Assembly: GCA_016235555.1 (NCBI GenBank)
Contig: JACRKC010000115.1
Location: forward strand, 62,001-126,000
Direction: 5' to 3'
DNA from: Verrucomicrobiota bacterium
GTDB taxonomy: Bacteria > Verrucomicrobiota > Verrucomicrobiia > Opitutales > Opitutaceae
DNA length: 64,000 nt
In this document: positions 1 to 64,000 of the stretch, in pieces
Layout: the number at the start of each line of letters is the position of its first letter
How positions within the stretch are numbered: the first letter of the stretch is position 1
Program-made: the position numbers and the translations under genes
The notes under the pieces: generated by a model
Told to the model about the DNA's origin: nothing
Seen by the model: the letters and a program-made list of their open reading frames with translations, nothing else
Databases searched by the model: none

Positions 1-156
1 TGACAATCCGGTTACAGTCCGGTTTTGCGAATCCTCAAAAGTTTTCATCTGCGTTATTTTGTCATCAACTTACGACACATAGTTCCCTCTGAGAAATACT
101 GCGTAAGTGAAGTCACATGCAGACAGGTGAAGACATCCGCGGATACGGATTTCTTC
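1..156. other. Low-GC flank, possible end of an integrated element
   Basis: No gene is visible here. By eye the stretch has clearly lower GC than the rest of the window and stops at the tRNA-Asn fragment. The 7-base repeat TCCGGTT occurs at 7-13 and 18-24, spaced 11 bases, which is compatible with recombinase arm sites but is too little to prove them. Because the tRNA fragment points right, an integrated element would extend to the left of the window, and this would be its right end. The compositional change is seen; the element is inferred. Confidence 0.35.
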
Positions 157-204
157 TGACTGTTAATCACTTGGTCACTGGTTCGATCCCAGCCCGGGCA
201 GCCA
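157..204 (+). tRNA. tRNA-Asn (GTT) 3' fragment, probable integration scar
   Basis: This is the 3' part of a tRNA gene. The anticodon loop CTGTTAA (160-166, anticodon GTT at 162-164) sits on a short stem TGA/TCA. The T arm is ACTGG (177-181), loop TTCGATC, then CCAGC, with one mismatch at the 49-65 pair. The 3' acceptor strand CCGGGCA (194-200), discriminator G201 and encoded CCA (202-204) follow. Anticodon loop and T arm resemble bacterial tRNA-Asn. The 5' half is missing: there is no D arm upstream and no TGCCCGG strand to pair with the acceptor. A 3' fragment that starts at the anticodon stem is what tyrosine recombinases leave when an island inserts in a tRNA gene. The intact copy should lie to the left, outside the window. 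Confidence 0.85.
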
Positions 205-205
205 T

Positions 206-237
206 GAAGCCCAACGACTTAGCTGTTGTTGGGCTTC
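206..237 (+). terminator. Intrinsic terminator hairpin after the tRNA-Asn fragment
   Basis: GAAGCCCAAC (206-215) pairs perfectly with GTTGGGCTTC (228-237). Three further pairs, one of them G-T, extend the stem to 13 base pairs around the loop TTAGCT. A weak T-containing tail follows. It begins one base after the encoded CCA, as a native tRNA terminator would, so it probably stayed with the 3' end of the gene when the element inserted. Confidence 0.75.
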
Positions 238-240
238 TCC

Positions 241-624
241 TTAATATTTGTGCTTGGCCACTTCTTGGCCACTTTTCGAGTCCTGCCGCCCGCGCAGTCC
301 CTTGCGCTCTGCACCTTGACCGTTTTCCGGGCGAGCCTCCTGTTGCGCTCCGGCACGCTGGTGTTGCCGGGGTGCCCTTGCCAAGGGCCGCGCGATCAGA
401 TTTCCAGACCCTCCGATCGGAAGCGTGTCTTGATTTGGGAACAGCCGGTCAAAGGCACCCAGCCCCAAAGTCGGCCGCAGGCTCGCAGCTTTTGAAACCA
501 GAAGCAGACCCAGCCTCCGGGCGGCTGCCGCTGGCACGGGCTCGGCGAAGAAGATCCAAGCGTGCGCACCATTGCCCGATCTTGACCGTTCGGTGGCCAG
601 CGCAACCCGACACGTTCTGCCGCC
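241..624 (-). pseudogene. Remnant of a TOTE conflict-system archaeo-eukaryotic primase
   Basis: This minus-strand frame stays open for about 127 codons from 624 to the stop at 241-243, without a start codon at its head and with a stop (TGA at 625-627) just upstream. Roughly the first 80 codons read like the primase (AEP) domain of TOTE conflict proteins: RSRSGNGAHAWIFFAEPVP, then RLFPNQDTLPIGGSGNLIA. These match my memory of the conserved family blocks (SRSGNGxHxWIFFxEPVPA and FPNQDxxPxGGFGNLIALPL). After about position 370 the similarity fades into a low-complexity tail. Full TOTE proteins carry primase, helicase and nuclease domains over about 1000 residues, so this is only a fragment. It lies right beside the tRNA scar and suggests past traffic of defence genes there. 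The family match is recalled, not computed. Confidence 0.72.
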
Positions 625-662
625 TCACTTAGGCGCGCACATCATCCTGCCATCATCCTCCG

Positions 663-1859
663 CTACGGTGCGGTGCTCCGATTGTCCGCCAGCCAGTTGA
701 CGGGATGGTCGACGGCGTAACGGAACAGCTCGTCATACAGAAGCAGCTGGAGGTCGAGCAGCTGATCGTGATCCACCTGCGGATACGGTGGCGTGCGCAA
801 CCCGCAGGGGGTTTCATGCACAAACGCCACGGCTCCGCAGGCGTGATGCAGCGCGCTAGCCAAATTGAAATGCGGGGGCGGAAAGGTCTTGCCGTCCACC
901 TTGGGCTCCGTTCCGGACGCCCGGTGCGGCAGGCCGGCCGCGGCATAACGTTTTTGCAGCCGATCACCGAGGGTTTTCAGGGTCTCCTTGACCGTCCAGG
1001 GAACGTAGGCCGACTGCATGAGCTCCGGCGTGGCGGCGTGGGAGTGCAGGGAGACGATGTAGTCGGGAGCCTCATCCCGCGCCAACCGAAAGAAGGCCCT
1101 CGTTTCCGGCGCCATGGGGTCGAACCACTCGTCGTGCATCAGGTTGACCTGGCTGTCGTTCCAATAGGCGCCCAGCGTGCCGACTTGCGGCCCGCGCATG
1201 GGATGAATCCGTTTGACGGAAGGCCAGGTCTGATTCGAGCCGTCGGGACGCGTGCCCATGCCGATGCGTTCATGCACCGGATAGTCGACCCCGACCCAGG
1301 AGTCGTAAGGGCATCGCGCCCGTGCATCCGGGCCGCCGCAGGGAATAATCAACACCCGGCACTTGGCCAGATTGGCGGCCAGTTCGTCCCACTGGCGGCC
1401 TCGCAGGTCGCGACCCGACTCCGCGATTTGGATCAGGTTGAGCAAGCCGGCGATCCCCTCGACCTCTTGCCCGTGAACCGGCCCCAGCAGGAAAACGACT
1501 GGTTTTTGAGTCCCGTCCTTGCGGGCATAGGAAAACGGACTGCGACCGCCGACAGCGGAGTTATAGTTCGCGGTTCCTCTGCGATCTTCCGCAGCGCCGT
1601 AGGTGACCAGATAGACATTCCGTTTCCCGGGAGTTTCCGTGAGAACGCTCATGGTTCCCTTTTTCAAAGTGCGGACGGTCGCTTCAACATGTTCAAGCCG
1701 GGTTTTCCAAAACCGGGGCAACTCCTTCGCGGAGGCGGGTGCGGAACCGTCCTGCGCCAAGCCGATCATGCCGACGCGTATCGTCTGGCCGGCCGGATCC
1801 TGGCCGCTGGAAACTCCGCAAAAACCGAAGCAGGCAAGAGTGAGGATGATTTTTTTCAT
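663..1859 (-). CDS. Secreted M14-family zinc carboxypeptidase-like protein
   Basis: A 398-residue protein with a Sec signal peptide (MKKIILTLACFGFCGVSSG). The M14 zinc site is recognisable: H129 and E132 in GPVHGQEVEG, and a later histidine in LHSHA (H272/H274). An HETPCG segment near the C-terminus may supply the catalytic glutamate. Members hydrolyse peptide or amide bonds at C-termini; the substrate cannot be told. The start at 1859 was chosen because it opens the signal peptide. Oddly, residues 20-34 (ending IRVGMIGLA) copy the start of the Gfo/Idh protein at 13946-14953 rather than belonging to the peptidase fold, which suggests a chimeric N-terminus. It is the last gene of the long minus-strand run, downstream of an amidohydrolase, so amide or peptide cleavage may be a shared theme. 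Confidence 0.75.
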   Translation of the reverse strand: MKKIILTLACFGFCGVSSGQDPAGQTIRVGMIGLAQDGSAPASAKELPRFWKTRLEHVEATVRTLKKGTMSVLTETPGKRNVYLVTYGAAEDRRGTANYNSAVGGRSPFSYARKDGTQKPVVFLLGPVHGQEVEGIAGLLNLIQIAESGRDLRGRQWDELAANLAKCRVLIIPCGGPDARARCPYDSWVGVDYPVHERIGMGTRPDGSNQTWPSVKRIHPMRGPQVGTLGAYWNDSQVNLMHDEWFDPMAPETRAFFRLARDEAPDYIVSLHSHAATPELMQSAYVPWTVKETLKTLGDRLQKRYAAAGLPHRASGTEPKVDGKTFPPPHFNLASALHHACGAVAFVHETPCGLRTPPYPQVDHDQLLDLQLLLYDELFRYAVDHPVNWLADNRSTAP

Positions 1860-2022
1860 TGAAGGGTTGAGCATGCAGTCCAGGGCGGAGCCACTTACGT
1901 GCGGCCGAAATGGCGATCGGCGAAATCGAGGTGAAATTTCCCATCGAAGGAGGTCACATCGTGAACTCCGGCGCGGATAGGGTGTTCGCCCTGCGCGACG
2001 ATAGAGCACGGCGTCTCCTTCG

Positions 2023-3753
2023 TCAGTTTGCTTCCCACACCACTTTCCCTCCGACCATCGTCAGCAATACTTTGGTCCGCGCGAGCTGGTCCTCCGGGCA
2101 GGTGAGCAGGTCGGTGTCGAGGAGCGCGAGGTCGGCGAGTTTGCCGGGTTCGATCGAACCGGTGGCGGCCTCCTGCCGCAGCACTCTGGCGTTGTTGATG
2201 GTGTAGAAGCGCAACGCCTGCTCGCGCGTGAGCGCCTCCTCCGGGTGTAATTGACCGTCGTGCCATTTCGCGCGGCGGGTGACGGCGGTCTGCATCCCGA
2301 GGAACGGATTGTAGGGGTTGGTGCTGCGGAAGGAGCCGATTTTCTGCATGTGGTCCGAGCCGCCGCCGGCGATGCCGCCGGCGGCAAAGATACTCTGGAG
2401 CGGCTGGAAATATCGCAGACGGTCGTTGCCGAACTGCTTCGTGAGCGTGCGGGTGTCGAGGTAAAGCCACGCCGGCTGGATGTCCAGGACCACGCCGAGC
2501 CGCGCGGCCGTGGCCACGGCTTCCTGGCTCATGAAGTTGCAATGTGTGATGGCCGGGCGCGAGGCGCGGACGGGGAGACCCTCCTTGGCCAGTTCGTCGT
2601 AGCACTCCAGCAGCAGGTGCACCGCGCCATCGCCGACTGAATGCGCGGTAAACTGCAATCCGCTCTCGATCGCGGCGCGGACCATCGGCTTTAGGCGATC
2701 CTTCGGGATGAACAGGACACCGCGATATTGGGGGTCGGTGATGGAGTAGACCTCGCTGACGCCCCAAGGCTGCCTCATGTAGGCGCTGCCGGTGAGCATA
2801 CCGCCGTCGAGGAACATCTTGATGCCGATGATGCGGACCCAGTCGCTGCCGATGGCGAGCGGATGGCGGGCGATACCGCGGATTGTCTCCTGGATCTTCG
2901 TGATCTCGCCCTGCGAGCCGATGCCCTGCGAGCAACTCACGCGGACGGTGAGCGCGCCTTGCTCGTGGAGTCTCTGGTAGGTCGCGATGGCGGAGGGGCT
3001 GGCGTTGCGGTCGCAGATGGTGGTGATGCCGACGGAATTGTAGTCGCGGAAGAGGGCGAGGAGGCGTTGGTGGCGCTCGGCGTCGTTCGGACTGCGGGCG
3101 CCGGTATGGCCGGTTTTGAAGTAGTTGCCGGCGGTGCGGAGAATGCCGCTGGGGTCGCCCTGCGCGTCTTTCTCGATCTTGCCCGGCAGGCCGTTCGGGA
3201 TCTGGAAGTCGCGGTCAATCTTGTTGAGCTGGAGCGCGAGCGTGTTGACCGAGGCATCCGGGCCGGTCTGGAAGGCAACCGGATGCTTGGGCGCGGCGGC
3301 GTCCAGCTCGGCGCGGGTGGGGTAACGCTGCTCCTTCAGGCGCGTGATGAAGACCTGCGAGAGCGTTATCCATTGACCTTCGGGGACGACGGCGGTGCGG
3401 GAGCGGATGTAGGCGAGCACGTCGGCGATGGATTCCATCTCCGGCATCGGGTGGTCGAACTCATGCAGGCTCGCGGTGCCGGGGTGCGTGTGCGAATCCA
3501 TCAGGCCGGGGATGACGAGGCGGCCTCGCGCGTCCACGATACGGGTGTTCGGCCCGGCGAGCCTGGCGATGTCGGCGTTCTTGCCGACGGCGAGGATTTT
3601 CTCCCCGCGCACGGCGACGGCCTCGGCAAGGGAGAACTTGTCGTCCACGGTCGCGACCTTGGCGTTGCGGACGATGAAGTCGGCCGGTTCAGCTGCGGTC
3701 AGCGACACGGTGGCGCAGCCAAGCCAGCAAATCAGAATCCTCATTGTTTTCAT
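2023..3753 (-). CDS. Secreted amidohydrolase, YtcJ-like (amidohydrolase 3)
   Basis: A 576-residue protein with a signal peptide (start MKTMRILICWLGC). It has the amidohydrolase metal motif in GLMDSHTHPG (H88, H90), and further expected pieces downstream: HSVGDGA, ITHCNF and GGSDHM, the last giving the catalytic aspartate. The N-terminal beta-sandwich with NAKVATVDD and a C-terminal ARGRL/GKLADLALLD-type ending are typical of YtcJ-like enzymes, which hydrolyse N-acyl or amide bonds. The substrate is unknown. The start was set at the methionine that begins the signal peptide instead of an upstream in-frame alternative. It lies 124 bases downstream of the DUF917 gene and 164 bases upstream of the M14 peptidase, probably in one transcript. 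Confidence 0.85.
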   Translation of the reverse strand: MKTMRILICWLGCATVSLTAAEPADFIVRNAKVATVDDKFSLAEAVAVRGEKILAVGKNADIARLAGPNTRIVDARGRLVIPGLMDSHTHPGTASLHEFDHPMPEMESIADVLAYIRSRTAVVPEGQWITLSQVFITRLKEQRYPTRAELDAAAPKHPVAFQTGPDASVNTLALQLNKIDRDFQIPNGLPGKIEKDAQGDPSGILRTAGNYFKTGHTGARSPNDAERHQRLLALFRDYNSVGITTICDRNASPSAIATYQRLHEQGALTVRVSCSQGIGSQGEITKIQETIRGIARHPLAIGSDWVRIIGIKMFLDGGMLTGSAYMRQPWGVSEVYSITDPQYRGVLFIPKDRLKPMVRAAIESGLQFTAHSVGDGAVHLLLECYDELAKEGLPVRASRPAITHCNFMSQEAVATAARLGVVLDIQPAWLYLDTRTLTKQFGNDRLRYFQPLQSIFAAGGIAGGGSDHMQKIGSFRSTNPYNPFLGMQTAVTRRAKWHDGQLHPEEALTREQALRFYTINNARVLRQEAATGSIEPGKLADLALLDTDLLTCPEDQLARTKVLLTMVGGKVVWEAN

Positions 3754-3876
3754 TGGAATCAGCCGGAGCATCGGGACGAACACGCCCGCTCCCGCCATCG
3801 GACAAAAAGCGGCAACTGGCAGGGGCGTGCGGTCTTCATAAAATGGTAGCAGGTGCCGGCAACAGGACATTCTGCG

Positions 3877-5187
3877 TTACGTTCCTCCTCCAAGGGCCGG
3901 GGGCCGGCGTTTTCTCAGTTCCTCGATGGGCACATAGTCCAGGTCGTAGTCGAAGTGCCGCGGGCCGAAGATTTCGATGCCTTTCGGCAGCCGCCACATC
4001 GGGTGAGCGGGGATTCCGACCATGGCCACGGATTCGCCGGTTCGATAACCTCCGAGCCCGGCGCCAGTGATCGCGTCGCCTGTCTTCGGGTTCAGATTGC
4101 AAATCAAATCCGGCGGCATGGCGTCGACCCGCCCATCGAGCCAAGCAATGAGGTTTTCGTTCTTCACCCAGACTTTGTAGAGGTGTCCTGAGAATGCGCC
4201 CTCCCCCGCGATCTCGACGTCCCAGTAGGAATGCCCGCGAAGACCCGACATCTCCGCCTTGCGGACGGTCCCCTGAAAAAGGAGCATCCCGCCCGAGACG
4301 CCGATGAGCGCGGCAATCGGATCCTGCCCGCGCTCACCGGCCTCGCGCACGGCGCGGCCGAACGCGATCGCCTGCGTGAGCGCGCCGGGGATCGTGCCCA
4401 GCTTCACCTCGCGTCCGGTCAACGGAGTCCGGGCGATCGAACACACCCCGCCGCTGGCGACGGCGATCGCGCGCGCGACATCCTCGATGCGATGGTCCTC
4501 GGCCGGCCGATCGAAAATGATCTGGTCGCCCCAGCGGCTCACGATGGCGGTCGGCTTGTTGCCCACGCCCATGACGGTGGGGATCTGGATCTGCACCTCG
4601 GGCTTGCACCGCAACGCCAGGCAGCCGTCGACGACCGGCAATCCCCGGGTGGCCGCCGTGACAAAGGCGCCGATGCGGCCGTGGGAGGCCTCGTTGCTGA
4701 TGACGGCGTCCCAGCGCACCCCGAGATGCCTGCCCAGCACATCCATCGCGCGGAGCGTGCCCTCCTCAACCGAGATCGCCGGGAGGTTCTGCTTCCGGAT
4801 GCGCTGGGGCACGTGCTCCCACGCGCCGCCACCGCCCACGGCGCCGGCCGCGCAGATGACGTTCCAGCCGTCGGGGACCTGTCCGTGTTCGACGATTCGA
4901 AAGTGGCGCCCCTGCGCCATCAGGCCCTTGGCCCGCTTGATCATCGACGCGGTGTCCGAGTTGCGGGTCGCTTGGATCGACGAGCCGAGCATCAGGTCCG
5001 CCACCTCCTGCTCGCTCAGCGTGCGGATCCTGGGCGCCGACGCCGCGGTCGTTGCGGGTGGTTGCTTCGCGGCCGCTTCGGCGGCTGCGCCCGCGGATGG
5101 TTGGGAGACTGTCGCCGCGACGGTCACGGCGCCCGCAGTGCGCAGGAAGTCACGGCGATTCATTCCGATCGAGAGCTTGTTTTGCAT
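3877..5187 (-). CDS. Tat-exported DUF917 (S-methyl thiohydantoin desulfurase-like) protein
   Basis: A 436-residue protein. The N-terminus has a twin-arginine signal (MNRRDFLRTAGAVTVAA). The body matches the DUF917/S-Me-THD family as I know it, especially the C-terminal half: NENLIAWLDGRV, DLICNLNPKTGDAIT, VAMVGIPAHPMWR and FDYDLDYVPIEEL. Family members are linked to hydantoin and N-heterocycle metabolism, alongside hydantoinases, and are usually cytoplasmic. A Tat signal is therefore unusual and suggests a cofactor- or metal-loaded protein folded before export. The start at 5187 is supported by a strong GAGGAGG ribosome site a few bases upstream. The neighbouring amidohydrolase and M14 peptidase fit an amide-degrading group. 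Function beyond the family is unknown. Confidence 0.75.
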   Translation of the reverse strand: MQNKLSIGMNRRDFLRTAGAVTVAATVSQPSAGAAAEAAAKQPPATTAASAPRIRTLSEQEVADLMLGSSIQATRNSDTASMIKRAKGLMAQGRHFRIVEHGQVPDGWNVICAAGAVGGGGAWEHVPQRIRKQNLPAISVEEGTLRAMDVLGRHLGVRWDAVISNEASHGRIGAFVTAATRGLPVVDGCLALRCKPEVQIQIPTVMGVGNKPTAIVSRWGDQIIFDRPAEDHRIEDVARAIAVASGGVCSIARTPLTGREVKLGTIPGALTQAIAFGRAVREAGERGQDPIAALIGVSGGMLLFQGTVRKAEMSGLRGHSYWDVEIAGEGAFSGHLYKVWVKNENLIAWLDGRVDAMPPDLICNLNPKTGDAITGAGLGGYRTGESVAMVGIPAHPMWRLPKGIEIFGPRHFDYDLDYVPIEELRKRRPPALGGGT

Positions 5188-5415
5188 TGAGACCTCCTCG
5201 CATCATAAACGGACCATGGAGGTAAAATGGAGCGGAGTGGTCGACTCGCCGTCTCCCGCACGAGCACCCAGTCGCTCCGCCCCGTGCCGTGGAGGAGAAG
5301 CGGTTTCCTACCCGCATCTTCCAAATGGCGGCGGTTCGCCGACGCGCGAACGGGAGACGGGAAACGGCAAATCGCTACCACATCATCCATCATGCCACGG
5401 CTGCGGGGCACGCCT

Positions 5416-5940
5416 TTAGCCGAACTGCACGAACTTATCGCCGACTTGCGCCTCAGACCTCCGGCCGCCGGGAACGCGCAACGGATGCGGCAGGTATCGC
5501 CGCCATCCCAGCACCGCCAGGTCCACCCACCGCACCAGATTGGCGCCTTTCACGTAGCTGCCGACGGCGAAACCGGGCCCGGATACGATTGCGAGCAGCA
5601 TCCCATCGGCGGTCAGGATCGCGCCACTCGCGATCGCCTGCACACGCAGCGGGTTTCATGCGAGCAGCGCGGCGACGAAATGCGCGATGCCGATCGGCTG
5701 GAGCGCGCTGCCCAGCTCGATGGGCGTGGGCGCGTTCTTGCCGAGCGATACGCGAAACGATCCCAGGAGAAACAGCAGCGCGGCGCGCAGTGCGGCCGAC
5801 CATAGAAACTGGCCGCGCGTCCGGGTCTGCGCGCGCTTGGCGAACAAAAGCGGGATCGACACGCCCACCATCAACATCAACGACGGCCAGATGACGGTGT
5901 GCTTGATGGCATGTCCGCCCTGCGGATGCCCCGTCTCCAT
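5416..5940 (-). pseudogene. Decayed membrane acyltransferase (HGSNAT/DUF5009-like)
   Basis: Two pieces of one frame, separated by an in-frame TGA at 5655-5653, resemble the membrane acyltransferase family related to heparan-alpha-glucosaminide N-acetyltransferase. The upstream part has WPSLMLMVGVSIPLLFAKR, close to the family's (I/L)xPSFMFMVGVALPF block. It is followed by an ALRAALLFLLGSF helix and QPIGIAHFVAALLA. After the stop comes GAILTADGMLLAIVSGPGF and GANLVRWVDLAVLG, again family-like. Only about 175 codons remain of roughly 350-400, with both the N-terminal DxxRG region and the C-terminal helices gone. Real proteins acetylate sugars using acetyl-CoA across a membrane. 5188-5415, between this remnant and the DUF917 gene, holds nothing I recognise apart from the DUF917 leader. 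Confidence 0.65.
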
Positions 5941-5989
5941 GGTCTCTTGGAAACGTGATGGCGCGGGAGGCGCAGCCCTTCACCGGGTA

Positions 5990-8900
5990 TCAAAAACTCC
6001 CCTTCACGCCGAACGTCCAGAGCGAGCCCCAGAACTCGCGCACGTTGATCTCGGCGTGCGGCGGGGTGCTGGGGCCGGCCCGGTTGTTGTCGGTGCCGGC
6101 ATCGAGCACATTGCGCAGGTTGGCGAAGAGCGCGAGCCGCCGACCGAGGGCGTATTCCCCGCTCAGGTCGAGGTAGAGCCGCTTGGAGTCCCAGCGAAAC
6201 GTGCCGGGCTCGATACTGCGCCCCGTGATCAGGGTGTTCCGGGCACGGCCGCGATAGTTCCAGTTCGCCCGCAGTTTGTATTTCTCCCGCGAAAGGCTGG
6301 TGCCCCAGCTGTAGGTTCGCGGGACGTAGCCGGAGAAATTGTCCGCCCCGTCGCCCGTCGCCCGCTGCGCACTGGCGTTGGCGAAGACTTGCACGCCGCG
6401 CGCCCAGTGCGGGAGGAAGGTGAGCGCCTGCTTGTAGTTGAAATCGACGCCGGTCATGCGCACCCGCGAGGACAGGTTATGTTGGGTCGTGACCTCGTAG
6501 TCTCCGTAGACATCAGGATCGAGGCTGTAGAGCGCGAGGAAGTCCGGGGTCGCCTGAAAGACGGTCGCTCCGAAGAAATTCTCGAAATCCCGGCGAAACG
6601 CGCCCAGGGAGACGAGGCCGACGCGCTCGAAGTAGTATTCCAGCGTCACCTTCGAGGTCTTGGCGCTCCAAGCCTTGATCCCGGCGTTGGCGACGGAGAT
6701 CCGATTGGTCGAGCTGGGCAGCCGCTCGGTGTCGGGCAGGTTCAGGGCGCCCGCGTATTGGTTGAAGTTCGGCCGGCCGACCGACCAGTAATGGCCGGCG
6801 CGCGCGATCAGATTGTCCCGCAGGTTGAAGCTGGCGTTGAGGCTCGGAAACCAACGCAGATACTCTTTGCGTGCCTTCAGGCCGCGCTCGATCGAGGTCA
6901 GTTGCGCCGCGGCCAGCGAGCCAGCGGGCGCAATCAACTGCGGCGTGCCGTTGGCCTCCAGGATGACCCGGCCGCCCGAGTCGCGCGCGTAGTTCCGCGT
7001 GGGATCGAGGAGACGGCCCTCCGCCTTGACGTTGGTCTGCTCGGCCCGGACGCCACCCACGAGTTTCAGGCGACGCTCGAGCAACTGCACATCGCTGCGC
7101 AGATAGGCGGAGGAGATGATCTCCTCGGCATACTTGGAGGAGTTCGTCGCGTTGTTGTGGGCGGTGACGGCGTTGGAGGTGAAATGCGTCGGATTGGCCC
7201 GGTAGAGATCGTAAAAGTCCACGTTGTCGATCCATTGCACGCGGGGGAAGCCATACGGCGGGATGCGTTGGGAGATGCTTTCGTCGAGCACGACGATGGC
7301 ATTGTCGTCCGCGGTGTTGGCGCGGCCATCCGCCCCGACGTGGGTGCGGCTCACGGTCGGGTTGCGAAAATCGCGGAGCGTCTGCCGGACATCCAGGCCG
7401 GCCTTCAACGACACCGGCACACGCGCGTTGAAATCGCGGCGCAGGTTGGCGAAGGCGCTGCGCTTGGTATCGACGCCCTCGCGCTCGATGCTGTTGGCGC
7501 CTCCGAGGAAATAGTTGCGGATGTCATAGGGATCGACCGGGGCGCCGGTGGTGGCGTCGGCGACGGTGATGGTGGCCGGGCGCAGGTAGTCGATGTCGTT
7601 GAACGCGAGCCGCACATTGTCCCGGATCGCGTTCGTGTCGTTGAAGGTGCCCTTGGAAACATCCCGGTGGTGACCGGTCGCGTGCGAAAGACCAACCCCC
7701 GCCTCGGTCTTCCAGATCGGCCCGTTGTGCCGATAGGTGAGCCCGGGCATGGAGGTCGTGCCGTTGAAGTGGTAGTCGCCGCCCTGCAGCCCCACATTCC
7801 CGGTGCCGCGGACGCTGGTGGGCGAGAAATCGCCCGGCTCGATGCGCACCAGGCGGAAGTTGATCCGGCGCCCGTTGGTCATCGAGGTGTTGTTGGCGTA
7901 TTGAAACGAGAATGAGATCGTGTCGTAGGGCGTGAGCTTGAAATCGATCGTCGCGCCGATTGACGCACGCCGGGTCACCTTCGTGTCCACATCGACAGAG
8001 AATCGCGAAAGGTAGGGGCGGCCAGGAATGGTATCGGGATACTGGGTGCCGGTCGCGACGAGGCCGGTGGTCGCCTGGCCGAGGCCGCGCCAATCGCGCA
8101 CGATGACATCCTCCGTCGTGTAGTTGGTCGAGGTGCCGCCGGACAGGGTGAACCCAAAGCGCTTGTTGACGGGCACGATGTAGGAGAAATCGAAGCCGGG
8201 GTGGATTTTGCGCGTCGGGGTGCGGCCCGGGCCGGGGGTCTTTTTGAAGGTCTTTTCCGAGTCGCGCATCATGAGGAACGCACTGCCGGTAAAGAGCGGC
8301 CGCGAGCGCTCAAAGGCGCTGCGCGGGACCATGTTCACCGAGCCGGCGAGGGCCGAGCCCGTGATCTCGGGCGTGGGCGTGTAGGCGACCTCGATGCGCG
8401 CGATGCTGTTGAGCGAAACCTGATCGAGGTTCACCTCGCGGCCGGTGCCGGTGCCGAAATACTGGTTGGCGCTCGCGAGGTCGAAACCGCCGAGGGTGAT
8501 GGGCACGTTGGCCGAAGACACGCCGTTGATCGAGACCGTGTTGGCGTCGCCGCTCTCGCCGACATTCATGGTGATGCCCGGCAGGAATTTCATAAACTCG
8601 GCGACGTTGCCCTCCGCCATCGAGCCGAACTCGTCGGCGGCGACTACCGTGACGATGTTAGGGGCGAAGCGCTGCTCGTTGATGGCGATGGCGGCGCCAT
8701 CCATTTCCTTGGTGGTCGAGACGACGTATTTGGCCAAGCTCACGATCGGCCCGCCCGGCGCGCCGGCCCTCCCCTGGTAGGCGTCGAGGCCGATGTCGCG
8801 TTGCGCGATCCGCCCGGCGGCAACGGTGACTTCCTCGGTGTGCGCCACGAGCCCGGTGAAGAATACCTTCATCTTCACCGGCCCGGCGGGGACTTGGTCG

Positions 8901-9544
8901 AGCCGGAAATAGCCGGCCTCGTCGGTAAAGGTCTCGAGCACCGTGCCCACCACGGTGACGCGGGCTTTCTCGAGAAAGACACCCGTGGAGAGATTGGAGA
9001 CGCGGCCGGCGATCGCACCGGCGCTTTCTGCCGCGTGGGCGGCCGGTGCGACCGCCAACGCGAGCCAGACGGCGAGTGCGGCGATGGGGTTCCTGGGTTT
9101 CATGGTGGGCCTTGGGTTGGGGGTGGACGGGGATGGGGCTGGGAGGGGGCTGGCGGCGGGCACGATTTTCGCGGCCGGCCGGACGACAAGCAGCGCACCG
9201 GTGCCCGGATCCTCGACGACGGTCAGGCCGGTGCCGGCGATCAGGCGGTCGAGCGCCGCGCGCGGGGGCATCTCGCCCTGCACGGCGGGCGTCACGATCC
9301 CTCCGAGCGTGTCGGCGAGAAAGACGATCTGGCGGCCCGACTGCTCGGCAAACTCGGCCAGCGTGCGGGCGGCCGGGCCGGGCCGCAGATCGAACCGCAG
9401 CTCCGCCTCGCCGGGCGCCGGGGTGTCGGCGGCGCGCGCGGCGGGGAACGCGGCGAATGGGGTGAGCATGGCCAGGCGGAACAGCACGGGGAGCAAGGCG
9501 GGCCTCCCCAAGACGCGGCGGCGTGCGAAAGGGGTTATGCGCAC
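5990..9544 (-). CDS. TonB-dependent receptor with N-terminal STN signalling domain
   Basis: An outer-membrane receptor of about 1184 residues. After an N-terminal signal region (through FPAARAAD) comes an STN domain at about residues 42-128, then a proline-rich linker. A second, complete signal-peptide-like stretch follows, MKPRNPIAALAVWLALAV (internal ATG at 9103). Next are a carboxypeptidase-regulatory-like fold (GAIAGRVSNLSTG...), a plug with ITLGGFDLAS and EVAYTPTPEITGSALAGSVN, and a beta-barrel ending in phenylalanine (FGVKGSF), the BAM recognition end. A GTG start at 9544 is proposed, 13 bases after the FecR stop; an upstream TTG would overlap FecR. An STN domain next to sigma and FecR genes marks a receptor that signals its own induction. 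The ligand is unknown, presumably a glycan fragment. The internal signal sequence suggests fusion of an STN module onto a complete receptor gene. Confidence 0.88.
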   Translation of the reverse strand: MRITPFARRRVLGRPALLPVLFRLAMLTPFAAFPAARAADTPAPGEAELRFDLRPGPAARTLAEFAEQSGRQIVFLADTLGGIVTPAVQGEMPPRAALDRLIAGTGLTVVEDPGTGALLVVRPAAKIVPAASPLPAPSPSTPNPRPTMKPRNPIAALAVWLALAVAPAAHAAESAGAIAGRVSNLSTGVFLEKARVTVVGTVLETFTDEAGYFRLDQVPAGPVKMKVFFTGLVAHTEEVTVAAGRIAQRDIGLDAYQGRAGAPGGPIVSLAKYVVSTTKEMDGAAIAINEQRFAPNIVTVVAADEFGSMAEGNVAEFMKFLPGITMNVGESGDANTVSINGVSSANVPITLGGFDLASANQYFGTGTGREVNLDQVSLNSIARIEVAYTPTPEITGSALAGSVNMVPRSAFERSRPLFTGSAFLMMRDSEKTFKKTPGPGRTPTRKIHPGFDFSYIVPVNKRFGFTLSGGTSTNYTTEDVIVRDWRGLGQATTGLVATGTQYPDTIPGRPYLSRFSVDVDTKVTRRASIGATIDFKLTPYDTISFSFQYANNTSMTNGRRINFRLVRIEPGDFSPTSVRGTGNVGLQGGDYHFNGTTSMPGLTYRHNGPIWKTEAGVGLSHATGHHRDVSKGTFNDTNAIRDNVRLAFNDIDYLRPATITVADATTGAPVDPYDIRNYFLGGANSIEREGVDTKRSAFANLRRDFNARVPVSLKAGLDVRQTLRDFRNPTVSRTHVGADGRANTADDNAIVVLDESISQRIPPYGFPRVQWIDNVDFYDLYRANPTHFTSNAVTAHNNATNSSKYAEEIISSAYLRSDVQLLERRLKLVGGVRAEQTNVKAEGRLLDPTRNYARDSGGRVILEANGTPQLIAPAGSLAAAQLTSIERGLKARKEYLRWFPSLNASFNLRDNLIARAGHYWSVGRPNFNQYAGALNLPDTERLPSSTNRISVANAGIKAWSAKTSKVTLEYYFERVGLVSLGAFRRDFENFFGATVFQATPDFLALYSLDPDVYGDYEVTTQHNLSSRVRMTGVDFNYKQALTFLPHWARGVQVFANASAQRATGDGADNFSGYVPRTYSWGTSLSREKYKLRANWNYRGRARNTLITGRSIEPGTFRWDSKRLYLDLSGEYALGRRLALFANLRNVLDAGTDNNRAGPSTPPHAEINVREFWGSLWTFGVKGSF

Positions 9545-9557
9545 GGCGAAAATATTT

Positions 9558-10607
9558 TCAGCGGGCCGGGTGGAGCAGCAGCTCAAACTCGCCGCGGCGC
9601 TCGACGACGACGGCGCCGCCGCTCTCGAGCAGGCGCACGAAGCCCTCGGCGTTGTCCGCGGCGAACGTGCCGCCGATCGGCCGCCCGGCCAGCGCGGGAT
9701 CGGTCACGGTGAGCTGGAGGCGGTTACGGCGGTTGAACTGCGCCACGACTTCACGCAGCGGCGTCTCGGCGAAGACGAGCCTGCGTTCCTGCCAGGCGAG
9801 CGCGGCTCGCACGACCTCGGGGGCGATCTTTTCCACCACGGGCTGCGCGAGCGCCGGGCCGGCGCGGGGCTCGGCGTTGGGCACGATCACGCGCTCGCTC
9901 GCGGCGAGGAGCGTGGGCGGCGCCGCGGGTGCGTTGGCCGCGGCCGGGCGCGCGAGCGCGACCTTGCCCTCGGTGACCAGCACCTCGACCGACTCGGCGC
10001 CGAGGCGGACATTGAACGCCGTGCCCACGGCGCGCACCGCCACAGCCCCCGCGGCGACGACAAACGGCCGCGCCGCGTCGGGCGCGACCGTGAAGTGCGC
10101 CTCGCCCGCGAGCAGCGCGACGCGGCGCTCGCCGGGCGCGAAGTCCACGCGCAGCCGCGTGCTGCCGTTGAGCTCGACCACGGAGCCGTCGTCGAGCACG
10201 GCGCGCTCGAAGCCGCCGGCCGAGGTCGCGAGGCTGCGCGCCGCCTCGGGCGCCGACGCCCGCGGCCACCAGACCGCCGCGGCCAGCGCGGCGGCCGCGA
10301 CCAGCCCGCCGGCGATCCACCCTGGACCCAACCGGTGCCGGGGCGGAATGGAGGTCGGGGTGACGCGCGCGGCCCGCGGAAACGGCACCACGGGCGGCTG
10401 CAGCGCGTCGCGCACGCCGGGCATACGGGCCATGAGCGCGGCGGCCCGCTCCAGACGCGCGACGGCGGCGGCGTGGCGCGGATCGGCGCGGCGCCACGCC
10501 TCGAACTCGCGCGCCTGCGCGGCGGTGAGGCCCTCGTCACGTTGCACGAGCCACTCGGCCGCGATCTCCTCGATCTCGTCGGCCTGACCGTCGGGCGGCG
10601 CGCTCAT
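9558..10607 (-). CDS. FecR-family anti-sigma regulator
   Basis: A 349-residue inner-membrane protein. Residues 1-90 form the cytoplasmic DUF4880-type segment (EIAAEWLVQRDEGLTAAQ, WRRADPRHAAAVARLERA). One membrane helix lies near 105-125 (WIAGGLVAAAALAAAVWW). The periplasmic FecR domain follows (VLDDGSVVELNGSTRLRVDF, VRAVGTAFNVRLG, VEVLVTEGKVAL), and the C-terminal part has an STN-like fold (FAETPLREVVAQFNRRN). Such proteins hold the partner ECF sigma factor and release or activate it when the STN domain of the loaded receptor touches them. The ATG overlaps the sigma stop as ATGA, so translation is coupled. The receptor gene follows after 13 bases. Confidence 0.93.
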   Translation of the reverse strand: MSAPPDGQADEIEEIAAEWLVQRDEGLTAAQAREFEAWRRADPRHAAAVARLERAAALMARMPGVRDALQPPVVPFPRAARVTPTSIPPRHRLGPGWIAGGLVAAAALAAAVWWPRASAPEAARSLATSAGGFERAVLDDGSVVELNGSTRLRVDFAPGERRVALLAGEAHFTVAPDAARPFVVAAGAVAVRAVGTAFNVRLGAESVEVLVTEGKVALARPAAANAPAAPPTLLAASERVIVPNAEPRAGPALAQPVVEKIAPEVVRAALAWQERRLVFAETPLREVVAQFNRRNRLQLTVTDPALAGRPIGGTFAADNAEGFVRLLESGGAVVVERRGEFELLLHPAR

Positions 10608-11167
10608 GCGGACGACTCCTTCGCCGCAGGCGGCGGCTCGCGCAGCAGGCCGCGGGCGGCGAAGTGCGCGGCGCAACGGCGCAGGCCCTTGGCGAGCTGC
10701 ACCTTCACGGTCTCGACCGAGATGCCGAGCTGCGCGGCGATCTCCTTGTGGGAAAGTCCCTCGAGGTGGCGGAGCATGACGACTTGGCGGCAGCGTTCGG
10801 GCAAGGCGCGGACGGCCTCGGTCAGGATCGCGAGCTCCTGCTGGTGGTTGAGGGTGGCGGCGGCATCGGGTGTCGCCTCCAAGACGCACGACTCGCCGAA
10901 ATCGGTTATCGCAATCGTCGGCGCCACGCCGCGGCGGCGCAGGGCGTCGAGCGCGAGATTGCGCGCCGCGGCGAAGAGCAGGGCCTTGGCGGACTGCACC
11001 GCGCCGCGCTCCCGCTGCCGCAGCACGCGGGCAAACGCCTCCTGCACGAGGTCGTCGTGATCGGACAAAGTGGGAAACCGCGACAGCAGCCACGCGTGTA
11101 ATTTGGGCCCATGCGGCAACACCTGCCCGGCAAACCAACGCGCGGTCTCGGGGTCGGCGGGCGGCAT
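10604..11167 (-). CDS. ECF RNA polymerase sigma factor, FecI-like
   Basis: About 187 residues. Region 2 shows FPTLSDHDDLVQEAFARVL and ALLFAAARNLALDALRRR. Region 4 shows ALPERCRQVVMLRHLEGLS, then HKEIAAQLGISVETVKVQL, a helix-turn-helix for the -35 element. It should direct transcription of the receptor operon when FecR relays a signal. The start is uncertain: ATG at 11167 gives a normal family length, while an in-frame TTG at 11254 would touch the end of the upstream oxidoreductase gene. It overlaps the FecR gene by 4 bases. Confidence 0.92.
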   Translation of the reverse strand: MPPADPETARWFAGQVLPHGPKLHAWLLSRFPTLSDHDDLVQEAFARVLRQRERGAVQSAKALLFAAARNLALDALRRRGVAPTIAITDFGESCVLEATPDAAATLNHQQELAILTEAVRALPERCRQVVMLRHLEGLSHKEIAAQLGISVETVKVQLAKGLRRCAAHFAARGLLREPPPAAKESSA

Positions 11168-11250
11168 GGCGGGGGCGGACGCGTAGGGCGCGCTGGAGCA
11201 GTTGAAGGGCGGGACCAACGCACGCTGAAAAAGCCGTGGCGAAGCGTCGT

Positions 11251-12708
11251 TCAAACCTCCGCCTCGCCCGGCACGACAAACGGCTTGCGGTATTCGCGCG
11301 TCAGGAGCGCATTCGCGCGCGGCTGGTTCACGAAGACCTCGCGCTCCGGGTGGAGTTGGAGCGGCGCACCGAGGGTCAGCGGAGTTTTCGCGAGGTCCAC
11401 GTTGTTTTCGCGCAGGTGCGCGACGGTGCGTCCCAAGGCTTCGCGCGCGGCGTCACGAGCGGTGAGCCTGCCCAGTTCGCCGCCGATCTCCGCGGGCGTC
11501 GCGCCGCGGCCAAGCCGCCACGAGATGTTGCCGAGGTGGCAGAGCGCGCTCGACTGGTGGCCCTCGAGGATCTCGGCGTTGAGCTCGGCGCGGTTGCGGC
11601 TGCGCACGGCCTGCAGGAAGTTCGCGAAGTGGCTCGCGGTCTTGCCGGGAAACGTGCGGACGAGCCTGCCATCGCGATCGAACAGCGACGTGCCGGCGAT
11701 GAAGCCCTCGGTGCCCTCGAAGATCCAGCTGCCCTTGAAGTCGGGCCACTCGGCGCGGAACTTGGCGGTCTTCAGCCCGCGCGTCTCCGACACGATCGTC
11801 TTGTCGCCAAAGTCGAACACGCAGACCTGCGTGTTGGGTGTCTCGCCCGCGTCGGCGTAGCCGAGCCGTCCGCCGAAACTCACGACCGAGCGACCCAGCC
11901 CGGTCACGCCCAGACCCCAGCGGCAGATGTCCAGCGAGTGAACGTTGTTGTTGCCCAGCTCGCCGTTGCCGGTGTCCCAGAACCAATGCCAATCGTAGTG
12001 GAAACGCGGACGCGTCAGCGGACCCATGGGCGCGGGACCGGCAAAGAGGTTGTAGTCCACGGCGGCGGGAATCTCGAACCTGCCCGGCGCGCCGATGGAG
12101 CCGCGGCCGCCGTAGATGATGCTGCGCGCCAGCTTCACCTGACCCAGCCGGCCTTGCTTGATGTAGTCGACGGCCGCGGCGAGCGCACCGTTGGATCGGT
12201 TCTGGGTTCCGCCCTGGCAGATGCGCCCGGTCTTGCGCGCCACCTGCACGATTCGCCGGCCTTCGCTCACGTTGTGGCTGACGGGCTTCTCCACATAGGC
12301 GTCCTTGCCCGCCTGCATGGCCCAGATGGCGGCAAGCGCATGCCAGTGGTTGGGTGTCGCGATGAAAACCGCGTCGACCTCCCGGTCGTCGAAGATGCGC
12401 CGCATGTCCTGCACGGCCTTCGGCGCGCGGCCCTGCTGCTTCTCCACGGTGGCGGCTAATTCCGCAGCGAGATCGCGGTCGGGATCGCAGACATGGGTGA
12501 TCTCGCAGTCCTTGATCCGCGCGAGTTCCTGCGCGTGCTGTTTGCCGCGGATGCGGCAACCGAGGATGGCGACGCGGATGCGGTCGCTCGGGCTGCCCGG
12601 AGTTTTCTCCTGCGCGCGGGCTGGAGACGGGACAGCCGCGGCTGCGGCCACCGCAGCGGCGGCGAGCATGGAGTCTTCGAGGAAACGGCGGCGAGTGAGG
12701 TTTTTCAT
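11251..12708 (-). CDS. Tat-exported Gfo/Idh/MocA oxidoreductase (I)
   Basis: A 485-residue protein with a twin-arginine signal (LTRRRFLEDSMLAAAAVAAA). A Rossmann domain follows (IRVAILGCRIRGKQHAQEL, slightly off the GxGxxG pattern), with the EKP motif in GKDAYVEKPVSHN, ATPNHWHALAA, and a C-terminal alpha/beta domain with LDICRWGLGV and a long PxW/HWDxGNGE-type loop (DTGNGELGNNNVHSLD). These enzymes use a tightly bound NAD(H) for sugar redox or redox-assisted glycoside cleavage (as in GH109). Export by Tat with bound cofactor is known for the family. It lies directly upstream of the sigma/FecR/receptor set and downstream of an esterase-like gene. The substrate is unknown. Confidence 0.88.
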   Translation of the reverse strand: MKNLTRRRFLEDSMLAAAAVAAAAAVPSPARAQEKTPGSPSDRIRVAILGCRIRGKQHAQELARIKDCEITHVCDPDRDLAAELAATVEKQQGRAPKAVQDMRRIFDDREVDAVFIATPNHWHALAAIWAMQAGKDAYVEKPVSHNVSEGRRIVQVARKTGRICQGGTQNRSNGALAAAVDYIKQGRLGQVKLARSIIYGGRGSIGAPGRFEIPAAVDYNLFAGPAPMGPLTRPRFHYDWHWFWDTGNGELGNNNVHSLDICRWGLGVTGLGRSVVSFGGRLGYADAGETPNTQVCVFDFGDKTIVSETRGLKTAKFRAEWPDFKGSWIFEGTEGFIAGTSLFDRDGRLVRTFPGKTASHFANFLQAVRSRNRAELNAEILEGHQSSALCHLGNISWRLGRGATPAEIGGELGRLTARDAAREALGRTVAHLRENNVDLAKTPLTLGAPLQLHPEREVFVNQPRANALLTREYRKPFVVPGEAEV

Positions 12709-12753
12709 TGGGGAGCGAGTGGTGATGGAGGGAGACGGCGGAGAGAAATTTCC

Positions 12754-13926
12754 CTACTTGGCGGCGGCCGTTGCGGCGGTGACGGGGCCGAGCACGAGCT
12801 CCAGAAACTGGAACGCCTGCTCGTTCGACTCCGCGTTCGGCGAATGCTCCGGGCGGTTCGTCATCGCCACCCGGTTCTTGTAGCCGAGGAAATGATTCAC
12901 CGCGACCGCGTGGTTGAGCGCGACCCAGCGGGCGGGGAAATCCTCCGCGCCGCCGGAGACGAGAAACGGCCGCGGGGCCATCAGCGCGTGCAGCTCGTGC
13001 AAGTCGCGTCCGCTTTCGAAGATCGTCTGGTAGGCGCCGGTGCGCGGGTTGTCGGGTTTGACGAGGCCTGGCTTCCGCCCGGCGTTCGGGTCGAAGCCCA
13101 GATACCACGGCTCCCAGTAGTTCACGTTGCCGCGCGCCTCGTCGAAGACCACGCCGCCATCCGACCACACGCCGCAGGCGAATTTCTCGTGGAGGCACGA
13201 CGCGAACATCGCCCACTTGCCACCATACGAATGCCCCATCACCCCGATGCGCGCCGGATCAACCTCGGGCCGCTGGGCCAGCGCCGTGTGGCAATTGGCC
13301 GCGATGTAGGCGAGGTAGCTCAAAGGCTGGCAGCGCACCCCGCTGACGAGCCGCTGGCGCGCGTCGCCGCCCGGCGATCCGATGGCGAGCGTGACGAAAC
13401 CGCGCCGCGCGAGCTGCAGCGCGAAGTCGCGATCCTTGCCGCGACTGCCCTCCGTCATCATCTTCTGGGCTTGCCCTTCCATCGGGCCTTGGTAGGCGAT
13501 GCTCACTTCGGGCACGTAGTAGGGCACGAGCACGGCCGGCCGCGGTGCATGGCCCGCCGGCACGAGCAAGAACCCGTGCTGCATCGCCCCGGCCGCGACC
13601 TCGATCCGCACGCGATGCTGGCTGATGCCGCCGCGGTTTTCCGTCTCCAAAAACTCCAGCTTCGGCCGGGCGAGCAGCTCCGGCCACGGCCCCATCTGGC
13701 CATGCCAGTATTTCAGAATCTCCGCGCGGCGCGCGGGCCACTCCGCCGGCGACGCCACCGGGCGGCCGTCGTGGAATTTCAGCGGTGACGCATATCTGCC
13801 GAGCTGCCCGGCAAACTCCGCCGGCGGCGTGAAAAACGACTGGAGCTTTGCGGAAAGGCGTTCGGCGGTTTCCGCCGCGCCGCACTGCACGGCGCAAGCC
13901 AGCAGCGGGATGAACAAAACTCTCAT
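12754..13926 (-). CDS. Secreted alpha/beta hydrolase, sugar esterase-like
   Basis: A 390-residue secreted protein (signal MRVLFIPLLACAVQCGA). The catalytic serine lies in GHSYGGKWAMFA, a likely acid follows APRPFLVSGGAEDF, and the histidine is in RPEHSPN. The N-terminal part (WPARRAEILKYWHGQMGPWP) is shared by many Verrucomicrobiota and Planctomycetes hydrolases annotated as acetyl xylan esterase or glucuronoyl esterase-like. The GHSYGGK pattern and the FASCLHEKFACGVWSDGG segment fit enzymes that remove acyl or uronoyl esters from cell-wall glycans, but I cannot choose between CE7- and CE15-like chemistry. It is 45 bases upstream of the Tat oxidoreductase gene in the same direction. Confidence 0.8.
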   Translation of the reverse strand: MRVLFIPLLACAVQCGAAETAERLSAKLQSFFTPPAEFAGQLGRYASPLKFHDGRPVASPAEWPARRAEILKYWHGQMGPWPELLARPKLEFLETENRGGISQHRVRIEVAAGAMQHGFLLVPAGHAPRPAVLVPYYVPEVSIAYQGPMEGQAQKMMTEGSRGKDRDFALQLARRGFVTLAIGSPGGDARQRLVSGVRCQPLSYLAYIAANCHTALAQRPEVDPARIGVMGHSYGGKWAMFASCLHEKFACGVWSDGGVVFDEARGNVNYWEPWYLGFDPNAGRKPGLVKPDNPRTGAYQTIFESGRDLHELHALMAPRPFLVSGGAEDFPARWVALNHAVAVNHFLGYKNRVAMTNRPEHSPNAESNEQAFQFLELVLGPVTAATAAAK

Positions 13927-13945
13927 GGCCGTCTTCTCCGCGGGA

Positions 13946-14953
13946 TCAGTCCTTCAGCTTCGCGGCGGCGTCCGTCCGCGCCTTTGCGAGCACCTCGGCG
14001 AGCGCGACGGCGGCCCCGCCCCGGCGCTTGCTCTCGTCCGCGGCCTCCATGAACGCAAAAATCTCGATCGTCTCCTCCGGGCTGACGGGGGATTTGCCGG
14101 TCTTGAAGAAGCGCGCGATCTCGCGGCAGAGCTCCTCGTAGCCGGCGCCCTTTTCAACCTGCACGATGGATTTCGTGCCGAAGATCGTCGCGCCAAACGA
14201 AGCCTTGCCCTTATGGATGCCGCGGTAGGTGCCGACGCGCCCGTCCTTCCACACGCCTGTCACGAAATCCGTTTCCTTCGTCACGCCGCGGCTGACGGTT
14301 TCGCAGCCGGTGCCCAGCAGCACGAACAGCGGCTCGATGCCGTGGAGGCCGTAGAAGAAAAGGTCCGGTGTCCCCGCCGAGTGCGAGCACGGTCCCCAGG
14401 TCGCGGCGCCAAGGATGGGTCCGATCGCGTCGCTCGTCACCGCCTTCTGGATATCCGCGGTGAACCGGAGCGACGAGCTCGAGAAGACCGGCACGCTGTG
14501 CCGCTTCGCCAGCCCGAAGATCGCGATGGCGTCCGCGAGCGAGCCGGCGACGGGCTTGTCGATCCACAGCGGCTTGCCCGCCTTGATCACCGGGATGGCC
14601 TCCTGCAGGTGGATCCGGCCGTCCACGCTCTCGAGCATCACCACGTCGACCTTGGCCAGCAGCGCGGGGATCGAGTCCACGATCTCGACGCCGCGACCGC
14701 GGATTTGCTCGGTGAACCGGGCGACGCGGTCGCGGCTGGCGGGCAGGTCGGTGCCGCCGGGATAGCCGGCGACGACCTTGAAGCCGGCGAGATCGCCGGT
14801 GGCCTTGGGGTTGTTGAAGAGGCCGGCGAAGGCCGGCACGTGCGATGTGTCCAAGCCGATCATGCCGATGCGGATGGGCTGCGCAGCGGGGTCTTGGGCG
14901 CACACGACCGTGCCGAGGCCGAGGCAGGCAAGCGGGAGGAGGAGTTTGTTCAT
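13946..14953 (-). CDS. Secreted Gfo/Idh/MocA oxidoreductase (II)
   Basis: A 335-residue protein with a Sec signal peptide (MNKLLLPLACLGLGTVVCA). The Rossmann segment is IRIGMIGLDTSHVPAFAGL; the usual EKP becomes WIDKPVAGSLADA, so the catalytic lysine is kept. C-terminal domain: THE-like loop GIEPLFVLLGTGCETV. The start at 14953 opens the signal peptide; sequence further upstream is not coding-like. The GLDTSH variant is a recognisable subgroup in PVC bacteria, of unknown substrate. Its first 34 residues are closely similar to those of the M14 peptidase at 663-1859. It sits between the two-barrel lipoprotein gene and the esterase gene. Confidence 0.85.
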   Translation of the reverse strand: MNKLLLPLACLGLGTVVCAQDPAAQPIRIGMIGLDTSHVPAFAGLFNNPKATGDLAGFKVVAGYPGGTDLPASRDRVARFTEQIRGRGVEIVDSIPALLAKVDVVMLESVDGRIHLQEAIPVIKAGKPLWIDKPVAGSLADAIAIFGLAKRHSVPVFSSSSLRFTADIQKAVTSDAIGPILGAATWGPCSHSAGTPDLFFYGLHGIEPLFVLLGTGCETVSRGVTKETDFVTGVWKDGRVGTYRGIHKGKASFGATIFGTKSIVQVEKGAGYEELCREIARFFKTGKSPVSPEETIEIFAFMEAADESKRRGGAAVALAEVLAKARTDAAAKLKD

Positions 14954-15011
14954 GGGAGGGATGACGAACGGGCCCGATTGAGCGGCGCGTTGTCCGCAGG
15001 GTATTGCTTGT

Positions 15012-17912
15012 TCACTTTGCACTGAGATGGAGCACGGCGTCGCCGGGGAACGGCGCCTGGAACTGCCGCTTCGCCCCGCCCCCCACCCTCTCGCCGGCGC
15101 GCTTCTCCGCCGTCCGCGGATTGAACCACTCGACCGTCATCGCGCCCGTCGCGGCGGAGAGGTCAACCGTCACCTCGCCGCTATCGGGCAGGTAGACGAG
15201 GTATTCGTTTCCCGGGTTCGCCAGGCAATACTCCGTCGACGCCAGATCGTTGCGCGGCGTCATGGCCGCCAGATTCACCCGCTCCGCGTAGGCGCGCGTG
15301 TGCCCCATCGCCGGACGCGCGAGCACGATGGCGTAGGCGTTGCCCTTCGCATACGGCAGCACGCCGTCCGGCTGCGTCAGGTCGAGCGGGTCCATGTAGA
15401 TGGGATTGTAGCCGCGGAGAAAACTCTTCCAGACCCACGCGTGGTCGGCCCGCTGCTGGCTGATTCGCGTCATGGCCGGGTTGTTCCACGTGTGGTCGGT
15501 GTCGAGGATCTCGACCTTCCTGCCGGTCGTGGCGGGTGGATTGACGGAATAGGGATCGCCCGGGCCGTAGACCGTCAAGCCGGGCGAGACCCAGTCGGCC
15601 GTGCTGGCAAACAACGCGTCGTTCGAGGCGGTCTTCTCCCGCTGGGGTCCGGCGACGAGATTGGTCATCCCCACGGGATGCTGCCGCGGCTTGCGGGCCT
15701 GATACTCGTTCACAGAGCGGACCATGGCCAACTGCCAGGCCAGGATGTCGGGATGATAGAGGCTCTCGTTCGAGATTTCGTAGAGCACGTTGTCGAGGTC
15801 GTTCACGGTATCGACGACCTTGCGGATGTAAGCCCGCTGGACCTCGGTGATCGCCGGGATCTTCAGCATCTGCACTTCCAGCCCGAGGCCGTCGGCATCG
15901 GGATCACCATTGATGCCGTTGAGGTTGTTGGCGGCGTTCATGGGATGGTTCGCCCACTGCGATGGCCGGGTGCGGAGGCACCAGCCCTCGAAGAGCATGA
16001 TCGAGACGTAGACGCCGCGGGCGCCCGCGGCCTGCACCCGCGATCGCAGCCGCTCGAAATGGACGTCGTCCCATCGCGTGAGGTCGAACCTCGGCAAACC
16101 ATCCCGGGCGTTTTCCGGGCCAACGCGCTTCCATGGATGCTGGGCGATGAAACTCCTGGGCGGATTGTTGGGCGGCCCGACGGAATCCTTGGTCAGCTCG
16201 AATCGCCAGAGGCGGACGAAATTGTGGCCGTGCTTCGCCAGAAAAGCGAGGTAGCCGTCGAAATCGAACGCCGGCGGTGGATTCGTGGCTCCCATGTCCT
16301 GCAGGTTGTCCCACGGATGGGAGCCCGTCAGATAAACGGCCTGGCCGGAGGCATCGGCAAAGTAGCGTGGATTCGTCGGATGAATCCGCAGCGGCCCGTT
16401 CGTCGCTTTCCCGGCGGGAGCATCGGCCCGGGCGGGCGGAGAGTCGCCACCAGCGGGACGGGCCGTCGAGGCTGCGGTCTCGATCACAAGCGTCCAATCG
16501 CCGGTGCCCGTGCCGTTGTCGCCGGGAGTGGTGAATTCACGTTCGCCCCGGTTGGCGAAAGGCGATCCCGGGATCGGAGTGAAGGCCCCGTTGGTCGGGT
16601 TATACCAGCGGGCGCGGGCGGGATTGCTGAGTCGCGCCATGTCCACGGTGATCGTTCGCGTGCCGGTTCCCGTCGAGGGCACATAGGCCATCACGAGTTT
16701 GCCGTCGGAAGTGCGCGCCGCCGTGACGTAGTCGCCGCCCGGAACCCGATCATCTTTTCCGAATGTGCCGCAGCCCTTCGTCACCACGGAGTGATCCTGA
16801 TCGGGAACGAGCTCGTGCCACGCGCGGCTTTCGAAGAGACGCTTCACGAAAACCATCTCGCGGGAACCCTGCGACTCCATGCCCTCGCGCCAGCTCCTCG
16901 TCCGATACTTCGCGGGCATTCCCGTCCAGCCGAACGGCAAGACGAAATGGCTGCCAAAGTGATGACCGGTCGCTCCTGACAGCAATGTCCAATAGGCTTG
17001 GGCGCGCATCATCTGCGGTGCCTCATCCTCCGGCTTTGAATACGCAGTCAGACCGTAGCCCTCGTAATGTGCCTCGTTGAGAAACACGGGAGCCGGAATC
17101 GGCCGGTTGTAGGCGCGCAGGGCCTGGATGTAGGTGCGGCCGCCCGAGTAGATGTTGTCGATCGTCATGTAGGGCGCGAACGCCGGCTGATCGCGCGCCG
17201 TGCTGGGTCGCTCCCAGTGCGCCGTCCACAGGTGCGACGGCGCGTGCTCCTTGATTCCGAGAAGCATCTCGAGCCAGTTCCGCTCCAAAGCGGAACCGGG
17301 CTTCGGCGCCTGATCTCCTCCCGCCTGCCAGATGATGTTGGGAAAACCTCCATAGCGCTTCCCCAAAAAGCGTCCGTAATTGCGGCACCCAGTCGGTCCG
17401 TTCGCCAGAATCGCCTCGACCCAGCCGTCGACTCGCGACGTTCCCGGCTGGCCCCAGCCGGTGTAACAGGGGTTCAAGACCACGAGGATTCCCTTCTCGT
17501 CCGCCTTGCGCAGCACCGCATCCGCGTGAGCGAAATACGCTTCGTTCGGAGTCGCGAAATCGCGCGGCGAGGTGAACGGCGTATCGCCAGCACGATTCGA
17601 CGGGGCGCCGTCAGCGTATTTGATATCGATCAAGTTGACGATGATCGAGTTCACGCCTTTTTGGCGGCGGTTCTCCAAGTAGTCCTCCGCCTCCTCCTTG
17701 GTGAGTTGCAGCAGCAGGCTCCACGCGGCGTCACCGTGGAGGAGAAAGGGCCTTCCGGCGGCGTCGATCAGGTGACGGCCGTTGGCCGAGACGCGCAGGG
17801 GAAAAACCGCCGCGCGCGAAGACGTTTCCCCTCTCGGGATAGCGTCGCAGCCGCCGAGCATCACGGCCGCCACGGCAGAGAAGAGCACGAAGACAATCTT
17901 CATCGTTTTCAT
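15012..17912 (-). CDS. Two-barrel glycoside hydrolase lipoprotein (DUF4038 plus second GH-like domain)
   Basis: A 966-residue lipoprotein: lipobox LGGC with the lipidated cysteine at 22. Residues about 37-380 form a DUF4038 TIM barrel (GH140/apiosidase-like): GRHLIDAAGRPFLLHGDAAW, GGFPNIIWQAGGDQ, and VFLNEAHYEG with the likely catalytic glutamate. A collagen-binding-like beta domain (PF12904 type) follows, to about 500. A second barrel begins at about 525 (GPLRIHPTNPRYFADASGQA, then HPWDNLQDMG), with LYEISNES as probable acid/base and VEILDTDHTW; it ends in another small beta domain (VEWFNPRTAEKRAG). Each half is near the length of a normal single enzyme, so this is a fusion. Two activities on one surface-anchored chain suggest stepwise attack on one branched glycan. 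Confidence 0.82.
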   Translation of the reverse strand: MKTMKIVFVLFSAVAAVMLGGCDAIPRGETSSRAAVFPLRVSANGRHLIDAAGRPFLLHGDAAWSLLLQLTKEEAEDYLENRRQKGVNSIIVNLIDIKYADGAPSNRAGDTPFTSPRDFATPNEAYFAHADAVLRKADEKGILVVLNPCYTGWGQPGTSRVDGWVEAILANGPTGCRNYGRFLGKRYGGFPNIIWQAGGDQAPKPGSALERNWLEMLLGIKEHAPSHLWTAHWERPSTARDQPAFAPYMTIDNIYSGGRTYIQALRAYNRPIPAPVFLNEAHYEGYGLTAYSKPEDEAPQMMRAQAYWTLLSGATGHHFGSHFVLPFGWTGMPAKYRTRSWREGMESQGSREMVFVKRLFESRAWHELVPDQDHSVVTKGCGTFGKDDRVPGGDYVTAARTSDGKLVMAYVPSTGTGTRTITVDMARLSNPARARWYNPTNGAFTPIPGSPFANRGEREFTTPGDNGTGTGDWTLVIETAASTARPAGGDSPPARADAPAGKATNGPLRIHPTNPRYFADASGQAVYLTGSHPWDNLQDMGATNPPPAFDFDGYLAFLAKHGHNFVRLWRFELTKDSVGPPNNPPRSFIAQHPWKRVGPENARDGLPRFDLTRWDDVHFERLRSRVQAAGARGVYVSIMLFEGWCLRTRPSQWANHPMNAANNLNGINGDPDADGLGLEVQMLKIPAITEVQRAYIRKVVDTVNDLDNVLYEISNESLYHPDILAWQLAMVRSVNEYQARKPRQHPVGMTNLVAGPQREKTASNDALFASTADWVSPGLTVYGPGDPYSVNPPATTGRKVEILDTDHTWNNPAMTRISQQRADHAWVWKSFLRGYNPIYMDPLDLTQPDGVLPYAKGNAYAIVLARPAMGHTRAYAERVNLAAMTPRNDLASTEYCLANPGNEYLVYLPDSGEVTVDLSAATGAMTVEWFNPRTAEKRAGERVGGGAKRQFQAPFPGDAVLHLSAK

Positions 17913-17945
17913 GTGAACAGTGAAGGCCGGCGACCGGACGGAGTG

Positions 17946-19658
17946 TCAGCGCCGCGGGGACACCCGATCCGGTGCTTCCAAGGTGAGGACCCATTCGCCC
18001 TTGGTCGGTGGCGCGAGGCGATGCACACCCGGCGTCTCGACGCTGCCGCGTGTCGCGGCGTAGCGACCGTGAACCGGATCGAACCACCGGACCGACAGCG
18101 GAACCGGGAACGCCGACAGGTCCACCTCGATCGCGTCATTGTCCGGCAGGTAGGCGACGGCGAAGCCGCGCGCGGGGAGCCTCGCCAGCACCATGCGGCG
18201 GACCCAGGACTCGGGTTGATTGCGCACGAGCTCGGGCGCCGGCTCCAGCCGCCACCATTCGATCGCGGCGAGGAAATCGTGCAGGTATTTCATCTGGTGG
18301 CCGCTTTCCCACTGCAGCGCTTTTTCCCAATAGTCGGGCTTCTCCGGGTCGGTAACCCACCTCCAGATACCGCCGCTGCCCTGGGGAGCATTGCGCGCCG
18401 TCTCACCGGCTCCGTAAGTGTAGCCTTTCGCGCCCGACAACCAGCTTCGCCACGCGGCCGAGCGGGCGTCCACCGCCTGCCAGGCCTTCTCGCCCTGCCC
18501 ATCATACATCGCTTCGAGATTGATCACCGGCTTGTGCGGCTCGTGGCGGTAGGCGTGCAGCATCCACTCGCTCGCATGGTGCGCGCACCGCTCGCGGTTG
18601 GCTTGGTTGTGCCCGCTTTGCACGCCCGCGATGTCGAGATAGGGCTGGTCGTAATACTTCATCGTGTAGGTGGGCGTCGCTTCGCGCGACGGCGTGCCGG
18701 GATGTTGCGTGATCAAGTGGACCGCCGTGGCCTCGCGCGTGGCGCGCCCCACCTCGTCGGCCAGCGGCAGGTAGTTGCTGTCGAAGCTCGGCGAGAAGAT
18801 GACGAAGTTGCCGAAGAGCCGCGCCACGATTTGCCTGGCGAACAGGCACGCGGCGGCGGATTCCGGATACCTGTTCACCGGTTCCATCAGCCCGACGAGC
18901 ATGACCACGAATCCAGCCTCGTTGGCCTGTTGAATCTTGCGCTCGAACATCTGCCAGAAAGCGGGATTGCTCCGAAGACACGCCTCGTCGTGAAACGACA
19001 CCTCGCCGTCCCGGTCGGACGCACCCGCCCAGCGGAGCGGGGGCGCCGGCGCCACCTGGATCACCGTGAAGCGCTTCGCGCTGCGGTCGGCAAGGTAGCG
19101 GTTCCACTCGGGTTCGTTGGACCGCATCGGAGTGGCCCACGCCGTGTCGCCCATCCAAAGAAACGGCGACCCATCGCCGTAGGCCAAATAACGCCGATCC
19201 TGGCTCACGTTCAGAAAGCCCCGGCGGTAGAGCAGATTCTCGCCGCGATACGCCGTGACCTCGACTGTGCCATGTTGACCGTGAAGGCCGGAGTTGCCGG
19301 CATCGGAGCATTCCGTTTTCCACTGCCAGGTGCCCGGCGCCGGAAACGCGCACCGGATGCGGAACACGTTGCCGCCGTCCCAGAAACCGCAGGCGTCGAG
19401 CGTGCGGCCGCCCGGCCCGGTGAACCGGGCCCGCAAGGTCACATCGGCGTAAGGATTGTCGTATTGGCGGGTGCTCGTCAGGGCCTGCTCCCAACGCTGC
19501 CACGCGTGCGGGCCTCCGGCCGCTGCGCCCGACGCGGGCGGGGCGGCCGCGAAAAGGATGGCCGACCCAAGGGCCAGCATCGAACGCCAGATCGCGGGAC
19601 CAAGGGACAAGCCGAACCCGCGAGGGGCGGCGGCTAAGATCGAAATCGGTTCTTTCAT
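17946..19658 (-). CDS. Secreted DUF5060/DUF4038 glycoside hydrolase (GH140-like)
   Basis: A 570-residue protein with a hydrophobic export signal near residues 22-45. An N-terminal DUF5060 beta-sandwich (YADVTLRARFTGPGG, GFWDGGNVFRIRCAFPAPGT) precedes a DUF4038 barrel from about 150: LAYGDGSPFLWMGDTAW, then FGNFVIFSPSFDSNY, PVINLEAMYDGQ and WRSWLSGAKGYTYGAGE. The C-terminal small beta domain (LPDNDAIEVDLSAFP, VRWFDPVHGRYAA) is the usual family companion. The characterised member of the DUF4038 group, GH140, releases apiose-linked side chains from rhamnogalacturonan II. The exact specificity here is unknown. It is 33 bases from the two-barrel gene downstream and 42 bases from the SGNH gene upstream. 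Confidence 0.83.
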   Translation of the reverse strand: MKEPISILAAAPRGFGLSLGPAIWRSMLALGSAILFAAAPPASGAAAGGPHAWQRWEQALTSTRQYDNPYADVTLRARFTGPGGRTLDACGFWDGGNVFRIRCAFPAPGTWQWKTECSDAGNSGLHGQHGTVEVTAYRGENLLYRRGFLNVSQDRRYLAYGDGSPFLWMGDTAWATPMRSNEPEWNRYLADRSAKRFTVIQVAPAPPLRWAGASDRDGEVSFHDEACLRSNPAFWQMFERKIQQANEAGFVVMLVGLMEPVNRYPESAAACLFARQIVARLFGNFVIFSPSFDSNYLPLADEVGRATREATAVHLITQHPGTPSREATPTYTMKYYDQPYLDIAGVQSGHNQANRERCAHHASEWMLHAYRHEPHKPVINLEAMYDGQGEKAWQAVDARSAAWRSWLSGAKGYTYGAGETARNAPQGSGGIWRWVTDPEKPDYWEKALQWESGHQMKYLHDFLAAIEWWRLEPAPELVRNQPESWVRRMVLARLPARGFAVAYLPDNDAIEVDLSAFPVPLSVRWFDPVHGRYAATRGSVETPGVHRLAPPTKGEWVLTLEAPDRVSPRR

Positions 19659-19700
19659 GCTGATGGCGGCTGGGGATTCGCGGTTGAGGAATCGAGGAGG

Positions 19701-21047
19701 CTATCGCCCGGGCCGTGCATCGGGCGGCGCCGGGTCCAGATACTTTCCGTCCTGAAAATCAATAATCGTGCCTCGCGCCTGGTAGGCCAACGGCTTCGGG
19801 TCGAGCCATTCGACCAATGCGCGCTTGAGCGCAAAGGCGAAGAACTGGTTGCCGGCCGGCGAATAGTGCCCGTTGTAAAGGCGTTTGAGGTAGGCCGCGG
19901 CCGGGAGGCGAAACTGCGCGAAATCCGCGACGTGCGCATCGAGCGCATCGAAGGTGGGAATGCCCCGGTCCTTCAGCCACTGGAGCAGCGCGAGATCTGC
20001 TTCGAGTTTCGGCGCGCCTTCGCACGCGCGCAGCGCCGCGCGCGTGCCGTAGCTCAACGCGACCAGCAGGCGCCGCCCGTGCTGCGCGGCGAAGGCCTGC
20101 AACTTTTCCATCACGTGCAGCGTGCTCGCCCGCGCGACCTGCTCGCCCAGCCGGGCCGCGGAGTCGCGGCGCGTCGCCACGTCGGTGAAGTCGAATTTCA
20201 TTTTCGCCCACTCCGCCAGCCGGCGGACGCGGTCCTGTGGCACATCGGGCACGCCGTCCTGCATCGCGGCGAGCTGCACGATCTCGTGGTCGGCCACGAC
20301 GGCGCGTGTCCGCTCGAACGAGACCAGCTCGCGCAGCGCCGCGGGCGTGGGGCACGGATTGGCCGCCTCCTCCCACTGGCCGGTGTCGAGGTTCACGCGC
20401 AGGTGGGTCCACGGGTTGCAGTGATACATTTCACTGGAGCGCGTGTAATTGATGACGAAACTGCGCCATGGCATCAGCGTCCGCCGGTGATCGTCGTCGT
20501 AGATGTTGAAGATCAGCCAGGGCGCCTGCACCGCCGTCCGCTCCATGCGCCGCAGGCGGGCGAAGGCCTGAAACACGCCGTAGCCGCCGACGCCGAAGTT
20601 CCGGAGCGGCTCGCCGAAGTGGGCGGCCAGGTATTCCTGCCAGGTCTCGCCGTCGCTGACCTGGTGGCATTGGGTGAAGCTGTTGCCATACGTGTTCACG
20701 CGGCAAGGGCGGTCGGCGTAATTGATGAGCCGGCGTTCGCCGGTCGCCCCAAAACGGTAGACGGTGCGGGAGCCGTCCACGCCGTCGCGCTGGATGCTGT
20801 CCTTCGGCACATAGCCCAGCTCGGGATCGAATTTCGCCCACTGGTTGCTGGGCGGTGGCTGGAGAAAGGCATCGATGTGCGCGGCGGGCGCCACCCGTTG
20901 ATGGCGGGCGGCGAGCCACGCCTCGTAACTGAGCGCCGGGCCGGCGGACGATTTCGTGGCCGCGAGTGCGTCGGCGCCAGAGGCGTGCTGGGAGAGCAGC
21001 GTGGCCGTTCCGATCGCGGCGGATTCGAGGAATTTTCGGCGTTGCAT
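19701..21047 (-). CDS. Secreted SGNH/GDSL-like hydrolase
   Basis: A 448-residue protein. The N-terminus (MQRRKFLESAAIGTATLLS) is a weak twin-arginine-like signal (RRKFLES). Block I of SGNH hydrolases appears as TYGNSFTQCHQVSDGETW with the nucleophile serine in GNSF (D replaced by N), and block III as RNFGVGGYGVFQAFARL. The catalytic histidine is in YNGHYSPAGNQFFA near the C-terminus. This layout fits an esterase or lipase-like deacylase. The N-terminal approximately 90 residues are unassigned. The start at 21047 is chosen for the signal sequence. It lies 36 bases downstream of the tandem alpha/beta-hydrolase gene. Confidence 0.72.
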   Translation of the reverse strand: MQRRKFLESAAIGTATLLSQHASGADALAATKSSAGPALSYEAWLAARHQRVAPAAHIDAFLQPPPSNQWAKFDPELGYVPKDSIQRDGVDGSRTVYRFGATGERRLINYADRPCRVNTYGNSFTQCHQVSDGETWQEYLAAHFGEPLRNFGVGGYGVFQAFARLRRMERTAVQAPWLIFNIYDDDHRRTLMPWRSFVINYTRSSEMYHCNPWTHLRVNLDTGQWEEAANPCPTPAALRELVSFERTRAVVADHEIVQLAAMQDGVPDVPQDRVRRLAEWAKMKFDFTDVATRRDSAARLGEQVARASTLHVMEKLQAFAAQHGRRLLVALSYGTRAALRACEGAPKLEADLALLQWLKDRGIPTFDALDAHVADFAQFRLPAAAYLKRLYNGHYSPAGNQFFAFALKRALVEWLDPKPLAYQARGTIIDFQDGKYLDPAPPDARPGR

Positions 21048-21082
21048 GATGATCTGGGTCTGGAGGGATGGCCACTTTCCGG

Positions 21083-23212
21083 TCAGGCCCCAGCCATCGC
21101 CCCCCACGGCTCGATTTGGCGGAGTTGTTTCGCGGCGAGCGCGCGGTAGCAGTCGGGGAGGTCGAAGGTCTTCAGCACGTCGGGCACGAGGCAGGAGAGC
21201 GGCCAGCGATAGGCCTCGTTTTGCGCGATGTCGTCGTAGCTGGTGAGCGCGTTTTTCAACGTGACCTGCGTGACGCCCTCCGAGATCACGCCGGCGAACG
21301 TCGCGGGGAGCGCGCCCCACCCGCGGGCCACGAGGTGGACCTCGGCGTGGCCGTTGGCCCGCAGCCAGTCGACCACGCGGAGCAAGTCGTGGGTCTTCTG
21401 GCCGGCATAGGGCGCATCGAGCATGAGGCCGTGGATCGCGTGGAAGAAGTCGCTGCCGTAGGGCGCGAGCGGATTCGCCCCCGTGATGGCTGGCAGCGAT
21501 TCGCCGATACCCCGCACATCGCAGGCAAAGACCGCCGACGCCGGCTCCGCCGCCATCGCCTCCGCGATCAGCGGCTCGCTGCGCAGCTCGGCATCGGCCG
21601 ACAAGTGCGCGACATAGAGAATCGCGCGCCGGGCGTCGCGCGGCGGGCGCGAGAGGAGATCGACGTCGCTCAAGCGGTAGACGATGGCGTGGACGCCGGG
21701 CGCGGTCTCGACGGCGTAGGTGCCGGCGAAACGTTTCGGGTAACGGCGTCCGGCGCTCGGGCGCAAAATGCGGTAGTCGGGCGGCGTCGCGGCGTCGCGC
21801 GCCGGGAGTTTCAGCGCGTCGGCCACCGCCCGTTGCAACGTGGCGCCCTCAACCCGTGCGCGTTTCGCGGCGAGCGCGCGCGCGCGATCGCGCGTGGCGG
21901 TGAAGACCGTGGCGGGCGCAGCCTCGCCCACCTGCCCGCGCGCGGTGCAGCGCAACGTCTCGTCCTGCTCGATGGTGAGCGCGGGCTCGGCGGAGGTCGG
22001 GGAGATTTTCGTCTGGCGGTTGAACCAGGCATACATCGCCTCGCGGTTCACCTGCGTGTAGCCGTGCGGATTAGGGCCGATGAAGAGCCGCACGTTGTCC
22101 TCCGCGCCCAGGAGCCGGTAGAGGTTTTTCAGGCGTCCAAACGCCTCCTCGAGCCCGCGGGCATCGAAAAAGTCGCGCTCGCCGCCCAGCAGGATCACGG
22201 GGCGCGGCGCCATCGCCGCGATGAAATCCGCGTGATCGAGCCCGAGCGCCAGCGCGCGGGGCGGGCACTGCTCCGTGTCGGCGGGAAGCTCGTTCTCCAG
22301 GTTGCGGCGGAACGTGGTCACAAAGCAGCTCGGCGCCGCCATCGTCCAGCGCGGGTCCGCGGCGCAGAGCCACGTCGTCTGCGTGCCCCCGCCGGAGTTG
22401 CCGGTCACTCCGACGTGCGCGGCGTCCACTTCCGGCCGCGAGAGCAGGTAGTCCAGCGCGCGGATGCCATCCCACGCCATCCAGGCGCCGACACACTCGC
22501 CGACGAGGAACTGCTGGTTACCGACATGGATGTGCTCGGCGACGCCGACACCGTGCCGCGGCGCGAGGTCCGGCCCGACGCACTGCAGCCGCTCGCCCTG
22601 CCCCAACGGATCGTAGACCAGGCAGACGTAACCCAGCCGCGCGAGCCCCTGCGCAAAAGCCTGATAAGGTTCGGCGGCCTTGCCGTTGGCATTGTGGCCG
22701 CAGGTTCCAACCACCGCGGGCAGTTTGCCGCCACGACCCTTCGGCATATAGAGATTCCCCGTCACCGGAAAGTTCGGACGGCTCTCGAAGATCACCTTCT
22801 CGATCCGATAGGTGTCGCGCTCGACGACGCCGGTCACGCGGGCGTTGAGCGGCGTTTTCTCCGGCCACGGGCCGAAACATTGCCGAACCTTCTGCCGCAC
22901 GTCGCGCACGTAGGCCTCGGCGTCGGCCCGCGTGCGCAGCGCCGCGCGGCGGGCATCGGCGGCGCGCTCCACCTCGCGCACGCGCGCAACGTAGTGCTCC
23001 TGCATCATCCGGCCGAAGCGGTTGAGCGGAGGGAGTTCACCCGGCGGCGCCGCCGGCACGGGCGCCTTCGCCGCAGGAGCCTTCGATTTGGTCGCCTCCG
23101 CACCGGCCAAGGCCGGCGCGAGAGCGGAGAAGCCAAGCAGGCCAAGGCCGGCCTGCTGCAACAAGGTGCGGCGCGTCACGGCCGCAGGGAGCGATGTAGG
23201 GTGCGGAGTCAC
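21083..23212 (-). CDS. Tandem alpha/beta-hydrolase protein, second half inactivated
   Basis: A 709-residue exported protein with a Tat-like signal (VTRRTLLQQAGLGLLG). The first hydrolase domain, about 140-400, has GTCGHNANGKAAEPYQ, YDPLGQGER, nucleophile GNSGGGTQTTWL, acid in PRPVILLGGERDFFDARG, and histidine in GPNPHGY. A second domain, about 430-700, keeps the order of strands (ILYVAHLSADAELR, FACDVRGIGES, GLMLDAPYAGQKTHDLLRVVD), but the nucleophile elbow reads VARGWGALPA, without serine. The first half therefore carries the activity, probably acetyl or other ester removal from glycans; the second may bind substrate. It ends 36 bases before the SGNH gene. Confidence 0.78.
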   Translation of the reverse strand: MTPHPTSLPAAVTRRTLLQQAGLGLLGFSALAPALAGAEATKSKAPAAKAPVPAAPPGELPPLNRFGRMMQEHYVARVREVERAADARRAALRTRADAEAYVRDVRQKVRQCFGPWPEKTPLNARVTGVVERDTYRIEKVIFESRPNFPVTGNLYMPKGRGGKLPAVVGTCGHNANGKAAEPYQAFAQGLARLGYVCLVYDPLGQGERLQCVGPDLAPRHGVGVAEHIHVGNQQFLVGECVGAWMAWDGIRALDYLLSRPEVDAAHVGVTGNSGGGTQTTWLCAADPRWTMAAPSCFVTTFRRNLENELPADTEQCPPRALALGLDHADFIAAMAPRPVILLGGERDFFDARGLEEAFGRLKNLYRLLGAEDNVRLFIGPNPHGYTQVNREAMYAWFNRQTKISPTSAEPALTIEQDETLRCTARGQVGEAAPATVFTATRDRARALAAKRARVEGATLQRAVADALKLPARDAATPPDYRILRPSAGRRYPKRFAGTYAVETAPGVHAIVYRLSDVDLLSRPPRDARRAILYVAHLSADAELRSEPLIAEAMAAEPASAVFACDVRGIGESLPAITGANPLAPYGSDFFHAIHGLMLDAPYAGQKTHDLLRVVDWLRANGHAEVHLVARGWGALPATFAGVISEGVTQVTLKNALTSYDDIAQNEAYRWPLSCLVPDVLKTFDLPDCYRALAAKQLRQIEPWGAMAGA

Positions 23213-23224
23213 GGTGGGTTGGAT

Positions 23225-23428
23225 TCAAAGTTGCAAAACGTGGCCGGGGACCTCCCGTCCGTGAACGGTTTCCCCCGTCGTGAAATTGGACCGGTCCTTG
23301 CCGGTGACCAACGCGATGGTCTCGCGCGGGGTGATCGGCGCCGCCGAAAAAGCGGCGAGGCTCACGCTGAAAAACGCCGGAGCAAGCAGGGCGATCCACA
23401 CGGAGCGGGTGAATCCTCGGGGCCTCAT
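23225..23428 (-). pseudogene. Truncated DUF1080-like gene (N-terminal remnant)
   Basis: A 67-codon frame starts at 23428, with its ATG overlapping the stop of the DUF4091 gene as ATGA. Residues 1-30 are a clear signal peptide (MRPRGFTRSVWIALLAPAFF...). The mature start, PRETIALVTGKDRSNFTTG, resembles the opening of DUF1080 (3-keto-disaccharide hydrolase) proteins, where a GKDLSxW/FTTW motif begins the fold. The remaining 200 or so residues of such a protein are missing; the frame ends at VPGHVLQL 12 bases before the next gene. I read it as a gene cut down by deletion. A genuine small secreted peptide is possible but less likely. Confidence 0.55.
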
Positions 23429-25158
23429 TTGCGTTTCGCCTCCACGATCATCGTTGCCAGCTTCGCGCGCGCGCCGGCATAGGCCGCGGCATCTTTCTCC
23501 CATTTGAAAAACGACTCCGTCAGCGGGCGCACGATCTTCTCCGCTTCGGCCCGTCGGCCGGCACGTTCGAGCAGGGCAAGGTATTCGTAGTCCTCGATGC
23601 CGTCGCGCAGCGCCTTCAACCGGATGCTCGGCGCGATGCCGTCGTAGCCCACGGCGCGGGCGGGATACACCAGCGAGCCCTCGCCGTGGTAGACGATCCC
23701 CGTTTGACCCTGTTGGAAGACACCTTTGCCGACAAAATGAGGCGCCTGCTGCCACGGATCCTCGACCTTGGCCCAGTAGGCCATGCCGCCCCAATAGAGC
23801 AGGCCTTTCATCTGGTCGCGCCAAGCCATCCACGCCGGCACCCGGTAATTCAGCAGGGGATGGTCGATGTGCCACCACGGTGTGGGCGCGCCCTGGCAGA
23901 GTGCGGTGTAGGTCCAAATCGTTTCGCCCAAGGCCTGGCGTTTGACGGCGTCTTCCGGGCGGTGCAGCGAGAACAGCGGACACCAGATGTCCACGGCACC
24001 GTAGAGATCGCCCCAGGCGCGGTCCGCGCCGCGCCGGCCCGGCTCCGTCCACGGCTGCTCGACAACCATGACTTTCACCGCCGACTTCGCGTCGCGGACG
24101 GCGCGACCCCATTGCTGCACATAGTGGTAATCCTCCTCGGTGTTGGGTTCGTCCTTGAGGTAGGTGAAAAAAATCACGTCCGGCCGTTTCAGCTCCGCCG
24201 CCATCTGGTCAAAGCTCCTCAACCAGGCGTGCAGCTTCTCGCGCTCCGCCTCGGGATCTTTGATCACGCTGCCCGGATGCGGCGTCTGCAAGGCGTTGAC
24301 GTGATAATCGTCCACGAACTTCCGGAGTGCGTCGACTTGCTCGGTGGTGAAACGATACGTGCCGTTGGCCTGCTGCTGCGGCTTCAATGCAACGGCCGGC
24401 GGCGTGGCGTTGACGAGATGGCGGCTCAGTTCGTCGGCCACCTGCGCCGCGACCGCACCCCAATCCTTGGGTTCCGGTTCGTTGCCGGCCTTGCCCCGGG
24501 CAGCATAATGCCGGCGCATCGAGTCCGCGGGCGAACCGAGCGCGGTCTGGAAAGTCGGCGTGCGCGGCAGCTCGAAATCCCACACGATCAACTCCACCGC
24601 GATCGTCGTGGCGACCCGGCCTTCGCCGACCACGCGGCAGGCACCGCGATATTTTCCCGGCTTCGCGTCGGCTGGCACGAAGAGGTCCACCCAGAAGCCG
24701 TGCGTCTCGTTCGCCGGCAGGTCGAACGGCACGGCTTGGTTCCGTGCGCCGACGAGCGGTCGCTTCGTCACCGGGTGACGGAACGGGATCAGCGCATCGG
24801 GATACCAGCCCGGCTTGAAGTCGGCGTTGCGGTAGGTCGGCTGCGTCAGCTCGACTTGATGTTGCCGGTAGAGCACGGCGTCGACGGCGCGGATGACCGA
24901 GCCGCCCGGGCCGGCCAGGTCGCCCGGCTCGATGTTCACGCCTTTCACCGGCGAGTCGGAACGCAGGAAGATCTGGAAACTCTCCCACTCGTTTTTTGCC
25001 GCCGCCAGTGCGACATTTTTTCCCGTGCCGGCCGGCTCGTCGCGCAGCACATGCACCGTGTCGCTTCTCACCCACACCTGGCAGTTGCCGGGAGCACCGG
25101 CGGCCCGGACCGCCGGCGCGAAGAGCACCAGCGCGCCGAAGAGAACGAGAGCTTTCAT
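23425..25158 (-). CDS. Secreted DUF4091 glycoside-hydrolase-like protein
   Basis: A 577-residue secreted protein (signal MKALVLFGALVLFAPAVRA). N-terminal beta domain (NVALAAAKNEWESFQIFLRS) of the type found in DUF4091/DUF6067 proteins, a TIM-barrel-like middle with FFTYLKDEPNTEEDYHYV (likely catalytic acids) and DIWCPLFSLH, and the C-terminal DUF4091 signature IRLKALRDGIEDYEYLALLE. The ribosome site AGGAGA lies 9 bases before the ATG. Family members are presumed glycosidases; activity is not known to me. It starts 26 bases after the stop of the Tat oxidoreductase gene at 25184 and overlaps the DUF1080 remnant. Confidence 0.82.
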   Translation of the reverse strand: MKALVLFGALVLFAPAVRAAGAPGNCQVWVRSDTVHVLRDEPAGTGKNVALAAAKNEWESFQIFLRSDSPVKGVNIEPGDLAGPGGSVIRAVDAVLYRQHQVELTQPTYRNADFKPGWYPDALIPFRHPVTKRPLVGARNQAVPFDLPANETHGFWVDLFVPADAKPGKYRGACRVVGEGRVATTIAVELIVWDFELPRTPTFQTALGSPADSMRRHYAARGKAGNEPEPKDWGAVAAQVADELSRHLVNATPPAVALKPQQQANGTYRFTTEQVDALRKFVDDYHVNALQTPHPGSVIKDPEAEREKLHAWLRSFDQMAAELKRPDVIFFTYLKDEPNTEEDYHYVQQWGRAVRDAKSAVKVMVVEQPWTEPGRRGADRAWGDLYGAVDIWCPLFSLHRPEDAVKRQALGETIWTYTALCQGAPTPWWHIDHPLLNYRVPAWMAWRDQMKGLLYWGGMAYWAKVEDPWQQAPHFVGKGVFQQGQTGIVYHGEGSLVYPARAVGYDGIAPSIRLKALRDGIEDYEYLALLERAGRRAEAEKIVRPLTESFFKWEKDAAAYAGARAKLATMIVEAKRK

Positions 25159-25183
25159 GAAGGTGTCTCCTGGGGTGGTGGCT

Positions 25184-26656
25184 TCACACTTTTTCGGGAA
25201 TCACGAACGGCGGACGCTGCGCCTCGTGCAACAGGTAGCGGGCGCGCGCCAACGCCGCCGGATCGCGCGAACTCACCTGGGTGATGGCGTCGTTCGCCGG
25301 GTCGATGACGAGCCAGGGGCCGAGGGCCATGCGCTGCCGCTCGGGATCGATGCCGTGGATTTTCAGGTGTTCGAGCACGGAGCGGGCGATCTCCGCCGCG
25401 GCGGGAACCGGCTCGACCGCCCGCGCGATCGCCGCGGCTCCGGCCGCCTCGCCGGCGCGCAGCGAGATGTTGCCGTAGTGGCACATCGCCGCCGTCACGT
25501 GCCCCGCCATCGGGGGCGCGGCGAGGTCCGCCGTGCGCCGGCTTCGCACGGCGTCGAGGAAATTGTCCAGGTGCCCGCGGCCGCCGTCGCCGCCGAATTT
25601 CCTGATGATCTTGCCGGCCGGATCATACGCCGTGCATCCGACCGCTCCGGCCACATAACCGCCCTCGCAGTGCGCCACCACGCCGACGCGAAGTCCCTTC
25701 ACGTGGTCCAGCACCGTCGTGCCCGGTTTCGCCGGGAGCGCGCGGTATTCGAAAATCACGGGCGTGCCCTCGTAGTCGTAAACCGCGATCTGCGTATTGG
25801 GCGTGTCCGCGATGTCGTCGGGGCCGTAGCGTCCGCCGAGCCCGAGGACGCGGCGGGGCGCGGCCTCGGCGCCGACGAAGCGCCGCGCGATGTCGAGCAG
25901 GTGCGCGCCGAAGTTGCCGAGGATGCCGTTGCCGGTCGCCCACGACAGGTGCCAGTCCCAGTGCAGCTCCGCGCGCTCGAGCGGAATCACCGGGGTCGGC
26001 CCGCAGAACAGATTGTAATCGAGAAAATCGGGATACCACGGATCGCGGCGCGGGCTCGCCTTGCGCGCGAGATAGGAGACCGCGTGGACGTGCTGCAGTT
26101 TGCCCAGCTCGCCCGCGCGCACGTAGTCGATGCCCGCGGCGAGCCCGGTCTCGGAGCGATACTGGGTGCCGACCTGCACCATGCGCCCGTATTTCTCCGC
26201 GGCCTCGATGATCTTGCGGCCCTCCCACACAGTGTGGGTCATCGGCTTTTCGACGTAAACGTCCTTGCCCGCCTGGCAGCCCCACACCGTCAGCAAGGCG
26301 TGCCAGTGGTTGCCCGACGCGATGATGATGGCGTCGATGTCCGGCCGCGTCATGAGTTCGCGCGCATCGGTGCAGGTGAACGGCGCCGCGTGACTCGCGT
26401 CCGCCTCCTGCGCGGCGCGGGCCAGCGCGCGCGGGTCCACGTCGCAGAGCGCGGCGACGCGGACGTCCTTTCGTCCTAACAACCGCTTGAGATGGCCGTG
26501 CCCCATGATCCCGAGGCCGATGATCGCGACGCGAATCGCGTCATTCGCGCCGACCGGCGCCGCGCGCACCGAGCCGGGCAGCGCGGCCGCCGCCCAACGG
26601 GCTCCGGCCACGGCCGCAGCGGTCTGCAAGAAGGAGCGTCGGTTGAGTGGGTTCAT
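25184..26656 (-). CDS. Tat-exported Gfo/Idh/MocA oxidoreductase (III)
   Basis: A 490-residue protein with a twin-arginine signal (LNRRSFLQTAAAVAGARW). Rossmann motif IRVAIIGLGIMGHGHLKRL, ASGNHWHALLTVWGCQAG and YVEKPMTHTVWEG with the conserved EKP lysine. C-terminal domain with HWDWHLSWATGNGILGNFG, AHLLDIARRF, as in the PVC/Bacteroidota exported subgroup. It shares architecture with oxidoreductase I at 11251-12708. Together with the adjacent DUF1080 remnant it recalls the 3-keto-glycoside systems, in which an exported oxidoreductase makes a 3-keto sugar that a DUF1080 enzyme then cleaves; that link is inference. It lies 28 bases downstream of the ceramidase-like gene. Confidence 0.88.
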   Translation of the reverse strand: MNPLNRRSFLQTAAAVAGARWAAAALPGSVRAAPVGANDAIRVAIIGLGIMGHGHLKRLLGRKDVRVAALCDVDPRALARAAQEADASHAAPFTCTDARELMTRPDIDAIIIASGNHWHALLTVWGCQAGKDVYVEKPMTHTVWEGRKIIEAAEKYGRMVQVGTQYRSETGLAAGIDYVRAGELGKLQHVHAVSYLARKASPRRDPWYPDFLDYNLFCGPTPVIPLERAELHWDWHLSWATGNGILGNFGAHLLDIARRFVGAEAAPRRVLGLGGRYGPDDIADTPNTQIAVYDYEGTPVIFEYRALPAKPGTTVLDHVKGLRVGVVAHCEGGYVAGAVGCTAYDPAGKIIRKFGGDGGRGHLDNFLDAVRSRRTADLAAPPMAGHVTAAMCHYGNISLRAGEAAGAAAIARAVEPVPAAAEIARSVLEHLKIHGIDPERQRMALGPWLVIDPANDAITQVSSRDPAALARARYLLHEAQRPPFVIPEKV

Positions 26657-26683
26657 GGCAGGTGCGGTTGACCGTGCGGTGGC

Positions 26684-28048
26684 TCAGGTGCGGAGCAGTT
26701 CGCGAATTCCTTCCGTGAGCAGGTCGTCCACGCCGGGCGCGCAGAACGCCACGCCCACCTCGTAACCACCCTTCGGGTATTCCTCCTTCACTGGCACATA
26801 CCACACCCCGCCGTCGCCATAGGCTGCGGTCGCGACGAAACGCGACCCGCCGAGCTGCTGCGCGCGCAGCTGATATTCGACAAAACATTCCCCGGGCAGG
26901 TGGAGCAGCGCGAGGTCGCCGAGGTGCAGCGCGCTCAGCACGATCGGCACCCGGCGCGCCACGCGTTCCATCAACGCGATGACCATCGCAGGCCGGATGC
27001 GGTTCGCGGGTCCGTTCTTCTTGTTCACGAGCATCGCGCGCTGGTTCGCCGCGGTAAAAACCGGATTGATCTCCGGCACGATCGGGTGCGTCTTCCAAAC
27101 CACGCGCCCGATGGGGGTGCGGACAAACGACTGCTCCGCCGCGCGGATGCCGTCGTAGATGCGCTGCGTGAGCTGCACCCGCGCCTCGGGCGTGCCGGGG
27201 TTGTATTTCCCCGCGGCGACGTTGCCCGCGCAACCCGTGAAGTAGAGGTGCGTGCAGCCCGGCTCCTCCTGTTGCCGCCGCTTGCGCGCGAGCCCGGGGA
27301 AATCGCTGCTCACGTGCCCGCCGCCATAGTTGCTCATCGGGTGGGTCGCGTAGTAGTGGCAGGCCACGATCTTCTCGCCGCCGTCGTAAAAGGCCACCGT
27401 CTTCAGCATCGGGTCAATCAGCCCCTCCGGCAGCGCGATCAACTCCGGCGTCCGGCACGAACTCCCGCGCATCACCCGCACCTTGCCGTCCGGTCCGAGC
27501 GCCACGCGCCGGTTGCTCGCAACCTTCTCCACGCGGCCTTCGCCGTGCGCCACGTGCGTCACCCGGCGTGCCTTCGGCAGCGCCGCCCGGACGGCCGCCC
27601 GGCCGCGATCGAGACATTGCCCGAAAAATCCGCGGTCGACCGACTGGAGGTTGTCGCCCTCGGCGTCACACAGCTCCTGGGCGCGCAGGCACACCATCGG
27701 GGCATCGTGCTGATGCACGCAGTGCACGGCCACGCGCTCCGGCGTGGTGCCGGCGGCTTCGGCCAGCGCCGTGCGCAAGGCGAGGTGCGCTTCGTTGTGA
27801 ATTCCCTCCCAGTCGACGGCGCACACGACGATCGGCTGCCCGGCGCCCAGCAGCACATAGCCGATCGCTTCGAGCGCGTCGGCATGATCGACCACCGGCT
27901 TGATCCAGCCGCCACAGAGCGGGTGGCCAACCGGTGGAGTGACATCACAGCGAAACGGCGCGATGCGCAGACCGGGCTCGCTCGCGGCGCGAGCGGTGAC
28001 GGACGCGGCCAGGGTGGCCTGGAGGAAGCGGCGGCGGGTGAGTTTCAT
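26684..28048 (-). CDS. Exported neutral/alkaline ceramidase-like protein
   Basis: A 454-residue protein with a Tat-like signal (LTRRRFLQATLAASVTA). It matches the N-terminal domain of neutral/alkaline ceramidases: APFRCDVTPPVGHPLCGGW at the start, VHCVHQHDAPMV with zinc-binding histidines, ACHYYATHPMSNYGGGHV and CTHLYFTGCAGNVAAGKYNP. True ceramidases are longer and have a C-terminal Ig-like domain that is absent here. PVC bacteria carry many copies beside glycan-degrading genes, so the substrate is more likely an N-acyl sugar or similar amide than ceramide; this is inference. It lies between oxidoreductase III and a lectin-like gene. Confidence 0.8.
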   Translation of the reverse strand: MKLTRRRFLQATLAASVTARAASEPGLRIAPFRCDVTPPVGHPLCGGWIKPVVDHADALEAIGYVLLGAGQPIVVCAVDWEGIHNEAHLALRTALAEAAGTTPERVAVHCVHQHDAPMVCLRAQELCDAEGDNLQSVDRGFFGQCLDRGRAAVRAALPKARRVTHVAHGEGRVEKVASNRRVALGPDGKVRVMRGSSCRTPELIALPEGLIDPMLKTVAFYDGGEKIVACHYYATHPMSNYGGGHVSSDFPGLARKRRQQEEPGCTHLYFTGCAGNVAAGKYNPGTPEARVQLTQRIYDGIRAAEQSFVRTPIGRVVWKTHPIVPEINPVFTAANQRAMLVNKKNGPANRIRPAMVIALMERVARRVPIVLSALHLGDLALLHLPGECFVEYQLRAQQLGGSRFVATAAYGDGGVWYVPVKEEYPKGGYEVGVAFCAPGVDDLLTEGIRELLRT

Positions 28049-28137
28049 CGGAGGGAGATGCGGAAGGAGCTTCGGTTTTGAGAAGGCGTCGGGAGCTGGG
28101 ACGGTGGAGAAGAAGGGCGGCGGCGTGTGCGTGGGAG

Positions 28138-29244
28138 TCAGTGGATCACCACGTCGTAAACGTCATCGGGATAGAGCCCCCCAACTCCGTTCCGCTCGAT
28201 GCGCAGGGGCTTCCCCAGCGGTTTGCCATCAAGCAGCACCACGATTTGCGCCGCCACGGGATACACGTCCCACGGGGCGTCTTTCAGCGGAAGCAGGTAG
28301 AAGCCAAATGTCGGTGACTGGGCGCTCGCCGCGAGTTGCGTCCCGTCCTCCGTCCTCAGTTCCACCGTCAGCTCGGTGATCTTGCGCGATTTGCCCGCGG
28401 CATCGGTGATCGTTGGCGGCCAGCGGCCCGCTTCGCGCGTCCACACCTCCTGGCCGTCCGCTCCGACGAGTCTGATTCCGACGTGGTGACTCTGCGGGCG
28501 CGGGTAGATGCGCACGTTGTCGAACCAGGCGCGGCTGGTGACTTCCGACGGAATCGCCGGCCTCCGCCCGTGGTTGCCGTAAAATTTCAGTTCCGCATGA
28601 GCGGTGCGCAACGGGAGTTCGACCGGATCGCAGACAGGCTTCCAGCCGTCAGCCGCTTTCACCGAAAAATCCGCCAGGTTGGTCGTGCCGTTCAGCTCGA
28701 TGCGGCAGAGGAAACCCCGACCGGGCGGGTGCGGCAGTTCCAACGAATGATTCCGCGGCGCCTTGAATCCGACCGGCAATGAGGCGCCCGCCAGAAATCC
28801 CGCCGTCGGACCGAAATCCACCATCAGAATCTCCACCCAATGATCCGGACTGCGCCCGCCGTCCCCACCACAGAGGTGGAACGCCAGCCGATGCGGCGGT
28901 GCGCCCGTCGTGCGGACATCCATCTCGCCGACGAGCACCAGATCCTTGTGCTTCACTCCCCCCAGGCCCCAGAAGCCGTTCATCTGGACGATGCCGCTGG
29001 CGGTAAGCTCCAGCCGACCGCCCTGCTGGCGCATCGTGGTGCGGTCGGGGTCTCGATGGTGCACGCGCCATATCTTGGAATTCATTTCGGGCGCCTCAAA
29101 GTCCTCGACCAAAAGTGCGCCGCGCTCGACCAACCGGACCGCGTTCGCGGCCGTCAGCGGCTGCGGCGGCGGTGGCGAATCGGCACCACGAGTCCACATC
29201 ACGGTTGAGAGCAAACCGGCGAGCAGTATGATTGGGTGTTTCAT
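28138..29244 (-). CDS. Secreted protein with a probable concanavalin-like fold, function unknown
   Basis: A 368-residue protein starting MKHPIILLAGLLSTVMW, a signal peptide. I do not recognise a named family. Residues about 40-240 look like a jelly-roll domain: VEDFEAPEMNSKIWRVHH, GRLELTASG, DLVLVGEMDVRTTG, DHWVEILMVDFGP and AWFDNVRIYPRP resemble the order of strands in LamG-like and DUF1961-like lectin or lyase folds. The last about 120 residues form a second beta-rich domain (ITDAAGKSRKITELTVELRT). An in-frame GTG three codons upstream is a possible alternative start. It follows the heparinase-like gene by 18 bases, suggesting glycan binding or cleavage. Confidence 0.6.
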   Translation of the reverse strand: MKHPIILLAGLLSTVMWTRGADSPPPPQPLTAANAVRLVERGALLVEDFEAPEMNSKIWRVHHRDPDRTTMRQQGGRLELTASGIVQMNGFWGLGGVKHKDLVLVGEMDVRTTGAPPHRLAFHLCGGDGGRSPDHWVEILMVDFGPTAGFLAGASLPVGFKAPRNHSLELPHPPGRGFLCRIELNGTTNLADFSVKAADGWKPVCDPVELPLRTAHAELKFYGNHGRRPAIPSEVTSRAWFDNVRIYPRPQSHHVGIRLVGADGQEVWTREAGRWPPTITDAAGKSRKITELTVELRTEDGTQLAASAQSPTFGFYLLPLKDAPWDVYPVAAQIVVLLDGKPLGKPLRIERNGVGGLYPDDVYDVVIH

Positions 29245-29262
29245 TTGGGACACTTTCTTGGT

Positions 29263-31179
29263 TCAACGCGGGGAGCTCCAATACAGCGGCGGCTCGGGCG
29301 GCAGCGGAGAGGCGGTGACGCCGTCGCGGCTTCCGGGCGAGAAGACGACGCCGAGGTCGAGGGTGCCGGAGGCGGGGGCTTGCACCGTGAAGGCAGCCAT
29401 CACCGTGCCGGGGTTGGGTGAGTCCCACGGGTTGCGGGATTTGGCCGTGTCCACCAATGCCCAGACGGCTCCCGCCGGTTCATGAATGCGCAGGCGCGCG
29501 GTCGCCTTGTGCTGGTGCAGCTCCAAGCTATCCGAACCGACTTCACCCGGGCGGGCAGTCGTCACCATGCCCCAGCGCACGGCGACACCGGGTTTCAAGC
29601 CGGCGAGATGGTCGCGGACGAACACCCGGCCATCCGGCAACAGCGCAATGCCCCGGTGAACGGTGGCGGCCTGCCCGGCATAGACGGGACTCATGTCCAC
29701 CACCGAGTGAGGGAACGCAGGGTCGGTCGAGAAGCGGACGATGTGCGACCTGCCAGTTACGACCTGGAGCGCGTCGCCGATGACGAGCGTGTTGTGGCCG
29801 AAGCTGTTTTGCCGGAATACCACCCAGCGGGTCGCTTTGTGATCTTCGACAAGCTGATAATCCTCCGCGCCGAGGTCCACCGCCCACCGCTGGCCGTCGG
29901 CGTCGAGCACGAAGGAGCCGATGTCCATCTGGCCGTGCGGCCCCGAGGGCGAGCCGGCCTTGAGGCCGACAAAAACGGCGTTGGGGTCGGTCCACGAACT
30001 GCGGTGCAACGCGATCGGCGCCGCGCCGTCGCCGGTCCAGTGGAGCGGCAGGCGGGTGTAATCCGCGCCGGTGTCGTCCTGCGCCCAGAGCAGCATGAAC
30101 GGCAGAAAGCGGTTGCCCGGCGATGCGGCGTTGCCCGGTGCGGCGAGTTCGCGCCGGACGGCCGCCGCCTCGCCCAAAAGCCATTCCGGCCGTCGATAGC
30201 GCGCCGCGAACCAATGCACGGCCGGCTCGACCCAGCGCCCGGAGCTGCCGTCGGCAAAGTTGAACGTCAGGCCGGACGGCCCGGTCGCGAGCGCCAGAAA
30301 CGCGCCCGTCTGATCGAAGCCCGGAGCCTGATCGAGGCCGAAGCTGCGGCCCAGCGCGTTTTCGAGCAGCGCGATGAGGATGACGTTGAACGTGGTGCCG
30401 TAGGACCAATAGCCCGGGCCCTCGGGATAGCTGCCCTTGGGCGCGAACGCCGCCATCGCGCGCGGCACATTCGCGAGCGCGCGGTGAATCGTGAGCGTCG
30501 CGGCCTCCCGGTCGTCCTCCAGCACCGCGAGCGCACCCGCCACCATGCCCGCGTGGCAGACCTGGCCCCAGTTGCTGGCGTTGACGGTCCAGCGGTTGTG
30601 CTGGGTGTCGAGCGGCACGCGCACGCCTTTCGTGAGAATGGTCGCGCGCACGGCGGCCCGCGTCGGCTCGTCGAGCTGGCCATGCAGCCAGTCGTAACCG
30701 ATCGCCATCGCCAGGGTCATCTCGGCCACGTCGAGGAAGTGCGCGGGATTCCAATCGGGAAAATCGGCGATGGCGCGCATCTCCCGCGCGGCGCGCTCGG
30801 CGTATTTCGAGTCGCGCGTCAGGACAAAGGTGAACGACAGGGTCAGCAGCCGGCGCAGGGCGCGGCGGGATTGCGCGAGCATCCGCCGGCCGATGAGTTC
30901 GCGTTTGATGGGCGCGATGCCGAGCATCGCGTCGGCGTCGCGGCGAATCCGATCCGCGATCGCGGCGATGCCCGGCTCACGCCGCACGCGCTCGCGCACG
31001 CGATCCCACTCGCCGGGGCGCACGAGCAGCCGCGGGCGCGGCAACTCGAGCGGCTGCACGAGCGCGCGCACCTCCGCCTCCGTGGTCGTCGGCGGATAGA
31101 TCGTGTTGTCAGCCGCTCGCGCCGGAAACAGGGCGACGCCCAGCAGCAACAGCGGAACCGTTCGAGGGAGGCGTTTCAT
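29263..31179 (-). CDS. Secreted heparinase II/III-like polysaccharide lyase
   Basis: A 638-residue secreted protein (signal MKRLPRTVPLLLLGVALFPA). The N-terminal alpha-toroid holds RPRLLVRPGEWDRVRERV, GYDWLHGQLDEPTRAAVR and NWGQVCHAGMVAGAL, then GSYPEGPGYWSYGT, a hallmark of the alginate-lyase/heparinase II group. The C-terminal heparinase II/III beta-sandwich carries FVGLKAGSPSGPHGQMDIGS and NSFGHNTLVIG, with histidines usual for metal binding and catalysis. Such enzymes cut uronic-acid polymers by beta-elimination. The polymer cannot be fixed from sequence: pectic or host uronans are possible. It is 14 bases downstream of the ceramidase/hydrolase fusion gene. Confidence 0.85.
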   Translation of the reverse strand: MKRLPRTVPLLLLGVALFPARAADNTIYPPTTTEAEVRALVQPLELPRPRLLVRPGEWDRVRERVRREPGIAAIADRIRRDADAMLGIAPIKRELIGRRMLAQSRRALRRLLTLSFTFVLTRDSKYAERAAREMRAIADFPDWNPAHFLDVAEMTLAMAIGYDWLHGQLDEPTRAAVRATILTKGVRVPLDTQHNRWTVNASNWGQVCHAGMVAGALAVLEDDREAATLTIHRALANVPRAMAAFAPKGSYPEGPGYWSYGTTFNVILIALLENALGRSFGLDQAPGFDQTGAFLALATGPSGLTFNFADGSSGRWVEPAVHWFAARYRRPEWLLGEAAAVRRELAAPGNAASPGNRFLPFMLLWAQDDTGADYTRLPLHWTGDGAAPIALHRSSWTDPNAVFVGLKAGSPSGPHGQMDIGSFVLDADGQRWAVDLGAEDYQLVEDHKATRWVVFRQNSFGHNTLVIGDALQVVTGRSHIVRFSTDPAFPHSVVDMSPVYAGQAATVHRGIALLPDGRVFVRDHLAGLKPGVAVRWGMVTTARPGEVGSDSLELHQHKATARLRIHEPAGAVWALVDTAKSRNPWDSPNPGTVMAAFTVQAPASGTLDLGVVFSPGSRDGVTASPLPPEPPLYWSSPR

Positions 31180-31193
31180 CGCGTGGGCGGAAA

Positions 31194-33746
31194 TCAACGG
31201 GAGGAAGGCGTGCCGCGCAGGTGCCGGTCCAGAAATTCGTAGGCGGCCTGGCGCTGGGCGTCGGGGAAATCGTGGCGCGCCTCGGGGGACAGGATCTCCA
31301 AGTTGCCCGCGGCGCCGAACAGCTCGTAAACCGGCCGCGCCGCGGCTTGGCATCTCAGCACGCCCGGATGATCGAAATAATCATCGCTCAGCGGGGCGTT
31401 GGTGAACACCGGCCGCGGCGCGAGCGCGGCCAGCAGCTCCGGGAAATCGAACGGCACCTGCTGCGCGTCGTCGCCGTAAACCGTGCGGATCCGCCGCAGA
31501 TGCTTGTCGATGCCCCAGTTTTTCAGGTCGCCGCCGCCATACTTCGACGCGGCGTAGTCGGCGAAGGCGTTGTAGCCGGCGCTCGACACCATGACCTTCA
31601 CGCGCGGATCGAACAGGCCGAGGAAGAGCGTGTTGTAGCCGCCCAGCGAATGCCCGATGGAGCCGATGCGCGCGATGTCCACCTCCGGCAGGGTTTCCAA
31701 CACGTCGATGGCTCGCATGTGGTTCCACACGCCCTTCATCGCCGCGGTCGCGTAGCCGCGCTCGTGGGGATCGTATTTTTGATCGGGCGCGACGTTGTAG
31801 CGCTTGCCGTGGTAAAGGCCGTTATACCAGTAGTCCGGCGCCAGGACGACGTAGCCGCGCTCGGCGAGTTCCTGCGCGTAGTATTGTCGCCGCGTTGCGC
31901 CGGCATCGAGGACAGTTCCCACCTTTTCGACCAACCCCACGACGAGATCCTTTCCTTTGGAGTTGGTCCCATGCAGCGCGAGAATCGCGGGCGTCTTACC
32001 GCGGAGTTTCTTCGGGACCAGGAGGAACGACTCGACCCGGTCATGCAGATCGACGTTGTAGGCGATCTTGCGGCGGACGAACGAGCCGCAGTCCACCTCC
32101 TCCAGCACTTGCAGGTCGAGCGGCACGCGGAACGCCGCGCCCGGCAGCGGCCCCATCGCCAGCTCGACGTGGGCGACGATTTGCCGGCGGCGCGCCTCCC
32201 AGTCCACGGGCGAGGTGATGCGCCGCTCGCTCCCCTGCCCGTCCGTCGTGACGAGCAGCCGGCTGCGATCGAACGGCACGGGCTCGAGCGGGGGCGGTTG
32301 CCCGGCGGAATGCGCAACCGCACGCCGGATGAGCGCGGTGAGCTCCACTTCCATTTTGGGATCGAAGCGACCGGGGAGCAGGTAGATTTTGTGCGACAGG
32401 TCGGACTCGTAGCCGCCTTCCTGGATGAGGCGCGCCGTGGGGATGTAGGACGACACCTCGTTGGCGTAGCCGATGGTCATCGCGTGCTTCGTCGCCGGCA
32501 GGCCGCGGGCGAACGCGCCCCAGTCGGCGCAGACCTCGCCCTCCATCGCGACGATCGTGAGCTCGCCGAGCTGCCACGACTGGACCGCGTAGTCGAAGTC
32601 GCGGCGCGCATCGGGGAACGCGAGCATCTTGCGCGCCCACCAGGTCGTCGCTCCGGTGAGGCTGCCGTCGAGCGCCAGCTTTTTGATTTCCTCCTGGCCC
32701 GGTCCCGCCTGAAGGCTGAGCTTGCCGCGCACGAGCACCCCACCCAGCCGGGCGTCGAGCGGCTCCAACGGCAGGCTGGTTCGGATACGCGCGAGAATCG
32801 CCTGCGCCAGCGCGAGCCCCGCCTCGTGGCTGCGTTCGAGGCTGGCCGCAAACTCGTGGCGGCCGGTCGCGGGATCGCGGTAGACGACCTTGGCGTCACC
32901 ACCGGCGCCGTTGACGAACATGGCGCGGCAATCCTCCAGGTCCGCTTCGAGCTTGCGCCGCATCGCGCCGGGATAGTCGGGCGACCACTGGTTGAGTTTG
33001 CCCAGGCTAGTGGGATGGCACGCATGGCCGACCACGATCACCTGGCGGGGCGACGTCTCGCGGCGCACGCGCAGGATCGGCGTGTGGCGGTCGTAGCTGC
33101 CAGCCGGATTGACGGCCCACTGGATGCCCTGCGCGCCCGGCAGGCGGCGGTTCATGCCGATCTGGGCCTCGGTCCAGCCATACGCGACCTCGGCCGGCGC
33201 GAGGTTTTTCAGCGCGCGATCGGCGAGATCGAGCAGCGTCGTCTCGAGGAAGCCGAGATACCAGATGTTGGGATCGCCGATGGCGGAGCCGGTGCGGAAG
33301 TTGACCGCGGGGGCCCAATGCGTGTGCGAAGCGGAGAAGCACACGTTTTCCCCGGGGATGCCGTGCGCCTTCGCGATCTTGTGGCGCACGGCGTCGATCG
33401 TGATGCGGCCGAAGCCGAGCAGGTCCGCGGTGAACAGGATCGCGCGCTTGCCGTCCGCATCCTCGAGGGCGAGCGCCTGCGCCAGCAGCGGCGACTCCGA
33501 TCCCTCCATGATCCGCGACCCGCCAAATCCCGCCGGCATGACGGGCATGCCGGGCTTGGGCGTGATGTCGGCTTGCGCAAACCCGGCCTTCCAAGGGCCG
33601 GGCGATCCGGCGCCACCCGGTGGAGCCGCGGCGGCTGCGGCGGACGCGGCGATCACGAGGAAGCAAAACGCGTGGAAAACCAGGACCGGAACGGCTGCCC
33701 TCCACGCGCCGAACAATCTGGGTGAGGTTGGCGTGGGTGCGCTCAT
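31194..33746 (-). CDS. Fusion of ceramidase-like domain and alpha/beta hydrolase
   Basis: An 850-residue exported protein. After a hydrophobic leader at about 18-42, residues 50-510 form a neutral/alkaline ceramidase-like domain: WKAGFAQADITPKPGMPVMP, NVCFSASHTHWAPAVNF, VVGHACHPTSLGKLNQW and FVNGAGGDAKVVYRD. Residues 540-850 form an alpha/beta hydrolase with GPLPGAAFRVPLDLQVLEEV, ILALHGTNSKGKDLVVG, nucleophile IGHSLGGYNTLFLG and C-terminal histidine in ARHDFPDAQRQAA. That half is a paralogue of the gene at 35533-36552. The ATG overlaps the stop of the upstream DUF4038 gene (ATGA). One chain would combine amide and ester removal; an unusual pairing. Confidence 0.82.
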   Translation of the reverse strand: MSAPTPTSPRLFGAWRAAVPVLVFHAFCFLVIAASAAAAAAPPGGAGSPGPWKAGFAQADITPKPGMPVMPAGFGGSRIMEGSESPLLAQALALEDADGKRAILFTADLLGFGRITIDAVRHKIAKAHGIPGENVCFSASHTHWAPAVNFRTGSAIGDPNIWYLGFLETTLLDLADRALKNLAPAEVAYGWTEAQIGMNRRLPGAQGIQWAVNPAGSYDRHTPILRVRRETSPRQVIVVGHACHPTSLGKLNQWSPDYPGAMRRKLEADLEDCRAMFVNGAGGDAKVVYRDPATGRHEFAASLERSHEAGLALAQAILARIRTSLPLEPLDARLGGVLVRGKLSLQAGPGQEEIKKLALDGSLTGATTWWARKMLAFPDARRDFDYAVQSWQLGELTIVAMEGEVCADWGAFARGLPATKHAMTIGYANEVSSYIPTARLIQEGGYESDLSHKIYLLPGRFDPKMEVELTALIRRAVAHSAGQPPPLEPVPFDRSRLLVTTDGQGSERRITSPVDWEARRRQIVAHVELAMGPLPGAAFRVPLDLQVLEEVDCGSFVRRKIAYNVDLHDRVESFLLVPKKLRGKTPAILALHGTNSKGKDLVVGLVEKVGTVLDAGATRRQYYAQELAERGYVVLAPDYWYNGLYHGKRYNVAPDQKYDPHERGYATAAMKGVWNHMRAIDVLETLPEVDIARIGSIGHSLGGYNTLFLGLFDPRVKVMVSSAGYNAFADYAASKYGGGDLKNWGIDKHLRRIRTVYGDDAQQVPFDFPELLAALAPRPVFTNAPLSDDYFDHPGVLRCQAAARPVYELFGAAGNLEILSPEARHDFPDAQRQAAYEFLDRHLRGTPSSR

Positions 33747-35536
33747 CTTAGTGCAGCTCCTCCCGCCGGCCCCCCGGCGCGAACGAGCCGGACGACGGCA
33801 TCGTGGCCCGTCCACGGTGCCGTCAGTTCGATGCGTCCACCGCCCTGGATGGCTGCGCCGCGGGCGCTCGCGCCGTCATGGGGCCGGAACCACTCGACCG
33901 CGAATCGTCCGGCGGCCGCGCTCAAATCGAGCCAGAGTCGCGCGGTGCACGTCGCATCGGCGCGCACGGATTTGCCCGCGGAGACGCTGTTCGGATGGTA
34001 GATGAGGAACTCGTCGGCGCCGCGCCGCATGAGCTTGGGGGCATCGGCGGCGACCCGGCCGTCGGCGTCGCGCACCAGCGCCGGCGCCACCTCGAAATCC
34101 GACAGCTCGACCCGGCGCGCGGAAAAATAGTCGCGGATCACGCGCACCGAATCGAGGCCCACGAGCGGTCGCGTGTGGGTGTAAGGCGGGCGATTGCGCC
34201 ACGGCGCCGGCGCCGGGCGCGTGCCCGTCTGGCTGTAGGGATGCAGGACCCACCAGCGGCCGCCGTAGTTGGCCGAGCCGTCCGAGAGCAGCCAGCTCCA
34301 GAAAAGCCGCCGCTGGAAATACCGCATGTCCTCCGGATCCCGATCGAGCGGGTGGTCCTGCTCGTAGCGGTCCTCGCCCAGGAAGACCGGCTTGGCCGCC
34401 GCGCGATACGGCGCGAGCGCCGCCGCCCCGAGGTCGTAGTTGTTCTCGAGGTGCACGTAGGTCGCCCACGCTTCGTTTTCGAAATGAAACGGGACGGTGC
34501 GCGCGGGGCCGGTGGAGAAAGGCTGAAGCCACGGCGCGTGCTGGCGGAAGAACTCCCCGGTCTCGCGCGACGCAGCGATGTTCTGCGGGAACTGCAGCGC
34601 ATTGCCGCCGCCCGGGATTTCCGGCGCGCCGCCCGGCACCGCGACAGGCGCGTAGTGCGCATCGTTGAAGGCAAGCCACATGATCTGAGGGAAGGCGGCG
34701 AAACGCGCGACGAAGTGGCGCAGCAGCCGCTCCTTTTGCGCCGACGTGAGCGTCGCCCAGAAGCGCGTGTCGGTGCGGTAGCGCTCCAGCGGAAAAAGGA
34801 TCAGCTGCACCGCCGCGTCCGGATGGTGATCGAGCAGCCAGCGCAGGCGGCGATCCGACTCCTGCAATAGATCGAGGCGCACGCGATCGCGCGATTCCTC
34901 GAAAAGGCCGGACCAGCCCTCGATGCCATCCGCGACCGACGGGGGCGAGAGCGGCGGGGCCTTCGCGAGCCAGCTGCGAAACGACGTGATGCCGTGGGCG
35001 ACCGCGTCGCCCACGTAATCCTGAAAATCCCGGAAGGTGATCTCGCCGCCCAGATTGTCGCGCGTGGCGAGGAGGAGGTAGGCGGTGTCATTCAGGTTCA
35101 GGAACCAGCGCCCGTCCTCGGTCATCCATTGGCGCGGATTTTTCGGATGGATGAGCAGCCGCCCGCGCAGCTTCGAGTCGGCGGCGCGAAACACACCGCG
35201 CTGATCCGCCAGCGCGCGGTCCGTCGCGCACTGCGACGACCAGCGCCACTCGCCGGGCTCGCTCACGTAGACGCGCGCGCGCCACGTGTTCGCGCCGTCG
35301 AAGAACGCCGACACGGTATTCGCGTTGGCCGCGCCCGACGGTGGCGTGAAGGTCACGATCGCGATGGTGTCGAACGGATTCGCCACCGCGCCGTCGCCCC
35401 TGAGCGCGATTTCGTGGACGCCGAACTTGGCGGCGGTCGCGCCGGCATCGGTGAAGTTCGCGGCGACCGCGCTCGCACCCAGCCACGAGCCCAGAAAAAA
35501 CAGCGCGGCGCGGCGAATCGGTTTTGTCGTCATCAT
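33743..35536 (-). CDS. Secreted DUF4038-type glycoside hydrolase (third copy)
   Basis: A 597-residue secreted protein (MTTKPIRRAALFFLGSWLG leader). DUF5060-like beta domain at about 30-120 (NPFDTIAIVTFTPPSG, GANTWRARVYVSEPGEWRW), DUF4038-like barrel from about 130 (LIHPKNPRQWMTEDGRWFLN, DTAYLLLATRDNLGGEITF, FAAFPQIMWLAFNDAHYAP, KPVFLGEDRYEQD as probable catalytic glutamate, WWVLHPYSQTGTR), and a C-terminal small beta domain (DEFLIYHPNSVSAG, AVEWFRPHDG). It is more diverged from the copy at 17946 than a recent duplicate would be. It is coupled by ATGA overlaps to the hydrolase genes on both sides, so the three probably act on one substrate. Confidence 0.8.
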   Translation of the reverse strand: MMTTKPIRRAALFFLGSWLGASAVAANFTDAGATAAKFGVHEIALRGDGAVANPFDTIAIVTFTPPSGAANANTVSAFFDGANTWRARVYVSEPGEWRWSSQCATDRALADQRGVFRAADSKLRGRLLIHPKNPRQWMTEDGRWFLNLNDTAYLLLATRDNLGGEITFRDFQDYVGDAVAHGITSFRSWLAKAPPLSPPSVADGIEGWSGLFEESRDRVRLDLLQESDRRLRWLLDHHPDAAVQLILFPLERYRTDTRFWATLTSAQKERLLRHFVARFAAFPQIMWLAFNDAHYAPVAVPGGAPEIPGGGNALQFPQNIAASRETGEFFRQHAPWLQPFSTGPARTVPFHFENEAWATYVHLENNYDLGAAALAPYRAAAKPVFLGEDRYEQDHPLDRDPEDMRYFQRRLFWSWLLSDGSANYGGRWWVLHPYSQTGTRPAPAPWRNRPPYTHTRPLVGLDSVRVIRDYFSARRVELSDFEVAPALVRDADGRVAADAPKLMRRGADEFLIYHPNSVSAGKSVRADATCTARLWLDLSAAAGRFAVEWFRPHDGASARGAAIQGGGRIELTAPWTGHDAVVRLVRAGGPAGGAALR

Positions 35537-36552
35537 GTCAGCACCTTTTCAAGGAACGCGTAGGCGCGCCGGCGCACCTCCGGGGGAAAATCGTGCGGGC
35601 CGTCCGGATGCTCGACGGTGATCCCGTCCGGCGCACCGAGCAGCGCATAGACCTCGCGCGCCGCCGCGACCAGGCGATCGACGCTTTGCCACCGGAAGTT
35701 GGAGTCTTTCAGCGGTGCGTTCACAAAGATCGGGCGCGGGGCGGACGCGGCGAGCAGGTCGTTGAAATCAAACGGAATCTCCTCGAGGCGCCCGCGATAC
35801 TGCGCCAGCCGCGGCATGTAGAGATCCTGACACCAGCCCTTGCCGCGCTCCCAGTATTTCGGGTCGCCGCCGAAGTAGTCGCGAAACGAATCGAACCCGC
35901 AGCTCGTCACGACCGCCTTGATGCGCGGCTCGAAGACCGCGGTGTAGATCGCATTGTGCCCGCCCAGCGAATGCCCGATCGCGCCGTAGGCGCCGTGCTT
36001 CGTCTCCGGCAGCGAATCGAGCAGATCGAGCGCACGGACGTTGTCCCAGATCGCCTTCATCGTGCCGCCGGCGTAGCCGAGTTGGAAGATGTCCGGCTGA
36101 TACTTCGCGAGGCGCGGGTAGTTCGGCGCGATCGTCACGAAGCCGCGCTCCGCCAGCTCGCTCGCATACTGCCGGTTCGGCGTGGTCCCAATGCCCTGGA
36201 TCACCGAGCCGTGGCCGACCGTGTTGTTCGTGCCGTGCAGGCACAGCGCGGCCGGCGCGGGCTTCCCGGCGAGTGCGGATTTCGGGAGGAGCAGGTAGGC
36301 GGGCGTGCGCGAGCCGGGCTCGCTGGCATACGTAATGAGCCGGCGCACGTGGCTGCCGCAGTCCACTTCCTCGCCCATCCGCACATCGAGGGCGCAGCGT
36401 TTCTCGTCGCCTGGCAACGGCCCCATGATCTCCTGCGCCGCGGCGAGGATCTGCGCGCGGCGCTTCGGCCAGCCGGCGCGCGGCCCCGGCGTTTGCGCCC
36501 GGGCGGCGACCGCGGTCGCGGCGAGGAGTTGGAGGAACGTGCGGCGTCTCAT
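35533..36552 (-). CDS. Exported alpha/beta hydrolase, acetyl-esterase-like
   Basis: A 339-residue protein with a short export leader (MRRRTFLQLLAATAVAARA, Tat-like). Catalytic serine in AIGHSLGGHNAIYTA, acid region SAPRPIFVNAPLKDSNF and histidine in DGPHDFPPEVRRRA. LCLHGTNNTVGHGSVIQGIG forms the oxyanion-hole region. Its sequence parallels residues 540-850 of the fusion at 31194-33746 along the whole length, including MGPLPG, EEVDCGS, ASELAERGF and PFDFNDLLAA, so the two share an ancestor. It is the first gene of an ATGA-linked trio with the DUF4038 and fusion genes, 32 bases after the PVC heme protein gene. Confidence 0.83.
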   Translation of the reverse strand: MRRRTFLQLLAATAVAARAQTPGPRAGWPKRRAQILAAAQEIMGPLPGDEKRCALDVRMGEEVDCGSHVRRLITYASEPGSRTPAYLLLPKSALAGKPAPAALCLHGTNNTVGHGSVIQGIGTTPNRQYASELAERGFVTIAPNYPRLAKYQPDIFQLGYAGGTMKAIWDNVRALDLLDSLPETKHGAYGAIGHSLGGHNAIYTAVFEPRIKAVVTSCGFDSFRDYFGGDPKYWERGKGWCQDLYMPRLAQYRGRLEEIPFDFNDLLAASAPRPIFVNAPLKDSNFRWQSVDRLVAAAREVYALLGAPDGITVEHPDGPHDFPPEVRRRAYAFLEKVLT

Positions 36553-36584
36553 GGCAGGGGTTCAGCGCGAGGTGACGGCCAGGT

Positions 36585-39500
36585 TCATTGGAGGCTGCGG
36601 AGGAACGCCACGAGGTCGGCAAGGACTTTCGGCTCCACCGCGCGATCGAGACCGGCCGGCATGAGCGACATGGCGACCGGCTCCAGTTTCGCGATGGCGG
36701 AACGCGGCACGGCATTCTCCCGACCGTCGGCGGTCAAGACGACGATGCTGTCGGCCGTCTCCCGCGGAATCGTGCCGGTCAGGGAACTGCCGTCCCGCGT
36801 ATTGACCTGAAACGCCTCGTAGCCACGCGCGATGATGGCGCTCGGAAAGCTGATGGCTTCGAGCAGATCGCGGGAGGTTCGGCTCCGGCCGATGTGGGTA
36901 AGATCCGGCCCCAGCACGCCGCCCGTGTCGCCAACGCGATGGCAGGTCAGGCACGCGCCCGCACCGGAGAGAAACGCGGCGCGGCCCCGCGCCGGATCGC
37001 CGTCAGCGGTCAGGTTTTCGAGTTCCGTCACGCGGCTGTCCTTGGCGTTGTTTTGACCCGTGATCTCGGCGATCATGCGCGCGGCGTTCTCGTGTGCGGG
37101 CGGAGGGAATCGGAGGAAAATCGCGTTCAAGCTCTGCTGCGTCACGCCCCAGCGGCCAGGCGAACGCTCGAGCTGTCCGAGCAGACGGGCGCCCAGCTCC
37201 GCATCGGCCGGTCCGCGCTGAAACGCGCCAAGCAGTTGCTGCAGTTCGACCGGGCCGGCCGCCGGCATCACGTCGATCAGCTTCAGCAATTGGGCGCGGC
37301 TGAGTTTTGCGCCCGCCAGCACCGTGGCGCTCTGGAGTCGCGCGTCGGCCGTCCCCCCGCGCACAAACGGATCGAGCAGCAGGTCAAACGAAGCGGCCTC
37401 CATCTCGGAGTCGGCCCCGGCGGCGAGTCGCAACGCCGTCATCCGCAGCGCGGCCGGCCGGCCGGCGTCGCGGCCGACGTCCTGCAGCGCCGACGTGAAC
37501 CCGCGCTGGCGGTGCGCGGCAATAGCGCGCAGCGCCGCCTGCGCGCATCGCGCATCGGACGAACGCAGCGACGACACGAGCAGTTCGCGCCAGCTCTCGT
37601 CCCAAGCTTCGGTCGCACCTGCAATCGCGTCGAGCAGCACCACCCGATCAATCGCGGTCCCGGACGACGAACGCAGCCAATCGCGCACTTCCGGGGCGGG
37701 CAGATACGCGGCGACCAGCCGGGCGACGATCTCCTTCGTGGCGGGCTCCGGCGGCCCGCCGGCCACGACGGCGAGAAACTCCGCCGCGGCGCCGCCCCAC
37801 TCCGGGTGGCAGACGGCGATTTGCAGCGCCGCCGAGCGCAGCGCCGGCTCCGGATCGCGCAGCGCGGCGAACACGGGCGCGGCCCCGAGTTTCCCGCCCT
37901 TGCTGGCATCCAACGCGATCAGCGCGGCCCGGCGCACCAACGGCTCGCGCCGGCTGAGCAGTGCCTGGGTTTCGTCCGGCGCGTCGATCTCGACGAGCGC
38001 GTAGGTCAAGGCGTGGGTGAGGATCGGATCGCGCGGGGTCGCCGCGGCGGCGGCCAGGGCCGGGACGGCCTTAGGACTCCGTAGGCGGCCGAGCGCGCGC
38101 GCCGCCTCGCGTTGCACAGCCGGCGCCTCGTCGCCCAAGAGGGCGAGCAGCGGTTCGGCGGCGTCACGATCGGTGGTGATGAACACGCTCTGGCACGCGG
38201 CCACACGGATGCGCGCGTCGGAATCCCGCAGCGCGCGGCACGCGGCGGACTGCGCAGCGGGCGAGCCGATGCGGGTGAGCGACCACACGGCGTTGCTGCG
38301 GGTGAGGTAGTCGCCCCGCTCGAGCGCGCGGGCGAGCGCGGGCACCGCGGCGTCGCCACGCCGCGCCAGCCCGGCGAGCGCGCGGTCGCGCACGACCATC
38401 CGCGGGTCGCCGAGCAGCGCGGCGAGCGACTCGGGCGAGTTCGCCTGCCACGCGATGGCGTTTCCCCGCGGATCGGCGGGCGGTCGCGCGCCGCTGCGGC
38501 GGATGCGGTAGATGCCGCCCGTGATCTCCGTGCGCGACAGGACCGAGGTCGGACAGCCGCGGCGATACCACGCGCCCGTGTCGATCACGAGAAGGCTGCC
38601 GTCGGCGTCCTCGAAGACGTCGGTGAAGTGGGCGCCGTCCGCGACGGTCTTGGCGAACTCCTGCGCGGCGCCACGATAGGTGGAGCCCGTGCGCTGGAGC
38701 GGCACGCGCATGATGCGGCGCGTGTTGAATTCGGCGTGGAAGAGATTGTCGCGATACTCGTCGCCCCAGGACGCGGTGCGCGGGAGGGCAAGACCGGCGG
38801 GCGCGACGTGCCCGAGGAACGCGACCGTCGGCAGCAGTTCGCCGGTGCGCGTGAACTCGGCGAGGATGGGCAGGCGATCGGTGCGCGGATACACGCCGCC
38901 GTGGACCCAGTGCAGGATCGCATCGTTGCGCGGCCCGCTGAGGACGATGTTCGCCGTGCCGAACATCTCGCCCTCCTGGTTGAAGGCCACCTCCACCGGG
39001 TTGTCCATCCCGCCGCCGGCATGCACCTGGATGTCACTGCCGTCGGGACGGCACGACCAGATCCGCGCGCCCATGCCCTTCGACACGAGCGCGCCGCCGG
39101 CGTTCTGATAGACCTCGTGGCCCCGGGCTCCGTTGGTCCAGTAGAGCCGGCCGTTGGGATGGATGAACGGCCCGTGAATATCGGCGGCGTTTCCATTTGC
39201 CCGGAAGCCGGTCGCGATGAGCGTCCGCGTTTCCGCCCGGCCATCGCCGTCGCGATCCTCCAGCCGCCAAATCCCGGGGATCGAGGCGACATACAGGGCC
39301 CCCTCGTGCCAGGCCGCGCCCATCGGATAGGCGAGCTGGTCGGCGAACACCGTGGAGCGATCGAAGATCCCGTCGCCGTCGGTGTCCTCCAGCAGCGTGA
39401 TCCGGCTGGGGAGCTGCGCCAGCAGCTCCTTTTCGTCGAGATTCACGCCGGCGTTTTCCGCCACGAAGAGCCGGCCGCGCTCGTCGAAGGTGCCGAGCAT

Positions 39501-39653
39501 GGGAAAGGTGACGAGCGGCGGCAGCGCCACGGGAACGACCTCGAACCCCGCAGGGACTTGAATCGAAATCGGCCGCGGTTGAGCCGCCAAGGCAACGGAC
39601 GCAATCGCGGCAAGGGCGAGGACCGCGGGCGCACGGTGAGACGGAGTTCGCAT
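36585..39653 (-). CDS. PVC-type heme-binding protein (propeller, HEAT repeats, cytochrome c)
   Basis: A 1022-residue secreted protein. Residues about 30-400 form a beta-propeller (GRLFVAENAGVNLDEKELL, EDTDGDGIFDRSTVFAD, FIHPNGRLYWTNGARGHE, AHFTDVFEDADGSLLVIDTG). About 420-860 consists of HEAT-like alpha repeats (VPALARALERGDYLTRSNAV, AVQREAARALGRLRSPKAV). The C-terminus is a mono-heme cytochrome c: CLTCH at 901-905 and a probable axial methionine near EPVAMSLMPAG. This three-part build is typical of Planctomycetes and Verrucomicrobiota, and is often placed near carbohydrate or ester degradation genes. A role as periplasmic electron acceptor for the exported oxidoreductases is plausible but unproven. 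Confidence 0.92.
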   Translation of the reverse strand: MRTPSHRAPAVLALAAIASVALAAQPRPISIQVPAGFEVVPVALPPLVTFPMLGTFDERGRLFVAENAGVNLDEKELLAQLPSRITLLEDTDGDGIFDRSTVFADQLAYPMGAAWHEGALYVASIPGIWRLEDRDGDGRAETRTLIATGFRANGNAADIHGPFIHPNGRLYWTNGARGHEVYQNAGGALVSKGMGARIWSCRPDGSDIQVHAGGGMDNPVEVAFNQEGEMFGTANIVLSGPRNDAILHWVHGGVYPRTDRLPILAEFTRTGELLPTVAFLGHVAPAGLALPRTASWGDEYRDNLFHAEFNTRRIMRVPLQRTGSTYRGAAQEFAKTVADGAHFTDVFEDADGSLLVIDTGAWYRRGCPTSVLSRTEITGGIYRIRRSGARPPADPRGNAIAWQANSPESLAALLGDPRMVVRDRALAGLARRGDAAVPALARALERGDYLTRSNAVWSLTRIGSPAAQSAACRALRDSDARIRVAACQSVFITTDRDAAEPLLALLGDEAPAVQREAARALGRLRSPKAVPALAAAAATPRDPILTHALTYALVEIDAPDETQALLSRREPLVRRAALIALDASKGGKLGAAPVFAALRDPEPALRSAALQIAVCHPEWGGAAAEFLAVVAGGPPEPATKEIVARLVAAYLPAPEVRDWLRSSSGTAIDRVVLLDAIAGATEAWDESWRELLVSSLRSSDARCAQAALRAIAAHRQRGFTSALQDVGRDAGRPAALRMTALRLAAGADSEMEAASFDLLLDPFVRGGTADARLQSATVLAGAKLSRAQLLKLIDVMPAAGPVELQQLLGAFQRGPADAELGARLLGQLERSPGRWGVTQQSLNAIFLRFPPPAHENAARMIAEITGQNNAKDSRVTELENLTADGDPARGRAAFLSGAGACLTCHRVGDTGGVLGPDLTHIGRSRTSRDLLEAISFPSAIIARGYEAFQVNTRDGSSLTGTIPRETADSIVVLTADGRENAVPRSAIAKLEPVAMSLMPAGLDRAVEPKVLADLVAFLRSLQ

Positions 39654-39684
39654 GGTGAGGTGGATCGAAGCCGGCTTCCTGCCT

Positions 39685-41046
39685 TCAGGTTTTCCCCAAT
39701 TTCGCGCGGTGCGCCCAGACTTTCTCGAACGCCTTCACGTATTGCTCGACGAGCTCCGGCTGCTCGCTGGTGAACACGGGCAACGAGATCGAGGTGCGGT
39801 TGGCCTGCTCCGAGCCGGGCAACTCCGGGATCGTCGGCGCGTGGTGCCACCACTTCGCCTCGGCATACAGCGCCAGCTTGTGTTGCAGCGGGTAGCCGTT
39901 GCCGCCGGCGCGGACGCCCTCGGCCTGCAGGGCCTTCACGCACGCGTCCCGCGACATGCCGGCCCGCGCTTCGTCGAGGAAGAGCATGTTCCAGGCATAA
40001 TAGATGCGCTTCATGTCCGGCCGGGCGGCTTGCTCGTAAAGCCCTGGCAAGTGCAGAATGCGGTCGTTGAGCCGGCGGATTTGCGCCGCCGCCCTGGCGT
40101 TGCGTTCATCGAGGCCGCGCAACTGGCAACGGGCGAGGAGGGCGGCCATCGGATGCATGCGGAATTTCAGGCCGAGGCCGGTCCCGTAGTATTTCCGATA
40201 CGGACTGTCGGCGGGGAACCCCCGCGGCTTGTCGTAGTGCCCCAGCGTCGAGCCGCGCTCGAAATCCGCGCGTTCCTGATACACGCCCATGCCGCCCTCG
40301 ATCGCGGGCAGCGGCTTCGTGTTCTGAAAGCTGAACGCGCCCATGCGGCCCCACGAGCCCACGGGCTTGCCCTGGAGCGAGGCACCGTGCGCCTGGCAGG
40401 CGTCCTCCAGCACGATCAGTCCCTTCTCCCTGGCAAATTCACCGATGCGGTCCATCTCACACGGGAGACCAATCCAGTGCACCGGCAGCAACGCGCTCGT
40501 GTTTTTTGTGAGCCGGCGCTTGGCGTCCTCGAGATCGAAATTCAACGTGCGCGGGTTGATGTCGACGAACACCGGCACGAGCCCGAACATGCGCATCGGC
40601 ACGATGCTGGCGAAAAACGTGTAGCTCGGCACCATGACCTCGCTGCCCGGCGGGAGGTCCAGCGCGAAGAACATCGTCGTCAGCGCGCTCGTGCCGCTGC
40701 AATACGCGCGGGCATGGGGCACCTGAAAGTGTTTCTTCCAGTCGGCCTCCAGCTGATCGATCGGGCCGTAGCCGGGCTCGCGGAGCAGTTTCAGGATTTC
40801 CCGCTCCTCGTCCTCCCCGTAGAGCGGCCAGCGCGTGGCGTGACCGTGCGGGTGCGTGACGGCCTTGGATCCGCCGTGCACGGCCAGCGTTTCCTTTGCG
40901 GCCGGAGGTCCTTGATCGGCGCCCGTGGCGGATTGATCCGCGAGCAAAAGGCCGGCGACGGCCGTGCCCGTTGACGTGAGAAACCTTCGCCGGGTGTCCC
41001 TGGGTTGTAGCTGGCTCGCTTGGGCCGTCGTCGTTTGAGATTTCAT
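39685..41046 (-). CDS. DegT/DnrJ/EryC1/StrS-type PLP protein with a Tat signal
   Basis: A 453-residue protein whose fold is the sugar aminotransferase family: AYCSGTSALTTMFFALDLPP, PVHWIGLPCEMDRI, D215 in LEDACQAHGAS for the cofactor nitrogen, and K244 in FSFQNTKPLPAIEGG as the Schiff-base lysine. C-terminal substrate part FLDEARAGMSRDACVKALQ. The first about 45 residues are an evident Tat signal (DTRRRFLTSTGTAVAGLLLA). Most DegT-type enzymes act in the cytoplasm on nucleotide sugars, which are absent in the periplasm, so export is surprising; PLP bound before Tat transport would explain the choice of route. It may transaminate or dehydrate a free sugar. It lies 31 bases upstream of the PVC heme gene. 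Confidence 0.85.
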   Translation of the reverse strand: MKSQTTTAQASQLQPRDTRRRFLTSTGTAVAGLLLADQSATGADQGPPAAKETLAVHGGSKAVTHPHGHATRWPLYGEDEEREILKLLREPGYGPIDQLEADWKKHFQVPHARAYCSGTSALTTMFFALDLPPGSEVMVPSYTFFASIVPMRMFGLVPVFVDINPRTLNFDLEDAKRRLTKNTSALLPVHWIGLPCEMDRIGEFAREKGLIVLEDACQAHGASLQGKPVGSWGRMGAFSFQNTKPLPAIEGGMGVYQERADFERGSTLGHYDKPRGFPADSPYRKYYGTGLGLKFRMHPMAALLARCQLRGLDERNARAAAQIRRLNDRILHLPGLYEQAARPDMKRIYYAWNMLFLDEARAGMSRDACVKALQAEGVRAGGNGYPLQHKLALYAEAKWWHHAPTIPELPGSEQANRTSISLPVFTSEQPELVEQYVKAFEKVWAHRAKLGKT

Positions 41047-41341
41047 AGGTGCTCCAAGGTGCGCTTGAACCTAGCCAACCATGCCGTCGGCCGGAGCAGC
41101 CGACCCTTTGGCCAGCTCGGGGCAGGCAGTGAGGACGCTGCGATCACGTGATGGTCGCACCACGGCCTCGTGACCCCGGCGGCTCCTTCGGTTCGTGGAT
41201 TTCGACTGCATGGTTACGGCGTGGTAATCTGGAGGCTTTCCGCGGCGGAGAACCGGCGGCCAGCCGCCTCACCGCACCCGTTGCGGCGCCGACGGCCGGC
41301 ATCGAGCCGTGAAGAAAACAACATCTCGTGGCTGCGGTGCT
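41047..41341. other. Intergenic region with possible operator palindrome
   Basis: No gene is seen in these 295 bases, which lie upstream of the DegT-type gene and downstream of the beta-helix gene, so they should hold a promoter for the minus-strand run to the left. ATCACGTGAT at 41143-41152 is a perfect 10-base palindrome, and GGTTAC...GTAATC (about 41213-41230) is a near-inverted pair. Either may bind a regulator. No clear terminator hairpin with a T tract was found. Confidence 0.3.
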
Positions 41342-42700
41342 TCACTCTTTGCGCAGGTCCGATACCTCGGCGGCAAACCCCTCGATCCGGTTGTCGCGGC
41401 AACGAATGTCGCGGGTGTCGGCCCCGATGCGGATGCCGACCCGGGCGAGCGGCCTTCGCGTCTCGCGCAACTCGTTGCCCGAGATCGTGACCGCCTCGAC
41501 GCCTGCCGTGATGTCGATGGCCACGCCGTTCTCCGGACCGCTGTCGCTGATGCGGTTTTGCTCGATGCGATTCCGGTGCGGGGCGAAGGCTTTGCTGTCA
41601 CTGGCAACGGGACGAAAATGAATGCCGGCCACGCCACTCCGCCGGACATCGTTGTCGCGAATGAGATTGTCCGAGTCGCGGTGCCCGATCGTCATCCCGT
41701 AGGAGCAGTCTTCGATCGCGTTTTGCTCGATGAGCCCATGCTGGGCGCCCCAGCAGAAATAGACCCCCTGGCGGCTGCGCTGGACCCGGTTCCCCCGCAG
41801 GATCGAGCGTTGCGAACCGGAGCCCGGGTGCAGGCCGAACCGGGCGCCGTCGTGCAGGACGCACTGCTCCACGCGCACATCGTGCGAGATGCCCCAGACG
41901 ATGCCGTCGCAGTAGAAATTGCGCACGGTCACCTCACGCACGGTGATGCGGTTGCAGCCGTCCAGCCGGATGCTGCCGTCGTCGAACTTGCCGCGATCGA
42001 CCATTGCGTTGCGCGTCTTGTTGCCGTCGATGGTGAGGTTCTCGACGACGACATCCGCGACGTGTGTGCCCTGCAGAAGGGCGAAGTTGGTGGCGATGGC
42101 GGGATCTCCCGCGAGGTGAAACCGCTCCTCCAGGCGGCGATCCAGTTTGAAACGGTGGCCGGAGGCGGCCACCAGCGTCCGTTGAATGATGCTGGTGCCC
42201 CGGCCGAAGGGATCCTTGGCGACCAGCCGGACGCCATCGCCAACCTGGAAGCCGCCGGGGTCGGCCAGCGTGACCTCCTGATCCCAGTGATCGCCATCGA
42301 CGGTCAGTTTGGTGGCGACGGACGGTTCCTTGATGAGCACCGAATCCGCCCCGCTCCCCTGCAGCCGGACGCGCGATTGCAGGAAGACCGAATTGCGCAG
42401 GCGGTAGATGCCCGGCAGGATTCGCACGGTGCCGCCGCCCAGCCGCGCCACGTAATCGACCGCAGCCTGAATCACTCGATCGGTGGTGCCGGCGAAATCG
42501 GACTGCCCGGGACCGACGGTGATGGTCAGGCGTTCGCGCCAGTCCGGCTCGACGGGATCGCCGGAGATTGCCCGCGGGTTTGTGTTCCTGGGCGTTTCGT
42601 CTGCCCCGGCAAATCTCGCACTCAACACGCCGGCGGCGAGACCGCTGGCAGTCCGCAGGAATTGTCGGCGTCGGATTCTGTGCAGGGTGAACGGTGACAT
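41342..42700 (-). CDS. Exported right-handed beta-helix protein
   Basis: A 452-residue protein with a Tat-like signal (IRRRQFLRTASGLAAGVLS). The body has the repeated coil pattern of parallel beta-helix proteins: VVVENLTIDGNKTRN, SIRLDGCNRITVREVTVRNF, VRVEQCVLHDGARFGL, GLIEQNAIEDCSYGM and VTISGNELRETRRPLARVG, with an N-terminal cap GGGTVRILPGIYRLRN. Pectate lyases, GH28 and alginate epimerases use this fold, but no diagnostic catalytic set was recognised, so lyase, hydrolase or epimerase remain open. It lies about 90 bases downstream of the TonB receptor gene and probably shares its transcript. Confidence 0.75.
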   Translation of the reverse strand: MSPFTLHRIRRRQFLRTASGLAAGVLSARFAGADETPRNTNPRAISGDPVEPDWRERLTITVGPGQSDFAGTTDRVIQAAVDYVARLGGGTVRILPGIYRLRNSVFLQSRVRLQGSGADSVLIKEPSVATKLTVDGDHWDQEVTLADPGGFQVGDGVRLVAKDPFGRGTSIIQRTLVAASGHRFKLDRRLEERFHLAGDPAIATNFALLQGTHVADVVVENLTIDGNKTRNAMVDRGKFDDGSIRLDGCNRITVREVTVRNFYCDGIVWGISHDVRVEQCVLHDGARFGLHPGSGSQRSILRGNRVQRSRQGVYFCWGAQHGLIEQNAIEDCSYGMTIGHRDSDNLIRDNDVRRSGVAGIHFRPVASDSKAFAPHRNRIEQNRISDSGPENGVAIDITAGVEAVTISGNELRETRRPLARVGIRIGADTRDIRCRDNRIEGFAAEVSDLRKE

Positions 42701-42791
42701 GGTTGGCGGGCTTCGATCTTGGAAAGCGACGGCGGAGTGGCGGCGAAGCAGTGGACCGAGCGATTGCCGCGGTCCACTGCCCGAGCGGCGA

Positions 42792-45617
42792 TCAGAACGA
42801 AAGACGGGACGACAGGGTCCAGACGCGCGGGTCGCGCACGGCGATCCGCTTGACCAGGGAGAACGGGCCGAGCGCGGCGTTGTTGTTGTAGCGGATGATC
42901 CGCGGGTCCGTCTCGTCGAAGAGATTCGAGACGTTCAGCTGCGTGCTCAGCCGCATCCGGTCGGTCACACGCCGCTCGTAGCCCAGGAGCAACGAGGCCT
43001 GGCCGACCGGCGGGGCGTATTGCAGCTCCTTCGTAACGAGGGTCTGCCCCACCAGCATCTTTCCTGCATAGGTGTAGCCGCCGCCGACAAACGCGCCTTT
43101 CAGGAAGCCCTGCTTGAACGAATAGCGCGCGAAGAAATTCGCCTTGTATTTGGAGTTTCCGACGAGCCCGATCCCTTCGCCGGAACGAACTTCGGCGATG
43201 TTGTCGTCTTCCGCCGCGATGGTCGTCCCGATCGTCTCGGCGCCGACGCCGGTCTGGATGTCCTGGGGATACTTCAAATAAAACGCCTTTTGCTCCGCCC
43301 ACCAGGTGACGACGTCGGGGATGATGGTCGAGTAAACCCCATCGGTGTAGGAAAAGTTCGCGCTCAACCGCCAGTTGCCGGGACTGGCCGTCAGCGAGGC
43401 CTCGTAGCCGTCCGCACTCTTGTCCCGGGATGTCCCGGTGGCGGTGGTATATCGAGCGTCTAATTCGGCCCGCGTGATCTGGTTATTGTTCAACAGCGCA
43501 ACGAGAATCCGATCCTGCGCCGTGTTGTGCGTGCCGGCGCCGCTGAACAGTTCCCCGATCGAGGACGTGGAATAGCGCACGAGGCTCGCATGGAGTTTTC
43601 CCTGCAACAGGCTGAGCGTCACCCCGTAGTCCTTCCCGGTGCCTTTCGACGCCGGGCCGGAGACGGGCTTGCCCGCGACCGACCCGTAGATCCGGACGCC
43701 GGAATTGATCGTGCTGCTGTTGTTCGCCTGGTTGTATTTGAACGAGACGTTCGGCAGCGCATGCCATACGGCGCTGAAGGTGCGCGTCTGGGGCTGGGAG
43801 ATCGAGCGGACGACGGTGGTCGCAGACGATCGCAGGACGTTGGTCACCGGGTCCCGCTCTTGCGCATGGTCCTCCACGTCGAACCGGTCCTTGCGGTAGC
43901 CGGTGCCGGCGACGAGCCGGCCGTTGAACCAATACCCCTGCAGCATGCCCATCGCATTCGACCCTTTGGTCGGGTCGAAGCCTTCCTGATTATAGACGAC
44001 CCAGGAGGAGCTGAACGTCCGGCCCGAAATCGGATCGGTCACATTCCTGAGCAGGCCGGTCTCGCTGGGACTGTTGACATAATAGCTGCCCCAGGCGCCT
44101 TCGGTCACGTAGGTGCGGCGGTAAACAAAGTTGTTCTCAGGACTATTGTTGAAGGGCCGGCCATCGAAGGACTCCCAGGACGGCCAGGAGCCGGGATCTT
44201 GTTTTTCAAATTCACCGAAAACCCCGCCGCGATACCGGCCCCACTTGCCGGCATCGACCTCGTGGGAAATCGACAACCGCGCGGAATCGGTGCGACTGGC
44301 GGAATCCCACTTCCGCCAGTAAGTCTCCATATACAGCCGCCCCGCGTAGGGATTGACGCCCAAGGTCCCCGGCAGGGTCGTGTTGGGGTCGGCATAGAGC
44401 TGGTGCGAAAAGACCGGATCCATGCTCGTGAAGCGCCGGTCCTGACGATTGACCCCGATCTCGACGAACGTCTTCCGGCCCAACTGGGCGGTGACGATAC
44501 CGGACAGACTGCTGTAGGGGTTGGTGCGGACCTGTCCGGGACCACCGCTGTTCACTGAAAAGGAGATCAGCTTGCGGTCCATGAGCGGGTAGCCGACACC
44601 GATGCCGCCGACACCAACGGTGGCGATCTGGCCCCCCATGTGGATCAGTTGATTGGAATTGGAGACATAGCGCAGGGTGGAGAGGTTGCCCGACGTGAGG
44701 CGCGAGCCCAATCCCGCGAAGGCGGTGTTGGGGGCGGTCGAGGAGAAGAGTGGCCGGCCGGCGTTATGCCACCTGCTCATGGAATCGAAGATGCCGGTCA
44801 AACGGCCGGAATTGGCCTCCACTTCGCCCTTCTCGTATTCGAACCGTGTCGTCAGCCAGGATGTGACTTCGTATTTGGCCGCGAGGTGCGCCCGGCGGCT
44901 TTCGGAATACCGGTAGGGCTGGAAGTAACGGGTGTTGTTGACCACGGCATTGAAGCGGACGGCGGCCTTGTCCCCGAGCGGCTGGTTCGCGTCGAGGGTC
45001 GCCCGCCACGAGCCGTAGCTCCCGCCCGAGAGCGCGAGCTCGCGCGTGTTGCGCTTCAACATCGCCTGCTTGGTGGCGACATTGATGATGCCGCCGGCGT
45101 TGCCGATGCCGAACAGGACGGAATTCGGCCCGCGGGCGTCCTCGACGCGCCCGACATTGTAGGTGTCGGTCGCGTTGAACCATTTGAAATAATTGCGGGC
45201 GATGTCGACCGGCAGGCCGCGCACGCGGTTGGAGCCGACGGCGGTGCCCATGACGGAATTGCCCGACGACGCGTCGCCAAAACTGCCCGCGTCGTCCAAG
45301 TCGGGCTGGAAGTTGTTTCCGAAGGCCAGCACCTCCTTCAGATCGGTGGCGTTGATGTCCTTGATGAACTCCTCCGTGAACACCGAGATCGACGCCGCGA
45401 CGTCCTTCAGGGACGTGTTCAGGCGACTGCCAGCCATGGTGTCGACGGCCTGATAGCCCACGTCGTTGTTGCTGGTGACTTCGAACGGGCTGAGGCGGAT
45501 GATCGAGTCTTCCTTGGCCGGGGCCGGGGACGCCGGCCGGCTGACAGACTGAGCGAACACGGACGTGACCGCGGCGAGCGCGGCGAAAATCCGGATGAGC
45601 ATTCGGTTTGTTTTCAT
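42792..45617 (-). CDS. TonB-dependent receptor, Opitutaceae type
   Basis: A 941-residue outer-membrane receptor. Signal MLIRIFAALAAVTSVFA, then IIRLSPFEVTSNNDVGYQAV and GSRLNTSLKDVAASISVFT, the plug entry typical of Opitutaceae receptors, without a carboxypeptidase-like or STN domain. Plug: NRVRGLPVDIARNYFKW, VEDARGPNSVLFGIGNAGG. The barrel ends LSSRLSF with a terminal phenylalanine. The start MKTNRM at 45617 is taken; an in-frame GTG at 45650 would add 11 residues. Lacking STN, it is probably not coupled to the sigma/FecR system. The ligand is unknown; position next to a CehA-like gene and the apiose-type cluster makes a pectic oligosaccharide reasonable. Confidence 0.92.
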   Translation of the reverse strand: MKTNRMLIRIFAALAAVTSVFAQSVSRPASPAPAKEDSIIRLSPFEVTSNNDVGYQAVDTMAGSRLNTSLKDVAASISVFTEEFIKDINATDLKEVLAFGNNFQPDLDDAGSFGDASSGNSVMGTAVGSNRVRGLPVDIARNYFKWFNATDTYNVGRVEDARGPNSVLFGIGNAGGIINVATKQAMLKRNTRELALSGGSYGSWRATLDANQPLGDKAAVRFNAVVNNTRYFQPYRYSESRRAHLAAKYEVTSWLTTRFEYEKGEVEANSGRLTGIFDSMSRWHNAGRPLFSSTAPNTAFAGLGSRLTSGNLSTLRYVSNSNQLIHMGGQIATVGVGGIGVGYPLMDRKLISFSVNSGGPGQVRTNPYSSLSGIVTAQLGRKTFVEIGVNRQDRRFTSMDPVFSHQLYADPNTTLPGTLGVNPYAGRLYMETYWRKWDSASRTDSARLSISHEVDAGKWGRYRGGVFGEFEKQDPGSWPSWESFDGRPFNNSPENNFVYRRTYVTEGAWGSYYVNSPSETGLLRNVTDPISGRTFSSSWVVYNQEGFDPTKGSNAMGMLQGYWFNGRLVAGTGYRKDRFDVEDHAQERDPVTNVLRSSATTVVRSISQPQTRTFSAVWHALPNVSFKYNQANNSSTINSGVRIYGSVAGKPVSGPASKGTGKDYGVTLSLLQGKLHASLVRYSTSSIGELFSGAGTHNTAQDRILVALLNNNQITRAELDARYTTATGTSRDKSADGYEASLTASPGNWRLSANFSYTDGVYSTIIPDVVTWWAEQKAFYLKYPQDIQTGVGAETIGTTIAAEDDNIAEVRSGEGIGLVGNSKYKANFFARYSFKQGFLKGAFVGGGYTYAGKMLVGQTLVTKELQYAPPVGQASLLLGYERRVTDRMRLSTQLNVSNLFDETDPRIIRYNNNAALGPFSLVKRIAVRDPRVWTLSSRLSF

Positions 45618-46075
45618 GGGTTCCGGGGGGTGTCTATTTTCGGGGTTCACTTTTTTTGCGCCCGGTCACGGGGCGGCAAAACGTGGAGGAGAAAGTTTCC
45701 GTGCGGCGGACGACAGACGCGCCGCTCTTCTGATCCGGGAGGGAAAGGGGAATGGGGTCTGCACGATGCTTGGGTCGTGATCACAAGTGGCGCGACTCAC
45801 GGGTGGGGATGGCAAAGCGTCGGCCCGCGTCCGGCCGCAGTCCAGCGCGGCGATGTTGCCGCGGTGCGCTTTTGTTTCGCCGCCGAGCAGGAGGCCGATC
45901 GGGCCTCCCCGTGCGATTGCCCGCCCCGCGCGCGTGGTGGAGATGAGGACTTGACGAAATCCTTCGCGGGGGTCGAAGAATGCCGTAACAGTTTTGGCCT
46001 CACGCGGTGTCCACCTCTGATGGCGCGCCACGCACCGTCGCACCGCGATCCGGCGAAACCCAGACGCTCGCTGCC
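45618..46075. promoter_or_regulatory. Divergent control region between receptor and CehA-like genes
   Basis: 458 bases without a convincing gene separate the minus-strand receptor from the plus-strand metallohydrolase, so both promoters should lie here. TTGACG at 45951-45956 is a fair -35 hexamer for the plus gene, though a good -10 is not evident at the right distance. Frames that stay open across the region have arginine/proline-rich, non-family-like products and were not annotated. Confidence 0.45.
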
Positions 46076-47887
46076 ATGAACACGACCCGACTCAAGGGGC
46101 CAACGCTCCCCGGCCTCACCGGATTTTTCACCCTCGGGGCGATTCTCGCGGGCGTGCCGCTTTCAGCCCATCCGAACCACGTCTTCGCGCAGGCCGTCCC
46201 GCCGGTGCAGGAAAGCCGCGCATCGTCCGGCAGCGCGGCGACGGCGGCGCCGGCGCCGCTCCGGGCCGACGCCCGGCTGACGGTGACCATCGTCGATGCG
46301 GCCACCGGCCAGCCAACACCGGTGCGGGTGAGAATCACCGACGAACGGGGCCGGCCGCTGGGTCCGCCGGGGCTTGCCATCACGCGAAACGCCCCGGCCG
46401 CCACCGAAGCGCGCCTGGCCGTTCCCGGCACGGTGCCGGGCCTGCCCAAGGAGGCGATCGCCGTGATGTATGGAGAAAACGATTCCGCCCAGGGCTACGG
46501 ATTTCAGGTCAACGGCGCGTTCTATGTCGGCGGCGCCTTCGATCTGCCCCTGCCGGCGGGACGCTTCACCGTCACGCTCACGAAAGGCTACGAATACGTG
46601 CGCCTCGTCGAGGCCCTGGACGTCAAACCGGGCGATCGGCTGACCCGCCGCTACGAAATGCAGCGCTGGGCGGACCAGCCGGCGCGCGGCTGGTATTCGG
46701 CCGACGATCACATCCACCTGCGGCGCTCACCGCGGGAGAATCCGCTGATCCTCGGCTGGATCGCCGCGGAGGACATCCATGTCGGCGTCCTGCTGCAAAT
46801 GGGGGATTTCTGGACGACCTACTTTTCCCAATACGCCTGGGGCCGGCCGGGCGTGTTCCAGGATGGCCGGCACCTGCTGACGTCGGGCCAGGAGGAGCCG
46901 CGCACGCACGAGCTGGGTCACACGATTTCACTCGGGGCGAACCAGTTTGTGCGGTTCCCGGATGACTACTATGCCTACGACAAGTCCTTCGATCGGGTGC
47001 ATGCGTTGAATGGGGTGTCCGGCTACGCGCACCAAGCCGTGTCGTTTCACGGCTATCGCGGCCTGGCGCTTGATGCCCTCGGCGGGAAGATCGATTTCCT
47101 CGAGGTGATGCAGTTCTGCGTGCCGCCCGGCCCGCTCGCCGTGGAGAATTACTATCGCTTCCTCGATCTGGGCTGCCGGCTGACCGCGCTGGGCGGCTCC
47201 GACTTTCCCTGGTGCGGCCGCGGCCGGCGCGCGGGCGAGGAACAGGTCGGCCCGCAGATCGGCGACGCACGGTTCTACACCTACGTCGGCGGCGAACTGA
47301 ATTACGAGAGCTGGCTCGGCGGCGTGAAGGCGGGGCATACGTTCGTCACCACCGGGCCGATGCTGGAGTTCGAGGTCGATGGCCTCAAGCCGGGTTCGAC
47401 CCTGGACGTGAAGCCGGGCGCGCGGCTGCGGATCGTGGCGAAAGCGCAGGGGCATCCGGAACAGGTGCCGCTCCAGCGGCTGCAGATCATCGGGCACGGA
47501 AACGTCCTGCGCGAAAGCACACCCGGCCCCGGCGGCCAGACCGCTGGCCAGCTTTCAGCGGAAATGGAATTGCCGGTGGAGCACGGGATCTGGATCGCGG
47601 CCCGCGTCGATGCCGGCCCCTCGCAGATGGCGCATACGACGCCGGTCTATGTCACCGTGAACGGCGGCGGATTTCACAACCCCGCGAAGCTGGCAGAGCA
47701 TGTCGCAGTGACGAAGAAACACCTGGCGGAACTGCGCGGTCAGTTCGTGCCCGCTGAAATGCAGGAGAATCGCGCGGCCCTGCGCACCACACCCGCGCCT
47801 TGGCGATATCCGGGCGCGAGTGAGCGGCTCGAGCAGCGGATTCGGGAGACGGAGAAAAAACTGGACGCGTTGCAGGCGCGCCATTGA
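46076..47887 (+). CDS. Secreted CehA/McbA-type PHP metallohydrolase (I)
   Basis: A 603-residue protein beginning with an export signal (GLTGFFTLGAILAGVPLSA). A beta-sandwich domain (LTVTIVDAATGQPTPVRVRI) leads to a PHP-like metal-dependent domain: ARGWYSADDHIHLRRS gives the HxH metal site, and LTALGGSDFPWCG the later conserved GSD motif. AGHTFVTTGPMLEFEVDG and a C-terminal beta domain match CehA/McbA family members, which hydrolyse phosphoesters or carbamates. The C-terminus is helical and charged (SERLEQRIRETEKKLDALQ). Start set at ATG 46076, which begins the signal. It is the first plus-strand gene and runs toward the lactonase gene. A homologue begins at 62434. Confidence 0.82.
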   Translation: MNTTRLKGPTLPGLTGFFTLGAILAGVPLSAHPNHVFAQAVPPVQESRASSGSAATAAPAPLRADARLTVTIVDAATGQPTPVRVRITDERGRPLGPPGLAITRNAPAATEARLAVPGTVPGLPKEAIAVMYGENDSAQGYGFQVNGAFYVGGAFDLPLPAGRFTVTLTKGYEYVRLVEALDVKPGDRLTRRYEMQRWADQPARGWYSADDHIHLRRSPRENPLILGWIAAEDIHVGVLLQMGDFWTTYFSQYAWGRPGVFQDGRHLLTSGQEEPRTHELGHTISLGANQFVRFPDDYYAYDKSFDRVHALNGVSGYAHQAVSFHGYRGLALDALGGKIDFLEVMQFCVPPGPLAVENYYRFLDLGCRLTALGGSDFPWCGRGRRAGEEQVGPQIGDARFYTYVGGELNYESWLGGVKAGHTFVTTGPMLEFEVDGLKPGSTLDVKPGARLRIVAKAQGHPEQVPLQRLQIIGHGNVLRESTPGPGGQTAGQLSAEMELPVEHGIWIAARVDAGPSQMAHTTPVYVTVNGGGFHNPAKLAEHVAVTKKHLAELRGQFVPAEMQENRAALRTTPAPWRYPGASERLEQRIRETEKKLDALQARH

Positions 47888-47966
47888 TCGCGCCGCACGA
47901 TTGATCGAGAGCGCTGAACCCCGGGGCGGGCGCGTCTTCTTGATCGGTGCGCTTTCGCCGCCGCGT

Positions 47967-49748
47967 TCAGTCCCATCCCACGACCGCGGTGGCGTGGGCC
48001 GCCAGGTTCAGGACACGCTCGCCCCATGCTCCGGTCACCCGCACGCGTTGCGGCACCGCACGGAAATTGCCCAGCGCCACGACCCGCCGCGGCCCCGCAT
48101 GAAGGGCGAGTCCGTCGACGCTCCAACGATGAGACGACGCGACGGCGAACGGCGTCGCGTCGCGCCACGCGCAAAGGCCGGCCAACATGGCGTGCACCGG
48201 ATGAGGCGCTCCGTTGGACGTGAGCAGGCCGTTGGCGCCGGACGTCTCAAAATAAGTGCAGGCCGTCGCGCCGCTGCGAGCGTGGGCGGCAAGGCTGCCG
48301 AGCGTCCAGGCGGCGCAGAAGGCGGACGCCTGGCGCCCATCCTCCTGGAACGGCAGGAGATTGGGCGCAACGCCCGTCGGCGCCCCGGGTTCGCCCTGCC
48401 GCCAGCGACGGGTCAGGGTGATGGGCGACACGACCGGCGCCTGGCCGGCGAGACGGCCCGCCTCGATCGCCATGGTCTCGTGCATGGCCAGGGTCTCGAC
48501 CAACGAGGCCTCATCAGAGGCGTGCACCTGGGGATTGGTGGCGTAAACCGGAAAATCGGCGCACTGCGCCACGTCCGCATGCCGGTTGAGTTCGGTAAAG
48601 TTGTCCGTCGCACCTGCGCCAATCGCGGCACCGTGCGGCGTGCCGGCGAGCGCCGTCCGCAGAGCTTCGACTGCGCCCGGCCGCACCGCTTCGCCTGCCT
48701 CCGGCAACAGCAACCAACGCGCGAGAGGAACGCATGGCGCCGCGGCGGCGAGCAGGCGGCGCACGCGCTCGCCGATCGCGCGCACCTCGTGATCGATGAA
48801 GAGGGCGGCCTCCAGCTCGAGCCCCAGCGTTTTTGCCGCGGTCGCGGCGCGGGCGAACGGCGCGGCGCCGCCGGGATCACCGAGTCTGACATCGACGCGC
48901 AGGTGCGACAACGGCAACGCGCGCAAGGCCGCGAGGGTTTCCGGAACGATGGCAGGCTCGGTCCAGACCACGCCGAGCCGTGGTAACGAGGTGCCGAGCG
49001 GCGCGCCGATCTCCAGCCGCACTTCCGGCGGCGCATGCCACGGCGGCGAAAACGTCGGAGGCGGCGCTTCCGGCCGGCCCAGCAATCGCACCGTGATCTT
49101 CTGCCGCACGCGCGTGCCACGATTCACCCGCACCGGTCGCGGCAGGCGCAACGGGGTGCAGAAAGTCTTGAACGAGGCATCTCCCCAGTTGCGCTGATCC
49201 TCCATCTCGAAGGCGTCGCCTTCCATGCGGACCTCGGCGCGCACTCCGGGAGCGACCTCGTGCGAGATCGCCCGCAGGTCGACAAAAGGCGCCGTGCCTT
49301 GGATCGAGGCGGGGAACCTGCCTGCCCTACTCCGACCATCGACCTGCTCGACGGCACAGGACCGTCCGGCCAGCGATGCGCCGTGCAGGACGCAAAAGCC
49401 GATGCGGTTCCGCTCGAAATCACGGAGCGCCTCGCCATCGAAGGAAAACTCGAGCGTGCCTTCCGCCCGGCCGGTAATCCGGCCACGCCACCGAAAATCG
49501 ATTTCACCCTGCCGGCAGCGGGCCTCGAATCCCACCTGAAACCCATCCGCGCCCTGCGCGATTTCCAGGTCAGTGATTTGTGGCGGCACCGTCTCCCATG
49601 CCGCGCCGCGCACGGGCGCGGAGATGCCCCGCAGGACCTCATGCGCGCCGGCGTGGAGGTAGCGTAGCGAGCCGGTCGCAGGGTCGAACAAGGCCTCCAG
49701 CGCACCCGCACGGAGCACCTGGCCGGGAATGACCACCGCAGGAATCAT
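47967..49748 (-). CDS. apnL: D-apionate lactonase-like protein
   Basis: A 593-residue protein without signal peptide, therefore cytoplasmic. The N-terminal beta domain matches my memory of D-apionate lactonase (ApnL): GSLRYLHAGAHEVLRGISAP, AAWETVPPQITDLEIAQGAD, GEIDFRWRGRITGRAEGTLE and RNRIGFCVLHGASLAGRSCA, then VEQVDGRS. A TIM-barrel-like middle (LPLSHLRVDVRLGDPGGAAP, ATDNFTELNRHADVAQCADF) and a C-terminal beta domain follow. ApnL opens D-apiono-lactone to D-apionate after D-apiose dehydrogenase, which also seems present at 56499-57527. It is transcribed away from the AraC gene across a 171-base region, a normal layout for a regulated catabolic gene. Family assignment rests on recalled motifs; substrate is inferred. 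Confidence 0.72.
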   Translation of the reverse strand: MIPAVVIPGQVLRAGALEALFDPATGSLRYLHAGAHEVLRGISAPVRGAAWETVPPQITDLEIAQGADGFQVGFEARCRQGEIDFRWRGRITGRAEGTLEFSFDGEALRDFERNRIGFCVLHGASLAGRSCAVEQVDGRSRAGRFPASIQGTAPFVDLRAISHEVAPGVRAEVRMEGDAFEMEDQRNWGDASFKTFCTPLRLPRPVRVNRGTRVRQKITVRLLGRPEAPPPTFSPPWHAPPEVRLEIGAPLGTSLPRLGVVWTEPAIVPETLAALRALPLSHLRVDVRLGDPGGAAPFARAATAAKTLGLELEAALFIDHEVRAIGERVRRLLAAAAPCVPLARWLLLPEAGEAVRPGAVEALRTALAGTPHGAAIGAGATDNFTELNRHADVAQCADFPVYATNPQVHASDEASLVETLAMHETMAIEAGRLAGQAPVVSPITLTRRWRQGEPGAPTGVAPNLLPFQEDGRQASAFCAAWTLGSLAAHARSGATACTYFETSGANGLLTSNGAPHPVHAMLAGLCAWRDATPFAVASSHRWSVDGLALHAGPRRVVALGNFRAVPQRVRVTGAWGERVLNLAAHATAVVGWD

Positions 49749-49919
49749 CGTGAAGGAAGGCGAGCCAGCCCGATCCGCGCGACGCGTCGAGCTGATTCGT
49801 TAGCCAACAGGCTTCCCTCCCGGCGCCACGGTGTAGCCGCGGTGCCGAAAGATTGCGCCGCGATGCTCCTCGCTCGCCAAAGCGCCCGCGTCCGCGCAAT
49901 CATCACGCCTGTCGGCCGC
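49749..49919. promoter_or_regulatory. Divergent promoter region between lactonase-like and AraC genes
   Basis: 171 bases lie between two divergent start codons, so both promoters and the AraC binding sites are expected here. I could not fix -35/-10 boxes or a clear direct repeat of the kind AraC proteins bind. The only nearby feature is the regulator gene itself. Confidence 0.5.
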
Positions 49920-50816
49920 ATGTCGAAACTCCCCCACCCCAAGTCTCACCGCCAGGAAGCGCAGTTCGAGAGCCCGCCCGGCCCGCTGACCGCCCCCCAC
50001 TTCACCGACGAATGGTCGAAGCTTCGCACCATCTCGCTCCGGAGCGTGCACACCCGGCCGCGCAACTTCTGCCAGTGGCATTCGCATCCGTTCGATGAAC
50101 TCAGTCTCACCACGGACGGCTCCACGCTCAGCGGTCACGCGGGCCGGCTGGTCCCCATCGGGGCGAATACACTCTTCCACTACCGCCCGGGCGAGGAACA
50201 CGCCTTTTGGAACGACGAACGGCAGCAACCGCGCACCTGGGTCGTCCATTTTCATCTCGATCCCAAGCTGGCCGCCGCCTTGCCCGCCTTCGCCAGCGCC
50301 GATCCCAAGCTGCGGCCGTGCCAGCTCAGCCTGCCGCAAGTCGAGACGTTCAAGTGGCTCTTCATGCGGCTCTCCGTCGAGCACTCGCAGCGCAATCCCA
50401 TCTGCTCCGTCGCCGAGTCGGCCTGGCTGCACCTCCTGCTGGTCAACGTTCACCGCTGGGTGCGCCAGGAGTTCGCCACCTCGATCGCGCCGGCGACCGG
50501 CCGGCCGGAGATCCTGCGACTGTGGCAGATGATCCAGGACACGCAGGGCCGCCCGGCGGAGTTCGCGCGCCGGATCAAGGAAACGCCCAACTACAACTCC
50601 CTGCGCACTGAATTCACCGCGGTGTTCGGCGTTTCCCCGAGCCAGATGGCGCTGCGGACGCGCATCCAGACGGCCAAGAATCTGTTGGTCGAGACGCCCC
50701 TCAGCATCAAGCAGATCGCCGACGAACTCGGCTACATGCGGCAGCACGAGTTCACGCGGGCGTTTCACCGCGTCGCCGGACGCTCGCCGACCCTCTGGCG
50801 AGAGGATCCGAGCTGA
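49920..50816 (+). CDS. AraC-family transcriptional regulator
   Basis: A 298-residue DNA-binding protein. The N-terminal cupin-like sensor domain shows CQWHSHPFDELSLTTDGSTL and LFHYRPGEEHAFWND. The C-terminal double helix-turn-helix shows VSPSQMALRTRIQTAKNLLV, TPLSIKQIADELGYMRQHEF and TRAFHRVAGRSPTLWRED. Start MSKLPHPKSH at 49920 is preferred over an in-frame upstream ATG because the extra residues look non-coding. It heads the catabolic gene run and faces the lactonase-like gene, so it probably activates one or both in response to a sugar. A 143-base gap with no gene follows before the FAH gene. Confidence 0.9.
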   Translation: MSKLPHPKSHRQEAQFESPPGPLTAPHFTDEWSKLRTISLRSVHTRPRNFCQWHSHPFDELSLTTDGSTLSGHAGRLVPIGANTLFHYRPGEEHAFWNDERQQPRTWVVHFHLDPKLAAALPAFASADPKLRPCQLSLPQVETFKWLFMRLSVEHSQRNPICSVAESAWLHLLLVNVHRWVRQEFATSIAPATGRPEILRLWQMIQDTQGRPAEFARRIKETPNYNSLRTEFTAVFGVSPSQMALRTRIQTAKNLLVETPLSIKQIADELGYMRQHEFTRAFHRVAGRSPTLWREDPS

Positions 50817-50959
50817 GGGACGCGGCCGTCCGGAGAGCGAAACTTTGATGCATTCCAGCTAAAGCCGCCGGAAGTGGAAACGGGCATCATGGTGCCGACG
50901 CCCCGACACTCCTCGTTCACTTTGGAGGACCGAGGCAGTCGGAAAACGCCGTCCAGTCC

Positions 50960-51907
50960 ATGCGCCTCTACTCCTTCGTCGCGAACGACCAATCCCGCCT
51001 CGGCGTGGAGGTGAACGGTCGTCTGGTCGACCTGAACGCCGCCCACGCCGCCAGGCTTGCGCGAGCGGACGCGCGCCTGGCCCCGACGATGCTCGACCTG
51101 ATTCGCGGCGGAGTTGCGGCCTTGAACGACGCCCGCGCGGCCCTCGCCTTCGCCTCGCAGGAACCCGCCCGCGTCCGCGATGCCACCCACGAGTTTGACC
51201 GGATACGGCTGCTCGCACCGATCTCGCGGCCCGGGAAGATCCTTTGCTCCGGCCTCAACTACCGCAGCCACGTGGAGGAAAATCCCGCGGCCACATTTCT
51301 GGAGGATCCGCGTTTTTTTGTGAAGACGACAAACACCGTGATCGGCCCGGAGGAACCGATCCGCTGGCCGGGAGCGCGTTTTCAGGTGGACTACGAAGTC
51401 GAGCTGGCCGTGGTGATCGGCAAGGCGGGACGGCGTCTGACGCGCGGCCAGGCCATGGATTTCGTGTTCGGCTACACCATCCTCCACGATGTCACCGCCC
51501 GCTGGGTGCAATTCAAAGACAAGAACGAGGACATGGGGAAGAACTTCGACACGTTCTGTCCGATGGGGCCGTGCCTCGTCACCGCCGACGAGATCCCGGA
51601 TCCCGCCGCACTGCGGCTGACGCTCAAACTCAACGGCCGGATCATGCAGGATCGCACCAACGAGGATTGGTGTTTTCCGCTGCCGCGGCTGCTGGAGTGG
51701 TTCAGTCTCGGCCTCACGTTCGAGCCCGGCGACATCGTGAGCACCGGCACTCCCGCCGGCATCGGCTATTTCCGACGGCCGCAGGTGTTCCTGAAACCGG
51801 GCGACGTTTGCGAATTGGAAATCTCCGGCATCGGAAAGCTCGTCAACCGCGTGGTGGCCGACGACGATGGCCTGACCGAACGGCCGCCGACGAAGTCCGC
51901 TTTGTGA
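50960..51907 (+). CDS. Fumarylacetoacetate hydrolase (FAH) family enzyme
   Basis: A 315-residue cytoplasmic enzyme with the C-terminal FAH fold: KILCSGLNYRSHVEENPA, VDYEVELAVVIGKAGRRLT with metal-binding acids, FGYTILHDVTARWVQFKDKN and GDIVSTGTPAGIGYFRRPQ. Members cleave C-C bonds of acylpyruvates or dehydrate and hydrolyse 2-keto acids. In sugar-acid pathways they act on 2,4-diketo-3-deoxy acids or 2-keto-3-deoxy acids. It starts the enzyme part of the operon and is followed by the metallo-beta-lactamase-fold gene 28 bases later. Its substrate in an apiose-type pathway is not known. Confidence 0.9.
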   Translation: MRLYSFVANDQSRLGVEVNGRLVDLNAAHAARLARADARLAPTMLDLIRGGVAALNDARAALAFASQEPARVRDATHEFDRIRLLAPISRPGKILCSGLNYRSHVEENPAATFLEDPRFFVKTTNTVIGPEEPIRWPGARFQVDYEVELAVVIGKAGRRLTRGQAMDFVFGYTILHDVTARWVQFKDKNEDMGKNFDTFCPMGPCLVTADEIPDPAALRLTLKLNGRIMQDRTNEDWCFPLPRLLEWFSLGLTFEPGDIVSTGTPAGIGYFRRPQVFLKPGDVCELEISGIGKLVNRVVADDDGLTERPPTKSAL

Positions 51908-51935
51908 CCGTGACGGTCCTGCCGCCCCGTCCGCC

Positions 51936-52712
51936 ATGCCCCAACCCAAACTCCGCTTCTTCGGCGTCGCCGCCTACGAACTCATCGACCGCACCGGCCG
52001 GCGCATTTTGGTCGATCCGTTTCTCGACGACTGCCCGGGAAATCCGGTGAAGTCGGACCAGCTCGAAAAAGTCGACCTCGTCGTCGTCTCCCACGCCGCG
52101 ATCGATCACCTGGGTGACACCGAGAAGATCGCCCGGCGACATGGCTGCCCCGTCATCTGCGGCGGCGAAGTGAAGGCCTTTCTCGTCGCGCGCGGCGTGC
52201 CCGCCACCCAGATCCGCGCCACGACCTGGGGCATCCGCGTCCGTGTCGCCGGAGTCGAGGTCCAGCCGGTCGAGTGCCATCATTGGTCCCAAATCCGGAT
52301 GCCCGACGGCACGTTTGCTAGCGGTGTGCCCATGGCGTTCGTGATCGAGCTCGGCGCGGGCCACCGTTTCTATCACTACGGCGACACCGCGCTGTTCACC
52401 GACATGAAGCTCCAGGCGGAGCTCTACCGCCCGACGATCGGCGCGATCGGCATCGCGAACCCGCAGGAAATCCTCGCGCGCTTCCCCATGCCGGGCGAGA
52501 TGCTGACCAGCGAGCTCAGCCCGCGCGAAGGCATCCTCGCCGCGCAATGGCTCGACCTCGCCACCATTTTGCCCTGCCACTACATCGATCCCGACACGAA
52601 TGCCGACCTGCAGGAATTCCAGCGCCTGCACCGCGAGGTGCAGGCTCGCGGCGAAAAGATCGGCGCGAGTGTCGTGCTCCGACCCGGCGAGTGGCTCGAA
52701 CTGAAACCGTGA
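51936..52712 (+). CDS. Metallo-beta-lactamase-fold protein, UlaG-like
   Basis: A 258-residue cytoplasmic protein. Fold markers: ILVDPFLDDCPGNP, VVVSHAAIDHLGD (H53, D57, H58), VECHHWSQIRMPDG, RFYHYGDTALFTDMK with the bridging aspartate, and ILPCHYIDPDTNADLQEF. The canonical HxHxDH motif reads HxAxDH, so one zinc-1 ligand is missing and the metal site may be altered. UlaG relatives include L-ascorbate-6-phosphate lactonase, so a second lactonase or phosphoester role is possible. It is 13 bases upstream of the zinc dehydrogenase gene. Confidence 0.82.
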   Translation: MPQPKLRFFGVAAYELIDRTGRRILVDPFLDDCPGNPVKSDQLEKVDLVVVSHAAIDHLGDTEKIARRHGCPVICGGEVKAFLVARGVPATQIRATTWGIRVRVAGVEVQPVECHHWSQIRMPDGTFASGVPMAFVIELGAGHRFYHYGDTALFTDMKLQAELYRPTIGAIGIANPQEILARFPMPGEMLTSELSPREGILAAQWLDLATILPCHYIDPDTNADLQEFQRLHREVQARGEKIGASVVLRPGEWLELKP

Positions 52713-52725
52713 CCACCCGCCGCGC

Positions 52726-53733
52726 ATGAAAGCCCTGATCCTCGAAGGCGTCCGGCAATTGCGGCTGGGCGACTGGCCCGAGCCCGTCTGCGGCGCCACG
52801 GATGTCCTCCTGCGTCCGATCGCCGCCGGCATCTGCGCCGGCGACATGCAGCACTACCTCGGACGCAACCCATACACCAAGTATCCGCTGATCGGCGGCC
52901 ACGAGGTGTGCGGAACGGTCGTCGAAACCGGCACGGCCGTGACGCGCGTGGTGCGCGGCGACTTGGTGGTCATCGAGCCGGTGGTCGGCTGCGGCCACTG
53001 CTATTCCTGCCGGCACGGCAAGCCGAACTGCTGCGTGAATTTCTGCCTCATCGGCCTGCACCGTCCGGGCGGCTTCGCCGAACTGTGCGTCGCACCTGCG
53101 GCCAACGTCCATCGCGTGCCCGCCGGACTCGATCCGTTGACCGCCTCGTTCGCCGAGCCGCTCACCATCGGCATCCAGGCCTGCCGCCGGGGCGAGGTCG
53201 CCGCGGACGACACCTGCCTGATTCTCGGGGCAGGTCCGATCGGTCTCGCCATCCTTGAGGTGGCTCGGGCGCGCGGCGCGCGCGTGATCGTCTCGGACCT
53301 CAACGCGGCGCGGCTCGCGTTTGCGCGGGAACTCGGAGCGGAGACGATTTCCGCCGACGCCCGGCTTGCGGCCAACGTGGCTAGTCGGACGAATGGCGAC
53401 GGCGCCGACGTCGTCATCGAGGCCGCCGGCACCGCTGCGACGATCGAAGCGGCGGTGGACCTCGTGGCTCCGGGGGGCCGGGTGGTGATTGTCGGTCTCG
53501 CGAAGGAGAAGGTCGCGCTCGATGGCTTCGTCTTCACGCGCAAGGAAGTGAACATCCTGGGCTCGCGAAATTCCGTGGGCGCGTTTCCCGAGGCCCTTGC
53601 CCTGCTCGCGAGCGGCTCCATCCGATACCCGCGCGTCGCGACGCAGATCCCGATGTGGGAAGGCGCGTCCACCTTCGCCCAACTCGATGCCAACCCGGCC
53701 GCGCTGCACAAGGCGGTGCTGATGCTCGCGTGA
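52726..53733 (+). CDS. Zinc-dependent medium-chain alcohol dehydrogenase
   Basis: A 335-residue enzyme with catalytic zinc ligands C37 (GICAGDMQHY), H59-E60 (GGHEVCG) and E144 (FAEPLTIG). The structural zinc cluster is GCGHCYSCRHGKPNCC (about 88-103), and the NAD site is LILGAGPIGLAILEVARARG. The resemblance is to sorbitol/threonine dehydrogenase types that oxidise polyols or sugar acids. It probably oxidises a hydroxyl of a pathway intermediate or of a reduced branched sugar. One base separates its stop from the next start. Confidence 0.92.
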   Translation: MKALILEGVRQLRLGDWPEPVCGATDVLLRPIAAGICAGDMQHYLGRNPYTKYPLIGGHEVCGTVVETGTAVTRVVRGDLVVIEPVVGCGHCYSCRHGKPNCCVNFCLIGLHRPGGFAELCVAPAANVHRVPAGLDPLTASFAEPLTIGIQACRRGEVAADDTCLILGAGPIGLAILEVARARGARVIVSDLNAARLAFARELGAETISADARLAANVASRTNGDGADVVIEAAGTAATIEAAVDLVAPGGRVVIVGLAKEKVALDGFVFTRKEVNILGSRNSVGAFPEALALLASGSIRYPRVATQIPMWEGASTFAQLDANPAALHKAVLMLA

Positions 53734-53734
53734 A

Positions 53735-54133
53735 ATGAAACACCACGGCCTCGATCATCTCGCCATCGCCGTGCCGGACACGGAGGCCGCCCTGCGCATC
53801 TGGCGTGATCGGCTCGGTTTTCCGGTCCTCTTCAGCGAAGTCGTCCAAGGCGGCGCCGTGCGCCTGACGCATCTCGACCTCGGCAATACGCAGCTCCAAC
53901 TGGTCGAGCCGCTGGTGCCCGGACATCCGCTGGCCGAATGGCTCGCGCGCCATGGACCCGGCCTGCACCACTTCTGCCTCGGGGTCTCCGACGTCGGCCG
54001 CGCGCACGCCGAACTGCCCCGGGAGGGCGTGGCGGTCGCGCCCTCCGTCCATCAGGGCACGAAGGGCAAACGCGCGCTGTTTCTCGACGCCGCCGGCACC
54101 CAGGGCGTGCGCGTGGAGGTCACCGGCCCATGA
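53735..54133 (+). CDS. VOC/glyoxalase-fold protein, methylmalonyl-CoA epimerase-like
   Basis: A 132-residue protein of two beta-alpha-beta-beta-beta units. Markers: GLDHLAIAVPDTEAALRIWR at the N-terminus, LGNTQLQLVEPLVPGHP, PGLHHFCLGVSDVGRAHAEL and QGVRVEVTGP. The positions of the histidines and glutamates fit metal-dependent epimerases of the methylmalonyl-CoA epimerase subgroup. No CoA chemistry is evident around it, so an epimerase or isomerase of a branched hydroxy acid is a fair guess. Its stop overlaps the DUF1537 kinase start. Confidence 0.8.
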   Translation: MKHHGLDHLAIAVPDTEAALRIWRDRLGFPVLFSEVVQGGAVRLTHLDLGNTQLQLVEPLVPGHPLAEWLARHGPGLHHFCLGVSDVGRAHAELPREGVAVAPSVHQGTKGKRALFLDAAGTQGVRVEVTGP

Positions 54134-55557
54134 TGTCCGGCCTGCCACCGCCGCTGGAGGAAGCCCCGCTGCGCGCGGCGGTTCGCACAGCTTTGCGCGC
54201 CCGCGCGCCGCGCACGCTGGTCGTGCTGGACGACGATCCCACCGGCACGCAGACCGTGCATGACGTCCCGGTATTGACGACCTGGGAGGTCAACACGCTC
54301 CGGCGCGAGTTCGCCGAAAGCCCCGACGGATTCTTCGTGCTGACGAACTCGCGCAGCCTGCCGCCGACCGAGGCCGGCGCGCGCATCCGCGACATCGCCC
54401 GGAACCTGGCAACGGCCGCGCCCCGCGAAAGCTTCACGATCGTTAGTCGCGGCGACTCCACCCTGCGCGGCCATTTTCCGCTGGAGACGGATGTGCTCGC
54501 GGAGGAACTCGGGCCTTACGACGTGACCCTGGTGGTGCCTTATTTCCAGGCCGGCCGGCGCATGACCGTGCACGACGTGCACTATGTCGGCGAAGGCGAC
54601 CGATTCACGCCCGTCGCCGAGACGCCGTTCGCGCGCGATCCGAGTTTCGGCTTTCGCGCGTCGAACCTGCGCACATGGGTGGAGGAAAAATCAGGCGGCC
54701 GCATCCGCCGCGAGGAGGTTGCGTCGTTTTCCATCGCCGAGCTGCGGACGCCGGATTGGGACGACGGAGACGCCGATCCGCTCGCCGCCAGGCTGCGCGC
54801 CCTCCCGCGCGGCGCCACGGCGGTCGTCAACGCCTGCCACCCGTCCGATCTCGCGCGCTTTGTCCTCGCCGCCCTGCGCGCGGAACTCGCCGGCGGCCGC
54901 TACCTGTTTCGCACCGCGGCCGACTTCGTCGCCACGCGACTCGGCCTTGAGCCGCGGGGCCTGTGGCAGCCCGCCATCGAGTGCACTTCGGCGCGCGGCG
55001 GACTTGTGATCGTGGGGTCCCACGTGCCCAAGACCACCGGGCAGCTTCAGCACCTCCTGTGGGTCGGCGACGTCATCGCCCTCGAAGCGTCCGTGCCCGA
55101 GCTGTTGTCTCCCCGCGGGCCGGCGCTGGTCGCGGCGCTCGCAGCGCTCATCGACACCGGCGTCGCGGCCGGACGGAACGTCGTGCTTTCCACGAGCCGC
55201 ACCCTGGTCACCGGTCGGGATGCGGCCGAAAGTCTCGCCGTTGCCGGCCGCGTCTCCGCAGCCCTGGTCGATGTGGTGCGAAGGATCACCGTCGCGCCGC
55301 GCTGGATCATCGCCAAGGGCGGCATCACGTCCAGCGACGTCGCCACGGCCGGTCTCGGCGTGCAACGCGCCACCGTGCGCGGCGCGCTCCTGCCGGGCGT
55401 TCCCGTCTGGGAACTCGGCGCGGAGGCGCGATTCCCGCACCTGCCCTACGTCGTTTTTCCCGGCAACGTCGGCGGCGCCACGGCCCTGCACGATGCTCTG
55501 CAACGTCTCGCGCCGGCTCCGGCCGCGCACGAATCCATCTCCTCTCCCCTACCATGA
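54130..55557 (+). CDS. DUF1537 four-carbon acid sugar kinase family protein
   Basis: A 475-residue ATP-dependent kinase. N-terminal domain: DDDPTGTQTVHDVPVLTTW (from 34) and TNSRSLPPTEAGARIRDIAR. Substrate region: SRGDSTLRGHFPLETDVLAE and VPYFQAGRRMTVHDVHYVG. C-terminal nucleotide-binding domain: LVIVGSHVPKTTGQLQHLL, WIIAKGGITSSDVATAGLG and VFPGNVGGATALHDAL. Family kinases phosphorylate four-carbon sugar acids (tetronates, threonate), and OiaK of apiose catabolism phosphorylates 3-oxo-isoapionate. Which acid is used here cannot be read from the sequence. It overlaps the genes on both sides, consistent with one pathway unit. Confidence 0.87.
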   Translation: MMSGLPPPLEEAPLRAAVRTALRARAPRTLVVLDDDPTGTQTVHDVPVLTTWEVNTLRREFAESPDGFFVLTNSRSLPPTEAGARIRDIARNLATAAPRESFTIVSRGDSTLRGHFPLETDVLAEELGPYDVTLVVPYFQAGRRMTVHDVHYVGEGDRFTPVAETPFARDPSFGFRASNLRTWVEEKSGGRIRREEVASFSIAELRTPDWDDGDADPLAARLRALPRGATAVVNACHPSDLARFVLAALRAELAGGRYLFRTAADFVATRLGLEPRGLWQPAIECTSARGGLVIVGSHVPKTTGQLQHLLWVGDVIALEASVPELLSPRGPALVAALAALIDTGVAAGRNVVLSTSRTLVTGRDAAESLAVAGRVSAALVDVVRRITVAPRWIIAKGGITSSDVATAGLGVQRATVRGALLPGVPVWELGAEARFPHLPYVVFPGNVGGATALHDALQRLAPAPAAHESISSPLP

Positions 55558-56486
55558 AGATCGCCATTCTCGGCGCCGGCGCGATGGGCAGCGCGATCGG
55601 CGCTTTGCTCCACGAAGCCGGCCACGACGTCACCCTCGTCGAGGTGGCCCGGCCTGCCATCGACGCCATCCGTTCCCGCGGCCTGATCGTGCAGGACCGC
55701 GCCGGCACCCAACGGATCGTGCCCCTCGCGATCACGGATGACCCCGCCCGGGTCGGCATCGTCGATCTCGTCGTCGTCTTCGTCAAATGCTACCATACGG
55801 TCGCCGCGGTTCAGGGCGCGCGGCTCCTGCTCGGGGCGCATACCACCGTCCTCTCGCTCCAGAATGGCTGGGGCAACGGTCCGCGGATCGCGGAGCTGAT
55901 CGGGCGGGAACGCGTCGTCCTCGGCGTGTGCTACCACAGCGCGACCGTCCTCGCGCCCGGGCTGGTGCTGCACGCGGGCCAGGGCAAGACGTTCATGGGA
56001 GAGCTCGACGGCTCCGACAGCCCGCGCCTGTGCGCCATCGTGCAGGCGTTCAACGCCGCGAGGATCGCCGTGGAGCCGAGCGGACAGGTGTTGAAGGAAA
56101 TCTGGTCCAAGCTCGCGCTCAACGTCGCCACGCTTCCGACCTCCTCCACGGTGCGCGTCACGGCCGACCGGTTGCTCGATTCCCCCGAAATGTCCGAGCT
56201 GATGAAGGATTTGCTCCGCGAGGTGGTGGCCGTGGCCCGGGCGCAGGACATCGCCCTCGATTTCGACGAGCGGTGGGAGGCCATCACGAGCTTGCTGCGG
56301 AAGCTCGCGCCGGGCACCAAGGGATCCATGTTTCAGGATGTTGAGAACCGGCGCCGCACCGAGATCGACGTCATGTGCGGTGCGATCGTGGAGGCCGGAG
56401 TGCGGTTGAACATTCCCACGCCCTGCAATCGCGCGATGGTCGGGCTCATCAAGGGCCTCGAAGCGACCTTCGCCCTCGCCGCCTAG
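55554..56486 (+). CDS. Ketopantoate reductase (ApbA/PanE)-like dehydrogenase
   Basis: A 310-residue NAD(P)-dependent enzyme: GAGAMGSAIGALLHEAGHDV, VVFVKCYHTVAAVQGARLL, SLQNGWGNGPRIAEL with N104, KEIWSKLALNVATLP with the catalytic lysine K186 and N190, and TEIDVMCGAIVEAG. The fold and residues are those of ketopantoate reductases. It sits in the place where apiose pathways have a C-C rearranging or oxidising dehydrogenase (ApnO, a different family), so an alternative oxidation of apionate or another branched acid is my inference; panE for pantothenate is unlikely in this operon. Start overlaps the kinase stop (ATGA). Confidence 0.85.
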   Translation: MKIAILGAGAMGSAIGALLHEAGHDVTLVEVARPAIDAIRSRGLIVQDRAGTQRIVPLAITDDPARVGIVDLVVVFVKCYHTVAAVQGARLLLGAHTTVLSLQNGWGNGPRIAELIGRERVVLGVCYHSATVLAPGLVLHAGQGKTFMGELDGSDSPRLCAIVQAFNAARIAVEPSGQVLKEIWSKLALNVATLPTSSTVRVTADRLLDSPEMSELMKDLLREVVAVARAQDIALDFDERWEAITSLLRKLAPGTKGSMFQDVENRRRTEIDVMCGAIVEAGVRLNIPTPCNRAMVGLIKGLEATFALAA

Positions 56487-56498
56487 TTGAGACACTCC

Positions 56499-57527
56499 AT
56501 GCGTCTTGCCCTTTTCGGTGCCGGCTTCTGGACGCGCTTTCAACTCGCCGCGTGGCGCGAACTGCCCGGCGTGGAGTGCGTGGCCATCTACAATCGCACG
56601 CGTGGCCGCGCGGAGGCGCTCGCGCGCGAATGCGGGATCCCGGCGGTTTACGACGATGCCGGGGCGCTGTTGCGCGAGGCGCGGCCCGATTTCGTCGACA
56701 ACGTCACCGAGGTCGGCGGGCACCTGCCGCTCTCGCTCCTCTGCGCCCGACACCGCATCCCGTGCATCTGCCAGAAGCCGCTGGCGGCCTCACTGGCCGA
56801 CGCGCGCGAGCTGGTCGCGGCTTTCGCCCGCACCGGCACGCCACTCCTCGTCCACGAGAACTGGCGCTGGCAGGCGCCGAGTGTCGCGTTGCGCCGGCGG
56901 CTCGCGGCGGGCGCCATCGGCACACCGTTTCGCGCGCGGCTCACCATGACGTCGGGTTTCGACTGCTGGGCCAACCAGCCGGCGCTGGCGCAGCTCGAAA
57001 ACTACATTCTCACCGACCTCGGCACGCACCTGCTCGACACGGCTCGCGCGTGCTTCGGCGAGGCCCGCTCCCTTTATGCGCAGACCCACCGCACCCTGTC
57101 GCCCGCCGTGCGCGGCGAAAACGTCGCGACCCTGCTGCTCAGCATGGGCGCGGCGCGCACGAGCGTGACGATCGAGATGGCGTTCGCGAAGACGCCGCTC
57201 GAACGCGAGTGTTTTCCCCAGACTCTCGCGTTCGTCGAAGGCACGGCGGGATCGCTCGCGCTCGACCCCGGCTACCGCCTTCGACTCACGACCGCGCGCG
57301 GCACGGAGGTCACGGCTCATCCGCCGCCCGCCTATGCCTGGGCCGATCCCGCCTACGCCGTCGTGCACGCCAGCATCGTTCCCTGCCACGCCAACCTGCT
57401 CGCCGCCTTGCGCGGCGAAAGCGCGGCGGAGACGGCGGGAGACGACAACCTCAAGACGCTCGAACTGGTGTTCGGCGCCTACGACTCCGCCCGCCACGAC
57501 GCCGTCGTGCGCTTCGGCGGGGAGTGA
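56499..57527 (+). CDS. apsD: D-apiose dehydrogenase-like Gfo/Idh/MocA enzyme
   Basis: A 342-residue cytoplasmic enzyme, the only Gfo/Idh protein in the window without an export signal. Rossmann start MRLALFGAGFWTRFQLAAW, then CVAIYNRTRGRAEALAREC, FVDNVTEVGGHLPLSLLCA and CICQKPLAASLADARELVA, where QKP replaces the usual EKP. C-terminal half: LVHENWRWQAPSVALRRRL, NYILTDLGTHLLDTARACF, YAWADPAYAVVHASIVPCHA and DDNLKTLELVFGAYDSARHD. The QKP variant, the HENWRWQAP block and the YDSAR end match the D-apiose dehydrogenase group as I remember it. It would oxidise D-apiose to the lactone that ApnL opens. Directly followed by the importer genes. Confidence 0.7.
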   Translation: MRLALFGAGFWTRFQLAAWRELPGVECVAIYNRTRGRAEALARECGIPAVYDDAGALLREARPDFVDNVTEVGGHLPLSLLCARHRIPCICQKPLAASLADARELVAAFARTGTPLLVHENWRWQAPSVALRRRLAAGAIGTPFRARLTMTSGFDCWANQPALAQLENYILTDLGTHLLDTARACFGEARSLYAQTHRTLSPAVRGENVATLLLSMGAARTSVTIEMAFAKTPLERECFPQTLAFVEGTAGSLALDPGYRLRLTTARGTEVTAHPPPAYAWADPAYAVVHASIVPCHANLLAALRGESAAETAGDDNLKTLELVFGAYDSARHDAVVRFGGE

Positions 57528-57539
57528 CGCCACCCGACG

Positions 57540-59075
57540 ATGAGCGCGCCTGTTGCTCCCTTCCCTTCGTCGGCGCCGCTCCTGACCATGCGCGGCATCC
57601 GGAAGGCGTTCGCGGGCGTCACCGTTCTCCACGACGTGGATTTCTCCGTCCACGCCGGTGAAGTGCACGCTCTCTGCGGCGAAAACGGCGCCGGCAAGAG
57701 CACGTTGATGAACATCCTCGCCGGCGTGGTTCGGCCCGACCAAGGCGAGATCGTCCTCGCCGGAACGACCGCCCGGGGGTTTGCCAACGCGCACGCCGCC
57801 CGCCAGGCCGGCGTGAGCATGGTGTTCCAGGAACGCAGTCTCTTCGAACCGCTCACGGTGGCGGAGAACATTTTCGCCGGCCGGCAGCCGGTCGACCGTT
57901 GGGGATGCATCAACCGGCGAGCCCTCGCCACCGACGCCGCCGCCGTGCTCGCGCGCGTGGCGCCGGAAATCGCTCCGGTCGAGATCGTCGCCGGGCTTTC
58001 GCCCGCGCGCCAGCAGATGGTCGAAATTGCGAAAGCGCTCTCGCTGGAGGCGAAGATCGTGATTTTCGACGAGCCGACCGCGTCGCTGACCGCGACGGAA
58101 ATCAGCCGGCTGTTCGCGGTCATCCGCCAGCTCCGCGCCGCGGGCACGGGCATCATCTACATCTCGCATCGTCTCGAGGAAATCTTCGCCCTCGCCGATC
58201 GCGTCACCGTGCTGAAGGACGGCGGGTGGCAGGCGACGCTGCCGGTGAGTCAGACCGATGCCGACGACCTGATCCGCCGGATGGTGGGGCGCGACCTGAA
58301 AGAGGCGGCCCAAGGCCGCGCCGACTCGCGCGGCCCCGTCCTGCTCGACGTGCGCGGCCTGCGGGATGCCGGCCAGCCGGCGTTGCGCGACATTACCTTC
58401 CATGTCCGGGCGGGCGAGATCGTCGGCTTCGCCGGCCTCTCCGGCGCCGGCCGCACCGAGACCGCTCTCGCACTTTTCGGGCTGCGCCCGCGCGAAGCCG
58501 GTGAGATCGAGCTCGGCGGCCGACGCATCGAGCCGCGCTCACCGGCGGAAGCGATCGCGGACGGCCTCGGCTATCTGAGCGAGGATCGCAAGGAGGCCGG
58601 GCTCTTCTCCGACCTCAGCGTGCGCCGCAACCTGAGCGCGGCCCGGCTCGGCGCGTTTGGCGGGTGGTTTTTCCGCGACGGCGCCGAAGCGGCTGAGGCC
58701 CGGGACCGAGTCGGGCAATTGCGGATCGCGTGCCGCGATATCGAACAGGACGTGGCCCACCTCAGCGGCGGCAACCAGCAGAAGGTCGTGCTCGGACGCT
58801 GGCTGAAAGCGAACCCGCGGGTGTTGATCGTCGACGAGCCGACGCGGGGCGTCGATGTCGGCGCGAAGGCCGAAGTTCACGAAATCCTCCGGGCCTACGC
58901 GCGCCGGGGTCACGCCGTCATCGTGATCTCCAGCGATCTGCCCGAAGTGCTGCGCCTTGCCGACCGAATCTATGTGATGCGCCGCGGCCGGATCGCCGGC
59001 GAACTCGCCGCGGCCGACGCGAGCGAAGAAGCCGTCATGCGGCTGGCCGCCGCCGATCCGGACGCCGCCGCATGA
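57540..59075 (+). CDS. Ribose-type sugar ABC importer ATPase (two cassettes)
   Basis: A 511-residue protein with two ATP-binding cassettes. Cassette 1: Walker A CGENGAGKSTLMN (about 47-59), altered signature LSPARQQMVEIAKAL, Walker B IVIFDEPTASLTATE. Cassette 2: degenerate Walker A GLSGAGRTETALALF, good signature LSGGNQQKVVLGRWL, and VLIVDEPTRGVDVGAK. This pairing of one degenerate site is normal in RbsA/MglA/XylG-type importers. It couples ATP hydrolysis to pentose uptake with the adjacent permease and binding protein. Only 12 bases after the apiose-dehydrogenase-like gene; overlaps the permease start (ATGA). Confidence 0.95.
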   Translation: MSAPVAPFPSSAPLLTMRGIRKAFAGVTVLHDVDFSVHAGEVHALCGENGAGKSTLMNILAGVVRPDQGEIVLAGTTARGFANAHAARQAGVSMVFQERSLFEPLTVAENIFAGRQPVDRWGCINRRALATDAAAVLARVAPEIAPVEIVAGLSPARQQMVEIAKALSLEAKIVIFDEPTASLTATEISRLFAVIRQLRAAGTGIIYISHRLEEIFALADRVTVLKDGGWQATLPVSQTDADDLIRRMVGRDLKEAAQGRADSRGPVLLDVRGLRDAGQPALRDITFHVRAGEIVGFAGLSGAGRTETALALFGLRPREAGEIELGGRRIEPRSPAEAIADGLGYLSEDRKEAGLFSDLSVRRNLSAARLGAFGGWFFRDGAEAAEARDRVGQLRIACRDIEQDVAHLSGGNQQKVVLGRWLKANPRVLIVDEPTRGVDVGAKAEVHEILRAYARRGHAVIVISSDLPEVLRLADRIYVMRRGRIAGELAAADASEEAVMRLAAADPDAAA

Positions 59076-60046
59076 ACCAGGTTTCCTCCGCTCCCCGCCG
59101 CTTCGCGCTGTCGCGCGAGCTGGGCATCTGCCTCCTTCTGCTCCTGACGATCGTGCTCTATCGCGTGCTGTTTCCGGTCACCTGGCAGCAGTTCGCCACG
59201 CTCGCGAACTTCGCCGCCGTCACGCGCAACCTCGCCTTCGAGGGCGTGCTCGCCCTCGGCATGATGATGCTGCTGGTGAGCGGGACTTTTGATCTCAGCG
59301 TCGGCGCGACCGCCTCGATGGTCGGCGTCGTCACCGGCTGGCTGATGAAACACGCCGGCTGGCCGGTGCCCGCGGCCGTCGCGGCCGGACTCGCGTTGGG
59401 CGCCGTCGCCGGCCTCGTCAACGGGATCGTCATCGCCCGGGTGCGCGTGAACGCGCTCATCACGACGCTCGGCACGATGGGCATCTATTCCGGCGCCGCG
59501 CTGCTGGTGGGCGGCCCGGGGATCACGTTCCTGCCCCCGTCGTTCGCGCGACTCGGTCAGGCGCAATTCCTCGGCGTGCAGACGCCCGTGTGGCTGCTGC
59601 TCGGGCTCGGGATCGCGGCGCACTACGCTTTGGCCCACACGCGCTTCTTCCGCCAATACTACTACGTCGGCTCGAATGCGAAGGCGGCGCGCCTCAGCGG
59701 CCTGCGGGTCGAGCGGCTCCAGGTGATCGCGTTTACCCTCGTCGGGGCGCTCGCCGGGCTCGCCGGCATCGTCTACGCCGCGCGCGTCGCGACCGCCAGC
59801 AGCACGATCGGCGCGGGCAAGGAGCTGGGCGCGATCACTGCGTGCATCCTCGGCGGCGCCAGCCTGCAAGGGGGACGCGGCACCGCATGGGGCGCGCTGC
59901 TGGGGGTGCTCTTTGTCGCGGTGATGCAGAACATGCTTCTCCTGAAACAAGTCCGGCCCGAATGGCAGGACATCATCCTCGGGCTCGTCCTCGTCTTTGC
60001 CGTCGCGTTCGATTCCCTGCTGAACCGAAAGCAATTCCACCCATGA
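59072..60046 (+). CDS. Ribose-type sugar ABC importer permease
   Basis: A 324-residue integral membrane protein with about eight to ten hydrophobic helices and the family blocks ALGMMMLLVSGTFDLSVGAT, VNALITTLGTMGIYSGAALL, YYYVGSNAKAARLSGLRVER and ITACILGGASLQGGRGTAWG. It is the RbsC-type membrane channel of the importer. The start overlaps the ATPase stop and its stop overlaps the binding-protein start, so the three are translationally coupled. Confidence 0.95.
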   Translation: MNQVSSAPRRFALSRELGICLLLLLTIVLYRVLFPVTWQQFATLANFAAVTRNLAFEGVLALGMMMLLVSGTFDLSVGATASMVGVVTGWLMKHAGWPVPAAVAAGLALGAVAGLVNGIVIARVRVNALITTLGTMGIYSGAALLVGGPGITFLPPSFARLGQAQFLGVQTPVWLLLGLGIAAHYALAHTRFFRQYYYVGSNAKAARLSGLRVERLQVIAFTLVGALAGLAGIVYAARVATASSTIGAGKELGAITACILGGASLQGGRGTAWGALLGVLFVAVMQNMLLLKQVRPEWQDIILGLVLVFAVAFDSLLNRKQFHP

Positions 60047-61068
60047 AACCCCTGACCCGCCGTTCCCTGCTGCGCACCGCCACGCTCGGCGCGGGCGCCA
60101 CCCTGCTCGCGAGCTGTGAGAAAGCCGGCCCGGTCGCGGCCGCTCCGTCCTCGGCGCCGGGTGCCTCCGCCGCCCACGCCAACGAGGAATACGTCTGGCT
60201 CTCCGCGTCGACCGGACTCCCCCTCTTCACGCGGCACGATCAGCCCGCACTGCGGCTCGCCGCCGAGGAACTCGGCGTGAAGGCCAGCATCGCGGGACCG
60301 AGCGGGGTCGACATTCCCGGCCTCGTCGCCGCCGTGGAGCAGACGACCGCGCGCCGGCCGGCGGGGATGATGGTGGTCGGCTGGGATGCCAGCGCGCTCG
60401 TGCCATGCATCAACGCGGCCGTCGACGCGGGGATCCCGGTGATCTGCGTCGACGCCGACGTGCCCGCCAGCCGCCGGCTCGCCTTTATCGGCACGGACTG
60501 GGATGAGATTGGCATGCGACAGGGCGAGGCGATGGTGAAGGCGCTCGGCGGCCGCCGCGGCAAAGTCGCGCTCCTCGGCCTCATCGATCAGGAGATCGAT
60601 CAAAAAGCGTTCGCGGGCTTTCGCCGCGTCGTCGGGCAGGCGGGGCTTTCCTGCCTCGATCCGCAGCACGATAAGAGCAACACCGCCGAGGCGACGCGCA
60701 TCGCCGCCGGCATCCTCCAGGGCACGCCCGACCTCGTGGGCTTTGCGGGCTTCGACAGCGAGAGCGGCCCCGGCATCGCGCAGGCGATCAAGGAGGCGGG
60801 CCGCGCCGGTCGGGTGGTGGCCACTTGCGTCGAGGCCGAGGAGGCCCATCTCCGGTTTCTCAAGGAAGGCGTGCTCACCGCCTGCATCGGCCAAAAACGC
60901 GAACTCTTCACCTACCTCGGGCTGCGCACGCTGTTCGACGCCAACCACGCGAAACTCCGCTTCACGAAGAATGATCGCGCCGCCGGCGTCCGTCCGGTGC
61001 CGTCGAGCTGCAACACCGGCACCTATACCGTCACCCGCGAAAACGTTGACCATTTCCTCGCAGGTTAA
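60043..61068 (+). CDS. Sugar-binding lipoprotein of the ABC importer
   Basis: A 341-residue periplasmic-binding protein (type I, RbsB-like): NEEYVWLSASTGLPLFTRHD, GVDIPGLVAAVEQTTARRP, VVGWDASALVPCINAAVDAG, IPVICVDADVPASRRLAFIG and VATCVEAEEAHLRFLKEG. The leader has both an RR pair (LTRRSLLRTATLGAGATLLA) and a lipobox LASC with C25, so it is a lipoprotein, perhaps Tat-exported. A binding protein next to an apiose-dehydrogenase-like enzyme is probably specific for apiose or a related pentose. It ends the importer operon; 283 bases without genes follow. Confidence 0.9.
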   Translation: MKPLTRRSLLRTATLGAGATLLASCEKAGPVAAAPSSAPGASAAHANEEYVWLSASTGLPLFTRHDQPALRLAAEELGVKASIAGPSGVDIPGLVAAVEQTTARRPAGMMVVGWDASALVPCINAAVDAGIPVICVDADVPASRRLAFIGTDWDEIGMRQGEAMVKALGGRRGKVALLGLIDQEIDQKAFAGFRRVVGQAGLSCLDPQHDKSNTAEATRIAAGILQGTPDLVGFAGFDSESGPGIAQAIKEAGRAGRVVATCVEAEEAHLRFLKEGVLTACIGQKRELFTYLGLRTLFDANHAKLRFTKNDRAAGVRPVPSSCNTGTYTVTRENVDHFLAG

Positions 61069-61216
61069 ACCTCAGGAGGCCGACCGGAGGCATCGGCCTG
61101 CCCGGATCAAGCCGTGATTTCGAGTCTCGGAAAGCTCGCCGACCGCCTGCCCTTCTCCGCCGGGAAGTGGCCTTGGGGGCGTCTCAGTTTCTTGCCGTCC
61201 GGAGAGAGCGAAGGAG

Positions 61217-61261
61217 CGGCGGTTTTCAACCGCCGGGCTTGGGCGCTTGGAAAAGCGTCCC
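61217..61261. repeat. REP-like double hairpin in the intergenic region
   Basis: Two adjacent dyads: CGGCGGTT/AACCGCCG around a TTC loop (61217-61235) and GGGCGCTT/AAGCGTCCC with a one-base bulge around GGAA (61241-61261). They lie in the 283-base gap between the importer and the secreted oxidoreductase gene. The lack of a T tract argues against a simple terminator; short GC-rich dyads of this build recur between genes in many genomes. No other copy was noticed in the window. Confidence 0.45.
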
Positions 61262-61351
61262 ACCGCGGTGCAAGCAAGTGAGATGCGCCCGTGGCCTTGT
61301 CATCGCGGGCCGGGCGCTTGACTGGCATCGCCCCGAACCCAACTTGAACTC

Positions 61352-62437
61352 ATGAAAACCGATCCGGGCGGACACGCCCTGCGGCGCCGCGGGATGGCAG
61401 AGGCGTTCCTTGTTTTCGTCCGCGCCCTGGCGGTGCTTTGCGCCCCGCTCGCCGCATGGGCGCAACCCGCACCGAACAAAATCGGCATTGGTCTCTACGG
61501 CTCCAACGGCCACCAGCTCGCGCTGCCGAAGTTCGCCGCGCACCCGCACGCGCGGCTCGTCGCGGTCGCGGCCGTGCGCGCGACCAGGCTGCCCGAGGGC
61601 GTGAAGCGCTGTGCCTCGCTCGACGAACTGCTCGCCGATCCGCAGATCGAGTTGATTTCGCTCTGCTCGCCGCGCCGCGCCGATCAGGCGCGCGATGCGA
61701 TCCTCTGCCTCAAGGCGGGCCGCCACGTCTACGCGGAAAAGCCGGTCGCACTCACCGAGGCCGAACTCGATCAAGTGCTCGCGGTCGCGCGGCACGCCGG
61801 CAAGGAGTTTCACGAGATGGCCGGCACCGTGTTCGTGCCGGAATACGCGATCATGCGAAAGCTGGTGCGCGCAGGCGCGGTAGGCGAAGTGATCCAGGTG
61901 TTCGTGCAGAAGTCGTATCGCTACGGCGCCGCCCGCCCGCAGGACGAAGCGATCGACGGCGGCCTGTTCCTGCAGGCCGGCATCCACGCGGCCCGCATGA
62001 TCGAACACGTCGGCGGCGTGCGCATGAAATCGGTCACCGGCTGGGAAACCATGTTCGGCAAACCCGCCGCCGATCAAGGCGACGGCAAGGTCGCCGGCGC
62101 CGCGCAAGCCGAGCTCGAAAACGGCGGCCTCGCCACGATCATCATGAATTATCTCAACCCGCCCGGCACGCCGCTCCTCCACGGCAACGAAACGCTGCGC
62201 GTCTTCGGCACGAAGGGCTTCATCGAGTCGGTCGACGGCGGCATGCGCACGCGGCTGGTCACCGCGGGCAAGGTCGTCGAGCCGCTCGAAAAGGTGCCGG
62301 GACTCGACTACTTCGATGCGCTCGCGGCGCACCTCGTGAACGGGGCCGCGATGCCGCTGACGCTCGACGAGGAGCTGCACCCGCTGCGCCTGCTGCTCCG
62401 CGCCAAGGAAAAGATGCGCGCCGCCGCAACGCCGTGA
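61352..62437 (+). CDS. Secreted Gfo/Idh/MocA oxidoreductase (V)
   Basis: A 361-residue protein with a signal peptide ending near AAWAQP (residue 38). Rossmann motif IGIGLYGSNGHQLALPKF, then SLCSPRRADQARDAILCLKA and VYAEKPVALTEAELDQVLA with the EKP lysine. C-terminal half: FHEMAGTVFVPEYAIMRKLV, GGLFLQAGIHAARMIEHVGG and LENGGLATIIMNYLNPPGTP. It is the fourth exported member of the family in the window and the only one on the plus strand. Its stop overlaps the GTG start of the next gene. Substrate unknown; a periplasmic sugar oxidation is assumed. Confidence 0.85.
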   Translation: MKTDPGGHALRRRGMAEAFLVFVRALAVLCAPLAAWAQPAPNKIGIGLYGSNGHQLALPKFAAHPHARLVAVAAVRATRLPEGVKRCASLDELLADPQIELISLCSPRRADQARDAILCLKAGRHVYAEKPVALTEAELDQVLAVARHAGKEFHEMAGTVFVPEYAIMRKLVRAGAVGEVIQVFVQKSYRYGAARPQDEAIDGGLFLQAGIHAARMIEHVGGVRMKSVTGWETMFGKPAADQGDGKVAGAAQAELENGGLATIIMNYLNPPGTPLLHGNETLRVFGTKGFIESVDGGMRTRLVTAGKVVEPLEKVPGLDYFDALAAHLVNGAAMPLTLDEELHPLRLLLRAKEKMRAAATP

Positions 62438-64000
62438 AATCCTGGCCCGGATTGCTCGTGCCGTTCACGCTCGCTGCCGTGATTGGCGCCCGCGCGCACG
62501 AGTTGACGCGCCCCCCGTTGATTCTGGCGCAAGCTCCGCCGCCCGGTGTCGCCGCCACACCCGCCGGCCCCACCGCGCCGCTGACGATTGAACTCACGGT
62601 GGGCGACACGAGCGAGATCGTCGCGGGGCTCGTGCGCATCACCGAGATCAACGGCGGACGTGCAGTGGATTTGCCGGCGCATCTGCGCCGGGGCATGAAC
62701 TGGTTCTCGCTCGCGGCCGGCGCGACGGTGAACGTGCCGCTCGGAGCCGTGAAAATCGAGGCGTGCCACGGACTCGAGACGGAAGTGACGACCCTCACGC
62801 ACACGATCGCCGCCACACCGGCGTCGAACCGCGTGCGCGTGCCGTTGCGTCGCTTCTACCACATCGCCGCGCGCGGCCTCGCCGCCGGCAACACTCACCT
62901 CCACTTGTATCTCAACTCGCCGCTCGGTCGTGGCGGCGCCCTGCTGCGCAGCCGCCGCGAGGCCGAGGATTACCTCGCCGCCATCGGCCAATCCGACGCG
63001 CTCGACCTCGTCTACGTTTCGCACCTCGAGCGCCCCGGCGACACGCAGAACTACATCAGCAACGAATTCACGCGCGCCGACCTCGCACGACTGTCCACTG
63101 CGCGCGTGCGCTTCGGCCACGGCGAGGAGCACCGCCACGAGGGCGGGCGCTCCGGCCGGCGCGGCGGCCAGGACGAGTTGCGCTACGGCCACGTGATGCT
63201 GCTCGATCTGCCGCGGCTCGTGCAGCCCGTGAGCTACGGCGCGATCTTCACGCGCGGCGGGTCGAAGAGCGATGCCATGCCGATGCGCCGTGTGATCAGC
63301 GAGGCGCGGTCGCTCGACGCGACGGTGATTTGGTGCCACGGCCGGCAGGGGCTCGAGGACGTGCCGAACTGGGTGGCGGGCCTGCTCGACGCGCAGAACA
63401 TTTTCGATGGTGGCAGCGACGGCACGCCCGACACGACCTTCTATCCTTACCTCAACGCCGGCCTGCGCGTGCCGTTTTCGACCGGCACCGACTGGGGCTG
63501 CTACGATTTCTCACGCGTCTACGTGAAGCTCGATGCGCCGGCGACGAGCCGCTCGTTTCTCCGCGGGCTCACGCAGGGCCGCTCGTTTATCACCAACGGC
63601 CCCCTGCTCGAATTCGACGTCGAGGGAAAGTCCGCCGGCGACACACTCGACCTGCCCGCGCGCCGCGCGGTGAAGATTCGCGCCCGCGTGCTCGGTCGCG
63701 ACGAGTTCGGGCGCGCCGAGCTCGTTTTCAACGGCACCGTGATCGCCCGCACCGACCCGCGCAAAGTCGGCGGCCATTTCGCCGCCCACCTCGACACCTC
63801 CGTCGAAATCACGGAGCCCGGCTGGCTCGCGCTGCGCGTGCCTGCGACGATGCCCTACACCGATAGTGCGCGGTATGCCGGCACGGGCGCGAACCTCCTC
63901 GGCAAGGCGCTCTTCGCACACACGAGCCCGGTCTACGTGAACCTCGCCGGCAAGAGCATCTGCCAGCCCGCCGCCGTCCGCACCCTCGTCGCCGACCTCG
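62434..64000 (+). CDS. CehA/McbA-type metallohydrolase (II), cut by the window end
   Basis: An open frame of 522 codons runs from a GTG at 62434, overlapping the preceding stop as GTGA, to the end of the window with no stop, so the C-terminus is missing. A signal-like start (WPGLLVPFTLAAVIGARAHE) is followed by a beta domain, then a PHP-like metal domain: ARGLAAGNTHLHLYLNS gives the HxH site, then LVYVSHLERPGDTQNY, TVIWCHGRQGLEDVPNWVAG and FSTGTDWGCYDFSRVYVKL. GLTQGRSFITNGPLLEFDVE parallels AGHTFVTTGPMLEFEVDG of the protein at 46076-47887, so the two are homologues. Frame checked by hand through to 64000. Confidence 0.82.
   Translation, partial: MKSWPGLLVPFTLAAVIGARAHELTRPPLILAQAPPPGVAATPAGPTAPLTIELTVGDTSEIVAGLVRITEINGGRAVDLPAHLRRGMNWFSLAAGATVNVPLGAVKIEACHGLETEVTTLTHTIAATPASNRVRVPLRRFYHIAARGLAAGNTHLHLYLNSPLGRGGALLRSRREAEDYLAAIGQSDALDLVYVSHLERPGDTQNYISNEFTRADLARLSTARVRFGHGEEHRHEGGRSGRRGGQDELRYGHVMLLDLPRLVQPVSYGAIFTRGGSKSDAMPMRRVISEARSLDATVIWCHGRQGLEDVPNWVAGLLDAQNIFDGGSDGTPDTTFYPYLNAGLRVPFSTGTDWGCYDFSRVYVKLDAPATSRSFLRGLTQGRSFITNGPLLEFDVEGKSAGDTLDLPARRAVKIRARVLGRDEFGRAELVFNGTVIARTDPRKVGGHFAAHLDTSVEITEPGWLALRVPATMPYTDSARYAGTGANLLGKALFAHTSPVYVNLAGKSICQPAAVRTLVADL

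Follow-up and report, generated by a model that had tools for sequence, protein, structure and literature searches.

Among the closest known systems to the locus described here is the apionate branch of apiose catabolism (ApsD, ApnL, ApnO, OiaK, and OiaX), encoded for example on plasmid pRSpC104a of Rhizobium sp. C104. Its ApnO dehydrogenase, which we take to carry a PGDH_C domain (PF16896), couples an oxidation to a rearrangement. D-apionate differs from D-pantoate in carrying OH and CH2OH where the latter has its two methyl groups, and both have the same configuration at C2. Within the fold of ketopantoate reductase (KPR, PanE), D-mandelate/D-2-hydroxyacid dehydrogenases (PDB 3wfi, 8wl1) act on other 2-hydroxy acids, and KPR itself tolerates varied C3 substituents, including quaternary ones, with product acids of 2R configuration, according to the accessible part of the source (PMC10127515). 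The window analysed here, a 64,000-nucleotide stretch of the genome of a Verrucomicrobiota bacterium (Opitutaceae; GCA_016235555.1, contig C85), contains the following gene cluster.

47967..49748, minus strand: ApnL-like protein of the D-apionate lactonase family, 593 aa, divergently oriented relative to the main operon (NCBIfam NF049900)
49842..50816, plus strand: AraC-type regulator (Pfam HTH_18, AraC_binding; 83% to the C49 copy over 222 aa)
50960..51907, plus strand: fumarylacetoacetate-hydrolase (FAH) family protein, candidate C-C hydrolase or decarboxylase (Pfam FAA_hydrolase, 231 bits)
51936..52712, plus strand: metallo-beta-lactamase-fold (MBL) hydrolase, candidate lactonase (Pfam Lactamase_B_2; PRK00685, 131 bits, cut-off 144)
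52726..53733, plus strand: zinc-type alcohol dehydrogenase (Pfam ADH_N, ADH_zinc_N)
53735..54133, plus strand: VOC-fold protein, methylmalonyl-CoA-epimerase-like, candidate isomerase (TIGR03081, 87 bits, cut-off 115; PDB 6xbr)
54130..55557, plus strand: DUF1537 acid-sugar kinase, outside the OiaK clade (Pfam SBD_N, 180 bits; NBD_C, 114 bits)
55554..56486, plus strand: PanE/ApbA-fold dehydrogenase with altered substrate residues (TIGR00745; ApbA, 135 bits; ApbA_C, 108 bits; residues; fold)
56487..57527, plus strand: Gfo/Idh/MocA dehydrogenase, ApsD-like (Pfam GFO_IDH_MocA; TTG start listed, ATG at 56499 also possible)
57540..59075, plus strand: sugar ABC transporter ATPase, RbsA/AraG type (NCBIfam AraG model, 525 bits, cut-off 689)
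59072..60046, plus strand: sugar ABC transporter permease (32% to the Rhizobium operon permease)
60043..61068, plus strand: probable sugar-binding protein of the ABC transporter (74% to the C49 copy; weak match, E 3e-5, to a Shinella binding protein)
61352..62437, plus strand: second Gfo/Idh/MocA protein (Pfam GFO_IDH_MocA)

From the FAH gene to the permease gene, intergenic gaps are all 28 bases or less, and four-base overlaps join the VOC and kinase genes (ATGA), the ABC ATPase and permease genes, and, as the first-pass annotation had noticed, the kinase and PanE-like genes (ATGA, 54130-55557 / 55554-56486), both of which are full-length and stop-free. A VOC gene lies within 2 kb of the kinase gene in 6 of the 8 verrucomicrobial loci read. 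The MBL hydrolase is 87.5% identical to its copy on contig C49, which carries a sister cluster, and solved relatives of the FAH-family protein include 8sky, 6iym, HpaG (1gtt), and 2,4-diketo-3-deoxyrhamnonate hydrolase (8gsr).

Both the apionate branch and the window cluster encode a related ABC transporter, ApsD-like and ApnL-like proteins, a kinase of the DUF1537 family, and a dehydrogenase of NAD(P) type. In the Rhizobium sp. C104 operon, the Gfo protein adjoining ApnL is 40.6% identical to the ApsD-like protein, the protein adjoining the Gfo gene is 34% identical to the ApnL-like protein, and the ABC ATPase is 39.7% identical to its counterpart. The ApnL-like protein matches NF049900 over residues 9-571 (272 bits, E 8e-81), as does the C49 copy (271 bits), against a curated cut-off of 750 that was passed by 0 of 387 genomes in one and 0 of 251 in the other of the two phyla examined; because this score is far under the cut-off, the lactone may be something other than apionolactone. 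The window cluster differs from the apionate branch in having a PanE-fold enzyme in place of the PGDH_C (ApnO-type) dehydrogenase, a kinase from another DUF1537 clade, no RuBisCO-like gene, and additional FAH, MBL, VOC, and zinc alcohol dehydrogenase genes. For the PanE-like protein, Pfam gives ApbA, ApbA_C, and weak Rossmann matches, with no PGDH_C match.

We tentatively favor the view that the PanE-like protein is a 2-hydroxyacid dehydrogenase of the KPR fold, perhaps linked to NAD, that may act outside pantoate synthesis, in a branched-aldonate pathway. The ABC transporter would import a pentose such as D-apiose, the ApsD-like protein would oxidize the sugar to a lactone, and the ApnL-like protein, perhaps together with the MBL hydrolase, would open the lactone to the acid. 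We hypothesize that the PanE-like enzyme then oxidizes C2 of the acid released by the ApnL-like protein, be it apionate or a near relative, ahead of the kinase; it would thus fill the slot of ApnO while performing only the oxidation half of its reaction. The resulting 2-oxo acid would pass to the VOC protein for isomerization, to the DUF1537 kinase for phosphorylation, and to the FAH protein for C-C cleavage or decarboxylation. Since the quaternary C3 forbids simple enolization, isomerization by a VOC protein would require a ketol shift without precedent. The boldest version of this scheme would be an additional lower pathway for D-apionate that divides the two halves of the ApnO reaction between two enzymes: a KPR-fold 2-dehydrogenase runs the reverse of the pantoate reaction, and a VOC metalloenzyme carries out the ketol shift. 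A non-OiaK kinase would come next, and an FAH-family enzyme would replace the RuBisCO-like step. This version is unlikely to be right in full. In the open-access literature searched, we found no link between apiose and ketopantoate (one tomato paper has both words) nor between a window-type kinase and PanE.

The PanE-like protein passes TIGR00745, a subfamily model rather than an equivalog (242 bits, cut-off 141), and scores under the respective cut-offs of all PanE-named equivalog models listed. It is 22.6% identical to E. coli PanE and shares its fold, and the first-pass reading of K186, N190, and N104 as retained residues is borne out by the alignment, in which these correspond to K176, N180, and N98. 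S258 and E270 likewise match S244 and E256, so that the catalytic Lys176, Glu256, and Asn98 of PanE are all present (K186, E270, and N104). The substrate-contacting residues are altered: N184, N194, and N241, which in a KPR model contact the carboxylate and the 4-OH (accessible part of PMC10127515), are replaced in the PanE-like clade by L, A (L194 and A204 in the PanE-like protein), and T/A or, depending on the alignment, G. Asparagine is found at all three positions in E. coli PanE and in 12 of the 12 next-nearest Armatimonadota PanEs; around the latter, the stretches examined (one just 3.1 kb) contained no marker of ApnL, ApnO, or the kinase. Only N184 is retained in L028, a 28% identical relative from another clade. 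Position 241 is variable in the wider family, as Asn is absent there, by eye, in 3hwr and in the D-mandelate dehydrogenase 8wl1. The small or apolar replacements do not predict a more polar substrate.

At the position of Arg31, where a basic residue presumably has a role in NADPH specificity, the PanE-like protein has Glu30 or Val31 depending on the alignment, whereas 8 of 13 controls, including E. coli PanE, have R or K. The predicted structure, of medium confidence (mean pLDDT 73; residues 253-310 under 50), gives its highest TM-scores with D-mandelate dehydrogenases (0.88-0.89, against 0.77 for E. coli KPR), but NADH-bound D-mandelate dehydrogenases score just 0.76-0.78, and TM therefore tracks domain closure. 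The top fold match by E-value is 2ew2, named putative PanE, and the top sequence match is 3hwr, named PanE. The D-mandelate dehydrogenases 3wfi and 8wl1 share 26-30% identity with the PanE-like protein, and 8wl1 differs in that it seems, by eye, to retain Asn at 184. An NAD preference is perhaps suggested by the one alignment-dependent position together with the fold ranking.

These residue changes bear directly on the idea that the protein is an ordinary KPR that makes pantoate for vitamin B5 from a gene merely placed in a catabolic operon. The genome does encode panB and panC together and no other clear PanE, its five ApbA matches being two cluster genes and three proteins at 22-35 bits. Yet all three substrate asparagines are lost, each of the two copies is embedded in a catabolic cluster of this same type, and in Corynebacterium ilvC (ketol-acid reductoisomerase) covers for a missing panE, according to the accessible part of PMC4353338. 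We consider a purely biosynthetic role very improbable.

The association of this enzyme with apionate-type genes extends across two phyla, since PanE adjoins ApnL-like and ApsD-like genes both in the C49 cluster and in an Armatimonadetes MAG (PanE 60% identical). On the 11.5-kb contig of the latter, the three genes stand together with no kinase on that contig, and a DUF1537 gene is found on another contig of the same genome. Across 40 ApnL loci of Armatimonadota (the best 40 by score of 51 distinct places in 55 rows, leaving out 11 weaker ones), an ApnO gene lies within 7.5 kb in 13, a PanE-clade gene in 1, both in 0, and neither in 26; these counts come from tblastn, as the gene caller missed genes in L109 and L110 and gave ApnO in 12 of 40. 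When loci with both ApnL-like and ApsD-like genes were compared, 11 of 17 had an ApnO-type gene, 3 a PanE-clade gene, 3 neither, and none both. Two of the 17 were counted by hand, i.e. the window, where the ApsD-like gene is 8.1 kb from the ApnL-like gene and so outside the 7.5-kb rule, and L102, with a distance of ~8.5 kb and neither ApnO nor PanE; L055 and L058-L061 were excluded for having no ApsD-like gene nearby. The chance of such exclusion is 0.029 (0.018 for 16 loci before L102 was added), or 0.044-0.11 when related or hand-picked loci are merged or dropped, so that this exclusion is weak and suggestive only. In Mesorhizobium, one ApnL cluster that lacks ApnO encodes a D-2-hydroxyacid dehydrogenase from a different fold family. 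A Deinococcus gene considered as LtnD-like was set aside as encoding an epimerase-family protein.

Searches of the whole genome at E<=0.001 returned a single RuBisCO-large match (PF00016, contig C130) and a single ApnO-type match (PF16896, contig C94). The first-pass annotation was thus right that the window holds neither gene, and such genes just outside the window are ruled out, the two matches being on other contigs than C85; within the genome as a whole, one of each is encoded. The C130 gene belongs to an OiaX-like/OiaK-like pair (509.5 of 700 bits for the OiaX model, 399 of 700 bits for the OiaK model), and the C94 PGDH_C protein is 45-47.5% identical to its counterparts in three plasmid loci that also encode RuBisCO-like proteins and kinases. 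The earlier proposal that a PanE-like enzyme replaces ApnO therefore holds in part: the gene occupies a slot taken by an ApnO-type gene in 11 of 17 comparable loci, but the adjoining kinase is not OiaK and the genome has an ApnO-type protein elsewhere.

The kinase belongs to the DUF1537 superfamily, with SBD_N and NBD_C domains over its full length, but it is not OiaK. There was no match to the OiaK model (NCBIfam NF042436) at E<=0.001, the only NCBIfam kinase match being the D-threonate kinase model (44.8 bits of 450), nor any blastp match at E<=0.001 to four RuBisCO-adjacent DUF1537 kinases (Rhizobium, Shinella, Cupriavidus, and Rufibacter). In a tree of 26 rows, for which the program warned of long branches meeting and for which the G087 fusion protein was trimmed of its N-terminal cyclase part (210 residues), the window kinase falls in a 14-row clade (100/99) separate from that of the 8 RuBisCO-adjacent rows (100/99). 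Against solved structures, phmmer with the window kinase gave no match at E<=0.001, and a six-sequence kinase profile matched only 4xfm at E<=0.01. Window-type kinases occur in 7 other genomes, of which 6 were read (G098, at a contig edge, was left out), and pairing of this kinase with PanE was seen only in the window and in the C49 sister cluster.

The neighbors of window-clade kinases raise the question of whether the cluster instead degrades an unbranched or other aldonate, e.g. a threonate or erythronate relative, with PanE in the place of LtnD/YgbJ in a dehydrogenase-isomerase-kinase-decarboxylase series like ygbJKLM and with the ApnL-like protein as a lactonase of other specificity. The ygbJKLM clusters share the dehydrogenase plus DUF1537 kinase logic, and those of E. 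coli are annotated as putative L-threonate dehydrogenase, 3-oxo-tetronate kinase, decarboxylase, and isomerase. Kinases of the window clade adjoin garR-type dehydrogenases in Ligilactobacillus (by annotation and Pfam), Priestia (by annotation), and Niallia (61% to the Ligilactobacillus one), and isocitrate/isopropylmalate-dehydrogenase-family proteins in three verrucomicrobial loci, with a fragment in a fourth; VOC enolization would also be feasible if C3 carries a hydrogen. Against this stand the ApnL-like, ApsD-like, and matching ABC genes of the window cluster itself and the adjacency of PanE to ApnL-like and ApsD-like genes on the kinase-free Armatimonadetes contig. YgbK falls in a different kinase clade, and for the ten cluster genes compared with Pfam and NCBIfam, no match named an OtnC-type or OtnI-type protein. 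On balance, a tetronate-type substrate is possible but somewhat doubtful.

The same neighbors are relevant to the order of steps. The kinase could phosphorylate the acid first, with PanE then oxidizing the phosphorylated acid, as a PdxA-type enzyme does after D-threonate kinase. The kinase gene lies upstream of PanE in the operon, a DUF1537 kinase gene is followed by pdxA in Rhodococcus, and window-clade kinases have partners from the isopropylmalate-dehydrogenase family, which has the same fold as PdxA. Gene order is nevertheless a poor guide to step order, and the Armatimonadetes contig has the PanE clade without a kinase, though with a DUF1537 gene on another contig. KPR does not accept C4-substituted acids according to the accessible part of PMC10127515, a statement that leaves a 4-phosphate outside its scope. 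We regard phosphorylation before oxidation as improbable.

The sister cluster on C49 calls for some caution. Among named genomes, a single near-identical PanE locus was found, L026; it was rejected as independent support, being 99.97% identical to C49 over 19,353 bases. L026 belongs to G707 (the DNA of L139 and L026 does not differ over 3,930 bases), which is from another genus and has a listed contamination of 8%. The pattern scan of named genomes gave 3 PanE loci, including L028 (28% identical), which is not of the window PanE clade. The G+C content of C49 is 63.8%, versus 66-69% in the other 17.9-20-kb stretches of the genome, with 4-kb bins of the window at 63 to 71%, and its tetranucleotide distances partly overlap those of the other stretches. 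C49 may have been horizontally acquired or mis-binned, and the presence of two clusters in one genome is uncertain.

Taken as a second PanE function, the favored branched-aldonate role is concrete and testable, and is tied to a branched plant-cell-wall sugar acid shaped nearly like pantoate. An annotation of "2-dehydropantoate 2-reductase" does not always mean a vitamin enzyme, and the three lost asparagines provide a residue signature by which such enzymes could be sorted. If this reading is true, Verrucomicrobiota and Armatimonadota would have rebuilt the lower half of apiose catabolism with enzymes of other families.

The best reading of this region, held tentatively, is that one enzyme has been substituted for another in an operon for a branched sugar acid. 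The first-pass annotation had proposed that a PanE-like dehydrogenase may replace ApnO next to a DUF1537 kinase; the observation itself was confirmed, and its interpretation was borne out only in part, the kinase not being OiaK. The window covers positions 62001-126000 of contig C85. In this genome (8.03 Mb, 140 contigs, 98.6% complete), the genes from FAH to the ABC permease form a single-strand series with intergenic gaps of -4 to 28 bases:

47967-49748, reverse strand: 593-residue ApnL-like protein, beyond the AraC-type regulator
upstream of the series: AraC-type regulator
from 50960, forward strand: FAH
from 51936, forward strand: MBL
from 52726, forward strand: Zn-ADH
from 53735, forward strand: VOC
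54130-55557, forward strand: DUF1537 kinase
55554-56486, forward strand: PanE-like dehydrogenase
from 56487, forward strand: Gfo/Idh/MocA
from 57540, forward strand: ABC ATPase
from 59072, forward strand: ABC permease
from 60043, directly after the permease: probable binding protein

The kinase and PanE-like domains are full length, and the overlap reported earlier between the two genes is indeed an ATGA overlap, as it is in a sister cluster on contig C49 (L012:844-17603). That cluster has the same gene set, with PanE among the most conserved proteins and the kinase and lactonase the least (MBL 87.5% identity, AraC 83%, PanE 82%, permease 79%, Gfo 78%, binding protein 74%, ATPase 73%, VOC 72%, ADH 70%, FAH 68%, kinase 53%, ApnL-like 38%). 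Its VOC protein carries a fused phosphotriesterase-family domain, and the cluster additionally has an O-methyltransferase and one more ApsD-like Gfo/Idh gene, its second. Because C49 differs somewhat in composition and matches the genome of another genus (G707) at 99.97% identity over 19,353 bases, its residence in the window genome is not certain, and it may reflect recent transfer or mis-binning.

The 593-residue protein matches the NCBIfam D-apionate lactonase (ApnL) model over residues 9-571 (E 8e-81), and since its 272 bits are far below the equivalog cut-off of 750, we call it ApnL-like, not proven ApnL. The gene neighbourhood resembles that of apiose catabolism. Relatives of the window's Gfo, ApnL-like, ATPase and permease genes occur in one place on the Rhizobium sp. 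C104 plasmid pRSpC104a, where a 34% relative of the 593-residue protein adjoins a Gfo/Idh/MocA gene, and upstream of this pair lie an ABC permease, an ATPase, a PGDH_C protein, a four-carbon acid sugar kinase and an annotated oiaX (blastp identities of 40.6% for Gfo, 39.7% for ATPase and 32% for permease). We refer to the Gfo gene as ApsD-like and, assuming that ApnO has a PGDH_C domain, label the PGDH_C proteins ApnO-type; they recur at this place in operons of the kind, and a homologue on contig C94 weakly matches ketol-acid reductoisomerase, both of which back the label. The apiose pathway was reportedly described by Carter et al. in 2018. Background on it is also given in PMC6302742, and PMC13001218 offers a precedent of sorts for enzyme replacement in apiose operons, hypothesising two oxidoreductases in Escherichia as stand-ins for apiose isomerase.

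The window's PanE clade is rare. At E<=1e-45 its profile matched 4/252 genomes of the window's family (the window's own, G707 and two at 162-169 bits versus about 640), and at E<=1e-50 one of 387 genomes drawn from its phylum. A 60% identical PanE occurs in an Armatimonadetes MAG (locus L027); among 251 genomes of that phylum, 37 matched at E<=1e-45, with L027 at 603 bits and the next at 249. ApnL-family matches (E<=1e-20) were found in 48 of these 251 genomes, none over the curated cut-off, and 40 of 51 distinct ApnL places were read. Within 7.5 kb of ApnL, 13/40 loci had ApnO, three a RuBisCO-like plus an OiaK-type gene, one the PanE clade (L106, same contig as L027), none both ApnO and PanE, 26 neither, and none the window-type kinase; this single PanE locus is meaningless by itself (chance 0.675). 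An ApsD-like gene lay within the same distance in 11 of the 40 (8 ApnO, 1 PanE, 2 neither). Adding L102 (ApsD-like gene ~8.5 kb off, beyond 7.5 kb; neither gene), G289 of the window's own family and the Rhizobium and Shinella plasmids (each with ApnO), and the window (ApsD-like 8.1 kb from ApnL-like) and C49 (both with PanE) gave 17 loci with ApnL-like and ApsD-like genes: 11 ApnO, 3 PanE, 3 neither and 0 both. The chance of zero overlap is 0.029, or 0.083 with sister clusters merged, 0.044 without the hand-picked plasmids and 0.11 with both changes, which is suggestive, not firm, that PanE and ApnO share one slot and exclude each other. In the L027 genome, a separate contig bears a DUF1537 gene that is weakly OtnK-like (58 bits) and that the window kinase does not match.

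Other dehydrogenases also accompany ApnL-like genes. At L099:7975-13500 (G391), ApsD-like and ApnL-like genes are followed by a short-chain dehydrogenase, with neither PanE nor ApnO; it shares 63% identity with the short-chain dehydrogenase next to PanE in L027 and may be a further stand-in. On Mesorhizobium ciceri pMc1284 (L055:2332-10923), an ApnL-like gene is clustered with genes for an aldolase/citrate-lyase-family protein and a D-2-hydroxyacid dehydrogenase (Pfam 2-Hacid_dh_C). Markers of ApnO, the kinase and RuBisCO-like proteins are all absent from this stretch, which may represent one more lower route that also begins with C2 oxidation.

The PanE-like protein is predicted to keep catalysis with a changed ketopantoate grip. 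Counterparts of E. coli PanE N98, K176 and N180 are present, as the first-pass annotation held, and S244 and E256 also align. In a model of a 4-hydroxy-2-oxo acid in E. coli KPR (PMC10127515), the carboxylate contacts Asn184 and the Ser244 amide, the 4-OH Asn194 and Asn241, and the 2-oxo group Asn98 and Lys176. All three of Asn184, Asn194 and Asn241 are kept in E. coli and in 12/12 next-nearest Armatimonadota PanEs; the proteins of the window, C49 and L027 instead have L, A and T/T/A (G by a second alignment), respectively. Position 241 varies more widely, since a 28% relative (L028, keeping only Asn184 of the three) and PDB 3hwr and 8wl1 (by eye) also have no Asn there. The position of Arg31, which we take to be the NADPH phosphate ligand of E. 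coli PanE, is non-basic, in a region of unsure alignment. An AlphaFold2 model from four sequences (mean pLDDT 73; last 58 residues under 50) scored highest against D-mandelate dehydrogenases (TM 0.88-0.89; E. coli KPR 1ks9, 0.77), with only 0.76-0.78 for NADH-bound ones; the top match by E-value was 2ew2, a putative PanE by name (TM 0.81). Contig C19 carries panB and panC side by side (L062:1357-3044), and no gene of the window genome could be clearly recognised as a biosynthetic panE.

D-pantoate is (2R)-2,4-dihydroxy-3,3-dimethylbutanoate and D-apionate (2R)-2,3,4-trihydroxy-3-(hydroxymethyl)butanoate, so that, from the formulas, we infer a common C2 configuration and quaternary C3. ApnO oxidises apionate at C2 first and rearranges it second. 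E. coli KPR is reported to take many C3-substituted acids, quaternary included, giving 2R products, and to refuse C4-substituted ones (PMC10127515). The PanE-like enzyme would oxidise apionate at C2, the first half of ApnO's reaction. Simple enolisation is impossible at a quaternary C3, so the next step would call for a ketol shift catalysed by VOC or for phosphorylating the 2-oxo acid directly, unless the substrate is a different one altogether. This tension over the following step is why a tetronate-type pathway in place of the apionate route, unlikely as we consider it, keeps some weight.

That the window kinase is OiaK is ruled out by three lines: the OiaK model did not match it, blastp (E<=0.001) against six other DUF1537 kinases, including four next to RuBisCO-like genes (Rhizobium, Shinella, Cupriavidus, Rufibacter), gave no match, and in a 26-row tree it fell inside a 14-row clade apart from eight RuBisCO-adjacent kinases (support 100/99 for each), with deep joins unsure given the program's warning of long branches meeting. 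Kinases of its clade adjoin garR-type dehydrogenases in Ligilactobacillus and Priestia (by annotation) and in Niallia (61% to the Ligilactobacillus one). Neighbours in Deinococcus and Rhodococcus include a class II fructose-bisphosphate aldolase and a racemase-family gene, the nearby Deinococcus oxidoreductase being of the epimerase family; in Verrucomicrobiota they are isocitrate/isopropylmalate-dehydrogenase-family and cyclase-family genes. In 6/8 verrucomicrobial loci read, the kinase has a VOC gene no more than 2 kb away (window, C49, G160, G289, G240 and G087; absent in G375 and G168). At L043:9036-11069, a cyclase-family domain and a window-type kinase are fused in one 677-residue protein (Pfam Cyclase, SBD_N, NBD_C), which adjoins isocitrate/isopropylmalate-dehydrogenase-family and VOC genes.

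ApnO- and RuBisCO-like homologues, not seen in the first pass, are present elsewhere in the genome, neither being on the window's contig. On C94, an ApnO-type protein adjoins a short-chain dehydrogenase. On C130, a RuBisCO-like protein that scores 509.5 of 700 bits with the OiaX model lies beside one of the genome's four DUF1537 genes (399 of 700 bits with the OiaK model), and a Rufibacter plasmid (L024) has the same order of RuBisCO-like, kinase, racemase-family and transporter genes. The C130 block (L013:6568-11144) comprises the RuBisCO-like gene, the OiaK-like kinase, an Asp/Glu-racemase-family gene and a bile-acid-symporter-type transporter, and adjoins a 903-aa protein. With these classical parts present on C130 and C94, the genome therefore does not depend on the window cluster alone for such chemistry.
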